A stretch of DNA of 64,000 bases from Gallionellales bacterium RIFCSPLOWO2_02_FULL_59_110 (GCA_001801215.1 MGXA01000091.1:1-64000); one strand, 5' to 3'. Shown: positions 1-64,000, numbered from the stretch's first letter. Translations and numbers: made by a program. The notes: generated from the sequence alone by a model not told the origin.

Positions 1-278
1 CAGGCGAAATGCTGCGCTTCCCACGGGTGCCCGGACATAACCAGCGACTTAGCGGGCGTTGTTTGCTCGCTTAGTCGAATGGCTAGTGGTTTCATCAAAA
101 GTTTTTCGTAGATCACCGCATTCGCGCCCCGCGCAATCGCCTGCGCGATGAATTGGCGGCCATCCGTTTTTTCGCCCGGACAGGCGACGAAGGTGTCGCC
201 CTGCTCTACCGCGCGGCTGTCGGTCACGAGGCGTGTAATTTTCACGTTCAGTTCTTTTAACTGCTCAAGGGGGAACAT
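1..278 (-). CDS. murE: UDP-MurNAc-tripeptide synthetase MurE, N-terminal part (cut by window edge)
   Basis: The ATG lies at 276-278 and overlaps the ftsI stop by one base (TGATG), the usual dcw layout. The first ~53 residues fit the MurE N-terminal UMP-binding domain ([32 protein letters not shown]). MurE adds the third stem-peptide residue to UDP-MurNAc-dipeptide in the cytoplasm. The remaining ~39 residues up to the edge no longer resemble MurE ([15 protein letters not shown]), although the frame stays open. This could be a frameshift, an insertion or an assembly join. The ATP-binding and ligase domains lie outside the window. Confidence 0.7.
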
Positions 279-2008
279 CAGACTTCCTCCCTGACGATGT
301 CGGTTGGCGGCGCTATGACGTTGTCCAGCGGCGCATCGTTCGGCACGTTGAGCGCGTGCAGTGCCGCGCCCGTCACTTTGCTGAACACCGGCGCGGCGAC
401 CAGCCCGCCGTAATAATGCCCGTTGGCAGGCTCGTCGATCATCACCGCCACGATCAGACGCGGATCGGAGACCGGCGCGAAACCGACAAACGAGGCGACA
501 TAGCGGTCGATATAGCGGCCGTTTTCCAGTTTATGCGCGGTGCCGGTCTTGCCCGCCACGCGATAGCCCGCCACCTGCGCCAGGGGCGCCGTGCCGCCGG
601 GCTGCACCACCGATTCCAGCATGGCGCGCAGCGCTTGCGCGGTGCCGCCGGAAAACACCCTTTTCCCGAGCGCGGGCACATTCAGTTTCAGCAGCGACAC
701 CGGCTTCAGTTCACCGTCGCTGGCGAATACGGTGTAGGCGCGCGCCAGTTGCAGCAGGCTCACCGAAATGCCGTGCCCGTAGGACATGGTGGCCTGCTCG
801 ATGGGCTGCCAGGTCTTCGCGTCGCGCAATCTGCCCGATGCCTCGCCGGGAAAATTGCTGCCGGTCTGCGCGCCGAAACCGCTATCCGCAAGGCTTTGCC
901 ACAGCGTCTGCGCTTCGAGCGACAGGGCTATTTTGGCCGAGCCGATATTGCTGGATTTCTGGATGATCTGCGCCACGGTCAGCATCGGTTCCGGATGCGT
1001 ATCGCGGATTTTTTTGTTGCCTACAGTCAGCACGCCGCGCTCGGTGTTGATGATGCTTTCCGGGCGCACTTTGCCCTGTTCGATGGCGCAAGCCACTGTG
1101 AACGGCTTCATCGTCGAACCCGGCTCGAACAAATCGACGATCGCGCGGTTGCGCAGCATCTGGCTGCTGGCTTTGCTGCGGTTATTGGGGTTGTAGGCGG
1201 GATAATTGGCGAGCGCCAGCACTTCGCCGCTCCTCGCATCGAGCACCACCACCGCGCCGGATTTAGCGCGGTGCTGTTTCACCGCATCGGACAGTTCGCG
1301 GTAGGCGAGGTGCTGCACCCGGCTGTCCAGACTCAGTGCGATATCGCTGCCCGGCTTGGGCGCGTGGAGGTTGCCGGCATCCTCAACGATATGCCCGCGC
1401 CGATCCTTGATGACGCGCTGGCTGCCGGACTTGCCGCCCAGACGTTCCTGCAAAGCCAGTTCCAGCCCCTCCTGCCCGTTATCGTCCTGCCCGGTAAAGC
1501 CCAGCGTCTGCGCAACCGCTTCGCCCGCCGGGTAATAGCGGCGATATTCGCGTTGCAGCGAAATGCCGGGCAGATTCAGGCCCACCACTTTTTCGGCCTG
1601 ATCGGGAGGCAGATGGCGTTTGAGATAGACGAAATCGCGCGAGGTATCGAACAGGCGGCTTTTCAGCTCTCCCACATTCATGCCGAGAACCTGCGCCAGC
1701 TGCTTCACTTGACGGCTGTCGGCTTCCACCTCGTCCGGGCTGGCCCATGCCGATTCGACCGGTGTGCTGACGGCAAGGGGGATGCCGTTGCGGTCGGTGA
1801 GCATGCCGCGATGCGCGCCGACTTCGATCACGCGGCTATACCGCGCGTTGCCTTTTTCCTGCAAAAAGCCGTCATGTATCCCTTGCAAATACACGCCGCG
1901 CCCGAGCAATCCGAGCAATCCGAGCAGCAACAGCATAAATAACGCGGTGGCGCGCCATCCGGGCAATTCTGCCGTAATGTCTGGATGTGCGCTGGACGCA
2001 TAATTCAT
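278..2008 (-). CDS. ftsI: Septal peptidoglycan transpeptidase FtsI (PBP3)
   Basis: This 576-residue class B penicillin-binding protein cross-links septal peptidoglycan with FtsW at the divisome. One N-terminal membrane anchor (about residues 20-40) is followed by the PBP dimerisation domain and the transpeptidase domain. All three active-site motifs are present: STMK with the acyl-enzyme serine at 298, SSN at 352-354 and KTGT at 487-490. Length is normal for the family. The start overlaps the end of ftsL by four bases and the stop overlaps murE, so the genes are translationally coupled. Transcription probably comes from the mraZ promoter upstream. Confidence 0.96.
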
Positions 2009-2322
2009 GGTTTCTTGTCTGGTTGGCCGTCAGGCTTTGCCCGTATAAATCTGACTTGCCCGTTCCCGGGCAACTGCATCTGCAACTGGCGCAGCGCAAT
2101 TTTTTCCACTTGCGCCGGCGTGGCCAGGGTGCTTTGCTCCAATTGCAACTGCCCCCATTCCACTTCCATCTGCTGCGCGAGCTCCTTTTGTTTTTGCAGC
2201 TCGATGTACAGTTTGCGCGCCTTGTGCTGCGAAGTGACCACGCTCAGCGCGCAGATCACCACCGCCGCCAGCAGCAGCACATTTAAAGCGCCCCCGAGCA
2301 TCACATCGCTGCGCCACATCAC
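2005..2322 (-). CDS. ftsL: Cell division protein FtsL
   Basis: This 105-residue bitopic membrane protein has a short N-terminus, one hydrophobic segment (about residues 10-27) and a periplasmic heptad-like coiled coil (roughly 30-85), as expected for FtsL. It forms the FtsQLB subcomplex that activates FtsWI. Identification rests on size, topology and its place between rsmH and ftsI, because the family has little sequence conservation. Its start overlaps the end of rsmH and its stop overlaps the ftsI start. Confidence 0.88.
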
Positions 2323-3239
2323 AAGCGCTCCGCCACGCGCAGCACCGCGCTGCGCGCGCGCGGATTGGCCCGCACTTCAGCCTCGCTCGCTCGCACCGCC
2401 TTGCCGGCCAGATACAATTTTCCCTGCGGCACTTCGCTGGCACGGATCGGCACATCGCGCGGCAATTTGTCGCCTTCAGCCATGTCGCGCATGAAATGCT
2501 TCACGATGCGATCTTCCAGCGAATGGAAGCTGATCACTGCCAGGCGCCCGCCGGTCTTGAGATGCGTCACGCATTCCGGCAGCACCCGCGCAAGCTCTTC
2601 GAGTTCCCCGTTGAGAAAAATCCGTATAGCCTGAAAGGTGCGCGTTGCCGGGTTCTGCCCGGCTTCGCGGGTACGTACCGTTTTGCCAACCAGCTCGACG
2701 AGCTGCCGCGTGGTGAGGATGGGTTGGACTGCGCGCGCCGCAACAACCGCCCTTGCAATCTGCTTAGCAAACCGTTCTTCGCCGTAATCACGTATCACCC
2801 CCGCAAGAAAACCTTCATCCACCGTCGCCAGCCACTCGGCCGCAGTCATCCCGCCGCTGGTGTCCATGCGCATGTCCAGCGGCGCATCAAAGCGAAAACT
2901 GAAACCGCGCCGCGCATCGTCCAGTTGCGGCGACGACACCCCGAGATCCAGCAGGATGCCATCCACTCTTTCTGCGCCCTGCTCGCGCAACACTTCCGCC
3001 AGATGCGCGAAACCGCGATGCACCATGCAAAAGCGCGCATCGCGCCATGTGTTGCCTGCCGCCACCGCCGCCGGATCCTTGTCCAGCGCAATCAATTTGC
3101 CTTTGCCGCCGAGCCGTTCCAAAATCAGCGCGCTGTGCCCGCCACGCCCGAACGTCCCGTCCACGTAGATGCCGTCCGGCTTGATGTCCAGCGCTTCGAC
3201 CGCTTCATTCAGTAAAACGGTGGTGTGGGCTAATTCCAT
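2319..3239 (-). CDS. rsmH: 16S rRNA (cytosine1402-N4)-methyltransferase RsmH
   Basis: RsmH (MraW) methylates N4 of C1402 in the 16S rRNA decoding centre using SAM. The 306-residue product begins [12 protein letters not shown], the usual start, so the upstream in-frame extension is rejected. The SAM-binding region [10 protein letters not shown] and the [13 protein letters not shown] motif are clear, and the C-terminal [13 protein letters not shown] block is intact. The gene overlaps ftsL by four bases and follows mraZ after about 120 bases, matching the standard mraZ-rsmH-ftsL-ftsI order. Confidence 0.96.
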
Positions 3240-3254
3240 TTCATAAATAAAAAA

Positions 3255-3325
3255 TCGTAGGCCGGGCTCCGCCCGACAGCCCTCCGACAAACCTGATCCG
3301 GCAGGCATAGCCCGCCCAACAAAAT
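3255..3325. repeat. Short palindromic intergenic repeat between mraZ and rsmH
   Basis: This GC-rich stretch carries a CGGGC-TCC-GCCCG hairpin followed by a degenerate second copy (GGCAGG, GCCCGCCC). It resembles small extragenic repeats scattered in proteobacterial genomes. No reading frame or promoter is evident, and an effect on readthrough from mraZ to rsmH is only possible, not shown. Confidence 0.4.
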
Positions 3326-3360
3326 TGCACTGTCGATCTGAAAATGTAATAGGCCCTCAC

Positions 3361-3807
3361 TCATAACGAGAAGCCTTCCAGTTCCGGAGGCAGTTCCCCA
3401 TCCATGAACGACAGCGCGGTTTCCTGCTGCGCCTGCCATTTCGCCTCGTCCCACAATTCGAATTTGTTGCCCTGCCCGACCAGCATCACGCGTTTATCCA
3501 GTGCGGCCACGCCGCGCAAGGCTGGAGAAATCAACACGCGCCCGGCGCCGTCCATCACCACATCCTCGGCATAACCGATCAGGCGGCGCTGCAACGCACG
3601 GATTTTCGGGTTGAGCGCGGAGAGCTTGAGCAGCTTGTCGCGGATCGGCTGCCATTCTGGCTGCGGATACAGCAGCAGACAGCCGTCGGCATCGGCGGTC
3701 AACACCAGGTTGCCCGCGCAATTCGCGAGCAGCATGTCGCGATGCCGCGCCGGTATCGCCAGCCTGCCTTTGCTGTCCAGATTAAGTTGCGCCGCTCCCT
3801 GAAACAT
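3361..3807 (-). CDS. mraZ: Transcriptional regulator MraZ
   Basis: MraZ is a SpoVT-AbrB-fold repressor that binds the promoter of its own dcw operon. The 148-residue product has the two tandem MraZ domains with their DSKGRLAIPARHR and DGAGRVLISPALR signatures. I chose the ATG at 3805-3807, giving MFQGAAQLNLDSKG, over an upstream GTG because the shorter form matches the family. Four TGG-type boxes on a 10-base period lie immediately upstream, with a strong sigma70 promoter beyond them, consistent with autoregulation. Confidence 0.95.
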   Translation of the reverse strand: MFQGAAQLNLDSKGRLAIPARHRDMLLANCAGNLVLTADADGCLLLYPQPEWQPIRDKLLKLSALNPKIRALQRRLIGYAEDVVMDGAGRVLISPALRGVAALDKRVMLVGQGNKFELWDEAKWQAQQETALSFMDGELPPELEGFSL

Positions 3808-3815
3808 CTTCTCAA

Positions 3816-3850
3816 CCCCACTTTTACCCACTTTTTACCACTTAAGCCCA
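3816..3850 (-). promoter_or_regulatory. MraZ operator, four TGG-type boxes spaced 10 bp
   Basis: Read on the minus strand, TGGGC, TGGTA, TGGGT and TGGGG occur at 3846-3850, 3836-3840, 3826-3830 and 3816-3820, exactly one per 10 bases. Known MraZ operators are TGGGN repeats with 5-base spacers, one per helical turn. Here one box is degenerate (TGGTA). The array lies between the -10 element and the mraZ start codon, so bound MraZ would block the promoter. Confidence 0.85.
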
Positions 3851-3878
3851 CTATATTGAAAAAAAACTAGCCCGTCAA
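3850..3878 (-). promoter_or_regulatory. Sigma70 promoter of the mraZ/dcw operon
   Basis: On the minus strand, TTGACG (3873-3878) and TATAGT (3850-3855) are separated by exactly 17 bases, and the last base of the -10 touches the first MraZ box. This is a near-consensus promoter directed at mraZ. The rest of the gap to pepP (about 3879-4110) is AT-rich with a short AGCGG/CCGCT hairpin. I see no gene in it. Confidence 0.8.
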
Positions 3879-4110
3879 GCGGAAAAACCGCTTTTTTCTT
3901 TACGGGACAAGGGGTTAGCGCGGGAAGTTAAAGAAAAACAAATTTACTTAAAAAGCAATGGATTGCGCAAACAAGCTAAAGTTGTTTGTAATGGATGGTC
4001 AGGTTATTTTGGCGGATTGCCGTTGACCGGCGACTAACCTGAGGTGCGCGGATTATTGGGAAGCTGCTTGAACTTTTACCCGCAGAAATCCCGGGGGCTG
4101 TTCACGGCTT

Positions 4111-6266
<2,156 letters not shown>

Positions 6267-7262
6267 TCAAAACGTGTAACCCACCTGTTTGTTGTGCGGT
6301 TCCAGTTCATCCAGCAGGTTGAGCAGGGGCCTGAGGCCGATATAGCGCTCGCATGCAGCGCGCAGATAGTCCATAACCAGCGGCAGGTCTTTCAGGTAAC
6401 CGTCTTTGCCGTCGCGGTGATACAGGCGCGCGAAGATGCCCAACACCTTGAGATGGCGCTGCACGCCCATCCACTCATAGTCGCGGTAGAAACCGGAAAA
6501 ATCGTCAGCTACCGGCAGCCCGGCCTTGCGCGCCTTTTCCCAGTAGCGGATCAGCCAGTCGAGCGTTTCCGCTTCTTCCCGGCGGATATAGGCATCCTTG
6601 AACAGCGACGCCAGGTCGTAGGTGATCGGGCCATATACCGCATCCTGAAAATCGAGGATGCCGGGATTCGGTTCGGTTGCCATCAGGTTGCGCGAATGAT
6701 AGTCGCGATGCACATATACGCGCGGCTGCGCCAGATTGCTGGCGAGGATGCGACGGAAGCATTCTTCCAGCGCGCCCCGCTGGCTATCGCCAAGCGCCAC
6801 GCCGAGATGTTTGGCGATGTACCACTCCGGAAACAGGTTGAGTTCGCGGCGCAGCAGCGCTTCGTCGTAAGGCGGCAATTCTTTTTCATTCGAGGCGAGC
6901 TGGATTTTGATCAGGGCGTCGGTGGCCGCACCGTAAAGTTCACGCGCCGTATCACCGTTCAGCGCTTGCAGGTAGGTGGTACTGCCCAGGTCGGACAGCA
7001 GCAGAAAACCCTGCCGCAAGTCCTGCGCATACACGTGCGGCACATGCGTCCCCGCCGCTTCGAACAGTTGGGCGATATGCAAAAACGGGCGGCAGTCCTC
7101 GTGTTGCGGCGGAGCGTCCATCACGATGAGCGTCCGCCCATCCGGGAAAGTGGCGCGAAAATAGCGGCGGAAGCTGGCATCGGCGGAGGCCGGGGCAAGG
7201 GTAAAGGTCTCGCCGGGAAACTGGCTGTGCAGCCATGCGCTAAGGAGTTGCTGGCGCTGCAT
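6267..7262 (-). CDS. amgK: Anomeric MurNAc/GlcNAc kinase AmgK
   Basis: This aminoglycoside-phosphotransferase-fold kinase of 331 residues phosphorylates the anomeric position of MurNAc or GlcNAc from wall turnover. The catalytic loop VHRDYHSRNLM (Brenner-type HxDxxxxN) and the metal-binding ILDFQDAVYGP are present. The start MQRQQLLSAW at 7262 leaves 57 bases to the divergent lptD start. Divergence from lptD with murU just downstream reproduces the arrangement known in Pseudomonas, which supports the specific assignment over a generic phosphotransferase. Confidence 0.88.
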   Translation of the reverse strand: MQRQQLLSAWLHSQFPGETFTLAPASADASFRRYFRATFPDGRTLIVMDAPPQHEDCRPFLHIAQLFEAAGTHVPHVYAQDLRQGFLLLSDLGSTTYLQALNGDTARELYGAATDALIKIQLASNEKELPPYDEALLRRELNLFPEWYIAKHLGVALGDSQRGALEECFRRILASNLAQPRVYVHRDYHSRNLMATEPNPGILDFQDAVYGPITYDLASLFKDAYIRREEAETLDWLIRYWEKARKAGLPVADDFSGFYRDYEWMGVQRHLKVLGIFARLYHRDGKDGYLKDLPLVMDYLRAACERYIGLRPLLNLLDELEPHNKQVGYTF

Positions 7263-7319
7263 ATCGGGCTTTCCGATGTTAATGGTAAACTTGCGGAAGT
7301 TTACCACCTTACTATCGTC

Positions 7320-9536
7320 ATGCGGTTTCGCTTCAAGCCTGTCGCATTTTCCTTGCTCTGCACTTTTGCGCATCATGCCAGCGCGAATGCGGAGTTGTTC
7401 GCGCTGCGCATGGACAAAACCTTTATGGTGATAACCGATCCGGCGCATGAGTCTCCCGCCTTCGTGGAAGCCGATTACCTGGCGGGCCAGAAGGAAAACA
7501 TGATCGAGGCAACCGGCAACGCGATATTGCGCAAGCGCTGGCAGTCGATCCGTGCCGATCGCCTGCTGTACTCCCAGGATACGCAGGATCTCGAGGCGCA
7601 TGGTTCGGTGGTGCTGGAACAGGACGGCAACACGATGAGCGGGCCGCATCTCAAGCTGAACCTGGACACCAGCATCGGCACCATGACACAACCGGAGTTT
7701 TACCTGATAGAAAACGGCGGGCGCGGCGCGGCGAACATGCTGCACATTCACGACAAGCAGCATTACACGCTGGATAACGCATCCTATACCACCTGCCCGG
7801 CCGAGGACGAGGACTGGCTGCTGAAAATGCGCGGCCTGGAAATTGATCGCGACCGGCAGATCGGAACCGCCTATCATGCCTGGATCGAATTCATGGGTGT
7901 ACCGATCCTGTATTCGCCCTGGATGAACTTTCCGCTCAACGATCAGCGCAAATCGGGGCTCTTGTCGCCGGTATTCGGCAGTACCACCCAGGGCGGCAGG
8001 GAATTGACCTTGCCTTATTACTGGAACATTGCGCCGAACCGCGATGCGACGATTGCGCCGCGCATAATGACCAAGCGCGGAATATTGCTCAACAATGAAT
8101 TCCGCTATCTGGAGCCGCGTTATGGCGGAGAATTGCAGGTGGACGTGTTGCCCAATGACAAGCTGGCGATGCGCAGCCGCACGCGGGTTCACCTCACGCA
8201 TAACCACGCCTTGGCGGGCGGGCTGAGCGGCTTCGCCAACCTGCACAGCGTCTCGGACGACGCGTATTTCCGCGACTTGGGGAACACGGTGAATGCCACG
8301 TCCCAGGCCAATCTGCTGCAGGAAGCGGTATTGACTTACGGTGCCGGATGGTGGAATGCGGCCGCGCGCGTACAGCGCTACCAGACCCTGCAAGACCCGG
8401 CTGCGCCAATCAGCGTGCCTTACAAACGCATGCCGCAATTGCTGGTCAACGCGCAGCGAAACTTCGCCGGTGCCAACCTTGCGTTTGCCGGGGAGTTTGT
8501 CGATTTCAGCCACTCCACCGCGCCGAATGCCCGGCGCTTGGTAATCAACCCCAGCGTCAGCTACCCCCTGGTCAATGATCCCGCTTTTTACGTGACGCCG
8601 AAAATCGCCTTGCACCATACGCATTATGCGCTGGGCGCCAATAATGCCAGCGGTTCGTCGAACGTTTCGCGCACCTTGCCGCTACTGAGCTTGGATAGCG
8701 GCGTTGCTTTCGAACGCGACTGGGATCTGTTCGGCGGCAGCTACGTGCATACGCTGGAGCCGCGCGCCTTCTACGTTTATGTGCCGTACAAAAACCAGGA
8801 TGCGCTGCCCAACTTCGATTCGGCGCAGGCCGGTTTCGATTTCACCCAGATGTTCACCGAGAACCGCTTCTTCGGCAGCGACCGGGTGGGCGACTCGAAT
8901 CACATTACGCTGGCCATGACCTCTCGTTTGCTCGATCAGGAAAACGGCATGGAGCGGCTGAAGCTGCTGGTGGGGGAACGCTTCAGCCTGGAAACACCCA
9001 AGGTAAACCTGGTCGCGCCCACCATGACCACCAATAAATCCGACATTTTGCTCGCCGCCTCCGGAAGCGTGACCAAGGCATGGTCTTTTGACAGCGAGTT
9101 TCAGTACGACCCAAACCAGTCGCACAGCCAACGCTATAATATTGCCGCGCGCTACCGGCCGGAACTGGGCAAGTCCCTCGACCTGGGCTACCGCTTCGCC
9201 CGCAGCACCTTGCGCCAGGTGGATCTTTCCGGGCAGTGGCCGTTATCCGGCCACTGGCGTGCGGTGGGACGTTTGAATTATTCCCTGCAGGACGGCAAAA
9301 CCTTGGAGTCGATCGCCGGGCTTGAGTATAATCAAAGCTGCTGGACGTTCCGATTTGTGGCACAACGCTTTACCGTCGCGGCACAACAGGTCAATACGGG
9401 CATTTTCCTGCAACTTGAACTGAACGACTTGATCAGTGTCGGCGTGGATCCCATTAATGCCTTGAAGCAAAACGTGCCAAGCTACACCAAGTTAAACGAA
9501 AAACCCGCCAGCAAACCCAGTTCAGTCTTGCGTTGA
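7320..9536 (+). CDS. lptD: LPS-assembly outer membrane protein LptD
   Basis: LptD inserts lipopolysaccharide into the outer leaflet of the outer membrane together with the lipoprotein LptE. The 738-residue product has a signal peptide (cleavage near HASANA), an LptA-like beta-jellyroll domain (about 40-170) and the C-terminal barrel. Cysteines in SYTTCPAED and NQSCWTF are candidates for the interdomain disulphide, but the usual four-cysteine set is reduced. I start at MRFRFKPVAF, since the longer open frame upstream is antisense to amgK. The stop overlaps a possible TTG just before surA, so the genes form one operon. Confidence 0.94.
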   Translation: MRFRFKPVAFSLLCTFAHHASANAELFALRMDKTFMVITDPAHESPAFVEADYLAGQKENMIEATGNAILRKRWQSIRADRLLYSQDTQDLEAHGSVVLEQDGNTMSGPHLKLNLDTSIGTMTQPEFYLIENGGRGAANMLHIHDKQHYTLDNASYTTCPAEDEDWLLKMRGLEIDRDRQIGTAYHAWIEFMGVPILYSPWMNFPLNDQRKSGLLSPVFGSTTQGGRELTLPYYWNIAPNRDATIAPRIMTKRGILLNNEFRYLEPRYGGELQVDVLPNDKLAMRSRTRVHLTHNHALAGGLSGFANLHSVSDDAYFRDLGNTVNATSQANLLQEAVLTYGAGWWNAAARVQRYQTLQDPAAPISVPYKRMPQLLVNAQRNFAGANLAFAGEFVDFSHSTAPNARRLVINPSVSYPLVNDPAFYVTPKIALHHTHYALGANNASGSSNVSRTLPLLSLDSGVAFERDWDLFGGSYVHTLEPRAFYVYVPYKNQDALPNFDSAQAGFDFTQMFTENRFFGSDRVGDSNHITLAMTSRLLDQENGMERLKLLVGERFSLETPKVNLVAPTMTTNKSDILLAASGSVTKAWSFDSEFQYDPNQSHSQRYNIAARYRPELGKSLDLGYRFARSTLRQVDLSGQWPLSGHWRAVGRLNYSLQDGKTLESIAGLEYNQSCWTFRFVAQRFTVAAQQVNTGIFLQLELNDLISVGVDPINALKQNVPSYTKLNEKPASKPSSVLR

Positions 9537-9550
9537 GCAAAGGAATGATG

Positions 9551-10906
9551 ATGTCTAGAATGGCAGCCGCCGCGCTGATTTGCTGTGCCACTTTCATTGC
9601 AGCCTCCCCGGTTTCTGCTGCCGATGCCGCGTCGGCGAAGCCTGCGCAGGCTCCTGCCGCTATCGATCCGCAAAAACAGGTTGCGGCGGTCGATTGGGTC
9701 GTTGCCGTGGTCAACGACGACGTAATCACCCGCAACGAACTGGATGACCGGCTGCGCGTGGTAGTGCGGCAGTTGCAGAAACAGGGCACATCGCTGCCTG
9801 CCCCGAAGGTGCTGGAAAAGCAAATACTCGAACGCATGATTACCGACATGTTGCAGGCGCAGCATGCCAAGGAAAACGGCATTCGCGTGGATGACACCCA
9901 GCTCGACTTGGCAATTACGCGCATCGCACAGCAGAACGGCTCCCCGTCGCTAGCAGAATTCCGGGCAAGACTGGAAACGGACGGCGTGGATTTCAAAAAA
10001 TTCCGCGAAGAAATACGCAGCGAAATTATTTCCACACGCCTGCGCGAGCGCGAGGTGGAGAGCAAACTGATCATCGGCGACGGCGAAGTGGACAACTACC
10101 TTGCCAACAAGAAAAAAATGGGCGGGGCGGAAGAAGAACTTCACCTCGCGCATATTCTGGTGGTCATACCGGAGCAGGCCAGCGCGGAGAAAATCCAGGC
10201 TGCGCGCGACAAAGCCAAGCACGCATTGAACCAATTAAGGGATGGCGCGGATTTCGCGCAAGTCGCGGCGGGCTATTCCGACGCCAAGGATGCGCTGAAA
10301 GGCGGAGATCTCGGCTGGCGGCCAGGCGACCGCTTGCCGCCGCTGTTTGCCGGTGAACTGCAAAAACTGCAACCCGGACAGGTCACTCCGGTATTGCGCA
10401 GCCCGAACGGTTTTCACATCCTCAAACTGGTTGACCGGCGCAGCGCCGGTGCGCCGGTGGTGATTGCGCAAACCCATGCACGTCACATCCTGATCAAGAC
10501 CAGCGAGATCGTTTCCGAAAGTGAAGCAAAAAAACAGCTGATGGAAATCAAGGCGCGCATTGAAGCCGGCATGGATTTTGCCGAGCAGGCGAGGCGCTTT
10601 TCCCAGGACGGCAGCGCACAACAGGGCGGCGACCTGGACTGGCTCTCGCCCGGGCAGACCGTTCCCGAGTTCGAGGCGGTGATTAACAGGCTGCAACCCG
10701 GCATGATGGATGTGGCGCAAACGCAATTCGGCTGGCATCTGATCCAGGTGCTGGAACGGAGGGATACCGATGTCAGCGAACAGCAGCAGCGCCAGCAAGC
10801 GCGCATCGCCATCGCCACGTTCAAAGCCGATGAGCAGTATCAGGACTGGTTGCGCCAGTTGCGCGACCGCGCCTTTGTCGAATATCGCCTTGAAGAAACA
10901 CGGTAA
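9551..10906 (+). CDS. surA: Periplasmic chaperone and peptidyl-prolyl isomerase SurA
   Basis: SurA escorts outer-membrane proteins, including LptD, across the periplasm. The 451-residue product has a signal peptide ending around PVSA-ADA, an N-terminal chaperone domain starting WVVAVVNDDVITRNEL, two parvulin domains (beginning near LHLAHILV and HARHILIK) and a C-terminal helix. Three ATGs stand in a row; the third (9551) is best spaced from AAAGGA. It lies directly after lptD and before pdxA, a widely conserved order. Confidence 0.95.
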   Translation: MSRMAAAALICCATFIAASPVSAADAASAKPAQAPAAIDPQKQVAAVDWVVAVVNDDVITRNELDDRLRVVVRQLQKQGTSLPAPKVLEKQILERMITDMLQAQHAKENGIRVDDTQLDLAITRIAQQNGSPSLAEFRARLETDGVDFKKFREEIRSEIISTRLREREVESKLIIGDGEVDNYLANKKKMGGAEEELHLAHILVVIPEQASAEKIQAARDKAKHALNQLRDGADFAQVAAGYSDAKDALKGGDLGWRPGDRLPPLFAGELQKLQPGQVTPVLRSPNGFHILKLVDRRSAGAPVVIAQTHARHILIKTSEIVSESEAKKQLMEIKARIEAGMDFAEQARRFSQDGSAQQGGDLDWLSPGQTVPEFEAVINRLQPGMMDVAQTQFGWHLIQVLERRDTDVSEQQQRQQARIAIATFKADEQYQDWLRQLRDRAFVEYRLEETR

Positions 10907-10909
10907 GCG

Positions 10910-11947
10910 GTGAACGCGGCATCCGATCCGCTTCCGTTGGCAATCACCGCCGGCGAACCGGCCGGCATCGGCCCGGATTTGTGCGTGCAGCTTGCCGCCG
11001 CGCCGCCCGATATTCCGTTCGTCGTCGTTGCCGATAAAAACCTGCTGCAGCAGCGCGCCGCGCAACTCGGCCTGAATTTACGGCTGCGCGATTATGCTGC
11101 CACAAGGGGGGTTGCCGAACCGGAAGCAATTGCCCCTTCTCCCTTCTCCCTTCCCCCTTCCCTGCCTGTCCTCCATGTTCCGCTTTCCGCACCATGCCAT
11201 GCAGGCGAGCTAAATGCCGCCAACAGCGGCTATGTGCTGGCGACCCTGCGCCGCGCCATGCAAGGTTGCCAGACGGGTGAGTTTTCCGGCATGGTCACCG
11301 CCCCGGTGCACAAAGGCATTATCAACGACGCCGGAGTACCGTTCACCGGGCATACCGAGTTTCTGGCCGAGCAGACGCATACTCCATTGGTGGTGATGAT
11401 GCTGGCCGGTGGCGGGATGCGCGTGGCGCTGGCCACCACCCATCTTCCGCTGAAAGACGTGCCTGGCGCAATTACCGCGCCGTTGCTGGAAAACGTGCTG
11501 CGCATCATCCGGCGCGATCTGCAACGCCGCTTCGGCATCGCGCAGCCGCGCATCCTAGTGGCCGGATTGAATCCCCATGCGGGAGAAGGCGGATATCTGG
11601 GGCGCGAGGAGATCGAGGTGATGATCCCGGTGCTGGACCGGCTGCGCGCCGAGGGTTTCGATGTCAGCGTGCCGCTGCCCGCCGACACCTTGTTCACCCC
11701 GCAAAAACTCGCGCAATGCGACTGCGTGCTGGCGATGTACCACGATCAGGGGCTGCCGGTGCTCAAACACGCCAGCTTCGGGCAGGGCGTAAACATCACG
11801 CTCGGCCTGCCGATCATCCGCACTTCGGTGGATCACGGCACGGCGCTGGATCTGGCCGGAACCGGCAAGGCAGAAGCCGGTAGCCTGCTTGAGGCAATCA
11901 GGGTCGCGGCACAGATGGCGCGCAACGAACCGGCATACCGTGCATAA
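10910..11947 (+). CDS. pdxA: 4-hydroxythreonine-4-phosphate dehydrogenase PdxA
   Basis: PdxA oxidises 4-phosphohydroxy-L-threonine in the DXP-dependent pyridoxal phosphate pathway. The 345-residue protein begins with GTG and shows [28 protein letters not shown] and [11 protein letters not shown], which include the metal and substrate ligands. An atypical serine/proline stretch at about residues 74-84 comes from a polypyrimidine tract at 11127-11163 and looks inserted between two conserved blocks. It is close to surA and overlaps the rsmA start by eight bases. Confidence 0.94.
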
Positions 11948-12731
11948 AGCCAAAAAGCATTTTGGGCAGAATTTCCTCGTCGATGAACAAATCATCGCCG
12001 ATATCATCGCGGCGATCCGCCCCGCAGCAGAGGACAACATGGTCGAAATCGGCCCCGGTCTAGGCGCGCTGACCCGTCCGCTGCTGGTACGCCTGAACCG
12101 TCTGCACGTTGTGGAAATCGACCGCGACATCATCGCGCGACTGAAACATGATTACCCGCAGGATAACCCGGCGGCGAAATTGACCATCCATGCCGGGGAC
12201 GCGCTGAAATTCGATTTTGCGACGCTGCCCGCCCCGCTGCGCATCGTCGGCAATCTGCCCTACAACATCTCCTCGCCGCTGCTGTTCCACTTCGCCGGGT
12301 ATGCCGGATGCATCCGGGACATGCACTTCATGTTGCAAAACGAGGTAGTCGAACGCATGGTCGCCGCACCGTCCACGCCGGAGTATGGGCGGCTGTCGGT
12401 CATGCTGCAATACCGCTTCCACATGGAGAAGCTGCTCGACGTGCCGCCGCATTCTTTCCGCCCGGCGCCCAAGGTGGATTCCGCCGTGGTGCGCATGATC
12501 CCGCTACTCGCCGCTGAAATCGGGGTGCGCAATGAGAAACTTTTCGCCGCGATTGTCGGCGCGGCATTCGGCCAACGCCGCAAAACGCTGCGCAATACCC
12601 TGCGCGGTTATTTGGATGAAGCGGATTTTGCCCAGATGGGAATCGATGCCATGCTACGCGCGGAAAACCTGTCCGTGGCGGAATTTGCGTTAGTGACGGA
12701 GTACCTGGATAAGGCAGAGCATCGCCGCTAA
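11940..12731 (+). CDS. rsmA: 16S rRNA dimethyladenosine transferase RsmA (KsgA)
   Basis: RsmA dimethylates A1518 and A1519 of 16S rRNA late in 30S assembly. The product is 263 residues from the GTG at 11940, which gives the family start [12 protein letters not shown]; the longer in-frame extension inside pdxA is rejected. The SAM motif [10 protein letters not shown] and the catalytic [10 protein letters not shown] are intact. It is the last gene of the lptD-surA-pdxA-rsmA run. Confidence 0.95.
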
Positions 12732-12786
12732 GCGGTTTCCCGGCTCGCAGCCAAACCTTCATTACCGCACGTACGCCTCGCCCGGA

Positions 12787-13317
12787 TCAGGCGTTGGAAA
12801 TTTTATGCGCCTGCTGTGCGTGGCCTGCGCCATTCTTATGCGCGTGCGCGGGAAGATAGCGCGCCAGCTCATTGAGCGCCATCGTATAAACTTCACGCTT
12901 GAATTCGATTACCGCGTTGATATCCAGCCAGTAATCATTCCAGCGCCACGCATCGAATTCCGGATGCGTGCAGGCGCGCAGACAGACATCACATTCACGG
13001 CCAACTAGGCGCAACAAAAACCAGATCTGCTTTTGCCCGCGATAACCGCCGCGCGATTCGCGCTTGCTCCAGCTTTGCGGAACCTCGTAACGCATCCAGT
13101 CGCGGGTGCGCCCGAGTATGGCCACATGTTCCGGCATCAAGCCCACTTCTTCGCGCAACTCGCGGTACATCGCCTGTTCCGGGGTTTCGCCATGCTGGAT
13201 ACCGCCTTGCGGAAACTGCCAGGCATGTTGCCGCACCCGCTTGCCCCAAAACACCTGATTTTTGTCATTCGTGATAATGATGCCGACATTCGGGCGGTAG
13301 CCGTCTCGGTCGATCAT
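12787..13317 (-). CDS. rppH: RNA pyrophosphohydrolase RppH
   Basis: RppH removes pyrophosphate from mRNA 5' ends, starting RNase E-dependent decay. The 176-residue Nudix protein has the full box [20 protein letters not shown] plus VGL, and the family N-terminus [15 protein letters not shown] short Gly/His/Ala-rich C-terminal tail is extra. It converges on rsmA and is divergent from miaB. Confidence 0.93.
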
Positions 13318-13676
13318 TTGCCACTCTATTCGGTTAATTTAATGCGCGGATTCTTTCACATTTCCTGTTTGTTGGAAAGCGAATCCGCTTTTCCGCGATT
13401 GCCCGAATGACCAGGTTGCTTTCCCCCGATCAGAAATATCTCCAATGTCAGGAATGCCGATCCGGAGGCGCTAGCGCAGTTCGCCCGGGCGGCAGGAACC
13501 AAGCATCCATTCAAACCAAGCGCCGGAAGGAAAAAATCCTGCCATTTAACGCCGCCCGCTCTTTTTTGATAGAATCGCATAAATATTCCCATACGGATTT
13601 GAGCGTAAATCCAGACTGTTATTTTCTCCATTCCAGTTTTTCCGGGACTCGCCAGATTGCCCGCCAAATATCCAGC
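13318..13676. other. Divergent rppH-miaB intergenic region
   Basis: These 359 bases hold no convincing gene. A hairpin with 8-bp arms GCGGATTC/GAATCCGC spans 13346-13388 and is followed by TTTT on the plus strand, so it could be a weak terminator or leader structure. A TAGAAT sequence near 13570 might serve as a -10 for miaB but lacks a good -35. Confidence 0.4.
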
Positions 13677-15011
13677 ATGACCAAAAAACTCTATATCAAA
13701 ACTTATGGCTGCCAGATGAACGAGTACGACTCGGAAAAGATGGCTGATGTGCTGCGCGCCTGCGATGGCATGGAGCAGACCAATAAGCCGGAAGAGGCCG
13801 ATGTGATCCTGTTCAATACCTGCTCGATCCGCGAAAAGGCCGAAGAAAAAGTGTTTTCCGACCTGGGGCGGGTACGCCCGCTCAAACTGTCCAAACCGGG
13901 TTTGCTGATCGGCGTAGGAGGGTGCGTGGCTAGCCTGGAAGGTGAGGCGATCGCGAAGCGCGCGCCATACGTGGATGTGGTATTCGGCCCGCAGACCCTG
14001 CACCGCCTGCCGCAGTTGCTGCAGGCATGCCGGGATACCGGCCTTGCGCAGGTGGACATCAGCTTCCCCGAGATCGAAAAATTCGATCATCTGCCGGCAT
14101 CGCAAACTGCTTCGGGAATGGCTTTCGTGTCGATCATGGAAGGGTGCAGCAAATACTGCACTTATTGCGTGGTGCCCTATACGCGCGGCGAGGAAGTGTC
14201 GCGCCCGCTGGCCGACGTGCTGCGCGACGTGCGTGAACTGCTCGGGCAAGGCGTGAAGGAAATCACCCTGCTCGGCCAGAACGTGAATGCCTATTGCGGC
14301 GCAACCGGGGATGGCGACACGGCGGATTTCGCCTTCCTGCTGCAAGCCGTCGCCGCGTTCGACGAAGTGGAGCGGCTGCGCTACACCACTTCGCACCCGA
14401 AGGAAATGACGCAACGCCTGATCGATGTGTATGCGACCACACCCAAGCTGGTCAGCCATCTGCATCTCCCGGTGCAATCCGGCTCGGACCGCATCCTCGC
14501 GGCGATGAAACGCGGCTACACCACACTGGAATACAAGTCCATCGTGCGCCGGTTGCGCGCGATGCGTCCCGATATCTGCATCACCTCGGATTTCATTGTT
14601 GGCTTCCCCGGCGAGACCGAGCGGGATTTTGGGGCCACCATGCAGTTGATCGACGATGTCGGCTTCGAAGCATGCTTCAGTTATGTGTATAGCCCGCGCC
14701 CCGGCACGCCTGCCGCCGAATTGCCTGACGACACACCGGCGGAGGTGAAATCGGCGCGCCTGGCGCGTTTGCAGACGCATATCGACGAATTGGAGCAGCG
14801 CGCCAATCAGGCCATGCTCGGCACGGTGCAGCACGTGCTGGTGGAAGATGTGTCGAAAAAGAATGCGCAAGAACTTGCAGGACGCACCGGCAACAACCGT
14901 GTGGTGAACTTCTGCGGCACGCCGGATATGATCGGGCGCTTTGCCGAAGTGAAAATCACCCGAGTGGTGCGGCATACCCTGCGCGGCGAGTTAATATCCA
15001 AAACATCTTGA
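13677..15011 (+). CDS. miaB: tRNA-2-methylthio-N6-dimethylallyladenosine synthase MiaB
   Basis: MiaB is a radical SAM methylthiotransferase that converts i6A37 to ms2i6A37 in tRNAs reading UNN codons. The 444-residue protein has the UPF0004 domain with auxiliary-cluster cysteines (YGCQMNE, NTCSIRE, GGCVAS), the radical SAM motif CSKYCTYC and a C-terminal TRAM domain. I start at [13 protein letters not shown]; the upstream open frame is not conserved in character. The stop overlaps the next gene, a standard miaB-ybeZ-ybeY-ybeX order. Confidence 0.96.
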
Positions 15012-15973
15012 ATCGGGAAACTCAAACTCTGCAATTCGCGCTGGAACCGGTGGATAACCAGCGGTTGTCCAACCTGTGTGGCGCGCTGGACGAGAACCTG
15101 CGCCAGATAGAAACCGCGCTGGAAGTCAGCATCGCGCGGCGCGGCGAACATTTCAACGTGCGGGGCGCGCAGGCCGAACTGGCACGCCAGGTGTTGCAGG
15201 ATTTCTACCTCGAGGCCAGGCACGACATCACGCTGGAGCGCCTGCAACTCGGCCTGATCGAGGCGATGAAATGGCGCCATGAGCCGCAGCCGGGCAGCGA
15301 TTTCGTGCCGCTGCTGATGACGCGCAAGGCCGAGATACGCGGGCGCACGCCGCGCCAGAACAGCTACCTGCAGGCCGTCCAGGAGCACGACATCACCTTC
15401 GGCGTCGGCCCCGCCGGCACCGGCAAAACCTATCTTGCCGTGGCCTGCGCGGTGGATGCGCTGCAACGCGAGACGGTGCGCCGCCTGGTGCTGGTGCGCC
15501 CGGCAGTGGAGGCCGGCGAGAAGCTCGGCTTCCTGCCCGGCGACTTGGCGCAGAAAGTCGATCCCTATCTGCGCCCTTTGTACGATGCGCTGTACGACCT
15601 GATGGGGCTAGAGAAGGTCACTCGCGCCTTCGAGCGCGGCGCAATCGAAATCGCACCGCTCGCCTACATGCGCGGGCGCACGCTTAACCACTCCTTCATC
15701 ATTCTCGACGAGGCGCAGAACACCACGCCGGAGCAGATGAAGATGTTCCTCACGCGCATCGGCTTCGGCAGCAAGGCCGTCATTACCGGCGACGTCACGC
15801 AGATCGACCTGGCGCGCGGCCAGAAAAGCGGTCTGATCGAGGCGCGCAACATATTGAAAGAGGTACGCGGCATCGCCTTCAGCGACTTCCTCGCCGAAGA
15901 CGTGGTGCGCCACCCGCTGGTGCAGAAAATCGTCGCGGCCTATGAAGATTATGAACAGCAAAAGAACGCCTGA
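15008..15973 (+). CDS. ybeZ: PhoH-like ATPase YbeZ
   Basis: This 321-residue PhoH-family P-loop ATPase/helicase-like protein partners with the endoribonuclease YbeY in rRNA maturation and ribosome quality control. Walker A is [11 protein letters not shown] and Walker B is [11 protein letters not shown]. The likely TTG start overlaps the miaB stop by four bases, and the 3' end overlaps ybeY by 32 bases, so translation is coupled through the operon. Confidence 0.93.
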
Positions 15974-16424
15974 ATTTTCACCGCCCAAACTTTCTTTGGC
16001 CGTGCAATATGCCAGCACCGCGCAGCGCCTGCCGGCGCGCCCGCAGTGGCGGCGCTGGGTCAAAGCGGCATTGCAGCGCGACGTGCGCATGACGTTGCGC
16101 ATCGTCGACGAGGCTGAGGGACGCGAACTTAACAAGAAATATCGCGGCAAGGACTACGCGACCAATGTGCTGACTTTCGTCTACGACGACGCCGGCATTC
16201 TTTACGGCGATGTGGTGATCTGCGCTCCGGTGGTGGAGCGCGAAGCGCGCGAACAGCACAAGGATTTGCTTGCCCACTATGCGCACTTGGCCATTCACGC
16301 CGCGCTGCATTTGCAGGGCTGCGACCACGATAACGCGGCCGATGCTGCCGCCATGGAAGCGAGCGAGACTGCAATTATGACGAAATTAGGGTATGCTGAT
16401 CCCTACCGAGTTGTAAATCCGTAA
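15942..16424 (+). CDS. ybeY: Endoribonuclease YbeY (rRNA maturation factor)
   Basis: YbeY is a zinc-dependent single-strand endoribonuclease needed for 16S rRNA 3' end processing. The 160-residue product carries the metal-binding motif HAALHLQGCDHD (HxxxHxxxxxH) near residue 132. The start could also be the ATG at 15951. Overlap with ybeZ and the following corC gene match the conserved operon. Confidence 0.94.
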   Translation: MKIMNSKRTPEFSPPKLSLAVQYASTAQRLPARPQWRRWVKAALQRDVRMTLRIVDEAEGRELNKKYRGKDYATNVLTFVYDDAGILYGDVVICAPVVEREAREQHKDLLAHYAHLAIHAALHLQGCDHDNAADAAAMEASETAIMTKLGYADPYRVVNP

Positions 16425-16432
16425 CTGACAAG

Positions 16433-17290
16433 ATGGACGAACCCGAAAGTAACAAACCCAGCCTGCTCGAACGGCTTTCCACGATGCTGCTGCGCGAGCC
16501 GGAAGACCGCGAGCAATTGATTCAACTGCTGCACTCTGCCTACGAGCGCAACCTGCTGGATTCCGATGCGCTGTCGATGATGGAAGGCGTGCTGCAGGTC
16601 TCCGAACGGCAGGTGCGCGAAATCATGATTCCACGCGCGCAAATGGATGTCATCGACATCAGCGAACCCCCGGAAAAGTTCATTCCTTTTGTCATCGAAA
16701 CCGCGCACTCGCGCTTCCCCGTAACCGACGGTGATAAGGACAACATCATCGGCATCCTGCTCGCGAAAGACCTGCTGCGTTATTACGCGGGCGAGGAATT
16801 CGACGTGCGCGACATGCTGCGCCCGGCGGTGTTCGTGCCGGAAGCCAAGCGGTTAAATGTGCTGCTGCGCGACTTCCGCAGCAACCGCAACCACATTGCG
16901 CTGGTGGCCGACGAGTATGGCGGTGTGTCCGGCATGGTGACGATCGAGGACGTGCTGGAGCAGATCGTCGGCGACATCGAGGATGAGTATGATTTCGACG
17001 AGGATGAGGACAACATCATTTCCGATGGCAAAGCAAAGTGGCGCGTGAAAGCCGATACCGAAATCGCCGGCTTCAACGAGGCGCTCGGCACGGAATTCAG
17101 CGACGAGGAATGCGACACCGTGGGCGGGCTGGTACTTAAGAATGCCGGCCAGCTCCCCAAGCGCGGCGACCGCATCCGGATTGGCGAGCTAACTTTCACC
17201 GTGTTGCGCGCCGACAGCCGCAGGCTTTATTCGCTGCTGGTGGAGCGAAAAAAACCTGCCGCAGAAACGTTCAGCTCGGAAAACGGCTAA
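16433..17290 (+). CDS. corC: CorC/YbeX-type CBS-domain protein
   Basis: The 285-residue cytoplasmic protein has two CBS domains (about 65-185; REIMIPRAQMDVI and DEYGGVSGMVTIEDVLEQIVGDIEDEYD) and a C-terminal CorC_HlyC domain. The family is linked to magnesium/cobalt efflux and, for YbeX, to ribosome metabolism with YbeY and YbeZ. No membrane domain is present. It follows ybeY by eight bases. In most relatives lnt follows directly; here a signalling gene and an antisense pseudouridine synthase gene intervene. Confidence 0.92.
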   Translation: MDEPESNKPSLLERLSTMLLREPEDREQLIQLLHSAYERNLLDSDALSMMEGVLQVSERQVREIMIPRAQMDVIDISEPPEKFIPFVIETAHSRFPVTDGDKDNIIGILLAKDLLRYYAGEEFDVRDMLRPAVFVPEAKRLNVLLRDFRSNRNHIALVADEYGGVSGMVTIEDVLEQIVGDIEDEYDFDEDEDNIISDGKAKWRVKADTEIAGFNEALGTEFSDEECDTVGGLVLKNAGQLPKRGDRIRIGELTFTVLRADSRRLYSLLVERKKPAAETFSSENG

Positions 17291-17457
17291 TCTCAAGCGT
17301 ATATCAGATTCCGCTCATATATCGGAAGTTGAACAATCGGTTAAAAAATAACGTTCGGCATATTGTTTTTCCCCCGCGCCTCTGGGATATTCGCACATCC
17401 TGAAAATCCGGCTGCCGCATGGCTTATCCGGATTCAGTCCCGATCGGAGTAGCCTGC

Positions 17458-18651
17458 ATGTTTGACGAACTGGATCGCGAAGTTTTTGCCGCCGGCGAGC
17501 TGATATTCGAAGCCGGCGATGCCGGCGACTGCGCCTATCTCATCGAGGCGGGCTCTGTCGAAATCTTCATTCCTGATCAGGGCGCAGAGCGCAAGGTCAG
17601 TTCGATGGCCAAGGGCGAGATGTTTGGCGAGATTGCGCTGATCGACCATCAGCCGCGCACCGCCACGGTCAGGGCTGCCGAGAAAACTGTGCTCGTTCCG
17701 GTCAGGCGGAAACTGCTGGATGGGTTGCTGGAAAAAAGCGACCCGATCCTGCGCCATCTGTTGCTGGTTATTCTGGAGCGCTTCCGCAGCAAGCAGGGCG
17801 GTGCTGCAAAACCGGCCCCGGAAACGGAAGATTCGCTGGCGCAAACCGCCAATCGCAGCAACCTGAAAGGCACGGCCACGCAAAACCTGTCGCTTGCCCA
17901 TGGGATCACACGCGCTCTGGCGCGCGACGAATTCGAGCTTTACTACCAGCCGATCTGCAATCTGGCGGATGGCAATATTGCCGGATTTGAGGCATTGATC
18001 CGCTGGCACCACCCCACGGACGGCGTGATTCAGCCCATGGATTTTCTCTGGCTAGCCGAACAAACCGGCCTGATACGCGAACTCGGGCTTTGGACGATTG
18101 AACGCGCCTGCCGCGACTGGCCGGTACTGAGGCAATACTCCGACTTCAGGTTACCTTTTGTCAGCGTTAACCTGTCGCCAAACCAGTTGACCTGCGAATC
18201 GCTGGTAGACGATGTCAAGGCGATCATCGCGCGCCACAATATGCTGCCGACAGAGTTGAAACTGGAGCTCACCGAGACGGTCATGGTCGAACACCCCGAC
18301 ATGGCGCTGCGAATACTGGACAGGCTGATCGAACTGGGCAGCAGTCTTGCGCTGGACGATTACGGCACCGGGCACTCCGGATTGAATCACCTACAGCGTT
18401 ACCCGATCGGCACGCTGAAAATCGATCGCGCTTTCATCGAGCCCATGATGAATTCGGCACAGAGCCTTGAAATTGTGCGCTCTTCAATCGACCTGGCACA
18501 CTCGCTGGGCATGAATGTGGTTGCCGAGGGGGTGGAAACCGGATTGACGCGCAAAAAATTGCTGCAACTGGGCTGCGATTTTGGGCAGGGCTGGCATTTC
18601 GGCAAGCCCGCCGCATTGCGGGATCTGGCGGCCATTTATCTGAAAATTTAA
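17458..18651 (+). CDS. Cyclic nucleotide-binding domain/EAL phosphodiesterase fusion
   Basis: This 397-residue cytoplasmic protein joins an N-terminal cNMP-binding domain (about 1-115, with GEMFGEIALIDHQPRTATVRA) to a C-terminal EAL domain (about 145-395). The c-di-GMP hydrolysis residues appear intact: EALIRW, NLSPNQL, ELTETV, DDYGTGHS, LKIDR, AEGVET and FGQGWHF. No GGDEF or membrane segment is seen. I take the ATG at 17458, which has GGAG eight bases upstream. It probably hydrolyses c-di-GMP under control of a bound nucleotide or a protein partner, and sits alone between corC and rluB/lnt. Confidence 0.87.
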   Translation: MFDELDREVFAAGELIFEAGDAGDCAYLIEAGSVEIFIPDQGAERKVSSMAKGEMFGEIALIDHQPRTATVRAAEKTVLVPVRRKLLDGLLEKSDPILRHLLLVILERFRSKQGGAAKPAPETEDSLAQTANRSNLKGTATQNLSLAHGITRALARDEFELYYQPICNLADGNIAGFEALIRWHHPTDGVIQPMDFLWLAEQTGLIRELGLWTIERACRDWPVLRQYSDFRLPFVSVNLSPNQLTCESLVDDVKAIIARHNMLPTELKLELTETVMVEHPDMALRILDRLIELGSSLALDDYGTGHSGLNHLQRYPIGTLKIDRAFIEPMMNSAQSLEIVRSSIDLAHSLGMNVVAEGVETGLTRKKLLQLGCDFGQGWHFGKPAALRDLAAIYLKI

Positions 18652-18668
18652 CTAGAAAATGCAGTTGT

Positions 18669-18797
18669 CCGCAGATTACACAGATTTTCGCAGATTAAAC
18701 AAAAAGTAGCTTTAGCATGCTGATCCACCTTTTGGGTGATGCGATATTTGCCAACAACCCTCTGAAAATCTGCGCTAATCTGCGAAACCTGCGGATT
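18669..18797. repeat. Inverted repeat of CGCAGATT type between EAL gene and rluB
   Basis: The left arm (18669-18697) has CCGCAGATTACACAG then CGCAGATTA, and the right arm (18765-18797) is its imperfect complement (AATCTGCG repeated, then CCTGCGGATT). Short CGCAGATTA-type repeats of this kind are scattered in many bacterial genomes. It lies where the EAL gene and rluB converge and may help terminate both. No gene is seen in the gap. Confidence 0.7.
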
Positions 18798-18832
18798 GGA
18801 CTAAGGTTTTTAGGTTTAATACTGCCAGGTAT

Positions 18833-19564
18833 TCAGAACTGCTCGCCCTCGCCCAGATAGCGCCACTGCCCGACCGGCAGATTCCCCAGCTTCACCCTGC
18901 CGATGCGGATACGCTTCAACCCTGTCACCTTCAGCCCGACCAGCTCGCACATGCGGCGGATCTGGCGTTTCTTGCCTTCGCGCAGCACGAAGCGCAACTG
19001 GTCTTCGTTCTGCCAGTTCACCTTGGCCAGCTTGAGATATTCGCCGTCCAGCTTCAGCCCTTGATTGAGCAGCGCCAGCCCGCTGTCATCGATTTTCCCC
19101 TGCACGCGCACCAGATATTCCTTGTCCACTTTGGAGTCCTCGCCGATCAGTTGTTTGGCGATGCGGCCATCCTGAGTGAACACCAGCAGACCCTGCGAGT
19201 CGATATCCAGACGACCAGCCGGAGCGAGCCCGAGCAACTGGCTGCGGTGAAAGCGCAGCGGCGACGGGTCTTCTTCCCAGCGCGTCGCGGCATCCAGCAG
19301 GGCGATGGCCGGTTTGTGATTGTGCTCGGCCTGCCCAGACACATAGCCGACCGGCTTGTTGAACAGTATCGTCACGCGCTGTTGCTGCGAATTCTGTGCC
19401 GCGCGGCGCAGGACAATCTGCTGGCCAGGATAGACCTTGCTGCCCAGCTCGCTGACGATTTCGCCATCGACTTCCACCCAGCCTTTTTCGATGTAGCCAT
19501 CCGCTTCGCGGCGCGAGCACAGTCCGAGTTCGGCCATGCGTTTTGAAAGACGGATTTTTTCCAT
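18833..19564 (-). CDS. 23S rRNA pseudouridine synthase, RluB/RluE/RluF family
   Basis: This 243-residue cytoplasmic enzyme isomerises a uridine in 23S rRNA. An S4 RNA-binding domain (about 4-60; KRMAELGLCSRREADGYI) precedes the RsuA/RluB catalytic domain with the catalytic aspartate in AGRLDIDSQGLLVFT and the basic block EGKKRQIRRM. The N-terminus and length suggest RluF (U2604), but the exact target cannot be fixed from sequence. It lies antisense between the EAL gene and lnt. Confidence 0.86.
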   Translation of the reverse strand: MEKIRLSKRMAELGLCSRREADGYIEKGWVEVDGEIVSELGSKVYPGQQIVLRRAAQNSQQQRVTILFNKPVGYVSGQAEHNHKPAIALLDAATRWEEDPSPLRFHRSQLLGLAPAGRLDIDSQGLLVFTQDGRIAKQLIGEDSKVDKEYLVRVQGKIDDSGLALLNQGLKLDGEYLKLAKVNWQNEDQLRFVLREGKKRQIRRMCELVGLKVTGLKRIRIGRVKLGNLPVGQWRYLGEGEQF

Positions 19565-19670
19565 GGTGAGAGGGCACGAAGATCGGTTTGAACGGAGCGC
19601 GATTTAATCACAAATGCCGTATCTGAAGGAATCGGTTATTCTTCGCGCATTTTCCTTACCGGATAGCCTG

Positions 19671-21299
19671 ATGCCAAACACCCGAAAATCCCTGCTTGCC
19701 GCGTTTGTTGCGGGCTTGGCGTGCGTGTCCGGTTTCGCGCCGTTCGGCGTGTTTATCGTTCCGGTGCTGGCCCTCGCCGTGCTGTTCGTGTTATGGAGCC
19801 GTGCCGATAACCCGCGTGCGGCGGGATGGCTGGGTTTTGCGTTCGGCTTGGGGCTGTTCGGTGTCGGCATCGGCTGGATCTATGTGGCGCTGCACGACTA
19901 CGGCAATATGCCGCTACTGCTGGCGCTACCGGCCACGCTGCTGTTCGCGGCATTCCTCGCCTTGTATCAGGCGCTGGCGGGCTATGCGCAGGTACGCCTT
20001 CCGGCATTGAGCGGCGCGGTGTTCGGCAGCCCGGAACAGGGGGGCCGTCTGCTCCGGAAAACCGCACCCGGTATTCCCGTAGCGGTGTCGCTGTGCGTGC
20101 TGATGCCGGCAGTGTGGGTGCTGGCCGAGTGGCTGCGCGGCACGCTCTTTACCGGCTTCCCGTGGCTGACTCTGGGTTATGCGCACAGCGATAGCCCGTT
20201 GGCAGGCTACGCGCCGTTGCTGGGCGTGTATGGCGTATCGCTGGCTGCGGCGGTGAGCGCGGGCTTGCTTGCGCTATTGTGGCGCGAGCGCTGGAACCGG
20301 CGCGGGCGGATCGCTTGCGCTGTGCTTGCCGCGCTTTGGCTCGGCGGCGCGGCGGCGCGCAGCATCGCCTGGACGCAGACGCACGGCGAGCCGTTCAGCG
20401 TGGCGCTGGTGCAGGGCAATATCGCACAAAACCTCAAGTTCAAAAGGGATGCGCTGGCAGGCACGCTGGAAACCTACCGCCGCCTGACCCTGCAAAACCC
20501 GGCGCGCCTCACCGTGCTGCCCGAAACCGCACTGCCGCTGCAACGCCAGGCTGTGCCGCAGAGCCTGGTCGAACAGCTGCGCAGCCACGCTAGGACAAAC
20601 GGCGGCGATATCCTAATCGGCTCCTTCGAACGCGACAACGGCAGCTATTACAACGGCGTATTCACGCTCGGTTCGGCGGATGAGCAGCGCTACCGCAAGC
20701 AGCATCTGGTGCCGTTCGGCGAATTCATCCCGCTGCGCCCGCTGCTCGGCTGGCTCATCAACGGCGTGCTCGACATCCCGATGGGCGACCTGGCGCGCGG
20801 CGATAAATTGCAGGTACCGCTCGACGTTGCCGGCCAGCGCGTCGCGGCGAACATCTGCTATGAGGACGTGTTCGGCGAGGAAATCATCCGCGCGCTGCCG
20901 CAGGCCACGCTACTGGTGAATGTCACCAACGACGCCTGGTACGGCCGCTCCCACGCCGCGGCGCAGCACAACCAGATCGCGCAGTTGCGCGCGCTGGAAA
21001 CGGGCCGCATGATGCTGCGCGCCACAAACACCGGCGTAAGCTCCATCATCGGCAAGGACGGCAAGGTGTTGCAACAGCTGCCGCAACATACCGAGGGTGT
21101 GCTGCTGGGCATGGCGCAAGGCTATGCGGGTGCCACGCCCTATGTGCGCTGGGGTAATGCGGCCGTGCTGTTGCTGTTGCTTGCCATGCTGGCCTACGCG
21201 TGGCTGCGCCGTGAGCCTGCCCCCGAAGCGGAGCAGGTTGACAGTCGGCGCAACCGGCGCTCGCGCGGGAAAAGGCAGAAAGGGATCGGCGAGCCATGA
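19671..21299 (+). CDS. lnt: Apolipoprotein N-acyltransferase Lnt
   Basis: Lnt transfers a third acyl chain to the N-terminal cysteine of lipoproteins in the inner membrane. The 542-residue product has about six N-terminal membrane segments, a periplasmic nitrilase domain and a final C-terminal segment. The catalytic triad is visible: Glu in LPETALPL, Lys in RKQHLVPFGE and Cys in NICYEDVFG. I start at MPNTRKSLLAAF, close to the first helix; an upstream ATG at 19614 is possible. It overlaps the GIY-YIG gene by four bases. Confidence 0.94.
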   Translation: MPNTRKSLLAAFVAGLACVSGFAPFGVFIVPVLALAVLFVLWSRADNPRAAGWLGFAFGLGLFGVGIGWIYVALHDYGNMPLLLALPATLLFAAFLALYQALAGYAQVRLPALSGAVFGSPEQGGRLLRKTAPGIPVAVSLCVLMPAVWVLAEWLRGTLFTGFPWLTLGYAHSDSPLAGYAPLLGVYGVSLAAAVSAGLLALLWRERWNRRGRIACAVLAALWLGGAAARSIAWTQTHGEPFSVALVQGNIAQNLKFKRDALAGTLETYRRLTLQNPARLTVLPETALPLQRQAVPQSLVEQLRSHARTNGGDILIGSFERDNGSYYNGVFTLGSADEQRYRKQHLVPFGEFIPLRPLLGWLINGVLDIPMGDLARGDKLQVPLDVAGQRVAANICYEDVFGEEIIRALPQATLLVNVTNDAWYGRSHAAAQHNQIAQLRALETGRMMLRATNTGVSSIIGKDGKVLQQLPQHTEGVLLGMAQGYAGATPYVRWGNAAVLLLLLAMLAYAWLRREPAPEAEQVDSRRNRRSRGKRQKGIGEP

Positions 21300-21538
21300 G
21301 CTGGGTTTGCTACCTTCTGCGTTGCGCCGACGATACCTTGTATTGCGGCATCACCAACGACCCAGACAAGCGCCTCGCCGCGCATAACGCCGGAACGGCG
21401 TCAAAATACACCCGCACACGCACGCCGGTGCGGTTGGCGTGGAGCGAATCCTGCGCCGACCGATCCGCCGCATTGAAACGCGAAATGGAAATCAAGAATA
21501 TGTCGCGGGTGGAAAAACTGGTTTTGTGCGGCAAATAA
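21296..21538 (+). CDS. GIY-YIG nuclease-fold protein (UPF0213, YhbQ-like)
   Basis: This 80-residue single-domain protein shows the GIY-YIG pattern (VCYLLRC, LYCGITND) and the following KRLAAHNAG and ALKREMEIK segments. YhbQ-type proteins have been linked to DNA repair, but a precise role is not settled. It overlaps lnt by four bases and is co-transcribed with it. Confidence 0.85.
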   Translation: MSWVCYLLRCADDTLYCGITNDPDKRLAAHNAGTASKYTRTRTPVRLAWSESCADRSAALKREMEIKNMSRVEKLVLCGK

Positions 21539-21610
21539 AACCAGTCTATCGGATGACTGCCGGATAGCCCAAAATAACCGGGCACTAGCGAATTGAAGGC
21601 TAATTTTGAT

Positions 21611-21687
<77 letters not shown>

Positions 21688-21689
21688 TT

Positions 21690-21765
21690 TCCAACTTCTC
21701 CCCCTTATCGGGAGAGTGAACCGCCATCTCCTCCCCTGACAAGGGGAGGGCGGGAGGGGTTACTA
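21690..21765. repeat. REP-like GC-rich palindromic repeat beside tRNA-Pro
   Basis: The region contains a perfect hairpin CCTCCCCT-GACA-AGGGGAGG at 21730-21749 and a related imperfect one just before it (CTCCCCC...GGGAGAG). The same CTCCCC/GGGGAG core recurs at 43225-43241 and in modified form at 38840-38911, suggesting a dispersed family. It ends at the 3' end of ispB. Confidence 0.7.
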
Positions 21766-22725
21766 AAATTGCCGCGTAGCGGCAAAGTTTGCCAATTCTA
21801 GCAAACTTTGCTTGTATTTTGAACCGGCAAGCGCAGCGATGGCCGCGCATGCCGCCTCCGCTTCGCGCAAAGCCTGCTGGCGCGTGAAGTCCAGTGCGCC
21901 GGTGGCATGGATGATTTGCAGCACTTCGGCAAACTTTCCCACATCGCCCTGTTCGATCGCGCCGCGCACCACGGCGGCCTGTTCCGGCGTGCCGTGCTGC
22001 ATGGCATAGATCAGGGGCAGGGTGGGTTTGCCTTCGGCAAGGTCGTCGCCGAGGTGCTTGCCGGTCTGCGCTTCGTCGGCGGAATAGTCGAGCACATCGT
22101 CGATCAACTGGAACGCGGTGCCGAGGTGCATGCCGTATGTCGCCACGGCCTCTTCGTCGGCTGCGGAAGCATTGCCAAGAATCGCTCCCAGACGCATCGC
22201 CGCCTCGAACAGTTTGGCGGTCTTGCAATGAATCACGCGCATGTAGTTGGCGGCATCCACGTCCGCATCGTGGCAGTTCAGTAACTGTAACACTTCGCCC
22301 TCGGCGATGGTGTTGGTGGCGTCTGCCATGGTTTGCATCACGCGCATCTCGCCCACCTCCACCATCATCTGGAAGGCGCGCGAATACAGGAAATCGCCGA
22401 CTAGCACGCTGGCGGAATTACCGAATAGCGCATTGGCGGTCTCGCGTCCGCGACGCAAGGCGGATTCGTCCACCACGTCGTCGTGCAGCAGGGTGGCGGT
22501 ATGGATGAACTCCACCACCGCCGCGAGGTCGTGATGGCCCTTGCCACGGTAACCGAAAGCCTCGGCTGACAGCACCACCAATGCCGGGCGCAGCCTCTTG
22601 CCGCCGCTGTTGACGATGTATTCGCCGACCTGGTTGATCAGGAGCACTTCCGAGTACAGCCGGGTGCGTATCACCGAGTCTACGGCCAGCATGTCTGCCG
22701 CAATCAATTGCTTGAAGTTTTCCAA
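21763..22725 (-). CDS. ispB: Octaprenyl diphosphate synthase IspB
   Basis: This 320-residue trans-prenyltransferase makes the isoprenoid side chain of ubiquinone. Both aspartate-rich motifs are present: LLHDDVVDESALRRGR (first) and QLIDDVLDYSAD (second), with GGKRLRP for isopentenyl diphosphate binding. Length is typical. It stands alone here on the minus strand and its 3' end abuts the repeat next to tRNA-Pro. Confidence 0.95.
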   Translation of the reverse strand: MENFKQLIAADMLAVDSVIRTRLYSEVLLINQVGEYIVNSGGKRLRPALVVLSAEAFGYRGKGHHDLAAVVEFIHTATLLHDDVVDESALRRGRETANALFGNSASVLVGDFLYSRAFQMMVEVGEMRVMQTMADATNTIAEGEVLQLLNCHDADVDAANYMRVIHCKTAKLFEAAMRLGAILGNASAADEEAVATYGMHLGTAFQLIDDVLDYSADEAQTGKHLGDDLAEGKPTLPLIYAMQHGTPEQAAVVRGAIEQGDVGKFAEVLQIIHATGALDFTRQQALREAEAACAAIAALAGSKYKQSLLELANFAATRQF

Positions 22726-22837
22726 TAATGCCTTCTATTCTGAATTGTCGTACCGCCGCGCTACGCGGCTGAAAAACTGGGCAGTCCCGACCAAGCGGGT
22801 ATTTTGAAAATTGCTCTATGCACTTGCCCGGCTGCAA

Positions 22838-22843
22838 ATTATA
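22838..22843 (-). promoter_or_regulatory. Possible -10 element for ispB
   Basis: A perfect TATAAT on the minus strand lies about 115 bases upstream of ispB. No clear -35 is seen at 17 bases, so this is a weak call. The remaining bases between ispB and the next gene (22726-22904) show no gene. Confidence 0.3.
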
Positions 22844-22904
22844 TTCACCGTAAAGCAGGCTAGCCATTAACAAACATCGCCACTGCTATTGAGACGCCTC
22901 CGTG

Positions 22905-24095
22905 TCACTGCCTTAATACAAAAGACCTTTCTCCGCTGTCCCCTTTTTTTACCCTGCATATAATGGGGTGTTTTACCGGCAGGTTTTCCTGGGTAAAACT
23001 TGTTTTCCCTGTCACGCCTATACAATCTTTCCGGTTGATTAATGCTTCCCTGACCTTGATGGGATCGGTCGAGCCTGCTTCCTTAATCGCTTCCGCAACC
23101 AGCATGAATGTATCATAAGACAAGGCGGCAAACCGGTCGGGATTGGCTTTTCCATAATCCTTTAAAAACTCTGCCATTTTGGATGACTTGCTGTCGGCAG
23201 AAAAGGTGGTATACAAGAGAGTTTCGTTTACCGCATCTCCGCCCTTCAGATACTCCTCCGAAAAAAGGTCTTCGCCACCGATGATGGGCAGGGTCAAGCC
23301 CGCTTTCTTCAACTCCTGGGCAAGCAATACAGCTTCGCTGGCATCCCCGGTAAAGATCACGCCATGCAAGGGATCGGGGCTTTTCTTTAGCGCACCGATA
23401 ACCGCCCCCAAGTTGCGGCTTCCTGTAAAGGTATCATAGGTATCGACTTCAACTTTTATCGCCCCGCGATTTTTGTCGAGCGCCCTCTTGAACATCGCGC
23501 TCAGGTCCAGGGAAAAATCATTGTTGGAAGCCGTTACCAATGCATAATTGACATACCCCAGTTCTGTAATCGCATATTTTATCAAGTCCTCCGTTGCAAT
23601 GTCGTCAGGGACGGCGGTGCGAAACACGAACGGGCCGCTGCCCTTGAGGTGCCTGCGTGACCCGACCGAGATGAATATTGTCTTGGACTCGTTGGCCAAA
23701 TGAAGCGGTGAAAAAGTCGAGGAGCCCGTAGGGGCAGCCAATATGGCGATAGCCTTCTTGCCGATCAGATCCTGCACGATCCTGTTGGTCGTCTCGATAT
23801 CGCTTTTATCGTCAAAGTGGAGCACCTTGATTTCTTTTCCATTTATCCCGCCCTGAGCATTGAAACGTTTGGCCGCCGCCAAAGCACCATCCACCACGCT
23901 GTTGCCGTATCTAGCTTCCTCGCCTGTTTCGGGCCCGACGATGCCTATGATCAAGGGTCTTTCTTCCGTTGCCATTTCTTCGGGCGCCTTTGCCGCCTTA
24001 TCCTGCGAGCAACCCACGAGTGTCATCAGCGCCATCGCCGCAAGAACCATGACACTCATTCCGTGGTGATATGTATTCATGGTAGTTGGTCTCAT
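22905..24095 (-). CDS. Branched-chain amino-acid-type periplasmic binding lipoprotein
   Basis: This LivK-like (Peripla_BP_6) protein of up to 396 residues has a lipoprotein signal with lipobox LVGC, so it is membrane-anchored in the periplasm. The domain starts with LIIGIVGPETGEEARYGNSVVDGA and includes the hinge region GEDLFSEEYLKG. No LivHMGF permease genes are near, so it may act as a sensor or partner of another system. It lies 83 bases downstream of the DUF4340 gene on the same strand. The start may be the internal ATG at 24080. The ligand is unknown. Confidence 0.8.
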   Translation of the reverse strand: MRPTTMNTYHHGMSVMVLAAMALMTLVGCSQDKAAKAPEEMATEERPLIIGIVGPETGEEARYGNSVVDGALAAAKRFNAQGGINGKEIKVLHFDDKSDIETTNRIVQDLIGKKAIAILAAPTGSSTFSPLHLANESKTIFISVGSRRHLKGSGPFVFRTAVPDDIATEDLIKYAITELGYVNYALVTASNNDFSLDLSAMFKRALDKNRGAIKVEVDTYDTFTGSRNLGAVIGALKKSPDPLHGVIFTGDASEAVLLAQELKKAGLTLPIIGGEDLFSEEYLKGGDAVNETLLYTTFSADSKSSKMAEFLKDYGKANPDRFAALSYDTFMLVAEAIKEAGSTDPIKVREALINRKDCIGVTGKTSFTQENLPVKHPIICRVKKGDSGERSFVLRQ

Positions 24096-24178
24096 TAAAG
24101 GAAGATTGATCTGCTTGTCGAGCCGCCCTTCCCCGGGCGGTGCTTTTCTGACAAACGTGTACGAAGCAGGAAGCCGGC

Positions 24179-25144
24179 TTACGCGCCGGCGCCCTCATCC
24201 AGCAGCTTGTCCATGTTCAGGATGAGGGTGTTAACCAAATCCTCTTCGAGGTCGAAAACCTTTTTCACCTGATTGGTTCTGGCAAAATACGCCCGGTTTG
24301 CCCTGTCCTTGCCGCCAATGGTGAGTATATACGGCGTTTCTTTCTGCTCCAGATAAACCGTCAGCTGCATCATCGGCTCAGCCAGGCCGTACGGGGCAAG
24401 ATCGGCGGGGTTCTCGTCGGCAAAGGCCTTGATTTCACCATTTTTGATCCCGTACAGGTATTCCAGCACTTTTGCCTGTGAGGCCCTGGCAATTGCAGGC
24501 TCCAGCATGTTCCATTTCCCCTGATTCTGTTCGATGACCACCCTGCCTGCTCCCTTTCTTACAATTTCGAGCCGCCTCATCTTGACCGGGTCGAAATCTG
24601 GAAGGATCACCTTGTCGCGCAAGGCGTAGGCATTTTGGCCCACTTCCTGCCTGAGATCGGAATGGACGCGGTACACCTCCGGCCTACCCTTGAACATGAC
24701 ATACGCGATGTTATGGGTTGGCCCCCGCTCCCCGAAAACGATGACGGTTTCGCTGTTACCGGCCTTCAAACCCATTTCGATTCCGGGCGCGGCCAAGCCC
24801 AGCTCGGCCAACTTGGCGGGCTCCACCTGGGTAAACAGCACCGCGTCCTTGCGCGCCGTAACGATATTCGTCAAGAACTTCTCGATCGCCTTGACATCCC
24901 CTTTGGCGTCCAATGGCTGCACCAATCGCCATCCGCCCTGTTCCCGGAGAACCTTGATCTGGAGATTTTCCTTGATATTGTTGATCCAGAATTCCGACAC
25001 ATCTTTCACGGCAAAAGGCAGGAGTTTCAGTTCCGCTTCTTTTAACTGTTTGATCGCTTCTTCTTTCTTGTCGAAGAAAAAGAACACGCCGCTCAGCGTG
25101 ATCAGCACGATGACCCAGAAGAGGGTTTTTTTTGTAAAGTTCAA
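24179..25144 (-). CDS. DUF4340 membrane-anchored periplasmic protein
   Basis: This 321-residue protein has one N-terminal membrane segment (about residues 7-24) and two repeats of the DUF4340 fold (roughly 55-180 and 185-310; WRLVQPLDAKGD and WNMLEPAIARAS). DUF4340 proteins commonly follow GldG-like genes in ABC operons; their function is not known. Its start overlaps the end of the GldG-like gene by four bases, so it belongs to the same operon. Confidence 0.82.
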   Translation of the reverse strand: MNFTKKTLFWVIVLITLSGVFFFFDKKEEAIKQLKEAELKLLPFAVKDVSEFWINNIKENLQIKVLREQGGWRLVQPLDAKGDVKAIEKFLTNIVTARKDAVLFTQVEPAKLAELGLAAPGIEMGLKAGNSETVIVFGERGPTHNIAYVMFKGRPEVYRVHSDLRQEVGQNAYALRDKVILPDFDPVKMRRLEIVRKGAGRVVIEQNQGKWNMLEPAIARASQAKVLEYLYGIKNGEIKAFADENPADLAPYGLAEPMMQLTVYLEQKETPYILTIGGKDRANRAYFARTNQVKKVFDLEEDLVNTLILNMDKLLDEGAGA

Positions 25145-26718
25145 ACGCCCCGCCTCCTTCTGGCGGTTACTCCAAGCCCCGCCACCAGCAGCAGCGACGG
25201 CACGATCACCACGGAAAGCCAGAAAACGATTTTCCCCTGGACGGCGGTCAGCATAAGCGGGGTCAGGCCCGGCTCTTTTTTCCTCACCGAAATCAGGACA
25301 TTTTCCTCGGCCAGCCAGTTAAGCATGTTCAGCATGAAGTCCCGGTTGCCGGCCATTTTGATGAATTTGTTGCTGACAAAATCCGAATCTCCCGCTACCA
25401 GAATTTTCCCCCAGGTTTTTACGCTGTCCTGCCCGCCCCCCGCTTGGCTGTTGTTCCCGGCCAGATTGTCGCCAACATTCACCTCCACGGCTGTGACCGC
25501 CACCACGCCAAGCGGACCGCGTTGATGCCTGGCCGGGTCGAACTCTTCGTCTTCCCTGGTCAACTTGCCGCTCACCGCCCAGCTCTTGTCGCTCGTCTTG
25601 GCGAGATCGTAGCTCCCCTTCGCCGTGTCTTCCTTGATATGCACGGAGCGGGCGATAGGGAAGAACGTGGCCAGATCGAAGTCGCGTGTGACCGGATGAT
25701 TTTTGTGATATTCCACCACGACAGGCGTAAGGTAATTGGCGCCGTAGACCTGGCTTAATTTATCGATGATGAAATCGTTTTTGATTTCAAAGCCGAACCC
25801 GCCCAGATAATTTGCCAACCCCGGCGCGCCGCCCGGATCGACCATGAAAAGCACCCGCCCGCCCTTTTTGACGAAGGCAGTTATCTTGTCCAACTCACCG
25901 GACAAATAGTCCGTCTCCGGCCCGCTTACCACCAGCACGGCCGCATCTTCCGGCACTTTTTCCGCGCTGATCAGCAGCAGGTCGCGAACCTGGTGGTTTT
26001 CTCTCTCGATGGCTTCCTTGAGATAGCCATAGCCGCTCTCTTCCTTGCTGTCGATGCGCTTTTCGCCGTGCCCGCCAACGAAATAGAACACCTTGATATC
26101 CTTGTTGATCAGCTTGAGCAGTGCGTTGGTGAGCTTGTTTTCGGATTCGGTGCCGACCACTTCCTGCTGGTCGCCATGCTTCAATACCGTGGTCCGGTAG
26201 GATGTAATACCGTACTTCACGGTTTCCGTCGGATCCCGGTCAGGATCTACAAAGCGGAAGTTGAACTTGGAGGAATGGTAGGAATATTCGCTCAACAGGT
26301 CGAACATCGCCTGTCTTGTCCTTTCGTCGCTGCGATAAAAGGCCACAACCTCGATATCGTCCTTGAGGGATTTCAATATTTTGATTGTTTGCGCCGAGAG
26401 GGTGTACCTGCTGTCCCCGGTCAAGTCGACCCTGACCTTGTATTTGATCGACATGCCGGCGATAAGCCCGATAATCAACATGAACACCACGCTCATGACT
26501 GCCGTATTAAAGGCATATTTGGTAGAACGCTTGGCGATGAAGTCCCTGATTTCCGGGAAATAAGTATAAAAAAACAGCAGCAGCGCAAGCAGCCCGACCC
26601 AGATCAGGGTAACCGGCAGCGTGCTCATCTCGCCGGTTATCGCATAGGTAATCCCGCCTGCCGCTATCAGAAAAACAGATGAAAGGCCTAATGGCGCAAA
26701 GAACCCCCTGGCTTTCAT
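25141..26718 (-). CDS. GldG-like ABC-associated membrane protein
   Basis: A 525-residue protein with three N-terminal membrane segments (about 10-30, 38-55, 72-92), a large extracytoplasmic domain of the ABC_transp_aux/GldG type (VDLTGDSRYTLSAQTIKILKSL; VFYFVGGHGEKRID) and a C-terminal membrane segment. GldG homologues accompany GldF/GldA-type ABC systems in gliding motility; in non-gliding bacteria their cargo is unknown. I start at MKARGFFAPLG, where ATG overlaps the permease stop by one base (TAATG). Confidence 0.84.
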   Translation of the reverse strand: MKARGFFAPLGLSSVFLIAAGGITYAITGEMSTLPVTLIWVGLLALLLFFYTYFPEIRDFIAKRSTKYAFNTAVMSVVFMLIIGLIAGMSIKYKVRVDLTGDSRYTLSAQTIKILKSLKDDIEVVAFYRSDERTRQAMFDLLSEYSYHSSKFNFRFVDPDRDPTETVKYGITSYRTTVLKHGDQQEVVGTESENKLTNALLKLINKDIKVFYFVGGHGEKRIDSKEESGYGYLKEAIERENHQVRDLLLISAEKVPEDAAVLVVSGPETDYLSGELDKITAFVKKGGRVLFMVDPGGAPGLANYLGGFGFEIKNDFIIDKLSQVYGANYLTPVVVEYHKNHPVTRDFDLATFFPIARSVHIKEDTAKGSYDLAKTSDKSWAVSGKLTREDEEFDPARHQRGPLGVVAVTAVEVNVGDNLAGNNSQAGGGQDSVKTWGKILVAGDSDFVSNKFIKMAGNRDFMLNMLNWLAEENVLISVRKKEPGLTPLMLTAVQGKIVFWLSVVIVPSLLLVAGLGVTARRRRGV

Positions 26719-27500
26719 TATCTCCACCTCTTCGTTTCCAGGCTTCTGAGCGTAAGAAACAGGAACAGCGCAATAAAGCAAAGATAGTAAATAATATCCT
26801 CCGTATCCACGACGCCCTTCGACATGCTTTCTATATGATCGTTAATCGAAAGATAGCTGAGAAATTGCCCCAGCCCGGCAGATACCAGCGGGACGGAATA
26901 GCTGATCAGCCAGAAAAAGAACAGTATGCCAAAGGTCATGGAAGCCGAAACAATCTGGTTCTCCGTCAACGACGAGGTAAAAATCCCCAGCGAGATGGCT
27001 GCTGCCCCCAGCAGGACAAGACCCAGATAACCCGTTGCGATCGGCACCACTTCCGGTTCGCCCAGCGCAATGAGGAGAATGGGGTAGGTGGCGGTCAGCA
27101 ATATCATGGTCAGCAATACCACGAGGCAGGCCAGATACTTGCCCAGAACCACGTCGACATCGTTGATCGGAAAGGTCAGCAGCAATTCGATCGTGCCGGT
27201 TTTTTTCTCTTCGGCGAACAGCCTCATGGTCAGCAACGGCACCATCAGCAGCAGGATAATGCCGATGCTGCCAAACAGCGGCCTTATAACCGTCTCATTG
27301 ATATTCAACATCTGGTATTGCTTGGCCAGCATCGGATCGGTCTGCGCCTGAAAACTGACGATCGAGAAGGTGGCCAGCAGGTTGTAGAAAAAATAACCCG
27401 TCATCAGCAGGAACATGATGATGACGACGTAGACCGTCAACGAACCGAAATAGGATTTCAATTCCCGGCCAAGGATGAGGAAGATATTCCTGTAATTCAT
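26718..27500 (-). CDS. ABC-2 family permease (GldF/NosY-like)
   Basis: The 260-residue membrane protein has six predicted segments and the ABC-2 permease motif FAEEKKTGTIELLLTFPI in the first cytoplasmic loop. It pairs with the ATPase directly upstream (four-base overlap). The class includes GldF and the N2O-reductase maturation permease NosY. With a NosZ-like gene 15 kb away a maturation role is conceivable, but the GldG and DUF4340 partners point to the Gld-like subgroup. Confidence 0.85.
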   Translation of the reverse strand: MNYRNIFLILGRELKSYFGSLTVYVVIIMFLLMTGYFFYNLLATFSIVSFQAQTDPMLAKQYQMLNINETVIRPLFGSIGIILLLMVPLLTMRLFAEEKKTGTIELLLTFPINDVDVVLGKYLACLVVLLTMILLTATYPILLIALGEPEVVPIATGYLGLVLLGAAAISLGIFTSSLTENQIVSASMTFGILFFFWLISYSVPLVSAGLGQFLSYLSINDHIESMSKGVVDTEDIIYYLCFIALFLFLTLRSLETKRWR

Positions 27501-28429
27501 GCCTCTTCCTTGGTCACCAATTTGATAAAGATATCTTCCAAACTGGCCTCCATCGTGCGCATTTCCAGAAGCTCCCAGCGGTTGTTTTCAATCATGGAAT
27601 GGATGCCCTGCCTGCCTTGTTTCTCATCGTCAAACACGACGACGAACCCATTATCTTCACCGGCGGTCAACTCCCGTTCGACACTTTTGACGCCCGCCAT
27701 GCGGGAAAGTGCCTGCTCGATCGCCGGGGCATTGCCGTTGATGCGCAAGAACATTCTGCGCGAGCCTTCGGCTGCGAGGTTCTCCGGCCTGTCCACCGCC
27801 ACCAGCTTGCCTTTGTTGATGATGATGACCCTGCCGCAGAGGATGCTGACTTCCGGGAGAATATGCGTGCTGAGAATGACGGTGTGCCTGCCCGCCAGAT
27901 CCTTGATCAGTTTTCTGATTTCCTTGATCTGCTTGGGGTCTAGGCCGACTGTGGGCTCGTCGAGGATCAAGACCTCCGGATCGTTGACCAATGCCTGGGC
28001 AATTCCGACCCGCTGCCGGTACCCCCTGGACACTGCCTTGATCAGTTTGTTGGAAACATCGCTGAGGCTGCAGTCGTCCATGACTTTTTCGACTTGCCGT
28101 TTGACTTCCTTGGCGGGCGTACCCTTGATGGCCGCGACAAAACGCAGGTAGTCGCTGACCTTCATGTCTTCATAAAGCGGAACTCTCTCCGGCAAATAGC
28201 CGATCCTTTTGCGCACATTCAGGGAGTCTTCAAAGCAATTGAAGCCGGCCACGATGGCCCTGCCCTTGGTGGGAGGAAAAAAGCAGGTCAGGATGCGCAT
28301 TACCGTGGTTTTCCCAGCCCCATTGGGTCCAAGAAAGCCGAGTATTTCACCTTTTTCAACGGAGAAGCTTATATTGTCAACGGCGCGAAATTCGCCATAT
28401 TCTTTGGTTAGATTTTCGACTTCGATCAT
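27497..28429 (-). CDS. ABC transporter ATP-binding protein (GldA/NosF-like)
   Basis: A 310-residue ATPase with Walker A GPNGAGKTT, signature SRGYRQRVGIAQ, Walker B VLILDEPTVGLDP and H-loop STHILPE, followed by a C-terminal DUF4162-like domain. It heads the minus-strand operon ATPase-permease-GldG-like-DUF4340(-binding lipoprotein) and is divergent from the cytochrome operon starting at 28680. Substrate is unknown. Confidence 0.9.
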   Translation of the reverse strand: MIEVENLTKEYGEFRAVDNISFSVEKGEILGFLGPNGAGKTTVMRILTCFFPPTKGRAIVAGFNCFEDSLNVRKRIGYLPERVPLYEDMKVSDYLRFVAAIKGTPAKEVKRQVEKVMDDCSLSDVSNKLIKAVSRGYRQRVGIAQALVNDPEVLILDEPTVGLDPKQIKEIRKLIKDLAGRHTVILSTHILPEVSILCGRVIIINKGKLVAVDRPENLAAEGSRRMFLRINGNAPAIEQALSRMAGVKSVERELTAGEDNGFVVVFDDEKQGRQGIHSMIENNRWELLEMRTMEASLEDIFIKLVTKEEA

Positions 28430-28679
28430 TGGAATTGCTTCATTATCTGACTTTTTTGATGATAGCAGTAATAGCCTTTATGCCGCAACGCTGTTTTCGG
28501 CGCGCATCGAGCTCGTTGCACGGATTCGATAGCCTTCTATCGGGTTGATATAAGGAACCTTTTGGGCTGGCAGCAGAGAGTATGTTAGAATTCTCTTGTA
28601 TTACCATTTCCGGCGCGGCATCGGCACGATACCTGTACTAGCGAGCCGCGCTACCCATTTAGAAGACAAAAGGATTTGA

Positions 28680-29396
28680 ATGACTATGGCAAAGCAATCT
28701 GGACATAATATTGCCCTTGGACTCTTGGCTATTCTGATGGCAACATGGATGCCGGGCGCCGGCGCAAGCGATAAAACCAAGCCTGTCCCTCCTTCTGCAA
28801 AAAAGAAAGACGCCAGGGTTTATGACGAAATGGTGGTCGTGCCTGCGGGTAAGTTCATTTACGGAAAACCTGGCGAAACCAAGGAGATCAATTTGCCGGC
28901 CTATTCGATCGACAAATATGAAGTTACCAACAGCCAGTTCGCCAGATTCAATTTAGACCATAGGTATGAGCCAGACAAGGCCAATTTTCCCGTGACCATG
29001 GTTTCTCTCAATGATGCGTCCGCCCATTGCGAAGCGCTCGACAAGAGACTGCCCACGGAGCAGGAATGGGAAAAAGCTGCGCGCGGGACCGATGGCAGAA
29101 TTTACCCCTGGGGTAACGAGTTCATCAAGATTGCCTGCATCACCAGCGAAACCGCCACCGAAGGGCAACCCATGCCGGTCGGCTCATGCGAAAAAGGCAA
29201 GAGCCCATACGGCGCTATGGATATGGCCGGAAACGTGTGGGAGTGGACATCCAGCTTTAGCGAACGTTACAGCATTCTCCGGGGTGGATCGTTTTTTGAA
29301 GAGGGAGATTCCGCCAAGGTTTTCAGCAGCCTGCTCAGCATTCCCGATGACAGCAAAGACTATGTCGGATTCCGTTGCGCCAAAAACGGCAAGTAG
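28680..29396 (+). CDS. Exported formylglycine-generating-enzyme-like (SUMF1) domain protein
   Basis: This 238-residue protein has a signal peptide (about 1-30, ending near PGAGAS) and one FGE-sulfatase/SUMF1 domain (about 48-236): MVVVPAGKFIYG, YEVTNSQFARF, RLPTEQEWEKAARG, MAGNVWEWTSS, RGGSFFEE and the end motif GFRCA. The catalytic cysteine pair of true formylglycine-generating enzymes (RCAA-type segment before the end motif) is not visible; the equivalent stretch reads KVFSSLLS. It is therefore more likely a structural or binding member than an active oxidase. SD AAAAGGA precedes the ATG. It is first in the cytochrome b operon. Confidence 0.85.
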   Translation: MTMAKQSGHNIALGLLAILMATWMPGAGASDKTKPVPPSAKKKDARVYDEMVVVPAGKFIYGKPGETKEINLPAYSIDKYEVTNSQFARFNLDHRYEPDKANFPVTMVSLNDASAHCEALDKRLPTEQEWEKAARGTDGRIYPWGNEFIKIACITSETATEGQPMPVGSCEKGKSPYGAMDMAGNVWEWTSSFSERYSILRGGSFFEEGDSAKVFSSLLSIPDDSKDYVGFRCAKNGK

Positions 29397-29422
29397 CAGG
29401 TTGTCGGCCCTGTGTTTCTGCT

Positions 29423-29440
29423 GCCCGGCAGCTGCCGGGC
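29423..29440. repeat. Perfect 18-bp palindrome after the SUMF1-like gene
   Basis: GCCCGGCAG directly abuts its complement CTGCCGGGC, a perfect palindrome 26 bases downstream of the stop codon. No T-run follows, so it may be a pause, an mRNA-stabilising structure or an operator. The remaining gap to 29609 shows no gene. Confidence 0.5.
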
Positions 29441-29609
29441 GATGGAAGCGCACCTAGCTGGAACATTTATACTCGCGTAATGCAGCAAAGCCGCACAGCC
29501 TGCTGCGCACCCCGGGGAGTTGGGGCGGCGATTTACATACCTGAGCGCCAACTCCACACGGCCTTCAAGTACGGATGCGCATAGAACTTTGCCTTAAATC
29601 ATTTAAGCC

Positions 29610-30797
29610 ATGAAAATCAAACAATCGCATTGGCACCACTTCTTTGGTGGGATTGCCCTTATCCTCCTTATTGTTCAACTTCTTTCCGGCACGATACTGG
29701 CGCTGTTTTATTCGCCTCACCTGAATGAAGCCTACGCCAGCGTACAGGCCATCTACAATGAACTCGGCGCGGTGGCGTGGATAAGAGACACGCACCGCTG
29801 GGCCGCACTATTCCTGCTGGTTGCCGTAATAATGCATTTCATAAGGAGCTTCTTAAGGAAGGATTACCTCATCCGCGACAGCAAAACGTTGTGGCTGACC
29901 GGCATTCTTCTCTACCTGCCCCTGTTCGGCTTCCTGCTGACCGGATTCATTCTGCCGTGGGAATGGAGAGGTTATTGGTTCATGGAAATGGTGCCCAATT
30001 CTGTGGCTGAAATCCCGTTGATCGGCTCTTTTCTGAGCCAGTTCCTGATGGACTTCTTTACCTTGAACCGCGCATTCGTGGTGCACGTGGTTATTCTTCC
30101 GGTCATCACCCTAGTGCTGATGGATATACACGCTTTCACGAAAATCAAAAAAAGGCCGGGGGGGCTTTCCGCATATCTCATCGATCACAGCCCGCTCACG
30201 GTCCCGTTTCTGGCGGTCATTGCCGTGTTGGCGTATACCCTGCCGATGCCCTCTCAGGATCCCGCAATCATACCGATGCCTTTGGAGGGTGAGTACATGC
30301 CAACCGCCGAATGGTTCATCCTCATCTTCTATGTGCCTTATCTGTATTTCAAGGGATTCATGGCGGCACTGTTCAGCATTTACATCCCGGTGATTATTTT
30401 TCTGGTTTTGGCGCTATTTCCTTATTTTCTCAAGGAGAGCACTTTCAGGGAGAGGCGCAGGCACGAAGCTGACACCCGGCAGGTAACTGCCTCCGCCAAG
30501 AAAATTGAAGTATTTGCCAAAATCATGGCCCCCGTCAAAAGAGTGCTGGGCGCAAAAATTTATGCGAAAACACTTGGCGTTATGAGTGTAACCTTGGTAG
30601 CGTTAGCCCTGTTTGGGCCGCTTTATGCCGTTACCTATGAGTCGCCAACCATGGGCTGCAATTCATGCCACAACGTCAGCTCAGGAATCCGGCTGGGGAT
30701 TCCTCCGGAAACATTCAAGGATCGGATAAAAAACCCCACGCTCAGCGACAATAAATTTATGGTAGAACACTGGTTTTATCCGCAGGTTGTCTGGTAA
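29610..30797 (+). CDS. Cytochrome b with C-terminal c-type haem tail
   Basis: A 395-residue inner-membrane protein with a four-helix cytochrome b N-domain: histidine pairs in DTHRWAALFLLVAVIMHF and FVVHVVILPVITLVLMDIHAF mark two b haems. The C-domain follows (about 190-290) with a degenerate Qo motif (PTAEWF instead of PEWY), then one more membrane segment and a periplasmic tail with CNSCH at 350-354. The chain ends EHWFYPQVVW. It probably oxidises quinol within a bc-like complex. It lacks its own Rieske neighbour and is paired with a second, split cytochrome b downstream. Confidence 0.88.
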   Translation: MKIKQSHWHHFFGGIALILLIVQLLSGTILALFYSPHLNEAYASVQAIYNELGAVAWIRDTHRWAALFLLVAVIMHFIRSFLRKDYLIRDSKTLWLTGILLYLPLFGFLLTGFILPWEWRGYWFMEMVPNSVAEIPLIGSFLSQFLMDFFTLNRAFVVHVVILPVITLVLMDIHAFTKIKKRPGGLSAYLIDHSPLTVPFLAVIAVLAYTLPMPSQDPAIIPMPLEGEYMPTAEWFILIFYVPYLYFKGFMAALFSIYIPVIIFLVLALFPYFLKESTFRERRRHEADTRQVTASAKKIEVFAKIMAPVKRVLGAKIYAKTLGVMSVTLVALALFGPLYAVTYESPTMGCNSCHNVSSGIRLGIPPETFKDRIKNPTLSDNKFMVEHWFYPQVVW

Positions 30798-30870
30798 AAC
30801 GCTTTGCCTTGCAGCGGCAGCGGCGCTTGCGGACAATTAATAAGCATCTAAGCAAGTTTAAGGAAAGGGG

Positions 30871-31398
30871 ATGGCTTTGGGCCTGAAATGCAAAAAATGG
30901 TTTTGTGGCGGTATATTGCTGGCTCTTGCCATTGCTGTAACGGGTTGCGGTCGTCTGGGCGGCAGCGCAACGCCCGATGAAGAACCGGAAGCCGTCGCCA
31001 AGCGCTTCTATGAATTGATCTCCACTTCCAAGATTGAAGGCGGCACGACACCCGCCAGCGAAGCCTACAAGATGATCGACAGCAAAACCTCCAATCTGAA
31101 CGTGACTCAGTTTCTGGAAATTATCAAGCATTACCCGCCAAATTTTGCGGTGGTTGTAGGGAAAGCGGAGGTTAAAGGAACGCAGGCCCTGGTTCCCATC
31201 AGCTTCAAGATGCCTTCCAGCTTTGGCGGCGAGTATACGGTACAGGAAGTGCTGCCCCTCAATATCGACCCTGCTACCAACACTTGGAAAATCGACTTTA
31301 CCGGCGATACTTACGGTATGCAAAAAGACGAGGCAATCGAGGCGAGCCAGCGAGAAGCGCCTGCGCAGAAATCCGAAGCGCCCCCGGGAGGTAAATAG
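30871..31398 (+). CDS. Predicted lipoprotein, unknown function
   Basis: A 175-residue protein with a lipoprotein signal (lipobox VTGC near residues 24-27) and one small alpha/beta domain (about 40-155; AVAKRFYELISTSK, NTWKIDFTGD) reminiscent of NTF2-like or DUF4878 folds, then a charged, proline-containing tail. SD AAAGGGG precedes the ATG. It lies between two cytochrome b genes and its stop overlaps the next GTG, so a role as a periplasmic accessory of the complex is inferred. Confidence 0.72.
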   Translation: MALGLKCKKWFCGGILLALAIAVTGCGRLGGSATPDEEPEAVAKRFYELISTSKIEGGTTPASEAYKMIDSKTSNLNVTQFLEIIKHYPPNFAVVVGKAEVKGTQALVPISFKMPSSFGGEYTVQEVLPLNIDPATNTWKIDFTGDTYGMQKDEAIEASQREAPAQKSEAPPGGK

Positions 31399-32021
31399 TG
31401 GCGAATGCACCCAGGATAGCGGAGTGGATCAAGGAGCGGATCCGGCTGAAAAAAGCCAAGCCAATTCCCGCGCATGTCAATTTTTTTTATTGCTTTGGCG
31501 GCGTTTCGCTGTTCCTCATCCTCCTGCAGCTGGCTTCCGGAGTGTTCATGCTTTTCTTCTACACGCCCGAGCCGGCCAAGGCACTGCAAAGCATCGCCCA
31601 TTTAAGCAACGAAGTTCCCCTGGGATGGCTGTTCAGGAACCTGCACCGCTGGACTTCCACGCTCCTGCTGGCGACCGTGTTTTCCCACATGGCCATCGTG
31701 TTTTACCTGAAAGCCTATCAGAGCCCTAGGCAGCTCACCTGGCTGTCCGGCGTTTCGCAGTTGCTCCTGGTGTTCCTGCTGGTGGTCACCGGGCTGATTC
31801 TCCCGTGGGACTGGAGATCCTACTGGTCTTTCGCGATATGGATGGATTACATCGGGACATGGACGATAGGGGGCGAATTTATCCAGAATATGCTTCTGGA
31901 TTCTTTCACGTTAAACGCGGCGTACTTTATCCACATCCTGATAATCCCGTTATTTCTTGCGGCTATCCTGTCTTTCCATTTCAAAATGGTAAGGCGGCAT
32001 GGCATATCGGAGCCACTGTAA
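31398..32021 (+). CDS. Cytochrome b N-terminal domain (b6-like)
   Basis: A 207-residue, four-helix cytochrome b/b6 domain with both bis-histidine haem pairs: LHRWTSTLLLATVFSHMAIVF and YFIHILIIPLFLAAILSFHF, plus LILPWDWRSYW before helix D. Starts with GTG at 31398, overlapping the lipoprotein stop. It forms a split cytochrome b with the next gene, like cytochrome b6 with subunit IV. Paralogous to the N-domain of the fused protein at 29610. Confidence 0.87.
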   Translation: MANAPRIAEWIKERIRLKKAKPIPAHVNFFYCFGGVSLFLILLQLASGVFMLFFYTPEPAKALQSIAHLSNEVPLGWLFRNLHRWTSTLLLATVFSHMAIVFYLKAYQSPRQLTWLSGVSQLLLVFLLVVTGLILPWDWRSYWSFAIWMDYIGTWTIGGEFIQNMLLDSFTLNAAYFIHILIIPLFLAAILSFHFKMVRRHGISEPL

Positions 32022-32042
32022 GCATCATTGGGGTAACCAAAC

Positions 32043-32723
32043 ATGGCGAACCGGAAAACAGAAACCATCATGGAGCCCAAGTACGCTCCCCCCTATCCGC
32101 AGTCGTTCTACCCTTTTTGGCCGAAGCACGCGGTAAAGGCCGGCACACTGATATCGATCATATTCCTGGGGTTGCTGTTACTGTCCTTTTTCATGAGGGT
32201 GCCCATGGATCTCAACATGCCCCCCATGCCCGATGATGGTGCCTACGTACCCGCGCCCGAGTGGTATTTGTTCTTTCTGTTTCAGCCTTTCTGGTATCTG
32301 ACCGGGGATAATGCGAAATGGCTGGCGGTCGGCACGTTTTGGCTCCCGCTGTTGGCTGTGGTTGCCCTGCTTCTGGTGCCCTTTCTCTTTCGAAAACGCA
32401 GCAAACTCCGTTTCGGGATCAAGGCCACATCAATAGCGGCGATTGCCATCTATGCCGGAATTGCCTGGTTGATCCCAATAGGCACAATCGTGGGCAGCGG
32501 CGCTCCCGCCAAGACGTTGGGTTGTCCGTCTTGCCACAATCCCATGATGGGCGAACGGCAAGCCTTGCCCCCTGCCAACATTGGCGATTTCTACAGAAAT
32601 GAACGCCAGCGCCAAGTCGATCTGGGCGGCTATAACGTAGGGAGCGACGATCATGTCGGCGGATCCTACAAGGATGCAAACTGGCAACTGCGCCATTTTT
32701 ATGAACCCACGATGACATGGTAA
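32043..32723 (+). CDS. Cytochrome b C-terminal domain with c-type haem tail
   Basis: A 226-residue protein with three membrane helices equivalent to b6f subunit IV, including an intact Qo motif in APEWYLFFLFQPFWYL, a fourth hydrophobic segment (about 130-155), and a periplasmic tail with CPSCH at 161-165. It ends RHFYEPTMTW, resembling the end of the fused cytochrome b upstream. It would complete the split cytochrome b of the preceding gene and pass electrons to its own c haem. Confidence 0.87.
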   Translation: MANRKTETIMEPKYAPPYPQSFYPFWPKHAVKAGTLISIIFLGLLLLSFFMRVPMDLNMPPMPDDGAYVPAPEWYLFFLFQPFWYLTGDNAKWLAVGTFWLPLLAVVALLLVPFLFRKRSKLRFGIKATSIAAIAIYAGIAWLIPIGTIVGSGAPAKTLGCPSCHNPMMGERQALPPANIGDFYRNERQRQVDLGGYNVGSDDHVGGSYKDANWQLRHFYEPTMTW

Positions 32724-32744
32724 TCCCATGCCCGGCGATACTCC

Positions 32745-33974
32745 ATGAGAAACCCGTTTAATTTTTTTCCACATAACGGACTGATATTTCTGCTGTGCGC
32801 TGCGCTCATCGGCAGCGGGACAGCTTCCGCACAGGGAATGCACGATCATGGCGACGGCAAGCACCAGACTCAATCGTCTTCGCCAGTCAGGGACGTAGCC
32901 TTACCCGAAGGAATCGGTGCGACCCAGTCGATTGCCATAGACTCGAACGGCTGGGTCTGGTTTACCGAGAAGGCGGGCAATAAACTAACCGCCTACGATC
33001 CGGAAAAACAGAAGTTTGCGACCCACTCTCTTCCCCCATCATGGGGCGATATGGGATTTTCGAATATTACGCTGGGCGCGGACGGGGAAATCTGGTTCAC
33101 CGTAAACCGGCGCGCAGAAGGTGCGGATAATCCGCACATACTGGGACGGTTTACGCCTGCGGACGGATATTTTACGAAATATGCCCTCCCGCACAAATCC
33201 GCTCCGGAAGAATTGATAGTGGACGCCAACGGCACGATATGGTTTTTTGCCTCCAATAAAAACAACCTTTATCGCATCGACCCCAAGACTTTCGCGCTGA
33301 AAGGCTACCCCATCCCTACCGCCAACGGGCATCCCAGAGGGTTGGCTGTCGATCAGAAAGGCCATGTCTGGTTTGCCGAATCCAATGCCAATAAAATAGG
33401 CCGCTTTATTCCCGAGCAGGAGGTGTTTCATGAATATGAGGTGCTCACGCCGTTCGCCAACCCGGGAAAAATCTCCATCGACCATCATGGCAATGTATGG
33501 TTTGTCGAGGTAACGGCAAACAGGATTGGAGTGTTTCACCCGGACCGGAACCGGTTCAGCGAAGCCATTATCCCCACCCCCGGCAGCGCTCCTGTCGCGC
33601 TGGTGAACGACGGCGATGGCAACGTCTGGTTTTTGCAATACAAGGGGAACAAGGTTGGCGTGTTCAATCTGGAAACAGCAGCCTTTCGCGAATATGACAT
33701 TCCCGCTTATAACAGCCTGCCGGCAGGCATCGCGATTGACCGCAAACGATCCACACTCTGGTTCACTCAAAGCGCCACAGAAGCGAAGAGCCTGGGGATG
33801 CTTTCCATTAGCGAAGCCTTGGCGCACGGCAACAAACAGGGCGCAGTGCTTGAAAAATCAGCTGCGGCAGGAGGAGGCATGCCCAACTGGTTTGTTTTGC
33901 TTGCCGTGTTGCTGGCCGTCGCGGCGCTGGGCGGGTGGTTGGCCTGGAAATCCCGCAAAGGTGTGCGCCCGTAG
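32745..33974 (+). CDS. Vgb-like beta-propeller, exported, with C-terminal membrane anchor
   Basis: A 409-residue protein with an N-terminal signal (hydrophobic about 10-27), a His-rich stretch (MHDHGDGKH) and about six repeats of the virginiamycin-B-lyase/NHL type (GNVWFVE, NRIGVFHPDRN, EYDIPAYNS pattern), and a C-terminal transmembrane segment (about 380-400) with a basic tail. The family includes streptogramin lyase, but antibiotic lyase activity is unlikely in this operon. A periplasmic scaffold or sensor role next to the cytochromes is inferred. Confidence 0.82.
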   Translation: MRNPFNFFPHNGLIFLLCAALIGSGTASAQGMHDHGDGKHQTQSSSPVRDVALPEGIGATQSIAIDSNGWVWFTEKAGNKLTAYDPEKQKFATHSLPPSWGDMGFSNITLGADGEIWFTVNRRAEGADNPHILGRFTPADGYFTKYALPHKSAPEELIVDANGTIWFFASNKNNLYRIDPKTFALKGYPIPTANGHPRGLAVDQKGHVWFAESNANKIGRFIPEQEVFHEYEVLTPFANPGKISIDHHGNVWFVEVTANRIGVFHPDRNRFSEAIIPTPGSAPVALVNDGDGNVWFLQYKGNKVGVFNLETAAFREYDIPAYNSLPAGIAIDRKRSTLWFTQSATEAKSLGMLSISEALAHGNKQGAVLEKSAAAGGGMPNWFVLLAVLLAVAALGGWLAWKSRKGVRP

Positions 33975-34045
33975 CACATTGCCCAGATGCATGGATGGGC
34001 TATCCGGGCCGTCTCATAAACTATTGAGGGACTTTTTTCCGCTTG

Positions 34046-34063
34046 GCGTTGTCTTGACAACGC
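34046..34063. repeat. Perfect inverted repeat between the two propeller genes
   Basis: GCGTTGTC and GACAACGC flank a TT spacer, a perfect 8-bp dyad about 80 bases upstream of the second propeller start. No T-run follows. It could be an operator or simply a weak hairpin. Confidence 0.45.
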
Positions 34064-34141
34064 AGTATGCCGCTCCCGGATTTGCGCTATACCCTGCCGC
34101 CAGGAATCCATATTAAACCGTTTCAACAAGGACGCAACGCA

Positions 34142-35131
34142 GTGAAAATAGCAGCTGTTTTCTGGGCGGCCCTCGCCAGTTTGCTTAGCTTCCCGTCATG
34201 GGGAGAGGATGCCTTCAAGCCGTTCGAGGTGCCCACAGCTCATACTTACCCGACGAGGATCGCCATCGACAAGAGTGACACAGTCTGGTTCATCGAGTCG
34301 AATTTCAACAAACTCGGAGAACTCCGGCCTGCCAAAGGCGTTTTCTCCGAACACAATATCCCCACGCCCTCCAGCCTCCCATCGGATATAACGGCCAGCC
34401 CGTCGGGCAAGATATGGATAACCGAGTCGGACGCAAACCAGCTCGGTGTTTTCGACCCTGCTTCGCAGTTGTTTAAGGAATACGATATTCCGACAATAAC
34501 GAGCATGCCTTCCCGGATTGTGACCGATCCGCGCGGAAATATCTGGTTTACAGAATTTTATGGCAACAAGGTCGGTATGTTCGATCCACGGCGAGAAACG
34601 TTTCGGGAATATCCGATCCCGACACCCGACAGTCGCCCATCGGGCATCGTCGCGGATAAAAAGGGCTTGATGTGGTTTCTGGAAACCCAGGGCAACAAGC
34701 TGGGCAAGCTGAACCCCAAGAACGGCGCAATTCACGAATTCGAACTGCCAATAGCATTCGAATCCCCAAGGGACATTGTCATAGACAGATCCGGCGTGCT
34801 CTGGTTTGGCGGCCACATAGGACGTAACCTGATGGCCTTCAATCCCGCCACCGAAAAATTCAGATCATTTTCGATGCCGGGCGGTAGCGTAGTCGAAAGC
34901 TTGACTGCCGCAAACGACGGGAAAATATTTTGCACTCTCAGGACAAGCAGCAAAATAGCAGTGTTCGACCCGGCAACCAGTGCGTTTCTGGAATTCGATG
35001 TAGGCGTGGGCAAGAGCCAGCCTAACGGTATCGGCACCGATGCAAGAGGGAATATCTGGTTTGCCGATACGGCAAAAAACGCCCTAGTCAGGCTGGACAA
35101 GGGCATGGTGGGAAAGCTATGGATAAAGTGA
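34142..35131 (+). CDS. Vgb-like beta-propeller, periplasmic
   Basis: A 329-residue protein starting at a GTG with AAGGA upstream, with a signal peptide (MKIAAVFWAALASLLSFPSWG) and about seven Vgb/NHL repeats with the pattern GNIWFTE, GNKVGMFDP, EYPIPTPDSRPSGI. Unlike its neighbour it has no C-terminal anchor, so it should be soluble in the periplasm. The two are clear paralogues, probably from duplication. The longer reading frame from 34067 lacks a signal peptide at its start and is rejected. Confidence 0.83.
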   Translation: MKIAAVFWAALASLLSFPSWGEDAFKPFEVPTAHTYPTRIAIDKSDTVWFIESNFNKLGELRPAKGVFSEHNIPTPSSLPSDITASPSGKIWITESDANQLGVFDPASQLFKEYDIPTITSMPSRIVTDPRGNIWFTEFYGNKVGMFDPRRETFREYPIPTPDSRPSGIVADKKGLMWFLETQGNKLGKLNPKNGAIHEFELPIAFESPRDIVIDRSGVLWFGGHIGRNLMAFNPATEKFRSFSMPGGSVVESLTAANDGKIFCTLRTSSKIAVFDPATSAFLEFDVGVGKSQPNGIGTDARGNIWFADTAKNALVRLDKGMVGKLWIK

Positions 35132-35186
35132 AATTTTCAAGGTGCCGGGAATCGCTGGTCGCCCTGGCATCTGATGAGTGCGTAAA

Positions 35187-35705
35187 ATGAAGAAATCCTG
35201 GTGGGCGATAGGTTCACTTTTTTTTGCAATTGCTGCGGCAATTGGCGTATTGGCCATCCCCAACCCGTTGGGCGAACAGGTGCTGGCAGAAGCCAAGTAC
35301 AGGGGATACATCCCATACACCACGGACGATGCGGTTTCGCTCGCTTACAGCCGATGCACCACCTGTCACAACGCAGATAAAATGCTCAAATATTGCGCCC
35401 GATGCGGGCCTCCTTTTATCGTCACCGTCCATTCCATGAAAAAATATGTGGAATTGCTGAACCAGAAGGGCGGGCAATTCAAGCCATTCTCCGACGCTGA
35501 GGCGGTCGCGATCACACAGGCATGGAACGGCCTGGTCGGCAACTGGGAACCCGGGTGGGGCTTGAAAAACATCCACAAACTCTTGCAAGGCGATCAAGCA
35601 CTGATGCGCCTCGCGGAGACTCCATTGGAGAACAGGCCCATAGAAATGGCGCTGAAGAGCAAGAGCGCGCCGGGCGCCCACAAGGAAACGTTCACGCCGC
35701 AATAA
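35187..35705 (+). CDS. Membrane-anchored monohaem cytochrome c
   Basis: A 172-residue protein with an N-terminal anchor or uncleaved signal (about 5-24), a CTTCH haem site at 57-61 followed closely by an extra CARC, and a helical C-terminal domain of about 100 residues. It is the last gene of the plus-strand cytochrome b operon, so it may be the electron acceptor of that complex. Not a standard cytochrome c1; no family recognised beyond class I-type haem binding. Confidence 0.75.
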   Translation: MKKSWWAIGSLFFAIAAAIGVLAIPNPLGEQVLAEAKYRGYIPYTTDDAVSLAYSRCTTCHNADKMLKYCARCGPPFIVTVHSMKKYVELLNQKGGQFKPFSDAEAVAITQAWNGLVGNWEPGWGLKNIHKLLQGDQALMRLAETPLENRPIEMALKSKSAPGAHKETFTPQ

Positions 35706-35732
35706 ATTCCGGTCACGAAACCGCATGCATGT

Positions 35733-35990
35733 TCATTTCTCGCGCAATAATTTTTCGAGGATGGCAGCGTAATAATATTGGCGCAAATTCTGCCTTGCGA
35801 TCAGGAGAATCAAAATCACCAGCACGAAATGAACGCCAGGCTCAAAACCGGGTTGCGTGGCGAATTGCCAGGCATAAAACAATGCCAGGCCCGACCCCGC
35901 GATCACGCTGGTAATCGAAAGGGCCAGGAAAAGTTTTTTACGCTTTATGGCACGTCTGGCAAAATGCAGTTCCGAATCAGTCATGCTCAT
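35733..35990 (-). CDS. Small membrane protein, unknown
   Basis: About 85 residues with two hydrophobic segments (LFLALSITSVIAGSGLALFYAW and HFVLVILILLIA) flanked by basic residues. The start is uncertain between nearby ATGs (35984, 35990, 35996); an upstream TTG is unlikely. It lies between the convergent end of the plus-strand operon and a cytochrome c gene. Not recognised. Confidence 0.55.
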   Translation of the reverse strand: MSMTDSELHFARRAIKRKKLFLALSITSVIAGSGLALFYAWQFATQPGFEPGVHFVLVILILLIARQNLRQYYYAAILEKLLREK

Positions 35991-36065
35991 GTGCATGCAC
36001 CATGTCGCTTCAAGGGTAAGTAATGGCGTATCGTCAAGCAACTACCCGCAATCCGTTCCTTCGAC

Positions 36066-36557
36066 TCACTTTGATTCTTTATCTTTGTATTTGCACTTGC
36101 AGATGCTGTCCCTGACATATTGAACAATCTGTTTTATCTCAGCGTCGGTAAAAGTATCCTTCCAGCCCGGCATTGCCTCGGAAAGCCCGGCCGAGACCCC
36201 GCCGTGTTTGACGACCTTGAAAAGAAACTCGTCTGTTCTTGCCGATAACAGTCTGGTATCGCTCAATTGGCGTGGGATCACCCCTTCTCCGAGACTGCCC
36301 GAAAGAGGGCCATCGTTTTTTCCGGTCACTCCGTGGCACGGCGAACAATTTCCGATATAGTTGTCCTTGCCTGCCTCTCCGGTATAGGTTCCCGTATTGT
36401 CGGGGTCGAGCTCTATGTGAGAGCGGTTCCTTTCCTTACCCGGCAGCTCGTTCGAAAATCCCGCACCGGGAAAAAACATCATACTCAAACACAGCGCAAA
36501 GGGAACCGCCCCCGATAGAAAGATTTTCATTTTTTTCGTAATTCGACTATTCAACAT
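36066..36557 (-). CDS. Periplasmic monohaem cytochrome c with CKCK tail
   Basis: A 163-residue class I cytochrome c with signal peptide (hydrophobic about 12-34), CSPCH at 71-75, the sixth-ligand region EAMPGWKD and C-terminal helix VQYVRDS, ending in CKCK and a lysine-rich tail. The same CKCK ending occurs in the cytochrome at 50981, so the two appear paralogous. The start could be the internal ATG at 36530. It precedes the PPOX-like gene's 3' end by 31 bases on the same strand. Confidence 0.82.
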   Translation of the reverse strand: MLNSRITKKMKIFLSGAVPFALCLSMMFFPGAGFSNELPGKERNRSHIELDPDNTGTYTGEAGKDNYIGNCSPCHGVTGKNDGPLSGSLGEGVIPRQLSDTRLLSARTDEFLFKVVKHGGVSAGLSEAMPGWKDTFTDAEIKQIVQYVRDSICKCKYKDKESK

Positions 36558-36587
36558 TGTGGAGCAATTCCGGCGGCCTGCCGAAAT

Positions 36588-38042
36588 CTATTCGGCGGCA
36601 ACACCCATAGCTCCCAGACCGCAAACAGTCTTCGCGCGGCACTCCGCTTCCTCGCGCCGCTTCCTCTCGACAGAAGGCCAGTGCCGCGCACCCAGAATAC
36701 GATCCGCGACGGCATGGCTACAGACAAGGCGGTCGCGCACCGATACCCCGCCCCGGTAGTTGGCCTCGAGATGGAGGCCGGGAATATGTTGCAGGCGTGC
36801 CGAGATGGCCTGCATGCGCGCCTGGTAGGCACCGTGATACATGGGGAGCGCCTCGCCGTGCCTGTCGATGCGCACCATTTCCGGATCGGCTTTCAAACCT
36901 ATCAACGAGCGCAATGTTCCAAGCGCCTCATCCAGCAGGCGCGCGTCGTCCCAGTCCGCCACGTGTGGGGCACGCGCGCCACCCAGATACGAAGTCAATA
37001 GTGCTTTCCCCGGCGGCGCACGGTCCGGAAACAGGGTGCTCATCCACAAATTACCCGTCAGGGTCGCGCTTTCCCCCTTCGGCGCAAGGAAACCGGCGCC
37101 ATCCAGCGGGTGCTGCACAGCATCGCGCGCCACCCCAGTATGTACGATGCTCACCGGGGCATAGCCGATTCCCCGCAGCAATTCCGCCAGCTCGTTGTCC
37201 AGCGGATCGACCAGCGCCACCGCCGCAGGCGCGGGGGTCGCCACGATCACATGAGCTGCGCTCACGCTGCGCTGCCCATGCGGCGTTGCCGCCGTGGCCT
37301 GCCAGCCATCCCGCTCGCGCGCCAGTTCTTGCGCGACATGGCCGGTGCGCATGTTGATCCCTGGCGTTTTGGCCAATGCCTCCACCAGGCTGCCCATGCC
37401 GTCGCGGAAGGAAAAAGTTTCGGTAACGCTGGCGGTGCGGCGGCGCAATATGCGGTTGACCAACACTCCGGCACCGATGCTGCCATAGCGCTGCTCCAAT
37501 GCCATCAGGCGCGGCAGAACGGCGGCGGCGCTGGCCTGGTCCGCATCAGCGGCCAGCGTTCCGGCCACGAAGGGCTCCATGGCTTTTTCCAGCACTTCGC
37601 GGCCAAGCCGGCGCGTGATGAACTCGCTGACCGTTTCGTCGGTTCGCCCGCTGGAGAAGATAAACGGTTCGGCGAGCAGGCGCAATTTGCCGCGCAGGCT
37701 CCACAAGGGCGAGGCCACCATGGGGCTCAAACGCATCGGCAATGCTTTCAGGCACCCCCGATGCAGCAGGTAGCGGCGTACCTCGGCGGCAGGCTGGCGT
37801 GCGGTCTTTGCCGGTTCCAGCCCCGCCTCGCGCACCAGCTCCGCTACCTCGGGGCGGAAATTCAATACCATGGCTGCGGCGCGTTCGGTGAGGTAGCCGT
37901 CCTGCCGGGTGCTCATAATCTTGCCGCCCGGTCGCTCGCCGGCTTCCCATACCTCGACGGATAGGCCGCTGCGCGCCAGCCACCACGCGGAGGCCAGCCC
38001 TGAAATGCCGCCGCCAATAATGAGTACGTCAACTTTATGCAT
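36588..38042 (-). CDS. Protoporphyrinogen oxidase-like flavoprotein (HemY type)
   Basis: A 484-residue FAD protein with the N-terminal dinucleotide motif IIGGGISGLASAWWLARSG, an E-rich second block (VEVWEAGERPGGK) and the C-terminal FAD segment NYRGGVSVRDR typical of oxygen-dependent protoporphyrinogen oxidases. It would oxidise protoporphyrinogen IX or a related porphyrinogen. Placement next to an AhbD/NirJ-like radical SAM gene inside a cytochrome island suggests a dedicated haem-synthesis or haem-modification role, which is inference. Other amine-oxidase-family flavoproteins are the alternative. Confidence 0.82.
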   Translation of the reverse strand: MHKVDVLIIGGGISGLASAWWLARSGLSVEVWEAGERPGGKIMSTRQDGYLTERAAAMVLNFRPEVAELVREAGLEPAKTARQPAAEVRRYLLHRGCLKALPMRLSPMVASPLWSLRGKLRLLAEPFIFSSGRTDETVSEFITRRLGREVLEKAMEPFVAGTLAADADQASAAAVLPRLMALEQRYGSIGAGVLVNRILRRRTASVTETFSFRDGMGSLVEALAKTPGINMRTGHVAQELARERDGWQATAATPHGQRSVSAAHVIVATPAPAAVALVDPLDNELAELLRGIGYAPVSIVHTGVARDAVQHPLDGAGFLAPKGESATLTGNLWMSTLFPDRAPPGKALLTSYLGGARAPHVADWDDARLLDEALGTLRSLIGLKADPEMVRIDRHGEALPMYHGAYQARMQAISARLQHIPGLHLEANYRGGVSVRDRLVCSHAVADRILGARHWPSVERKRREEAECRAKTVCGLGAMGVAAE

Positions 38043-38084
38043 CGCTATGCCGCCGGCTTGTGTTTTATTCTAACGGGCCGAATT

Positions 38085-40223
38085 TTACTTGTTTGATTTG
38101 AGTTGCGCCTTCATTTTTTCGAGCAAATCCCGGCCCAGCAGATCGCCGGGGTTTTCCCGTGCCGCAACGAAACTCCTGATGGTATCGAAGCGCTTGTCGG
38201 CTTCGGGATTGTCCTTGAGGCGCGGCACGCGATCGCGCGCAATCTCGTAGGCGTTGAAGCTCAATTCCTGCATCCCGAACCCCTTCATGCGCTGCACCGC
38301 ACGCATCATGGCGTTATTGCGGAAGCGCGTCAGGTCGGCGGAAGTGATACGCGCCAGCCCCTCCTTGCGTGCATTGAACTCGGCGGCCTTCTTGATGCCG
38401 GCGCGGTTGAAATCGGGCGCGGACAACACGCGCGCCAGCGCATCCTCGTCCCACTCCACACCGCCAGTCAATTGCGCGATGGCTGCCTCGACATCGGTCG
38501 ATTCCACGGTGGCCGCACGCCGTTTTCTGGTGAAGCTCTCTGCGGCGCCTTCCAGTGCGGGCGCTACGAACATGCGCACCTGGGGCGCCTTTTCGGCAAG
38601 GAACACCGTAAGCAACTGGTCGGATTCATCCGCCCACTTCAAACTGCGACCAGGCTGCTGTTCCGATTCCAGCCGATCCAGCAGCTTGATATTGACTTCC
38701 AGCCTGCCCTCGGAACGGGCGACATCCTCGGCGATCGCACGCACACCTTCCTGCAAAAAGGCGGGCATGGCCGCGAGGCGTTCGCGCGCCTGCTCGCTCC
38801 ACGGCAGCTCACCGTTTATATGAAACTCGCGTAGCGATTCGTTCGCCCCCTCTCCCGGGTGCCCTGCCAAAAGCTTTTCGGACTCCGGGGGAGGGTTGGG
38901 GTGAGGGACGCCGATAGCCTGCACGCCTGCTATTTGGTTTGCTTCCCCTCGTGTATTTGGTCTGGGTGGCCCGTCGCTGCCGAAACGTCTGGCGGACAAG
39001 ACCGCGAGATGCTCTTCCGTAACCGTATCCAGTCCCAGTTCCTGCACGTAACTTTCGGCGCGGCTCTTGACCATCTTGCGCAAAAAGGACGGAACCCGCG
39101 ACAGGCGCTTCTCCGCCTCCTCACTCCATGCCAGTTTCTTCGACTGCTCGGCCAGCGGTTCGATGACGGCAGCACCTTCCGGCACATGAACACACCATGG
39201 GTCGGTATCCATCAAGCTTTCGCCCATCGCGAGGGGCCGCGCACGGCAACCGCCGCACAACTTCCGGAATTCGCAACTGCCGCATTTGCCTTGCAACTTG
39301 GGTTTGCGCAGGGATTGGAAGGTGGGCGATTGATCCCAGATATCCCAGAATTTCTTGTCGCGGATGTTGCCGTCTTCATTGGGAATATAGGGACAAGCCG
39401 TAACGCCGCCCTCCGGTGTGACGCGGCAATAGTGTATGCCCGCGAGGCAACCGCCGCCTTCGTAGCCCGCGGCGCGGGTGAGCGTCGATGCAGGGTTGCG
39501 CTGATAGGCGATGCGCTTGTAATGGGGGGCGCAGCGCGCACGGATCAGCAAGTCCCGGCTCTGTTCCTGCGCCGCCACCAGTTGGTTGAGCACCCGCTCG
39601 TACGTGACGGGGCTGATATCCGACATGGATTCACCGCGACCGGTACACACCAGGAAGAACACGTTCAGCACTCGCGCCCCGGAAGCCCGGGCAAAATCTA
39701 TCATGCCCGGCACTTCGTCGGCATTGGATTCGGTGACGGAAAAATGGATCTGGAACGGCAAGCCGTGGCGCTTGCAGGCCTCGATACCCTGCATGGTTTT
39801 CTCCCACGCGCCCGGCAGGCCACGGAAGGCGTCGTGCTTTTCGGGGTCGAGAGAATCGACACTGATACCTGCGCCCATCGCACCGGTAGCCTTCAGCGAT
39901 TGCACGCGCTTATCGGTGAGCGCCACACCATTTGTCCCCACCACCATGGCAAGGCCAAGTCCGGCACCATGCGCCACCAGTTTTTCCAGGTCGCCACGCA
40001 GCATCGGCTCACCGCCGGTAAGCACCACCATGGTTTCCGTGCTGCGTGCCGCGATATCGTCCAGCAGGCTGCACACCTCTTCCGCCGTCAGTTCATTTCT
40101 ATCGCCATGCTTCATGGTTTCCGCATCCATGTAGCAATGGGCGCAGGCGAGGTTGCAACGGTTGGTCAGATTGATGGCGAGCAAAAACAGGCTGCTTGCA
40201 TCGCCGGTGCGAGATACCTCCAT
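38085..40223 (-). CDS. AhbD/NirJ-like radical SAM/SPASM protein with PCP_red-type repeats
   Basis: A 712-residue protein. The radical SAM cluster site is CNLACAHC (Cys 23, 27, 30) and a SPASM-type region follows with cysteines at 259, 266, 277, 314, 317, 323, 326 and 344 (GGCLAGIHYCRV, CGSCEFRKLCGGCRARP), matching the haem-pathway enzymes AhbD and NirJ. The C-terminal half carries four repeats resembling the C-terminal domain of light-independent protochlorophyllide reductase (about 366-413, 475-519, 530-585, 591-636; each starts with W-x-(D/E)-(E/Q)). Residues 438-462 come from an inserted repeat. The start overlaps the Usp stop (TAATG). Confidence 0.85.
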   Translation of the reverse strand: MEVSRTGDASSLFLLAINLTNRCNLACAHCYMDAETMKHGDRNELTAEEVCSLLDDIAARSTETMVVLTGGEPMLRGDLEKLVAHGAGLGLAMVVGTNGVALTDKRVQSLKATGAMGAGISVDSLDPEKHDAFRGLPGAWEKTMQGIEACKRHGLPFQIHFSVTESNADEVPGMIDFARASGARVLNVFFLVCTGRGESMSDISPVTYERVLNQLVAAQEQSRDLLIRARCAPHYKRIAYQRNPASTLTRAAGYEGGGCLAGIHYCRVTPEGGVTACPYIPNEDGNIRDKKFWDIWDQSPTFQSLRKPKLQGKCGSCEFRKLCGGCRARPLAMGESLMDTDPWCVHVPEGAAVIEPLAEQSKKLAWSEEAEKRLSRVPSFLRKMVKSRAESYVQELGLDTVTEEHLAVLSARRFGSDGPPRPNTRGEANQIAGVQAIGVPHPNPPPESEKLLAGHPGEGANESLREFHINGELPWSEQARERLAAMPAFLQEGVRAIAEDVARSEGRLEVNIKLLDRLESEQQPGRSLKWADESDQLLTVFLAEKAPQVRMFVAPALEGAAESFTRKRRAATVESTDVEAAIAQLTGGVEWDEDALARVLSAPDFNRAGIKKAAEFNARKEGLARITSADLTRFRNNAMMRAVQRMKGFGMQELSFNAYEIARDRVPRLKDNPEADKRFDTIRSFVAARENPGDLLGRDLLEKMKAQLKSNK
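38840..38911. repeat. REP-like element inserted in frame in the radical SAM gene
   Basis: A palindromic GC-rich segment with CCCCCTCTCCCGGG near one end and CCGGGGGAGGGTTGGGG near the other lies within coding sequence and encodes a stretch beginning VPHPNPPPESEK. Translated PHPNPLP-type segments are typical of dispersed intergenic repeats. The element sits between the first and second PCP_red-like repeats and keeps the reading frame open. Confidence 0.7.
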
Positions 40224-41995
40224 TATTGGCCCGCGTCTTGGGGGTTCTTTGCTTTTTTACCGAAACCAAACGGGCAACTGCCCTTGGCAGCCGGTGCGTT
40301 TTGCCCCTGCATGGTTTTTTCCATTTCGCCGCGTGCTAGTTTAAGGCCGTTTTCCGCCACCTCCAGGGTGATTTCGGTATGGCCATTTTGCCGTGCAAAA
40401 TTCTCGATGCTCTGCTTGCACCGCTCGCGCATGAAACCCTCCGGCACGCGCATCAGGCGCGCCAGCGCGGCGGCCTGCCAATGCAGTTCCGCCGCTACTG
40501 GCTGATCCAGTGTTTCCGCATCAATGAACGGCTTGATGTGCCGTGCTTCGACCACGGCAGATTTTTCCTGGCGGGCTTTTTTCTCGGCGCGCATGCTGAG
40601 GTTGCCGCGCACCGCAAGGTCTTCGATAGTGCGCAACAGCGCAACCGCGTCATCTGACCAGCGCATGACCTCATCCGCCGCAGGCTTGCGCTTCAATTCT
40701 CCCGCGTCGTAGGCCGCGACGATTTCCCCCATGGCCTGTTCCGCATGGTTGGGCATGAGTTGCGCGGTCGCTTCGTCCACAATTTTCCGGGTGATGACGG
40801 TGTGGCCATGCTCCTGGGCGTAGCGCATGATGGCCATGCGCGCCATGTTGCGGACGAAGGAAGGCACCCGCTCCATTCTGGCTTCGGCTTCATGGGTCCA
40901 TGAGGTGGTGACGCCGGACACAACGTCGATTTTGGGCTGATATTCGCGCATGCTGAGCAGAATTGCGCAGTCCGCGTTTTCAAGCAAATGCTCGCTATTG
41001 CCGCCGATATCGAGTTCGTCGTCGGCATGGATGCCCACCTTGCCGACAACCAGCAGCGACGGTTCGACTTTCCTGACATATTTTTCGATGGCATCGTGAG
41101 GTTTGCCATCCAACAGCTCGGTTTCTATTTCAACGCCGAAGTCTTCGGCAATGGAGTGTGCGACTGCCAGATGGCCGTCGTATATCTTTGCCAGCCCGGA
41201 ATCGATGATCTCCTCGTGCAGTTTTTCCTGCTCCTTGAATTTGAACACCTTGCCCGCCTCTTCGGACAGCACGCCCGCAATACGGTTAAATGCAACGTAA
41301 TGATAATAAGGGTCGAAGGCGGCAATCACCTTGACCGGAACCCGCCAACCTTCGGCTAGCGCCAACGCGGTGAGCAGACCTCCATAGGCTTTTGCCGAAC
41401 CATCCACCGCGACGACAATCGGGCCTTCCTTGATCGAGCGGGCTGTATTCTTGATGACCAGCGTATCGATAGCCGAGCGCCGCGCCGAACGCCTGCATAC
41501 GGTACCCAGCCGGCTTCCTTTTATTGCGCCAAGCCCCAAGGCCCCCATAACGAGCAAGTCGTATCTGCCAGAATTCGTTTCCCGCACGAGTTCGCGGTAA
41601 TTTTTACCTTCCAGCGAACTGCGTTTGAATTCGATACCGAGCCGGGCGCATTCATTTGCCGCCTGGTCCAAGTAGGAGTCGGTGATGATCGACAAGCCGC
41701 GGGTGATCAGATCGTCATGCACATCGCGCTGGCGCTCCAGTTCCTGCTCCTGCCGGAACTGTTCGGGCAAGCCCCCTTCCATCTGGCGGAAGCGCATGTC
41801 ATGCAGTTTGGCGGCATAAACATGGGAACCTGTGATCACGGGTGCATCCGCCATACATGCCAATTCCGCAGCATCCCGCATGGCGGCATTGGCATAATCC
41901 GATGAATCCAGCGCAACCAGAATGTTTCGATACAAGCGGGTGTTCTGCGATGTGTGGGACTCTCCGGCAACGGCCAAAGAAACTTGGGGCGTCAT
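40223..41995 (-). CDS. Tandem universal stress protein fused to three PCP_red-type domains
   Basis: A 590-residue cytoplasmic protein: UspA domain 1 (about 22-183; nucleotide loop GALGLGAIKGSRLG), UspA domain 2 (about 191-350), then three PCP_red-like repeats (366-413, 446-490, 506-555) of the kind found at the C-terminus of BchB/ChlB. The last 20 residues include SCPFGFGKK. The domain pairing with the adjacent radical SAM protein, which has four such repeats, suggests the two act together. The Usp part may bind ATP. Function unknown. Confidence 0.83.
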   Translation of the reverse strand: MTPQVSLAVAGESHTSQNTRLYRNILVALDSSDYANAAMRDAAELACMADAPVITGSHVYAAKLHDMRFRQMEGGLPEQFRQEQELERQRDVHDDLITRGLSIITDSYLDQAANECARLGIEFKRSSLEGKNYRELVRETNSGRYDLLVMGALGLGAIKGSRLGTVCRRSARRSAIDTLVIKNTARSIKEGPIVVAVDGSAKAYGGLLTALALAEGWRVPVKVIAAFDPYYHYVAFNRIAGVLSEEAGKVFKFKEQEKLHEEIIDSGLAKIYDGHLAVAHSIAEDFGVEIETELLDGKPHDAIEKYVRKVEPSLLVVGKVGIHADDELDIGGNSEHLLENADCAILLSMREYQPKIDVVSGVTTSWTHEAEARMERVPSFVRNMARMAIMRYAQEHGHTVITRKIVDEATAQLMPNHAEQAMGEIVAAYDAGELKRKPAADEVMRWSDDAVALLRTIEDLAVRGNLSMRAEKKARQEKSAVVEARHIKPFIDAETLDQPVAAELHWQAAALARLMRVPEGFMRERCKQSIENFARQNGHTEITLEVAENGLKLARGEMEKTMQGQNAPAAKGSCPFGFGKKAKNPQDAGQ

Positions 41996-42118
41996 GTGAT
42001 GTACCTCTGGTTTGCTTTAAACTTTTCCAACATTGATGCGCACAGCTTTCGGGCCATACGGAAAATCACGCGTCGGCATTTGCAAAATTGAAGAACTTTT
42101 GCTGCCCCCAAAACGAGA

Positions 42119-42158
42119 GAGGTATATCCCGTGGTGTTTCATCCTCGGGACATACCTC
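42119..42158 (-). terminator. Long hairpin downstream of the cytochrome run
   Basis: Arms GAGGTATATCCCG (42119-42131) and CGGGACATACCTC (42146-42158) pair at 12 of 13 positions around a 14-base loop. On the minus strand TTTT follows a few bases later. It lies between the 3' end of the cytochrome c gene at 42258 and the Usp gene, fitting a terminator, although a leader structure for the Usp operon is an alternative. No gene is seen in 41996-42257. Confidence 0.5.
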
Positions 42159-42257
42159 GCTCAGACTACCTGTTACTACAAAACGTCAACGATCATATCA
42201 GGCCGACTTGCTTATCTCAACTCAAAGCTATGTTCTGCGGCAGGCCCTCAATAATGT

Positions 42258-43205
42258 TTAATTTTTAACCTTCAGCGTGACATTGCTCGCCTTATCCCTG
42301 TTGCCGCCCTCGACATATCCACCGCCGATCAGTTCAGCGCCGCCACGCCCTGCCAGTTCGGATTCCATCAACTCCTGGAGTTCCTTGAAGTCGGGGTGCG
42401 TTGCCGCATTGAGCGCATCGACGTCGCCCTTGATCGGCTTGAAGGTCGACTTGGGGTTAAGGTATTCCTCGACGGATTTCGGCGGTTTGACATCCTGCAT
42501 CGCGCGGATGAAGGCGACCACGTTCCAGATATCCTGATCCATCAGGACGTTGCCCCAGTTAGGCATCGAAGAGGAAAGCGCCAGGACTTCACCGCCGCCC
42601 TTGATTATCGCAAACAGCTCAAGATTGGTCTTCTTCTGCATGTAGTCGCCACGTGTCAACGTCCTTGGCCGCGGGTTCAGGTCGATGGCGCTGGGGCCAT
42701 CGCCGTGCATCATCCAGCCATGACAGGCGATGCAGTAGGAGTAATACCATGTCTTGCCCTGATTTGGATCGGCGCCTGCAACAAGCGTTGCGTCGAACTT
42801 GGGTGACCAGTTGTTTGTCCACTGGTCGTACAGGGCAGCCCCCTGAGCCGGATTTTTCACCCGATCCCACAATTCCGTCCTTGCGGAACCATCGTCGGCG
42901 CCATAGCCGCTGCTCGTTTTATAGGTCTTTGCATCGACTTTGGCGCGCTTGCCCACCCCGGTCAGGTAGTCGAACGGCGCAACACCGTAAGTGCTGCCCC
43001 CTTTGCCTGCGCCCATGTCGTTGGCTTCTTTCTCGAAGTTTTTCGCTGCCGCATTGAGATCCTTATCGCTTTGCGTCGGGCACTCCACCTTCACCCCGCC
43101 AGCCGTGCAACGTTTCTCTCCCGCCGCAAAAGCTGTCGAACTCCCCCACACCATACCTAGGCTTGCCATTGCTACCAGGTATATTTTCAAATTGTCTTTC
43201 TTCAT
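42258..43205 (-). CDS. Periplasmic monohaem cytochrome c, 315 residues
   Basis: Signal peptide (cleavage near AFA-AGE), a long N-terminal region with three extra cysteine-containing or low-complexity segments (KRCTAGGVKVEC), then a cytochrome c domain with CIACH at 158-162 and sixth-ligand region SSSMPNWGN (about 210). The C-terminal 80 residues are not haem-binding. It lies 74 bases downstream of the NosZ-like gene, as nos-linked cytochromes often do, and may deliver electrons to it. Confidence 0.82.
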   Translation of the reverse strand: MKKDNLKIYLVAMASLGMVWGSSTAFAAGEKRCTAGGVKVECPTQSDKDLNAAAKNFEKEANDMGAGKGGSTYGVAPFDYLTGVGKRAKVDAKTYKTSSGYGADDGSARTELWDRVKNPAQGAALYDQWTNNWSPKFDATLVAGADPNQGKTWYYSYCIACHGWMMHGDGPSAIDLNPRPRTLTRGDYMQKKTNLELFAIIKGGGEVLALSSSMPNWGNVLMDQDIWNVVAFIRAMQDVKPPKSVEEYLNPKSTFKPIKGDVDALNAATHPDFKELQELMESELAGRGGAELIGGGYVEGGNRDKASNVTLKVKN

Positions 43206-43224
43206 TTTTGATTCTCCCTTTAGT

Positions 43225-43241
43225 CTCCCCGCAAGGGGGAG
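43225..43241. repeat. CTCCCC/GGGGAG hairpin between NosZ-like and cytochrome genes
   Basis: CTCCCC (43225-43230) and GGGGAG (43236-43241) form a small hairpin of the same core sequence as the repeat beside tRNA-Pro. It may attenuate transcription between the two genes. Confidence 0.5.
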
Positions 43242-43279
43242 GGCCGGTTATTCATCTGTATCCATGAGCAAAGAGTAAA

Positions 43280-45046
43280 TTACAGCCCCTTCACGCGTTC
43301 CGCTACCGTGATCTGCCCCTCTTCCATCAGGCCAGGCAAATGCTGCGCTTCGGCATAGTCACCCACCGCGAGGTTGGAATTTCCCTTCTTGGGATCGTCA
43401 ACGAAGAAGGTCGCTCTCATTTCCAGGTGCAATGGGCCGCAGAAGTGCGTACAGAAAATTTCATATTCCCCGGCGATATCTGCGACAAACTCATGCACGG
43501 CGGTCACGCCGCGCGGAAGATCCATGTTGGTTCTCAAGCCATAAGGGCCGTAGACGGTCAAACCCATGGTGACGTCAGGATTCTTGGTGATACCTGCCGC
43601 CTTGTCGATATTGGTGGCAAACAACCTGACCTTGTCGCCCTTGTTCACCCTCACCTGGCGGGGAATGTAGCCGTAGCTGAAGGCTTTCATGTGAATTTCT
43701 TTGACGCCATTGACAACCTTGATGCCCGGCGGTGTATTGTCCTTCGGGATCACGTACCTCTTTGACTTCGCCCGGTGGACAGGGTCGAGAACTTCCGTCA
43801 TGCCCGCTTTCAGCAGGCCGCCTCTCTCTGCCTCGCCTCTGGTCCAATCCTTGATCAAGTAAGCCATGATGCTCTTGGCATTATGCGGCTCGCCATCCAC
43901 CGGCATGATCTTCAAAGTCTTGCCGTAGGTTGGGCTCTTTTCCCGCGCATCCCACATTTCGAAGTTGACCGGATACACGATACCCGTCGGGCTGAACAAT
44001 CCCGTCGAGAACTTGTTCAACGCCATCACATAGGAGTTGTCCGCAGAAATGGAAATATGGCCTGTTCTATAGTGTGTCGGGATTTCGTCGACCACTTCAA
44101 GTTTTTTCAGATCCACTTTCACGTTGGCATCCGCCACGAAACAGCTTTCGTAAGCGTACTTGGAAGTCAGGCCTTGCGCGCTGTCTATGCCTGGCCTGTA
44201 AGATCCGCCGTCCTTGTTATATACATCCATGACCGAATGCAGAGGTCCCGCGCAGGTCGGCAACACTTTCTTGACCGCCAGTTTTTCGGTATCGATGATG
44301 GACATGGTCGCCGAGAGCTTATCGCTCACCAGAACCATGGTGCCTTCCGGTATGACGTCGACGCCATGCGGGTTCTTGCCCACCGGTATCGACTTGACCA
44401 GCTTGAAAGGGTTGGTGGAAAACACGCCTACTGCCGAGTGGTAATAGTTGCCGGAGTAAATGTACTTGCCGTCCTTGCCCGCATCCAGATAGTCAGGCGC
44501 GCTCGGCGAGGGGCCCCAGTCGATCACCTCGGTTTTCCCCGAGGCGATATCTGTCTTGGACATCTTGCCGGAATATTCGCCTGTACCATACAAAGTCTTG
44601 CCATCAGCGCTCAGCGCGATATGGTGAACCCCGAACGGGAAAGGCAGAGCGATAACCCTTTCCATGTAACCTGTCTGCAAATTGAGTTCGCAGATCGTAT
44701 TGGCGCCCTTGTCGTTGACGTAGAGGTATTTGCCGTCCGGCGTTCCATTTTTGTTACCCGCCGGGCTGCCGCTAAAGACAACCTCATGCAAGTCAACGCC
44801 GCAATCGATGTGCCGGTAGGTTTTAAAACTGGGGATACCAATGATCGCCACCTTGCCGTCCACACCGCCGGACGAATATAGCAACATCGGATCCACGGTC
44901 GGATTATCCTTGGCATTCGAAGCATCTACCGCCGCATTCTGCCATCCCGGAGTGACCACCTTTTTTTCAGCGGCGTTGGCCGTTCCCAAAACCAAGCAGC
45001 TCGCCGAAAGAGCGCCCACCATTAAAAATTTAGTTTTGCTTTGCAT
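43280..45046 (-). CDS. Divergent nitrous-oxide-reductase-like (NosZ-like) copper protein
   Basis: A 588-residue exported protein with a Sec signal (cleavage near TANA-AE; no twin-arginine motif), a beta-propeller (about 50-400) and a C-terminal cupredoxin (about 445-550). CuZ-type histidines map to H87, H141/H142, H227 (NPHG), H270 (GPLH), H330 (TGH) and H388 (EPH); the position next to H87 is Glu88 where NosZ has a second His. CuA residues C532, C536, H540 and M543 are present, but the first CuA histidine aligns with Met494 (DVTMGL for DVTHGF) and the Trp position is His534. I start at MQSKTKFLM with SD GGGGAG. N2O reduction is therefore not assured. Confidence 0.8.
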   Translation of the reverse strand: MQSKTKFLMVGALSASCLVLGTANAAEKKVVTPGWQNAAVDASNAKDNPTVDPMLLYSSGGVDGKVAIIGIPSFKTYRHIDCGVDLHEVVFSGSPAGNKNGTPDGKYLYVNDKGANTICELNLQTGYMERVIALPFPFGVHHIALSADGKTLYGTGEYSGKMSKTDIASGKTEVIDWGPSPSAPDYLDAGKDGKYIYSGNYYHSAVGVFSTNPFKLVKSIPVGKNPHGVDVIPEGTMVLVSDKLSATMSIIDTEKLAVKKVLPTCAGPLHSVMDVYNKDGGSYRPGIDSAQGLTSKYAYESCFVADANVKVDLKKLEVVDEIPTHYRTGHISISADNSYVMALNKFSTGLFSPTGIVYPVNFEMWDAREKSPTYGKTLKIMPVDGEPHNAKSIMAYLIKDWTRGEAERGGLLKAGMTEVLDPVHRAKSKRYVIPKDNTPPGIKVVNGVKEIHMKAFSYGYIPRQVRVNKGDKVRLFATNIDKAAGITKNPDVTMGLTVYGPYGLRTNMDLPRGVTAVHEFVADIAGEYEIFCTHFCGPLHLEMRATFFVDDPKKGNSNLAVGDYAEAQHLPGLMEEGQITVAERVKGL

Positions 45047-45227
45047 TATTACTCCCCTTGTTCGCAACTGCTTAATTAATCGGGATAGCGCAATAATATT
45101 TACGCCGACATTCAACCCAGAACATTTACTTCGGTGCTACCTCTATTACATATTACTCAATACTGTGCTGCATCCTTCAAAAACCGCCCCAGTTCGCCAT
45201 AATTTGGTGGCTGCGGCATTTTGTCGC

Positions 45228-45256
45228 ATCATGCCCAAAATGAATACTATCGTCAA
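45228..45256 (-). promoter_or_regulatory. Possible promoter upstream of the NosZ-like gene
   Basis: TTGACG (45251-45256) and CATGAT (45228-45233) on the minus strand are 17 bases apart, about 180 bases before the start codon. The -10 matches consensus at four of six positions, so this is tentative. The rest of 45047-45443 is AT-rich without a gene. I see no FNR-type TTGAT-N4-ATCAA site. Confidence 0.3.
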
Positions 45257-45443
45257 GAGAGAGGTATTCAAAGAGTGCTGAAAAATTTCACGCCAATACG
45301 GGGAGGCCAAAACATGGTTAGATATAGCAGCGAAATCGGGGAAAACCGTGCCGGATCGGGGCGCTCACGGGAAACACCCTCTCCGATCCATAAGCGGCAT
45401 GTCGGGTAACGCCCCTACTCACCGGTATTCCTCGCACACCACG

Positions 45444-45695
45444 CTACTTCATACACTGTGCCCCACTGTTATCAGCCTGCACCTCCTGTCCGACAGGCGC
45501 CCGCTGGCCGTTGCGAACCGCGCCGATGGCGAACACAACAGCCCCGAAAACAATGAGCAGGAGAAACTCGTAAGCAGGCACGCCGCCGCGCAGGCTCAAC
45601 AAGCTGTCCAGAACGCCTAATGACATGATAATAAAACCAAATATCTTGGTTATCACACCCCGGCTGCTGTAATTTATTTCAGCTTCGGCTTCCAT
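45444..45695 (-). CDS. Small two-helix membrane protein, unknown
   Basis: An 83-residue protein beginning MEAEAEINYSSRG, with two hydrophobic segments (about 15-35 and 40-60) and a polar tail. It starts four bases after the stop of the dihaem/haem-b protein gene (TGACAGGATG), so it is translationally coupled to it. Probably a small subunit of the same membrane complex; not recognised as a family. Confidence 0.65.
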   Translation of the reverse strand: MEAEAEINYSSRGVITKIFGFIIMSLGVLDSLLSLRGGVPAYEFLLLIVFGAVVFAIGAVRNGQRAPVGQEVQADNSGAQCMK

Positions 45696-45699
45696 CCTG

Positions 45700-47238
45700 T
45701 CAATGCTGCCTGCCAGCGGCCCTGCCGGCGCTGCGCGCCCACCAGAGCAGGCCGCCCGCAAACAGCACCATAATTGCTAACGCCGCGACCAGCGGCCTGG
45801 AACCGGTTGCCGGTTTTAACAGCAACCAATACCAGGTGGTCATGGTGTGCTTCGAGCCTTTTTCGCTGTTATTGCTGCCATCCCAGGCAGCGAATGCAAC
45901 CGGAATAAACTTGCCCTCGGCGAACTGGATATCCTTGTCCGCCGCTTGGGTAGTGAGCGGGCGGTACATCAGCACCTTCCAGGTTCCGTCGCTATAACTC
46001 GAAACGGTCTTGAGGCCGACCGCTGCCGCATCGCGCTTCTCGATCGCTTTGAATCCGAGGCTGTTGAGAAGATTGGCCGCTTCCGGCTCGCTCTTCGTGC
46101 CGCTCTTCCAATGCCAGATATTCACCGGGTGCGACTCATCGCCCATGCCAAAATAAGGCTTGCGCATTTCCGTGGGAATCACGACCGGCAACTGCACGGC
46201 AACACCGTCTTCCGCAATGGGCTCATCGGCAATCTTCTCCGCGCTCTCATCTCCCGGGATGCTCTTGGTTCGATCATCCCATTCCATGAGTAGCGCAACC
46301 ATCTTGTCGTTGTACATGGCGCGCACGATGATGGTGTCATTGGACGGTTTGAAATAACGCTCCTCGCCGATTATCTGGGGAACCAGATAAAAGGCGGTCG
46401 GCACAGATTCATTCCAGCGCTTGTCATCCGTCGTAGCCGGCAATTCGCCTTCCACCTTATCCGCTTTAATGACCGTATTCTCGGCATTGACAGTCATGCC
46501 GGTCTTGGCCAAGGATTCCACATAGTTGGCCACATGCCAGCGCTCCTCAACCGAGAGTACATTTTTGCTCTTTGGGTCGGCGAACGATGGCATCTCCGTA
46601 CCGGCAATGCCGGTGGATATACGCGTATAAATATCTTTTGGATCGCTACTGCCAATGAAAGTCCATGGCTTGGTCAGGTTGCGCGGCCAGGTGCGCTCGC
46701 CGCCGCCCCCTTTGAGCCGCTTGCTGGCGCTGCCCTTGCCGCTCTTGCCATGGCATTCCACACAACGGTCGCCGTCTTCGAAAAGTTTTTTGCCCTTCTC
46801 GATGCTCTCTGCCGAACTTTTCACCTGCGTACCGTAATCGACCTGTTTTTCGGGCGGCTTATCGAAACCGGCGAAGGACTTGAGGTAAGCCGCCAGATCC
46901 CACATTTCCTGCTCGGAAAGCAGATCGCTCCAGCCCGGCATGGCGGTTCCCGGCATACCGTCGCGTATCATGCGGAAGATGTCATCGTCATTAGGCGTCA
47001 TATCTTCAAAACTGGAAGTTTTGATCTTGTAATTGCCGGACGTAAAGTCACGCGGCGGGGGATTAAGATAATCCTGAGCCGCGCCCGCGCCGTCGCCTTC
47101 GGCACCGTGACACCAGGTGCAACGCTTGTCGTAAACTTCCTTTCCCTTGTCGGCGTTGCCGGGTTTCGCCATCGCCGTTCCTGCCGCAAATAACGCAGAG
47201 CAGAGAGCGAGGAGCGCCAGTTTGTTTTTATAAGTCAT
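45700..47238 (-). CDS. Dihaem cytochrome c fused to haem-b (NxrC/EB_dh-like) domain, membrane-anchored
   Basis: A 512-residue exported protein: signal peptide (about 1-24), two cytochrome c domains with CTWCH (40-44) and CVECH (159-163), then an EB_dh-type domain (about 265-475) like the gamma subunits of type II DMSO-reductase-family enzymes (NxrC, ClrC, ethylbenzene dehydrogenase), which bind one haem b with Met/Lys ligands. A C-terminal membrane segment (about 480-500) anchors it. No molybdenum subunit is nearby, so it likely works as a stand-alone electron conduit in this cluster. Start chosen at MTYKNK with SD AGGA. Confidence 0.85.
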   Translation of the reverse strand: MTYKNKLALLALCSALFAAGTAMAKPGNADKGKEVYDKRCTWCHGAEGDGAGAAQDYLNPPPRDFTSGNYKIKTSSFEDMTPNDDDIFRMIRDGMPGTAMPGWSDLLSEQEMWDLAAYLKSFAGFDKPPEKQVDYGTQVKSSAESIEKGKKLFEDGDRCVECHGKSGKGSASKRLKGGGGERTWPRNLTKPWTFIGSSDPKDIYTRISTGIAGTEMPSFADPKSKNVLSVEERWHVANYVESLAKTGMTVNAENTVIKADKVEGELPATTDDKRWNESVPTAFYLVPQIIGEERYFKPSNDTIIVRAMYNDKMVALLMEWDDRTKSIPGDESAEKIADEPIAEDGVAVQLPVVIPTEMRKPYFGMGDESHPVNIWHWKSGTKSEPEAANLLNSLGFKAIEKRDAAAVGLKTVSSYSDGTWKVLMYRPLTTQAADKDIQFAEGKFIPVAFAAWDGSNNSEKGSKHTMTTWYWLLLKPATGSRPLVAALAIMVLFAGGLLWWARSAGRAAGRQH

Positions 47239-47257
47239 CTTTTTTCCTAAACGCAGA

Positions 47258-48043
47258 TTATTCATGTTCCCACGTCCTTGGCCTTCTGCCGGTATAGTCG
47301 TATAAGAACAGGATTACTTTCCATGTCTCGTCTTCCGTTATGAAATTTTCCCAGATAGGCATGGATGAAATCCACGGTGCAGCCTCATCGGGCAAGCCCG
47401 GGCCACCCGTTGCGATACGCCAGAACAGGAACGATTCCTGCAACTGCGCGATGGTGCCCACGTCCTGGAAATTGAGCGGTGTGGGATTCAAGCCAGGGGC
47501 GTAAGGCCCCTTGCCGTCCAGTTTATCGCCGTGGCAATACTGGCAGTTCTTGATATAGACGTCCCCGCCTTCTCTGACATGCTCCTTGAATTTCGCCGGG
47601 TCTTCCTTCTCGAATTTACGATAAGGGTTTTCCAGCTTGGTCAGGTCGAAACTCTTGCCATATGCCTTGAACTTGTTCGGCGGCGCGGGGTGGATGGTGC
47701 GCAATTCCGTCGGAGGATCGAAACTAGGCAGCATGCTCGAATAGGTGTAATACCCTGCCAGCAACGGCACAATAACGAACACCACATTCCGGATATTCCT
47801 CTTGGACGGGTCTTCGACCAACGCCTTGATAGGCGCAGTCAATTCCCGCGTGCCCTCTTCGGTAAAGGTGTACACCATCAACACCCCGGACACCACGAAC
47901 ACCATATACATGGTGAGCAGGCTCTTGGGAATCAGTTGCCCCAGCAGCACGTCGAAAACTAGGATAAAGCCGAAGTAAGTCCCGAATATTACCAGCGCCA
48001 TCTGCAACAACAGCGGGATGCGTCTTTTCTGTGTCGTATTCAT
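47258..48043 (-). CDS. Membrane-bound monohaem cytochrome c with three N-terminal helices
   Basis: A 261-residue protein with membrane segments at about 10-35, 41-60 and 85-104 and a C-terminal periplasmic cytochrome c domain with CQYCH at 167-171 and a sixth-ligand region SSMPIWENF. A distinctive proline-rich linker (FDPPTEL, HPAPPNKF) precedes the haem domain. It overlaps the upstream gene by one base and lies 19 bases from the next, so it is part of the CydA-like operon and probably a subunit of that complex. Confidence 0.83.
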   Translation of the reverse strand: MNTTQKRRIPLLLQMALVIFGTYFGFILVFDVLLGQLIPKSLLTMYMVFVVSGVLMVYTFTEEGTRELTAPIKALVEDPSKRNIRNVVFVIVPLLAGYYTYSSMLPSFDPPTELRTIHPAPPNKFKAYGKSFDLTKLENPYRKFEKEDPAKFKEHVREGGDVYIKNCQYCHGDKLDGKGPYAPGLNPTPLNFQDVGTIAQLQESFLFWRIATGGPGLPDEAAPWISSMPIWENFITEDETWKVILFLYDYTGRRPRTWEHE

Positions 48044-48597
48044 TATTCACATTCCTTGGATTTGGCTGATTCTGCGCCTTCTGCGGAGGCGTCCATCGTT
48101 GGAATTTGAACGGTCACTTCGCTGCCGCTCAAATCCTGGAGATAGGCGATGACAGCTGCAAGCTCAATCTTGGTCAGCCCGACACTGCTGCCAGTGGCAT
48201 CAGGCATGGGGCTTACGGTGTCATTGGTGCCCTTCTTGCCGAACCCCGGAACCACATAAACAGAAGGGCTCACCGATGACTCGTACAGGTATTCTTCGAC
48301 CGTTTTGGCCGTACCTTTGTATGCGGGGCTCTTCAGGGTTTTTTCGGCGTCCGCAACAGCCTTCTCCAGCATCGGCGCCCGTCCCATTTCGTTGTGGCAC
48401 AGCGTGCAGTCCCCTTTGCCGTCGAAAAGCTCCGCCCCGAGGGCGATGAATTTTTCCATGGTCATGCTGCCCAAATCCACCTTTGCCTCGACGGGCGGCG
48501 GTGCCGGCTTGATCTGCGGAATGCCAAAACTGGAATATCCCCAAAATGCACCCACCGTCAACAGACTGAAAATGCAAACCTTAATAAAATTGGTCAT
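48043..48597 (-). CDS. Membrane-anchored monohaem cytochrome c
   Basis: A 184-residue protein with one N-terminal membrane anchor (about 6-25), a proline-rich linker, a haem site CTLCH at 64-68, sixth-ligand candidate SPMPDA (about 140) and an acidic C-terminal tail. The ATG overlaps the CydA-like stop by four bases, which signals tight coupling and likely 1:1 assembly with that protein. Confidence 0.83.
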   Translation of the reverse strand: MTNFIKVCIFSLLTVGAFWGYSSFGIPQIKPAPPPVEAKVDLGSMTMEKFIALGAELFDGKGDCTLCHNEMGRAPMLEKAVADAEKTLKSPAYKGTAKTVEEYLYESSVSPSVYVVPGFGKKGTNDTVSPMPDATGSSVGLTKIELAAVIAYLQDLSGSEVTVQIPTMDASAEGAESAKSKECE

Positions 48598-50435
48598 GCC
48601 TGCTGCTCCTTCCAATAACCCTTGGAAACAACATGTTTACCGCTGACCGTACTCAGCCAGAATACAAAGATAACCATGGCCATGAATATGATCGTCCCGA
48701 TCGATACGATATTTGCCACGTAATCCAGACCGGGGGTAAAGGCATCGGGAGAGCCATCGCGGAACATGTTGTATACATGCCAGTGCTGTCGAATACCGGA
48801 GCGAACGTAACCCATCAGCCCCATCAGCCAGGTGAAAGACACAGCCAGCAGGAACAGCGCGTATTGCGAACGCGGCGGCATGCGTCCCCAGCGTAAAGGC
48901 GCCACATCTTTCGCGCCCTTGTACATCAAGGCGTCAATGATCACACTGACGATGATGATAACCAGCGTGGTCAATACCTGAGGTATGGAGGCCGCTATTT
49001 TGATCACCGTGTTGGTGAAATAACCGTGATAAACACCCAGTATCGTGATGTTGATCGAGCCCGCGACAAACAGGGCTACCTGCGCCGCATTGCCGACCTT
49101 CGCCCAGGATACGGTGACAAATTTATTGGAGCGCCGGTAGAACATGAAGCTCAGGTAAGTAAACAGGATCAGGAAGTTCACCGCAGTATTTTTCGCCGGC
49201 ATGATGCCCAGGACTCCGAGGTACTTGTGGTAGGGGCCGCCCAGATCCTTAAGTTCTGAATTGGTGAGCACCAAGGTATGCGGCGTGAACCATACCAGGA
49301 AAGAAACAACCAGCACGACGGCAATATATTTGATCCAATGGTTGTAGCGATGGGCGCCTTCGCTGCGCCCCATGCCGCACCACAGATAATAGTTGGCCGA
49401 CAGGAACAGCGCGCCGATCAGCACGGCCTGGATAATGAATATCCAGGCAAATACGCCGCCCATCAGGGTGATGCCCATCTGCTGGCTGTAGGCGTACATT
49501 TCGGCGGTGAGGTAATAACCGGCGAAGGGCAGCGGCAACAACGCGCCGATGGCAATAAAGTTGGCGTTGTAGCCCATCCAGTCATAGTGTGCGCGCTCTT
49601 CCTTGTTCTTGGCGCTGAGAAACTTGAATGCCGCATAGGCGCCCACGATCGAGCCGCCGTACGCAACGTTGGCGACTGTCCGGTGCAGGTTGATGGGGTT
49701 CCACAGGAAATTATGAATTGCGGCCCAGGTATCGCCGTTGAATACGCCCGCCGCATCCAAAGCAGCCGGACTCATCATGAAAGTTGTCCAGGCATTTGCC
49801 AGGAACATCAGCAGGAGGCCGAACGCATTGAGCAATAACCCAAGGGTCAGGTGCACCCATTTTTTGTTCCCGCCCTGCAACCAGTGCCAACCGTAATAGT
49901 AAATATACAGAACCGCACTCTCGGCGAAGAACAGCAGCGCGTACGCAAACATGCTCTCCTTGAAAATTAACGCCAGATACTGGAACAAATCCGGATAGAA
50001 CAGGATCAGGCAGAAGGACAACAAGCCTCCCAGCAGAGCGGTCAGCGAATAGGCGGTAATGGTGACCTTGATGAATTCATAGGCCATTTTGTCATAGCGC
50101 TGTTCACGGGTCGCCATGCCGATCGCCTCGATGATGAACACAAACATCGGCACCGCCACCACAAAAGCGCCGAACCAGAGGTGCAACTGGGCCACAAGCC
50201 ACACCACCACCCTGGCATTCACGCCCTTTATGGAGGGATAGTCCGCTTCGGTCAATTTCGGGGCTGGTGGGAAAATTGCCTTTGTGGCGGGCGCGGCAGC
50301 GTCCGGCACCGCTGTTGACGCGGTCGCGGCGGCCTCGGATGCATTCGCTGCAGGCATGAATGCGGACAGCATGAACATGGCAAAAACAGCCAGTAAAAAT
50401 GCCCCGCAGGTTATCCTTATATTCCGTGTTAGCAA
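48594..50435 (-). CDS. CydA-like (cytochrome bd subunit I-related) haem membrane protein
   Basis: A 613-residue polytopic protein. Aligned to CydA, the b595/high-spin ligand histidine corresponds to H85 (AQLHLWFGAF), the conserved FFLES glutamate to E172 (LFFAESAVL), and the b558 histidine to H251 (NLHRTVANVAYGG); LANAWTTFMMSP also matches. The quinol-binding Q-loop is not obvious. A 70-residue N-terminal extension with a signal-like helix is unusual. Start is TTG with GGAG six bases upstream. No CydB gene is present; instead several cytochromes c are linked, so electrons may come from cytochrome c rather than quinol. Confidence 0.82.
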   Translation of the reverse strand: MLTRNIRITCGAFLLAVFAMFMLSAFMPAANASEAAATASTAVPDAAAPATKAIFPPAPKLTEADYPSIKGVNARVVVWLVAQLHLWFGAFVVAVPMFVFIIEAIGMATREQRYDKMAYEFIKVTITAYSLTALLGGLLSFCLILFYPDLFQYLALIFKESMFAYALLFFAESAVLYIYYYGWHWLQGGNKKWVHLTLGLLLNAFGLLLMFLANAWTTFMMSPAALDAAGVFNGDTWAAIHNFLWNPINLHRTVANVAYGGSIVGAYAAFKFLSAKNKEERAHYDWMGYNANFIAIGALLPLPFAGYYLTAEMYAYSQQMGITLMGGVFAWIFIIQAVLIGALFLSANYYLWCGMGRSEGAHRYNHWIKYIAVVLVVSFLVWFTPHTLVLTNSELKDLGGPYHKYLGVLGIMPAKNTAVNFLILFTYLSFMFYRRSNKFVTVSWAKVGNAAQVALFVAGSINITILGVYHGYFTNTVIKIAASIPQVLTTLVIIIVSVIIDALMYKGAKDVAPLRWGRMPPRSQYALFLLAVSFTWLMGLMGYVRSGIRQHWHVYNMFRDGSPDAFTPGLDYVANIVSIGTIIFMAMVIFVFWLSTVSGKHVVSKGYWKEQQA

Positions 50436-50510
50436 GATCTACTCCTGATTTGTGCACACATGTGCGTTACCTTAAACGAAACCGCCTTCAAGGAAGTCGG
50501 CGACGAATCC

Positions 50511-50627
50511 TTAGGGGTGATATATCAGCGGCAACCCCTGAAGTTTCATCATGTAGAAATCCAGGGCAAAGAATACGATACCGAACACAATGAACGCGCC
50601 GATGAACGGCAATAGATAAGCTTTCAT
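50511..50627 (-). CDS. Tiny one-helix membrane protein (38 residues)
   Basis: An ATG at 50625-50627 opens MKAYLLPFIGAFIV, a single hydrophobic helix (about 3-25) followed by DFYMMKLQGLPLIYHP and TAA. It lies four bases after the next tiny gene and 75 bases before the CydA-like start. Small single-helix subunits such as CydX or CcoQ accompany many terminal oxidases, so a similar role is inferred. Confidence 0.65.
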   Translation of the reverse strand: MKAYLLPFIGAFIVFGIVFFALDFYMMKLQGLPLIYHP

Positions 50628-50631
50628 GTCG

Positions 50632-50757
50632 CTACGCCCCCAAGAACCACACAAAAAAAGCGATCACCGCACCCAGCACCGTAATAAAAAAAACCGGCCC
50701 AGCCCATGGATACTTCGTCACTCCGCATTCTTGTGTCTCACAATTATCAGCACTCAT
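50632..50757 (-). CDS. Tiny one-helix membrane protein (41 residues)
   Basis: MSADNCETQECGVTKYPWAG is followed by one hydrophobic helix (about 21-40) ending FFVWFLGA and TAG. Two cysteines lie in the short N-terminal part. It is four bases from the 38-residue gene and in the same direction, so both probably belong to the CydA-like complex. Not recognised. Confidence 0.65.
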   Translation of the reverse strand: MSADNCETQECGVTKYPWAGPVFFITVLGAVIAFFVWFLGA

Positions 50758-50807
50758 AGCTATCCTTTTCTCAGCGGCTTGCTTGCCCGCCGTATAACGC
50801 ACCCGTC

Positions 50808-50832
50808 AAAAAGGGGGATGATCTCCCCCTTT
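50808..50832 (-). terminator. Rho-independent terminator-like hairpin within the cluster
   Basis: Arms AAAGGGGGA (50810-50818) and TCCCCCTTT (50824-50832) pair perfectly around a 5-base loop, and on the minus strand a run of five T follows. It lies 20 bases after the stop of the 35-residue gene, so it should end or attenuate transcription between the soluble cytochromes and the CydA-like genes. Confidence 0.75.
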
Positions 50833-50851
50833 CGACTCCTGCACTGCCAAA

Positions 50852-50959
50852 CTAGAAGACGTAGTAATACAGAATCAGGCAACTGAAGATGACATTCACC
50901 ATCATCCCGGAAAAAATAAGACCGTCAGAAAGATATTTTTTGTTCAGGTATTTTTTCAT
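50852..50959 (-). CDS. Tiny one-helix membrane protein (35 residues)
   Basis: MKKYLNKKYLSDGLIFSG leads into one hydrophobic helix ending in an aromatic run (LILYYYVF) and TAG. It follows the cytochrome c gene at 50981 by about 20 bases. The basic N-terminus suggests N-in topology. Likely a small accessory subunit; not recognised. Confidence 0.6.
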   Translation of the reverse strand: MKKYLNKKYLSDGLIFSGMMVNVIFSCLILYYYVF

Positions 50960-50980
50960 TCCGGTCACCCGCCCCGTGCC

Positions 50981-51343
50981 TTATTGGGCCTTACACTTGC
51001 AAAGCTTGCGGATGTAGGCCAGTTGCCCATCCACTTCCGCCGCAGTTAAGGTTGCGCCCCAAGGCGGCATCAATGGTGATTTACTGATGGCAGGACCGCC
51101 ATCCCTGATTACCGCCTTGATATCTTCATCGGAGCGTTTTGCCATTTCAGCGGCGTTGGTAAAATCGCGCGGATCGGTGGAGAAATCCTTCGTGACGTTA
51201 ATGCCTTTGCCATCACCCTTAACTCCGTGGCACTGGGCACAATAAAAGTCGTACACCTCTTTCGGGTCGGCCGCCTGTGCCGAACCCGCCGCACCCAGAG
51301 CCAGACCAAGCGCCGTAGCGGTTACTATTACAAATCTTGACAT
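50981..51343 (-). CDS. Small periplasmic monohaem cytochrome c with CKCK tail
   Basis: A 120-residue class I cytochrome c: signal peptide (cleavage near AQA-AD), CAQCH at 35-39, GDGKG, sixth-ligand region PLMPPWG and a C-terminal helix ending in CKCKAQ. Paralogue of the cytochrome at 36066. It probably shuttles electrons within the island. Confidence 0.86.
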   Translation of the reverse strand: MSRFVIVTATALGLALGAAGSAQAADPKEVYDFYCAQCHGVKGDGKGINVTKDFSTDPRDFTNAAEMAKRSDEDIKAVIRDGGPAISKSPLMPPWGATLTAAEVDGQLAYIRKLCKCKAQ

Positions 51344-51369
51344 GAGTTTATCCCTCCGTTTGTTCGCAA

Positions 51370-52023
51370 TTACTCGAAAGCAGCCACGTACGCCGCTACG
51401 CTCTCCATATCCTTCGGATTAAGCGCGCCAGTGAAGTCCGGCATATCCCGAACCGGCTTGAACACCTTGGTTTTTGCCAAGAAGGCGTAAATCCAGTCAG
51501 GATTCAGCCTTTTGCTGGCTCCAACCAGGGAAGGCCCGCTCTTGCCACCGAGTACGACACCCTTCAAAGAGTATTCGTGGCATCCGCCGCACGGCATCTT
51601 CTTGGTAAAAGTATTCCGGCCCTGCACGTTATTATTGGCCTTGATCACTCCCGCCTTGACTTCCGGCGAGGTCAAACCCATAAGGAATTCCGTAACTGCA
51701 TCAGCGTCGCCGGCGGACATCTTGGGATGGTCGCCCGGATTCTTGTCGGTGAGCGAGTTATACTTCAACGGGCGGATCGGCTTGGGAGCCTGCAACCATG
51801 CAACAAGCCAGTCCTTCTGGAACTTGCTGCCGGCATACCAGAGTTCCGGGCCTTTTTTCGCCAGCTGATCCGCTATCGTCTTTTCCTTTGCTGGGCCATC
51901 GGTGTAATGGCAGCCGGCGCAGCTCTTCTTGAATATCGCATCCCCACCAGCAGCGTAGCTGGGCGCGGTCATTGTGACCAGCAAAGCCGCCCCAAGGGAA
52001 ACGGTGACTGCGAGCAATCTCAT
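51370..52023 (-). CDS. Periplasmic dihaem cytochrome c
   Basis: A 217-residue exported protein with CAGCH (35-39) and CGGCH (145-149), each in a small class I-like domain; WLQAPKPIRP and MPDFTGALNPKD include likely sixth-ligand regions. It is the first gene of the long minus-strand cytochrome run and lies about 325 bases downstream of a strong promoter. Confidence 0.86.
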   Translation of the reverse strand: MRLLAVTVSLGAALLVTMTAPSYAAGGDAIFKKSCAGCHYTDGPAKEKTIADQLAKKGPELWYAGSKFQKDWLVAWLQAPKPIRPLKYNSLTDKNPGDHPKMSAGDADAVTEFLMGLTSPEVKAGVIKANNNVQGRNTFTKKMPCGGCHEYSLKGVVLGGKSGPSLVGASKRLNPDWIYAFLAKTKVFKPVRDMPDFTGALNPKDMESVAAYVAAFE

Positions 52024-52489
52024 GTCATACTCCTTTCTTCTGTGTTTTACTTCTATGGAATTAATTCAAGGCACATCTAAAAACGCCGTCGCCCCGCCAA
52101 GAAGGGAACCCAGTACCGCACAGCCCGGCTTCCCGCCTTCGGCGGAGATAACAAAGATGAATTTATAGAGGCTCCCTTTATAAAGACTAACCGTACAAAT
52201 TATTATTGTTTTATTTATTATTATTTTATTTTGTTGCCCGCAGACCAACGGTACAACCTGCGGCCACTACACATTTTGCTTACGAGACCCTACAGTACCG
52301 TTATGCGGCACCCACGCGGCTCTGCCGTTCCTTTTAGATAGCGGACAGAAATATAGCACACCAACTTTTCTTGTCAACGCACATTGACGCCAAACTCGAT
52401 GCTCCTGGCTTCCGAGGCTGCTTTGCGTAACAGCCATTGGCACTGGCATGTCTATGCTTTCCCATGAAATCAAGCATATGGCGACCAAA
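52024..52489. other. Leader region of the cytochrome run
   Basis: This 466-base gap separates the dihaem cytochrome from the glycosyltransferase. It holds a strong minus-strand promoter (52350-52377), then a very AT-rich stretch (about 52195-52240) and a GC-rich imperfect palindrome (CCGCCTTCGGCGG, 52133-52145, minus strand). The transcript would have an untranslated leader of roughly 320 bases. I see no gene in it. Confidence 0.5.
52350..52377 (-). promoter_or_regulatory. Strong sigma70-type promoter of the cytochrome run
   Basis: Perfect TTGACA (52372-52377) and TATATT (52350-52355) on the minus strand with a 16-base spacer. It points at the dihaem cytochrome gene and, past the internal terminator, possibly at the CydA-like and NosZ-like genes. 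Confidence 0.75.
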
Positions 52490-53095
52490 CTATGGGCGGA
52501 TATATGAGAAAAACGCAGCCAAGTCCTGCGGCTCATCCACATCGTGCAGCATCTGCCCGACATGCATCGACCAGCCAAGCTGCCCGATGCGTGCAATAGT
52601 CAGTGCGGCAACGGCAGCAGTGCTCCAGGGTATGTCTTCGAACAGCAAAGAACTGAATTTCCGGAGCCCCAGCAGCGCATAGCCTCCGTCTGCCGTGCCA
52701 TGAATAACTGCATCGTGCTCGCACAATGCAAGCGCGGCTTCGCACAACAAAGCAGCGGACATTTCCACGCAGTCCGTGCCGATCAACAAAACCCGGTCGC
52801 CGCTGTCCAGTGCGCGCTGCGCCGCCTGCGCCAGCCGCTTGCCGAGATCGCCTTCGCCCTGATCGGAAATCTCGATGCCCGCCGGAAGGCGGATGCCGCG
52901 CCATACGGAATGCCGAATTGCCGGGGTGACGCATAACTCGACTGCACCAATCCCGGCATCCATGGCCTCATGCAAGGTATTTAGCAACATCCGCTGCGCC
53001 AGTTCGGCTGACTCTTTCATGCCCAACGCCGGGATCAGACGCGTTTTGGCAAAGCCGGGCTGCGGCGCCTTGGCAAAAATAATTATCCGGGTCAT
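52490..53095 (-). CDS. TIGR04282-type glycosyltransferase (DUF2064), arsenosugar cluster
   Basis: A 201-residue GT-A-fold protein with IIIFAKAPQPGFAKTRLIP at the start, RVLLIGTDCVEM and HGTADGGYALLG, the family hallmarks. Members often sit with ArsS and are thought to act in arsenosugar biosynthesis. It overlaps the next glycosyltransferase gene by four bases. Confidence 0.85.
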   Translation of the reverse strand: MTRIIIFAKAPQPGFAKTRLIPALGMKESAELAQRMLLNTLHEAMDAGIGAVELCVTPAIRHSVWRGIRLPAGIEISDQGEGDLGKRLAQAAQRALDSGDRVLLIGTDCVEMSAALLCEAALALCEHDAVIHGTADGGYALLGLRKFSSLLFEDIPWSTAAVAALTIARIGQLGWSMHVGQMLHDVDEPQDLAAFFSYIRP

Positions 53096-53769
53096 CGGTA
53101 TAATTTTGCCAATTCACTGGCAGGCATGCCACGCCAGTACAACCAGCGCAAGCGCCACATCAGCCATATCGTTTTCCATACTCCGCGCGTTTCCCAGCGC
53201 CGCCCCGAGGTAACCGCACGCTCCGCAAGACAAACCGGGCTGGACAATGCCCGCAGCCGCTTCGACAACTCGATATCCTCCATCAATGGCTGATCCGGGA
53301 AACCGCCCACCGATTCGAAGGCGCGGCGCGTCACGAACATGGCCTGGTCGCCGGTTACAATTCCGCTGAGGCGCGAGCGCCAGTTCATCAGCATGGCAAC
53401 CACGCGCAGCATGAACATGCGCCCGTCAATGCGCACGTCAAAATGCCCCCACACAAATTCATCGGCGCGCCGGATAGCCGCTGCGATTGCCTGCCCTGCG
53501 GACGGTGGCAATGCAGTATCGGCATGGAGAAACAGCAGGACATCGCCCTGCGCGGCAGCTGCACCGGCGTTCATTTGCCGCGCCCGCCCACGCCCGGTGC
53601 AAAGCACCTGTGCGCCCGCACGAACAGCCGCTAACTGCGAACCATCCTCGCTGCCGCCGTCCACCACGATTACCTCGGCGCCGCTCGCACGCAGCGGTGC
53701 GAGGTGGGCCAGCAACTCCGGCAACACCTTGGCTTCGTTGAGCACCGGAATGATGATGGAAAGCTGCAT
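53092..53769 (-). CDS. TIGR04283-type family 2 glycosyltransferase, arsenosugar cluster
   Basis: A 225-residue GT2 enzyme: LSIIIPVLNEAKVLPELL, VVDGGSEDGS, LFLHADT (metal-binding DxD variant), GDQAMFVTR and EDIELSKRLR. A C-terminal basic or hydrophobic tail suggests membrane association. It probably adds a sugar in the arsenosugar pathway with its neighbours. Confidence 0.87.
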   Translation of the reverse strand: MQLSIIIPVLNEAKVLPELLAHLAPLRASGAEVIVVDGGSEDGSQLAAVRAGAQVLCTGRGRARQMNAGAAAAQGDVLLFLHADTALPPSAGQAIAAAIRRADEFVWGHFDVRIDGRMFMLRVVAMLMNWRSRLSGIVTGDQAMFVTRRAFESVGGFPDQPLMEDIELSKRLRALSSPVCLAERAVTSGRRWETRGVWKTIWLMWRLRWLYWRGMPASELAKLYR

Positions 53770-53772
53770 GAC

Positions 53773-54447
53773 CTATCCGCGCCGCCGTTGAACCATCTGC
53801 CCGACCCGTTTGGCGGCCAGCGGGAACACCCCCAGCAACGCAAAGGACAGCAGCACCGCAGGTGAAAAAATACCGGACAAACTTTCGATGTGCGCCAGTT
53901 GCGTGCCCGCATTTATGTACACCAGCGTACCCGGCAACATGCCAAGCTGGCTGACCCAGTAAAAAGTGGCGGTGCGGATCCGGGTCAACCCCATCAGCAG
54001 GTTGATCAGAAAAAACGGAAATGCCGGCACCAGGCGCAGCATGAAAAGATAAAGCGCCCCGTCCTTTGCCATGCCCTCGTCGATCCCCTTCAGCATGTCG
54101 CCGAAACGGCGCTGAACCATGTCGCGCAACACGTAGCGCGAAACCAGAAACGCCAGCGTTGCACCGATAGTCGAGGCGAAAGACACCAGCAAGGCACCCG
54201 CCCAGAAACCGAACAACGCGCCTATCGCCAAAGACATGGCGGTAGCGCCAGGCAGTGATAACGCCACGACAGCGACATAGATGAAAAAAACCGCCAAGGC
54301 AGTCAGCCAGGGAGACTGCACCTGCATAGCCGCAAATTTTCCCTGTCCCTCCTTGAGCGCATCCAGTGTCAGGTGCCGGTCGAGGCCCAAGAAAAAAAAC
54401 AGCGCAATGGCCGCAACGATCAGCAAGACGATAACCGTCTTCTTCAT
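53773..54447 (-). CDS. TVP38/TMEM64 family membrane protein
   Basis: A 224-residue protein with about six hydrophobic segments and the SNARE_assoc core (SLPGATAMSLAIGALFGFW, GATLAFLVSRYVLRDMV, RLVPAFPFFLINLLMG). The family includes lipid scramblase-like DedA relatives. It lies between ArsS and the glycosyltransferases, so transport or flipping of a lipid-linked intermediate is plausible but unproven. Confidence 0.88.
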   Translation of the reverse strand: MKKTVIVLLIVAAIALFFFLGLDRHLTLDALKEGQGKFAAMQVQSPWLTALAVFFIYVAVVALSLPGATAMSLAIGALFGFWAGALLVSFASTIGATLAFLVSRYVLRDMVQRRFGDMLKGIDEGMAKDGALYLFMLRLVPAFPFFLINLLMGLTRIRTATFYWVSQLGMLPGTLVYINAGTQLAHIESLSGIFSPAVLLSFALLGVFPLAAKRVGQMVQRRRG

Positions 54448-54456
54448 GCCGCCCGC

Positions 54457-55416
54457 TCAGTCGTGCAGCGCGCCGCTGCAACTGCTGCCTTGCCCCGCCG
54501 TGCATCCGTAGCAATGATCCGCGACGCGAACCGTATTACCCTGCAAGCCGGACTGCAGAAGGTCGCGCAGATGCGGGCGGCCTTCACCCGGCAGCGCCAG
54601 TTCAAGCTGCTGGTTGAAATCGCAGTCATACAGGTAGCCCCGCCAATCCACGCTCACCAGAGTGCGACACATCACGTCACCGAGATTGGCGGTGCAAAAA
54701 CTCTCCTTCAGCAGGCGCATGTAATCGTTGAATTGCCCTCTGGAGATCAGCGTGCTGCCAAACCGCTGAATAGGCATGTTGGCAATAACATACAACCGAT
54801 TGAACACGATGCCAAAGTGCGCGAACAATTCGCGCCTGTAATCCGCCTGCAACGCAACCTGGTCCGGGGGCAGCGACGGGCCTTGCGGGTTATAGACCAG
54901 ATTCAGGACAAGCCCGCTGCCTTCCCTCCCGTAACCCAGAGCACCGAGTTGCCGGAGCGCGGCTATGCTTTTATTGAACACGCCCTCTCCGCGCTGCTTG
55001 TCCACATTGGCGGAGGTATAGCACGGCAACGAAGCCACCACTTCCACCTTGTGGCTGGCCAGAAATTCGCCGAGGCCATCCTGTCTCGGCTCAAGCAAAA
55101 TCGTCAGGTTGCAGCGGTCGATCACGCGCACGCCCAGGGCAGCTGCCTCGCGCACCAGCTCGCGAAATCCGGGGTGCAATTCCGGTGTGCCTCCGGTCAG
55201 ATCAAGCGTCCCGATCCGGCGCGCCTCCAGCACTTGCGGAACGAGTTCGAGCGTATCCTTGGCCATCATCTCCTCGCGGCCCGGGCCGGCGTTGACATGG
55301 CAATGCAGGCATGACTGATTGCACTGATAACCCAGATTGACCTGCAAGGTTTCCAGCTTGCCGCGATGCAGCGCGGGAAACTCGGTGGCCAGAAGCAAGG
55401 GTAAAGTGGCATGCAT
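54457..55416 (-). CDS. arsS: Arsenosugar biosynthesis radical SAM protein ArsS
   Basis: A 319-residue radical SAM enzyme with cluster motif CNQSCLHCHVNAGP and a C-terminal cysteine-rich region (CRTLVSVDWRGYLYDCDFN; CYGCTAGQGSSC). ArsS adds a 5'-deoxyadenosyl group to dimethylarsenite on the way to arsenosugars. The TIGR04282, TIGR04283 and TMEM64 neighbours confirm the pathway. Start taken at the ATG 55416 with GGGA upstream. ArsM is not in the window. Confidence 0.9.
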   Translation of the reverse strand: MHATLPLLLATEFPALHRGKLETLQVNLGYQCNQSCLHCHVNAGPGREEMMAKDTLELVPQVLEARRIGTLDLTGGTPELHPGFRELVREAAALGVRVIDRCNLTILLEPRQDGLGEFLASHKVEVVASLPCYTSANVDKQRGEGVFNKSIAALRQLGALGYGREGSGLVLNLVYNPQGPSLPPDQVALQADYRRELFAHFGIVFNRLYVIANMPIQRFGSTLISRGQFNDYMRLLKESFCTANLGDVMCRTLVSVDWRGYLYDCDFNQQLELALPGEGRPHLRDLLQSGLQGNTVRVADHCYGCTAGQGSSCSGALHD

Positions 55417-56074
55417 AATCGTTCCCAATGTAATGGATGAAGTTTTTCATGACCCGATCTTGCCCGCCAAGGCGGAGCAACCAAGACCGGAACACTGCGC
55501 GGGTCATTCATGCGTTCGGGTGTTATTCTAACCTGTTCCCTCTTTTCTTCTTCCCGGGCACAAACAATTTGAGATCCGGCAGAGCGTGCCAACCGATTCC
55601 GCGAAAAAATTTCCCAACAAAAAGCCGACTAAATTTGTTAGCATACGCCTCGCTGTCGTACTGGTTTTTGGTTGGCTCGCCGCAACGCCGTCTTGCTTCT
55701 CTTCCGGGAGGTGACGGGTCTGTCGGCCAGCGTGAAGCTGACTCGATTCAGGTAGGACGGAATGTACCGTATCAAAGCGCTGCCAGCGTGCAGGTCAGCA
55801 GATCATATGAGGTGCGAAGCTCCAGCCGTTTCACGGCAACTCAGCGATGTAATCGAGCTATCGGAGCTTTCCATGTCACACAAATTCCCTGCGGAATTTG
55901 TGTGTGCATTCATATCTGCCTCCCCTCTTGCGATCTCTGGCTGCGCCCTTTCTTGTGTTGACGGGGGTAGTCATGACTTGTCCTGAAAAACTCGACTCTA
56001 TCGTTATGTGCGCCCAGCCGCACCCCCGAGCACCAGAAACACAAACTTGGTCAATTTTTTATAAGGATATGAGC
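55417..56074. other. Long intergenic region with a perfect 12-bp hairpin
   Basis: This 658-base gap between divergent arsS and the PstS-like gene shows no convincing gene. Open frames here lack a start signal and have atypical composition. It contains a perfect hairpin CACACAAATTCC-CTGC-GGAATTTGTGTG at 55877-55904, about 170 bases upstream of the PstS-like start. No consensus Pho box was found. Confidence 0.55.
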
Positions 56075-56869
56075 ATGAAAAAACTGGCGTTTGCTGCAAC
56101 TTTGATTTTCTCGATGATGGGCGCGCAGAACGCAATGGCCAACGGGGCCATCAGCGTTCTTGGCGACCCCTGCACGGCACCTCTGGCGCAAAAACTGGGG
56201 GAAGCCTTTACCAAGAAAACCGGGAAAAATGTAAAGGTCGAAGCGGAGGCCTGCGCTGCCGGCATTTACAAGGCCAGCCAGGGAGACGTCAATGTCGGCG
56301 TGAGCACCCATGAGGTCGTGTTGAGCTATCTTCCGGAAGGCACCGTCAATACGGTCATCGCCAAAGCGCCGACGGTGGTGCTGGTAAACAAAAACAACCC
56401 GATCAACGACCTGAAGCTCCAGCAGCTCAAGGATATCCTCGCCGGCAAAATCAAAAACTGGAAGGAAGTCGGCGGCAAGGATCTGGAAATAAAGAACGTC
56501 CTCCTGCAACCCTGCACGACCACAATCTTTTCCAAGAGCGCGGCCCCGTTCGGCAAGGACATCAAGCGGCTGGTACCCGACAAACCGATGAACCCCGTGG
56601 CAGGCACCAACAAGATGGTCGAATCGGATGAAGGGGCGATGGGGCTTCAGATTTACGGCTACGAAAGCGCCGATGTCAAGGTACTGACCGTGGACGATCT
56701 TCTGCCCGACGAAAAAACCTTCCCCGCCAAGTACAAGTTCTATCAGGACTACAACGTCGTCACCAGGACAAATGCCGACAGCGACACCAAGGCCTTCGTC
56801 GATTTTGCCGTAAGCCCGGAAGGACAGGAAATCGTCGCGTCGATGAAGCATATCAGGATCAAGAAGTAA
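56075..56869 (+). CDS. PstS-fold periplasmic binding protein with three pocket cysteines
   Basis: A 264-residue exported protein (signal peptide cleaved near NAMA-NG) of the PBP-like/PstS family. The three loops that carry Ser/Thr/Gly ligands in phosphate-binding relatives instead contain the only three cysteines of the mature chain: C33 (GDPCTAPL), C60 (AEACAAGIY) and C147 (LQPCTTT). A thiol-liganding pocket, for example for arsenite or a metal, is suggested. No PstCAB genes follow. Start ATG 56075 has AAGGA seven bases upstream. Confidence 0.78.
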   Translation: MKKLAFAATLIFSMMGAQNAMANGAISVLGDPCTAPLAQKLGEAFTKKTGKNVKVEAEACAAGIYKASQGDVNVGVSTHEVVLSYLPEGTVNTVIAKAPTVVLVNKNNPINDLKLQQLKDILAGKIKNWKEVGGKDLEIKNVLLQPCTTTIFSKSAAPFGKDIKRLVPDKPMNPVAGTNKMVESDEGAMGLQIYGYESADVKVLTVDDLLPDEKTFPAKYKFYQDYNVVTRTNADSDTKAFVDFAVSPEGQEIVASMKHIRIKK

Positions 56870-56959
56870 AACCGCTCCCACATGCTGCTCCGCTGCCTGT
56901 TGGCGGAGCGCATGCGGTCTTGCCCCATGTTTGACTTGCTCATTAAGGAGACGATTCCG

Positions 56960-57370
56960 ATGAAAGAGCGAATCGGTATTACCGGTTTATTTTCCAAATC
57001 CGGCACGGCGCTGTTACTCCTGGCATTGAGCGCTGCCTGCCACACACAGGTAACGGACATCACCCAGGCCGAGCTGATGCGGCGCATCAATGCCAACCAA
57101 CCGGGCCTTATACTGGACGTGCGCACCCCGGAAGAATATGCCGATGGCCATATTCCGGGAGCGATCAATATTCCTTTCGATCAGCTAGGCTCGCGTCATA
57201 AAGAGATCGCTGCGCACGAGGGCGAAGGCATCGTGCTGTATTGCCGGAGCGGGCGGCGCGTACAGATCGCCGCCGGCATTCTGGAAACCAAGGGTTTCAG
57301 CAAATTGCTGCACCTGGCTGGCGATATGGGCGGCTGGCTCCTCAACGGCAATTTGCCGATCAATAAATAG
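56960..57370 (+). CDS. Rhodanese-like lipoprotein
   Basis: A 136-residue protein with a lipoprotein-type signal (LSAAC) and a single rhodanese domain with the active-site loop VLYCRSGRR (catalytic Cys), preceded by LDVRTPEEYADGHIPGAINIP. It would transfer sulfane sulfur in the periplasm. AAGGAG lies upstream of the ATG. It follows the PstS-like gene by about 90 bases and may be co-transcribed. Confidence 0.88.
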   Translation: MKERIGITGLFSKSGTALLLLALSAACHTQVTDITQAELMRRINANQPGLILDVRTPEEYADGHIPGAINIPFDQLGSRHKEIAAHEGEGIVLYCRSGRRVQIAAGILETKGFSKLLHLAGDMGGWLLNGNLPINK

Positions 57371-57400
57371 CCGGGCATTATGTTAAAGACACCCTCGACT

Positions 57401-57560
57401 GTAGGATGTGGTGAGCCTGCGAACCGCATCAGTCGCGAGCGATGCGGCTCCTTTGTCGCCGCATCCTACTTGAGCAAGCCCGCATGGAACGAAGTGGAAT
57501 GCGGGGATCAATATGGCAGCGTTCGGCTTCTTTCCCGCATTTCGCTGCGCTTCATGCGGG
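57401..57560. repeat. Cluster of three REP-like hairpins
   Basis: Hairpin 1 pairs GTAGGATGTGGTG (57401-57413) with a nearly perfect complement ending GCATCCTAC (57457-57469) and contains an inner CCGCATC/GATGCGG stem. Hairpins 2 and 3 pair CCCGCAT with ATGCGGG (57479-57505 and 57534-57560). The cluster fills the gap between convergent rhodanese and LuxR genes and can act as a two-way terminator. Confidence 0.8.
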
Positions 57561-57562
57561 CG

Positions 57563-58732
57563 CTATCTCGCCAAGCCCGCCCCGGCCAGCGCCAGGATCA
57601 GCCTGACCAGCTTGGCGCGAGTGTCCACGCCGGTTTTCTGGTAGATGCTTTTCAACTGGGTTTTCAGGGTGGCGGGAGTCACGAACAGGGTGGCGGCGGC
57701 CTCCTCGATGCTGCCGCCTTCGGCGAGCGCCAGCGCGGCGCGCGCTTCCGCCGGGGTGAGGCCGAAGACCTGCCGCAGCAGCGCCGCATCGGTGCAGGGA
57801 TGCGCCGCGCAATCGGCGATGAAGGCGATCGCCTGCGGCGCGGTGTTGCCCTGCACGAACTCGTTTCCCGCAGGCAGCGCGGAGAACTGCACGCTGTAGG
57901 GAATCGCCCGGGAACGGCGCGGCACCGCCACGCTCCGGGCGAAATGCGGCACCTCGATGCGCTCGTGATCAAGCGCGGTCGCGAGCGCCTCGTTGAGGCG
58001 CGCGTTGGCTTGGGCGTCATGCGCCGTCAGTTTTTGTGCGCCGCCCGCCTGAAACAGCTTCATCCCGTCTGCCTCCTCGAAAATGCGCCAGGCGGCATCA
58101 TTGGCGAAAGTCACCGTGCCGTCCGCCGCAAACAGCAGGATGCCGCTGTGGATGCGATCCAGCGCGGCGAGGCTCGCGGCCACGCGGAACTCGGCATCGC
58201 GCAGCCGCAGCATCACCCCCATCGCGCGGGAAAAATGGGGGGTCAGCAGGCCAAGCCTGCGCTTCTCCTCATCGCCGAAGCGCGCGTCGTTGCGACCACG
58301 GTAGAAATTGAATGCTGTCGGAACGGCCAGGGGGCTCTCCATGTCGAAGATAATTCCGTTCAGGCCCTGCGCCATGTCGTATTTACAAAGGTGCTCACGG
58401 TAGAGGATTGATTCAAGAAATTCCTCGTCGGAAACGTATTCGTGGCTGCACGCGATGCTGCCTTCATACAAGAGGCCGGCGGCCACAAAGCGTTCCGACC
58501 AGATGTCATGCTTGTGGTAGCGGGTCGCCCAGAGCTCCAAGCCCGCCTGGTCGATGTTGTAGGGCAGGGCGTAACCGCCAGCCGATGGAGGTGTAAGGGG
58601 TGTCATGAGCAGCCCCTTGGATGCGCCCACCCAAAGCGATGTGCGCTCGACGACCTCGGGCAGCAATGCAGGCTCGACCGAGGCATCGTAAATCCGCCCG
58701 ATCAACTCGCTCAGCTCGCGCAACTCGTTCAT
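57563..58732 (-). CDS. LuxR-family transcriptional regulator
   Basis: A 389-residue regulator with a C-terminal LuxR helix-turn-helix (about 320-385; FGLTPAEARAALALAEGGS, AAATLFVTPATLKTQLKSIYQKTG). The N-terminal 300 residues contain a PAS-like stretch around 165-260 but no autoinducer-binding signature I can recognise. It lies just downstream of the TonB receptor on the same strand, so it may control or sense uptake by that receptor. Start at MNELRELSELIG. Confidence 0.83.
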   Translation of the reverse strand: MNELRELSELIGRIYDASVEPALLPEVVERTSLWVGASKGLLMTPLTPPSAGGYALPYNIDQAGLELWATRYHKHDIWSERFVAAGLLYEGSIACSHEYVSDEEFLESILYREHLCKYDMAQGLNGIIFDMESPLAVPTAFNFYRGRNDARFGDEEKRRLGLLTPHFSRAMGVMLRLRDAEFRVAASLAALDRIHSGILLFAADGTVTFANDAAWRIFEEADGMKLFQAGGAQKLTAHDAQANARLNEALATALDHERIEVPHFARSVAVPRRSRAIPYSVQFSALPAGNEFVQGNTAPQAIAFIADCAAHPCTDAALLRQVFGLTPAEARAALALAEGGSIEEAAATLFVTPATLKTQLKSIYQKTGVDTRAKLVRLILALAGAGLAR

Positions 58733-58758
58733 GATGCTCTTTTCCTTCAGCCGTGCCG

Positions 58759-60999
58759 TCAGAAACTGTAGCGTCCCTCGACGCCGAACATGCGCGGGTC
58801 GCCGCGCCTGACATACTGGTTGCCGAAGAAATCGCGACCGCGCGCCGTCGTGTAGCTGCTGTCGAACAGGTTGCGCCCCCACAGACTCAGCCTCAAGGGC
58901 ACACGGTCGGCGGCGAGCGACACGCGCGCGTTGACGACGTTCCGGCTGCCGATGATGTCCGTGGTTTCGCTGTTGTCCACGCCGCTGTACGACTTGCTGC
59001 GGTGGCTGTACTCGCCGTAGAAGTCGAGCCATCCGCCGAGGGAAGGCGCGGACATGCGGTAATTGGCCGTCAGCGCCGCCGTCAGGTCCGGCGCATAGGG
59101 CAGGCGCTTGCCGGCGGCGTCTCCGCCGCCCGTGAGGCCACCGGGAAAGCTGTCGAACGTGGCTCTCAGGATACCGATATTGCCGCCGACGCTGAAACTG
59201 TCGGTGAGCAGCGCGCGCAGGCTGGCCTCCATGCCTTCCGATTCGGCCTTCGCCGCGTTGCGCAACTGCATTTCGGTTCTGCCGCCGCCGAGGTCGGCGA
59301 ACTGGAATACCTGTAAATCCCTGAAGCGGCTGTAAAAGAGCGCAAGGTCGTATGACATGCGGCGATCCGGAGTGGCGCCCTTCAGGCCGAGCTCGTAGCT
59401 GCCGACGGTTTCCCTGTTGAAGTCGATCTTGCCGGCGATCTGCGTCGGCGTCTGGTAATCGAAGTTCCAGCCGCCGCTCTTGAAGCCGGTCGAGTATTTC
59501 CCGTAAAGGTTGAGCGACTTGTTTGCCGCCCAGGTCAGACCCGCCGTGGGGGTGAGCACGCCGTCGGAGCGGCTGTCGGTGTAGTTCCTGGCGGTGCCCA
59601 TCGGCGGTGTGCCGCTGGCCGTGCCGTCGATGTTGTAGAACAGTCTCTTGCGCTCGTCGGTATAGCGCGCGCCGAGGTTGAGCGTGAGCCTCTCGGCCAG
59701 GTCGTAATCCAGCGAGCCAAACAGGGCGTATGAATCGGTCTTTACCGAGCCCCACAGCGGCACGGTGTTGCCGGGAGCCAGGTTGGTCAGCGCGCCGAAC
59801 GGGATCGGAGAGGGCACGAGCGGATGTTGCACCAGCGTGTTGGTGTCGTTGCCGACCGTCGCCACGCGGTTGGTGTCCGCGAATTCGTGCATCAGGTAAA
59901 CGCCGGCGACATAGCGCAGCGCTCCCTTGGCCGTGGACGCGATGCGGATTTCCTGCGAGAGCTGGCGGAAATCGTCGGTGTAGTCGACGCGAAAGATGTC
60001 GTTGGGGCTCCAGTCCACATCGTTCAGCAGGTTCTGGTGCGTGTCGCGATAGCCGGTGATGGCCGTCAGCGCAGCGCCCGCCATGTCGTAGTTCAGCGTC
60101 AGGTTGAGGCCGAAGAGCGTGTTGTTGACATGGGGAACGGTGTTGTAATTCACCGTGCGCCCGGAATACGGCTGCGCCAGCGGCACGTCGAACATCCCGG
60201 TCACGGCCTCGCCGAAGGCGATGTCCTGGCGGATGTCGGTGTGGTCGACGGAAAGGTTGAGCGCCAGCCGATCGGTCGGCTGGAAAGCGATCTGGCCGCG
60301 CACCGAGGCACGCTTCAGGTCGTCGAGATTCCGGTTGTCGAAAATGTTGGTGGTGAAGCCGTCGCGCGCCTCGTAGCCGACAGACAGCCTGCCCTGCATC
60401 CCGTCCGTCATTGGCCCGGAAACGTTGGCGTAGCCTTCGCGCGCACTGTAATTGCCCATCCCGGCGCGCACGGCGCTCTCGAATTTATCCGACGGCGCGC
60501 GGGTGACGATGTTGACTGCGCCGGCCACGGTGTTGCGCCCGAACAGGGAGCCCTGCGGGCCGCGCAGGATTTCCACTTGTTCGATGTCCAGCAGGGACTG
60601 GTCGAGGGCCTGCGTCTGCCCCATGTAAACCCCGTCCACATAAACCCCGGCGCGCGTATCGAAGCCGATATTGCGCCCTCCGCCGCCCACGCCGCGCACC
60701 GTGACGGTATTCACGCCGAGTTGCTGGTCGAGGGAGAAATTCGGCGCCAGTTGCTGCATCTCGGTCAGCGTCGCGGCGTGGCTGTTTTCCAAGTCTTTCC
60801 GGTCGACAACCGTCATGGAGATCGGCACGTTGCCAATCGGCTCGGCGCGCTTCTGCGCCGTGACCACCACCTCGCCCAGCATGGCCGGATCGGCCTGCTG
60901 CTGTTCGCCGGCGTGGCAGCAGGCTGCCGCCTGCGCCAGTGCTGGCACAACGCAGGCAAAAGAATACTTGCCCCGGAATTTGAGCCTGAAGTGCGGCAT
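58759..60999 (-). CDS. TonB-dependent outer membrane receptor
   Basis: A 746-residue receptor with a signal peptide (start MPHFRLKFRGKYS, cleavage near AAA), a plug domain with GEVVVTAQKR, DQQLGVNTVTVRGVGGG and ILRGPQGSLFGRNTVAGAVN, and a barrel ending in Phe (GRYSF). The style resembles catecholate or vitamin-type receptors of the CirA/BtuB superfamily; the substrate is unknown. Just 26 bases separate it from the LuxR gene downstream. GGAGG precedes the ATG closely. Confidence 0.88.
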   Translation of the reverse strand: MPHFRLKFRGKYSFACVVPALAQAAACCHAGEQQQADPAMLGEVVVTAQKRAEPIGNVPISMTVVDRKDLENSHAATLTEMQQLAPNFSLDQQLGVNTVTVRGVGGGGRNIGFDTRAGVYVDGVYMGQTQALDQSLLDIEQVEILRGPQGSLFGRNTVAGAVNIVTRAPSDKFESAVRAGMGNYSAREGYANVSGPMTDGMQGRLSVGYEARDGFTTNIFDNRNLDDLKRASVRGQIAFQPTDRLALNLSVDHTDIRQDIAFGEAVTGMFDVPLAQPYSGRTVNYNTVPHVNNTLFGLNLTLNYDMAGAALTAITGYRDTHQNLLNDVDWSPNDIFRVDYTDDFRQLSQEIRIASTAKGALRYVAGVYLMHEFADTNRVATVGNDTNTLVQHPLVPSPIPFGALTNLAPGNTVPLWGSVKTDSYALFGSLDYDLAERLTLNLGARYTDERKRLFYNIDGTASGTPPMGTARNYTDSRSDGVLTPTAGLTWAANKSLNLYGKYSTGFKSGGWNFDYQTPTQIAGKIDFNRETVGSYELGLKGATPDRRMSYDLALFYSRFRDLQVFQFADLGGGRTEMQLRNAAKAESEGMEASLRALLTDSFSVGGNIGILRATFDSFPGGLTGGGDAAGKRLPYAPDLTAALTANYRMSAPSLGGWLDFYGEYSHRSKSYSGVDNSETTDIIGSRNVVNARVSLAADRVPLRLSLWGRNLFDSSYTTARGRDFFGNQYVRRGDPRMFGVEGRYSF

Positions 61000-61148
61000 G
61001 AACCTCCACCGAGCTTTGATCGAAATTTCAGATAGCGTTTTATTTTTATCGGCATCACCCGAACGGGTGATGACAAGCCCATTATCTGGCACCAGAATCG
61101 TTCGTGCAAGCTCATTCAAACTTGCGGTATTTCTAACGGGAGGAATGC

Positions 61149-61349
61149 ATGAGGTTTCTGTATTGCCGCCTTCAAGGCGTGGTCTTGAGTATTGCTTCCT
61201 TGGCGATCCTGCTTGCCGCCATGTCCGCTTCCAGGTTGCCGGAAATATTTCTCAGCCCGATGGGAGGAACCCTCGCTTCAGGCATAGCGACCGCTTTGAC
61301 CGCCACGGCTATGCTTGCCCTGTTATTGGGGAATGGAGCCAGCGAATGA
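61149..61349 (+). CDS. Small two-helix membrane protein, unknown
   Basis: A 66-residue protein starting MRFLYCRLQG with two hydrophobic segments (about 10-28 and 42-60). GGGAGG stands six bases before the ATG. It is divergent from the TonB receptor by about 150 bases. Its stop overlaps an ATG (ATGA) of a 23-residue frame that contains the (AAGC)7 tract. Confidence 0.6.
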   Translation: MRFLYCRLQGVVLSIASLAILLAAMSASRLPEIFLSPMGGTLASGIATALTATAMLALLLGNGASE

Positions 61350-61377
61350 GGCAACCTATGACACAGTTCGCGAACGC

Positions 61378-61410
<33 letters not shown>

Positions 61411-61561
61411 TAGCTGATCTCACGCGGGAAAGTTCCCGCTGTTTCAAGCCGTTTTACCTCCTCCCATTACGGCGTATTGCGCTTTTTAGCGCCACCTTGT
61501 TGAGTGCGGCGGCATACCTCTCGCTCGCGGGGTTTTCGGCCATTCTCTCGGTGGAAGGCTG

Positions 61562-62857
61562 ATGGACGCAATCAACACCAGCATTACCCAGTTGCAGCTT
61601 GCCGACACAGACCAGATCGGCCTGATACGCAAACGCTGCACCGATCAGGGCATCGTCAGCGTGAGCGAGATTGCCGAGGCCTGCGAGGCATTGCGCCAGA
61701 AACAGGTGGCGGCCGGGCTCTGGTGTTACGAGAATTACACGGAATCGGGCAGTCACTCGGAAGGGCTGGTCAAGAGCGCCGCTTCTTCCGCATCCCGGCA
61801 TTCGGTCATCTGGCCTATCAATCATTATCTCGGCTTGAACCGGCACCCCGAGGTGATTCAGGCGACCATTCAGGCCTTGCAGAAATACGGAACCGGATGT
61901 GGCACCTCTGCAATGAGTGGCGGCCATAACCAACTGCATAAAGACCTTGAGCACAGGCTGGCGCACATCCTGCGCAAGGAAACGGCCATCCTGTTCCCCA
62001 CCGGCTACAGCGCCAATCTGGGCGCCATTTCCGGCCTGACAAAAGGCAGCGACAGTTTCGTTCTGTTTGATCGCGAGTGCCACGCCAGCATCATCGACGG
62101 CTTCCGGCTGTCGGGCTGCAAATTCCTGCCATTCCGGCACAACGATATGGCCGACCTGGAAGAAAAGCTGCGAAATCATTCCCAGAACTACGCGAATGTT
62201 TTTGTCATCGTGGAATCGGTCTATTCCATGTCCGGCAAGGAAGCGCCCTTGCGGGAGATCGTGCAGCTCAAGCAACGCTATCCGTTCTATTTCTTCGTTG
62301 ACGAGGCGCATGCATTCGGTTTGTACGATGTCGGCGGATTGTGCCGGAAACTGGGGGTTTCTGACGAAGTGGACTTCGTGATGACTACTTTCTCCAAGAG
62401 CACCGCCTCCATCGGCGGCGTAGTTGCCACCAGTCGCGCGTTCAAGAGCATGTTGCAAGTGGAAGCCAGCTCACATGTATTTCAGGCAACCTTAACACCA
62501 CCCGATGCAGCTACCATTTTGGCAGCACTGGATGTCATCGAAAAAACACCAGAACTGGTGCAGTCGCTGTGGGATAAAACGGCCTACCTGCGCCAGGCAT
62601 TTGCCCAGCATGGCTTTGATACCGGCAAGGGGGTGAGCCCGATTGTGCCCGTCTATATCCGGGATTCGGCCACCTTGCTGCAGATGGGGCGTGAAATGTT
62701 CAAGCATGGAATTTTCACAACTGCAATCACCTTTCCTGCGGTAAAACATTCCGAAGTCCGCTTTCGCTTTATCGTGAACGCATCGCACACCTACGAACAG
62801 ATGGATCAGACTGTTGCCGTGATGGCCGAATTGGGCAAGAAGTTTGGGGTGATTTGA
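61562..62857 (+). CDS. Alpha-oxoamine synthase (CqsA/LqsA/serine palmitoyltransferase-like)
   Basis: A 431-residue PLP enzyme of fold type I that condenses an amino acid with an acyl-CoA. The PLP lysine lies in TTFSKSTASIGG, with VDEAHAFGLYD (PLP-pyridine Asp and His) and FPTGYSANLGA upstream. The N-terminal ~100 residues are longer than in biotin-type KAPA synthases. Signal-molecule synthases CqsA/LqsA and bacterial serine palmitoyltransferases are the closest by motif. Product cannot be fixed. AAGG precedes the ATG. Confidence 0.85.
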   Translation: MDAINTSITQLQLADTDQIGLIRKRCTDQGIVSVSEIAEACEALRQKQVAAGLWCYENYTESGSHSEGLVKSAASSASRHSVIWPINHYLGLNRHPEVIQATIQALQKYGTGCGTSAMSGGHNQLHKDLEHRLAHILRKETAILFPTGYSANLGAISGLTKGSDSFVLFDRECHASIIDGFRLSGCKFLPFRHNDMADLEEKLRNHSQNYANVFVIVESVYSMSGKEAPLREIVQLKQRYPFYFFVDEAHAFGLYDVGGLCRKLGVSDEVDFVMTTFSKSTASIGGVVATSRAFKSMLQVEASSHVFQATLTPPDAATILAALDVIEKTPELVQSLWDKTAYLRQAFAQHGFDTGKGVSPIVPVYIRDSATLLQMGREMFKHGIFTTAITFPAVKHSEVRFRFIVNASHTYEQMDQTVAVMAELGKKFGVI

Positions 62858-62933
62858 GTGCGGCAGCAAGTAACCCGGAAGCTTGCTGTACAGCAAAATA
62901 TTTTCCGGTAATTTATTTTGTGAAAGGATTGCT

Positions 62934-63152
62934 ATGTCCAACAAAACGAAGCGCGACCCAAGAGATGCATTTCCTTGGTCGGTTAAAGAAATGCCCCTTA
63001 CGTTAACTGGCCTCATTGGGCGAAAGGTTCGAATTGTGCGATCAGGAGATGTTGTAACTCAGGATTTTCAGCCGGGCAGAGTCACAATTTTCATCTCAGA
63101 CGCTCATCGAATCGAAGACATCAAAATTGAACCTGGTGGTGATACTGAATAA
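62934..63152 (+). CDS. Small protein resembling I78-family peptidase inhibitors
   Basis: A 72-residue protein with GLIGRKVRIVRSGDVVTQDFQPGRVTIF then SDAHRIEDI, the pattern of the potato-inhibitor-I-like I78 family (RPGDxVTxDxRPxRLN). No signal peptide is visible. AAAGGA lies five bases before the ATG. It follows the synthase by about 75 bases. The assignment rests on the C-terminal half only. Confidence 0.6.
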   Translation: MSNKTKRDPRDAFPWSVKEMPLTLTGLIGRKVRIVRSGDVVTQDFQPGRVTIFISDAHRIEDIKIEPGGDTE

Positions 63153-63163
63153 ATCCGAATTTG

Positions 63164-63424
63164 TCACTCCCGCGAGAGTGAACTGGAAGTCTCAAATGGA
63201 ACCGACCGGTCGTACAGCGTTTCCGGCGCGATGTCGAGGTTGCCCGGCCAGCACACGGTGTCGCAGGCAACGTGCGCTTGTTTGAACAGGCTCAGGTCTT
63301 TCAGGCGGGTAAAGATGCCGCGTTGCAGGTACGGGCGTGCATCGAACAGCCGGGTTTCACCTGTGCTGAAGGTCAGCACCAGATGATAGTCGTCGCGAGG
63401 ATGGGCTGATTGAACGGTTTCCAT
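63164..63424 (-). CDS. DUF2442 domain protein
   Basis: An 86-residue protein with YHLVLTFSTGETRLFDARPYL and GNLDIAPETLYDRSVP, the DUF2442 pattern. Such proteins are often encoded beside DUF4160 proteins and toxin-antitoxin genes; function is unknown. It precedes the 77-residue gene's 3' end by few bases on the same strand. Confidence 0.75.
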   Translation of the reverse strand: METVQSAHPRDDYHLVLTFSTGETRLFDARPYLQRGIFTRLKDLSLFKQAHVACDTVCWPGNLDIAPETLYDRSVPFETSSSLSRE

Positions 63425-63430
63425 GTTGGT

Positions 63431-63664
63431 TTACCGCAGGGGGTCAATAGGGAATGGCGGTTGCGAAAGCCCCGTTTTGGCACGTGCCGAACGCACCAAA
63501 AGCTGCTCCGGCGTGGTCACTCTGCCAGCACCGGCTTTAGCCTCTGTCAGTGCTTGCCGCACGTCTGGTAATTCCATGCCCGCATCCCGTTCAATGGCGC
63601 GAGCAATTTTTTGCGAGTTGGGCAAGATGCCGCCCAGCCCTGCTAACCCCAATTCAATATCCAT
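63431..63664 (-). CDS. Small protein of unknown function (77 residues)
   Basis: Starts MDIELGLAGLGGILPNSQKIARAIERDAG and continues with helical, charged sequence (LPDVRQALTEAKAGAGR) ending PPFPIDPLR. AAGGCGG precedes the ATG. It lies immediately upstream of the DUF2442 gene, six bases apart, likely co-transcribed. Not recognised. Confidence 0.5.
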   Translation of the reverse strand: MDIELGLAGLGGILPNSQKIARAIERDAGMELPDVRQALTEAKAGAGRVTTPEQLLVRSARAKTGLSQPPFPIDPLR

Positions 63665-63770
63665 GTCACACCGCCTTTTTAATATCGCCGGGCGCAGTGT
63701 TGGCTTGATCGGATTACCGGCATCCTGCGCACCTGTATGAGGCTTTCTGCTACGGAGACGAAACGATGAG

Positions 63771-64000
63771 CTATACCGGAGAATGCGTCTTGAGCCAGTC
63801 GCGCAATGCCGCATTCATGCGTGTTTGCCAGCCCGCACCCGAGGCGCGGAAGGCGGCCAGCACATCACGATCCAGGCGAATTGCCACTTGTTCTTTTGTT
63901 CCTGAACCAGAAGGGCGACCACGCTTGGCTCGATACGATTCCAGCGCAGCATTCAGCTCTTCCTGTGAGGCTGGGCGGTCATCTTCGTTCTTGCCGTCCC
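63771..64000 (-). CDS. brnA: BrnA-type antitoxin, C-terminal part (cut by window edge)
   Basis: The last 75 residues before TAG show the BrnA pattern: SYRAKRGRPSGSGTKEQVAIRLD, DVLAAFRASGAGWQTRMNAALRDWLKTH. BrnA pairs with the RelE-like toxin BrnT; brnT would lie beyond the right edge. The N-terminus is outside the window. Confidence 0.8.
   Translation of the reverse strand, partial: DGKNEDDRPASQEELNAALESYRAKRGRPSGSGTKEQVAIRLDRDVLAAFRASGAGWQTRMNAALRDWLKTHSPV

Follow-up and report, generated by a model that had tools for sequence, protein, structure and literature searches.

A cytochrome bd-like complex and a clade III N2O reductase occur as two separable but associated modules in a Gallionellales bacterium

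Does the long minus-strand run of membrane protein, cytochrome c and NosZ-like genes found in Gallionellales bacterium RIFCSPLOWO2_02_FULL_59_110 encode a single undescribed respiratory complex, as the initial annotation had proposed, or does it join parts that are already known? The window, i.e. the whole stretch of 64,000 nucleotides that we analysed, carries the named genes in the proposed order, all on the minus strand and running from 52023 down to 42258 (Table 1): a CydA-like gene without cydB, tiny membrane protein genes, cytochrome c genes and a NosZ-like gene. No cydB was found in this run or nearby, no genes for molybdopterin or Fe-S (NxrA/NxrB) subunits were seen in the 24-55 kb run, and no conserved gene was found in 52066-52377. 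The overlaps reported previously are exact: ATGA joins the CydA-like gene to ctC and TAATG joins ctC to tmC. Further along, tmC and EBdh overlap by 8 nt, and the junction of EBdh and smTM reads TGACAGGATG. The cytochrome c genes that accompany the CydA-like gene number six (dihC, monC, ctC, tmC, EBdh and cC42), and not five as first counted. Between smTM and the NosZ-like gene lies a stretch of about 400 bp in which no gene is conserved, so that the NosZ-like gene need not share a transcript with the genes before it; no terminator was found there, and promoter matches were weak. FNR-type boxes were not above chance.

Table 1. Features of the window that belong to, or accompany, the two modules.
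Feature	Position	Strand	Evidence or remark
ABC transporter set: ATPase (27500-28429), permease (26721-27500), Gld-type auxiliary proteins	24179..28429	-	
Cytochrome b (petB-like) with c-haem motif	29610..30797	+	Pfam Cytochrome_B, 100.7 bits; adjoins the L-NosZ-associated set
Second cytochrome b (petB-like)	31398..32021	+	Pfam, 124 bits
Membrane cytochrome c	32043..32723	+	52-61% identical beside L-NosZ
Two Vgb_lyase-type beta-propeller proteins	32745-33974, 34067-35131	+	Pfam
c351, cytochrome c	35178..35705	+	48-69% identical beside L-NosZ, five loci
Cytochrome c after the accessory genes	36066..36557	-	also in L119
HemG, FAD amine-oxidase/protoporphyrinogen-oxidase-like protein	36588..38042	-	Pfam Amino_oxidase, 180 bits
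rSAM, radical SAM/SPASM protein, haem-synthesis NirJ/AhbD-like, fused to PCP_red domains	38085..40223	-	
UspPCP, universal stress protein domains and PCP_red domains	40223..41995	-	Pfam
cC42, monohaem cytochrome c	42258..43205	-	found with L-NosZ
L-NosZ, clade III lactonase-type N2O reductase (predicted)	43280..45046	-	NCBIfam NF052460
smTM, small two-span membrane protein	45444..45695	-	TGACAGGATG junction
EBdh, dihaem c and EB_dh (NxrC-type haem-b) domain with C-terminal anchor	45700..47265	-	Pfam EB_dh, 88.6 bits; Cytochrom_C, 89.9 bits
tmC, cytochrome c, three predicted membrane spans	47258..48043	-	
ctC, monohaem cytochrome c, hydrophobic N-terminus	48043..48597	-	CxxCH
CydA-like (bd-like) membrane haem protein, no CydB	48594..50435	-	Pfam PF01654
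Tiny single-span membrane protein C, 38 aa	50511..50627	-	
Tiny single-span membrane protein B, 41 aa	50632..50757	-	
Tiny single-span membrane protein A, 35 aa	50852..50959	-	
monC, small monohaem cytochrome c	50981..51343	-	Pfam Cytochrome_CBB3, 44.5 bits
dihC, dihaem periplasmic cytochrome c, SoxX-like second domain	51370..52023	-	two CxxCH; Pfam Cytochrome_CBB3

With 37.8 bits against a cut-off of 26.2, the CydA-like protein is recognised by Pfam Cyt_bd_oxida_I, and the best PDB matches that Foldseek returned for its predicted model (pLDDT 76.5) are all CydA chains, as are the nearest solved structures in a profile search. It resembles canonical cytochrome bd (CydAB) in this fold and in the equivalents of E. 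coli H19, H186 and E107, namely H85, H251 and E172. The 35 sequences compared all share these three residues, save for a single Lys in place of H85; the equivalence of H251 is taken from one alignment, the hhalign alignment being offset there by four residues. Unlike CydAB, it has no CydB, a Tyr (Y165, invariant in 35/35 sequences) at the position of E. coli E99, cytochrome c and EB_dh proteins as partners, and no alignable Q-loop: the alignment to canonical CydA stops before this loop, leaving no identifiable quinone site in the protein. Bd-like proteins without the quinol residues have been described before (PMC3578206). EBdh holds two c-haem motifs and has as PDB relatives 6h5l_B ('conserved hypothetical cytochrome protein'), EbdC (ethylbenzene dehydrogenase gamma) and NxrC. 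The Met of its GMG motif is kept in most proteins of the core type, but gives way to Arg in the paralogous proteins and to His in those of Desulfuromonadales; a conserved Lys that might serve as haem-b ligand was not found in the EB_dh sequences compared.

This combination is not undescribed. A bd-like_3/alt_NxrC_2 cluster, conserved in Nitrospina and anammox bacteria, has been reported in Nitrospira, which has duplicated bd-like_3/bd-like_4 clusters with alt_NxrC_2 (PMC6606698, PMC3578206). EBdh matches alt_NxrC_2 by its published description, and the genes at 45444-52023, hereafter module 1, share with that cluster a CydB-less CydA-like protein, a pair of membrane cytochromes c, and an anchored EB_dh protein that carries two c-haem motifs. 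The anammox bacterium Scalindua (L117) keeps the same core gene order, with identities of 44% for CydA, 32% for ctC, 36% for tmC and 33% for EBdh. Module 1 differs in the absence of nxrAB nearby, in its extra tiny membrane proteins, in dihC and monC at the front and in its pairing with L-NosZ (see below). It is of the same kind as the bd-like_3/alt_NxrC_2 cluster, in a single-set variant: the bd-like complex is single copy in the source genome, where no second CydA-like subunit was found, a duplicated set being a trait reported for Nitrospira and not an established hallmark of the family. By their description, TO_1 to TO_4 of 'Ca. Manganitrophus' (PMC9040806) are also alike in grouping bd-like proteins with periplasmic cytochrome b or c, and differ in that this description mentions no NosZ.

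For the distribution of the bd-like module, a single scan covering about 85,000 species genomes yielded 121 relatives, of which the best 80 loci were kept. Among these best 80 of 121, about 70 hold the core set in order, spanning four proteobacterial classes and Desulfuromonadales, and nearly all non-shortened loci show the order dihC-monC-tinyA/B/C-CydA-ctC-tmC-EBdh-smTM. Since the order recurs in most of the best 80 of 121 retrieved loci it is not due to chance. Identities of 70-86% are frequent for the complex in the Beta-, Gamma-, Alpha- and Zetaproteobacteria and in Desulfuromonadales, with CydA at 67-86%; tmC is mostly 65-85% identical across the classes of Pseudomonadota, smTM is 42-72% identical in many loci, and tiny protein A is conserved in beta/zeta loci (mostly 58-88%). 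Still within the best 80 of 121, ctC is present in 73 loci, monC is kept in order in about 68 and tiny protein C was detected in 62. Most alpha/gamma loci carry a second, divergent set (CydA', about 43% identical) just upstream, with UspPCP-rSAM-HemG after, and a second set is also found in genome G016. In this duplication the alpha/gamma loci resemble Nitrospira, unlike the single-set source genome. The bd-like core is thus of a known kind and widespread in Pseudomonadota.

The NosZ-like protein likewise belongs to a recognised family, the clade III lactonase-type L-NosZ (He et al. 2025, Nature 646:152-160, as cited in PMC13122619). It scores 770 bits against the NF052460 cut-off of 700, covers the full model (1-480) and combines a propeller with a cupredoxin domain; by sequence it is a clade III L-NosZ and hence a predicted N2O reductase. 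Across 20 L-NosZ sequences most of the candidate CuZ His ligands are conserved, as is the CuA Cys/Cys/His/Met set known from NosZ. In contrast to NosZ, 20/20 sequences carry HE instead of the HH pair and a Met at the CuA position H583; H583 and the other NosZ residue numbers, read onto our alignment, are those of the P. stutzeri enzyme.

L-NosZ brings its own neighbours, and this second module continues in the window at 24179-35705, beyond the region first singled out. cC42 (49-75% identical) lies near L-NosZ in every L-NosZ locus examined. The second cytochrome b is 57% identical beside L-NosZ in L123 and L140, Vgb_lyase-type propellers adjoin L-NosZ in L053, L123, L140, L141 and L145, and the ABC ATPase, permease and Gld-type genes are conserved after c351 in L123, L140 and L141 (50-65% identity for the ATPase, the permease and the first auxiliary protein, 37% for the second). 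L-NosZ is followed by the propellers, cC42, c351 and the ABC transporter in four genomes (G124, G507, G085 and G508), the cytochrome b and the membrane cytochrome c being also present in the L-NosZ loci of G124 and G507. At least two L-NosZ-associated genes were found in 5/18 L-NosZ loci, compared to 0/73 loci without L-NosZ. The accessory genes UspPCP-rSAM-HemG are common to bd-like and L-NosZ loci, UspPCP coming after L-NosZ-cC42, or else, where the locus is of the alpha/gamma group, after the EB_dh gene of the bd-like set. The rSAM protein reaches 307 bits with NirJ2, below the cut-off of 500.

What we have found, then, is two modules and not one complex. A single undescribed complex that includes NosZ as a subunit is rejected by the absence of NosZ from 73/80 bd-like loci (best 80 of 121; some end at contig ends), L-NosZ lying close by in the other 7/80, and by locus L119, whose genome (G007) has L-NosZ but the bd-like complex nowhere. 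Most alphaproteobacterial bd-like loci are without L-NosZ, as are about three quarters of the bd-like genomes, a figure that gaps in metagenome-assembled genomes (MAGs) inflate. Because G007 has L-NosZ alone and most bd-like genomes have no L-NosZ, neither module needs the other. The c-haem relay to a bd-type or copper site that was originally envisaged survives in part: a relay with a CydB-less bd-like protein is there, linked to a copper N2O-reductase-like protein, and the latter is a separable module.

The modules are separable, yet strongly associated. In an even sample of 399 genomes of Pseudomonadota, 3 have L-NosZ and 4 have the bd-like gene, with an overlap of 3 (Fisher p = 3.8e-5, own genome left out). 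L-NosZ was found in 14/61 bd-like genomes compared to 0/395 sampled bd-like-negative Pseudomonadota genomes (p = 1.4e-13); the 61 were picked by similarity to the window, are related and include many draft MAGs, and the comparison carries no species-tree control. Clade I/II NosZ is not enriched with the bd-like gene (14/65 versus 58/396, p = 0.19), and no bd-like genome tested has both clade I/II NosZ and L-NosZ. A general link to denitrification is rejected on this ground and on the patchy presence of NirK. The distances of L-NosZ and of the CydA-like protein correlate at r = 0.86 (0/2000 permutations, 18 genomes, no species-tree control), compared to 0.88-0.92 for genes of the same operon. 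A closer tie is provided by dihC, which two genomes carry within their L-NosZ operon. In one of these, the Desulfuromonadales genome G085, this is the sole dihC of the genome, the bd-like cluster lying about 30 kb off on the same contig without one. Among 22 genomes tested dihC is confined to those with the bd-like complex; neither G007 nor any of the ten complex-less Gallionella-group genomes tested has it.

The bd-like complex and L-NosZ are thus probably partners in the consumption of N2O, a greenhouse gas. As to how, our preferred reading, tentative and given slightly less than an even chance, is a respiratory island of two partner modules on one cytochrome c pool, in which the bd-like complex exchanges electrons with the membrane, most likely with quinone. 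It builds on gene content, conserved order, separability, specific co-occurrence and the placement of dihC in the L-NosZ operon, all established at the level of genome sequence. A periplasmic haem-c/haem-b relay (dihC, monC, ctC, tmC and EBdh) would be joined to the CydB-less CydA-like protein, and one pool of small periplasmic cytochromes c would serve both modules. Electrons from Fe(II) oxidation or from a cytochrome b complex would pass through cC42 to L-NosZ, which would reduce N2O to N2. The least certain step is that of the bd-like complex, which may pass electrons back and forth between these cytochromes and the membrane, where the quinone pool is the likeliest partner; such exchange would let electrons go uphill for biosynthesis or down to N2O. 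Three observations incline us to quinone exchange: anammox bacteria have the complex, no genome tested for canonical oxidases lacked one, and E99 has been lost. Quinone contact or reverse electron flow is, in addition, what the authors of the Nitrospira and Nitrospina studies proposed for the complex in nitrite oxidisers and in anammox bacteria (PMC6606698, PMC3578206). Counting against the step are the lack of a quinone site that can be identified from the sequence and the preference of the OR-N papers for cytochrome c-oxidising O2 reduction.

Because of that preference, O2 stays a serious rival, even if an unlikely one. The bd-like complex would then be a cytochrome c-driven high-affinity O2 reductase of the OR-N type, either a second terminal branch or a scavenger shielding an oxygen-sensitive N2O reductase. 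OR-N enzymes have been proposed as cytochrome c-oxidising O2 reductases (PMC10839748, PMC12342949), and the CydA-like protein falls by sequence and fold within the cytochrome bd superfamily, keeps H85, H251 and E172 and comes with a dedicated c-haem relay. The invariant Tyr in place of E99 argues the other way, as does the source genome's lack of a second CydA-like subunit, though CydAA' pairs are proposed for OR-N1/N2. Canonical haem-copper oxidases, moreover, were found in 34/34 genomes tested (33 of them bd-like), which also rejects the bd-like complex as sole terminal oxidase. Finally, anammox bacteria are anaerobic, and Scalindua has the same complex.

It is distinctly less probable that the modules share a genomic island and a habitat without any functional partnership. 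Each does occur alone (L119 and most alphaproteobacterial loci), L-NosZ has cytochrome b and c genes of its own, and about 400 bp set it apart from the preceding gene. Yet the association recurs in the Gallionella group, other Betaproteobacteria, Mariprofundus, Gamma- and Alphaproteobacteria and Desulfuromonadales, even where the modules are unlinked on contigs, and both the dihC gene within L-NosZ operons and the shared UspPCP-rSAM-HemG genes speak against mere cohabitation. Action of the bd-like protein itself on an N-oxide, by NO reduction or by NO/N2O handling, we regard as very unlikely. It would explain why the hosts are N2O reducers, nitrite oxidisers, anammox and oxygen-minimum-zone bacteria, many of which, going by record titles, come from groundwater and oxygen-minimum zones, and would suit the strong, specific link to L-NosZ and the presence of some kind of NosZ in about half of 66 genomes tested. 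NirK, however, is inconsistently present, a NorB-like gene (29-40 bits class) is often there as well in the genomes tested, and no residue points to NO chemistry.

The complex and L-NosZ have each been described already; what is new is the probable bd-like/L-NosZ partnership, the occurrence of L-NosZ in the Gallionella/Ferrigenium group and the wide spread of the bd-like complex. The literature searched yielded no paper linking the bd-like complex and L-NosZ; the founding L-NosZ paper, which lay outside this search, may note the context. In the Gallionella/Ferrigenium group, in which the source, an iron-oxidiser-type bacterium, falls, the bd-like complex was found in 7/37 genomes searched and L-NosZ in three. 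The presence of L-NosZ there appears to be new, or to have been missed by standard annotation, because a survey of 103 Gallionellaceae genomes reported no nosZ (PMC10734462).

Clade III N2O reductases have been recognised only recently, and as far as we found no electron donors have been reported for them. The bd-like/alt-NxrC complex has for its part posed a puzzle since about 2010, both in nitrite oxidisers and in anammox bacteria. The specific genomic link described here gives a testable partner for both. If our reading of two partner modules on one cytochrome c pool is taken further, the OR-N/bd-like complex might in several lineages serve clade III N2O reductase as its dedicated partner in the membrane and, with the shared small cytochromes, form a new N2O respiratory chain able to link Fe(II) oxidation to N2O reduction, an extension that we consider possible and hold with less assurance than the reading itself. 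Finding L-NosZ in the Gallionella/Ferrigenium group also matters to the question of whether iron oxidisers act as sources or sinks of N2O.

On the basis of gene neighbourhoods conserved in other classes, we judged that the set associated with L-NosZ, the clade III lactonase-type N2O reductase, includes a block of transport, propeller and cytochrome genes in the window (see the table). Ligand positions are uniform in L-NosZ (numbered on the 593-residue frame of window 43280-45061): in 20/20 sequences the CuA H583 position (P. stutzeri NosZ numbering) is Met499, the W620 position is His539 and the His-His pair of NosZ is replaced by H92-E93. Two gammaproteobacterial loci (L138 and L146) have a different neighbourhood, in which the genes around L-NosZ and the monohaem cytochrome cC42 instead encode thioredoxin/SCO-like proteins, a protein with a CPCEC motif and an ABC transporter of the phosphonate type. 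Some genomes from the window's genus or family (G005, G010 and G445) carry matches resembling non-clade-III NosZ in place of L-NosZ.

Features and their coordinates
Feature	Location
Two cytochromes b, cytochromes c, two Vgb_lyase propellers, ABC transporter	window 24179-35705
UspPCP (USP + PCP_red), radical SAM NirJ/AhbD-like + PCP_red, protoporphyrinogen-oxidase-like protein	window 36588-41995
Two cytochromes b, 470-aa divergent NorB/HCO-like protein, 175-aa partner, SCO1, haem O synthase, 569-aa HCO subunit I, subunit II	L120 (G000:C48:1000-20000)

A second, divergent bd-like cluster (CydA-like protein, 46%), with cytochromes and a HemG of its own, lies in a Gallionella-group genome (L018, G016:C36). 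At the equivalent of H19 (E. coli CydA numbering; window H85), the CydA-like protein of this cluster carries Lys, where the other CydA-like proteins have His. The HCO-family cluster of locus L120 possibly encodes an unusual NO reductase or oxidase, and similar HCO-family gene pairs recur in most betaproteobacterial genomes with the bd-like complex.

In many lineages, the UspPCP, radical SAM and protoporphyrinogen-oxidase-like genes come after either module, bd-like or L-NosZ, and their products may synthesise a modified haem or metal cofactor for use by the module that they follow.
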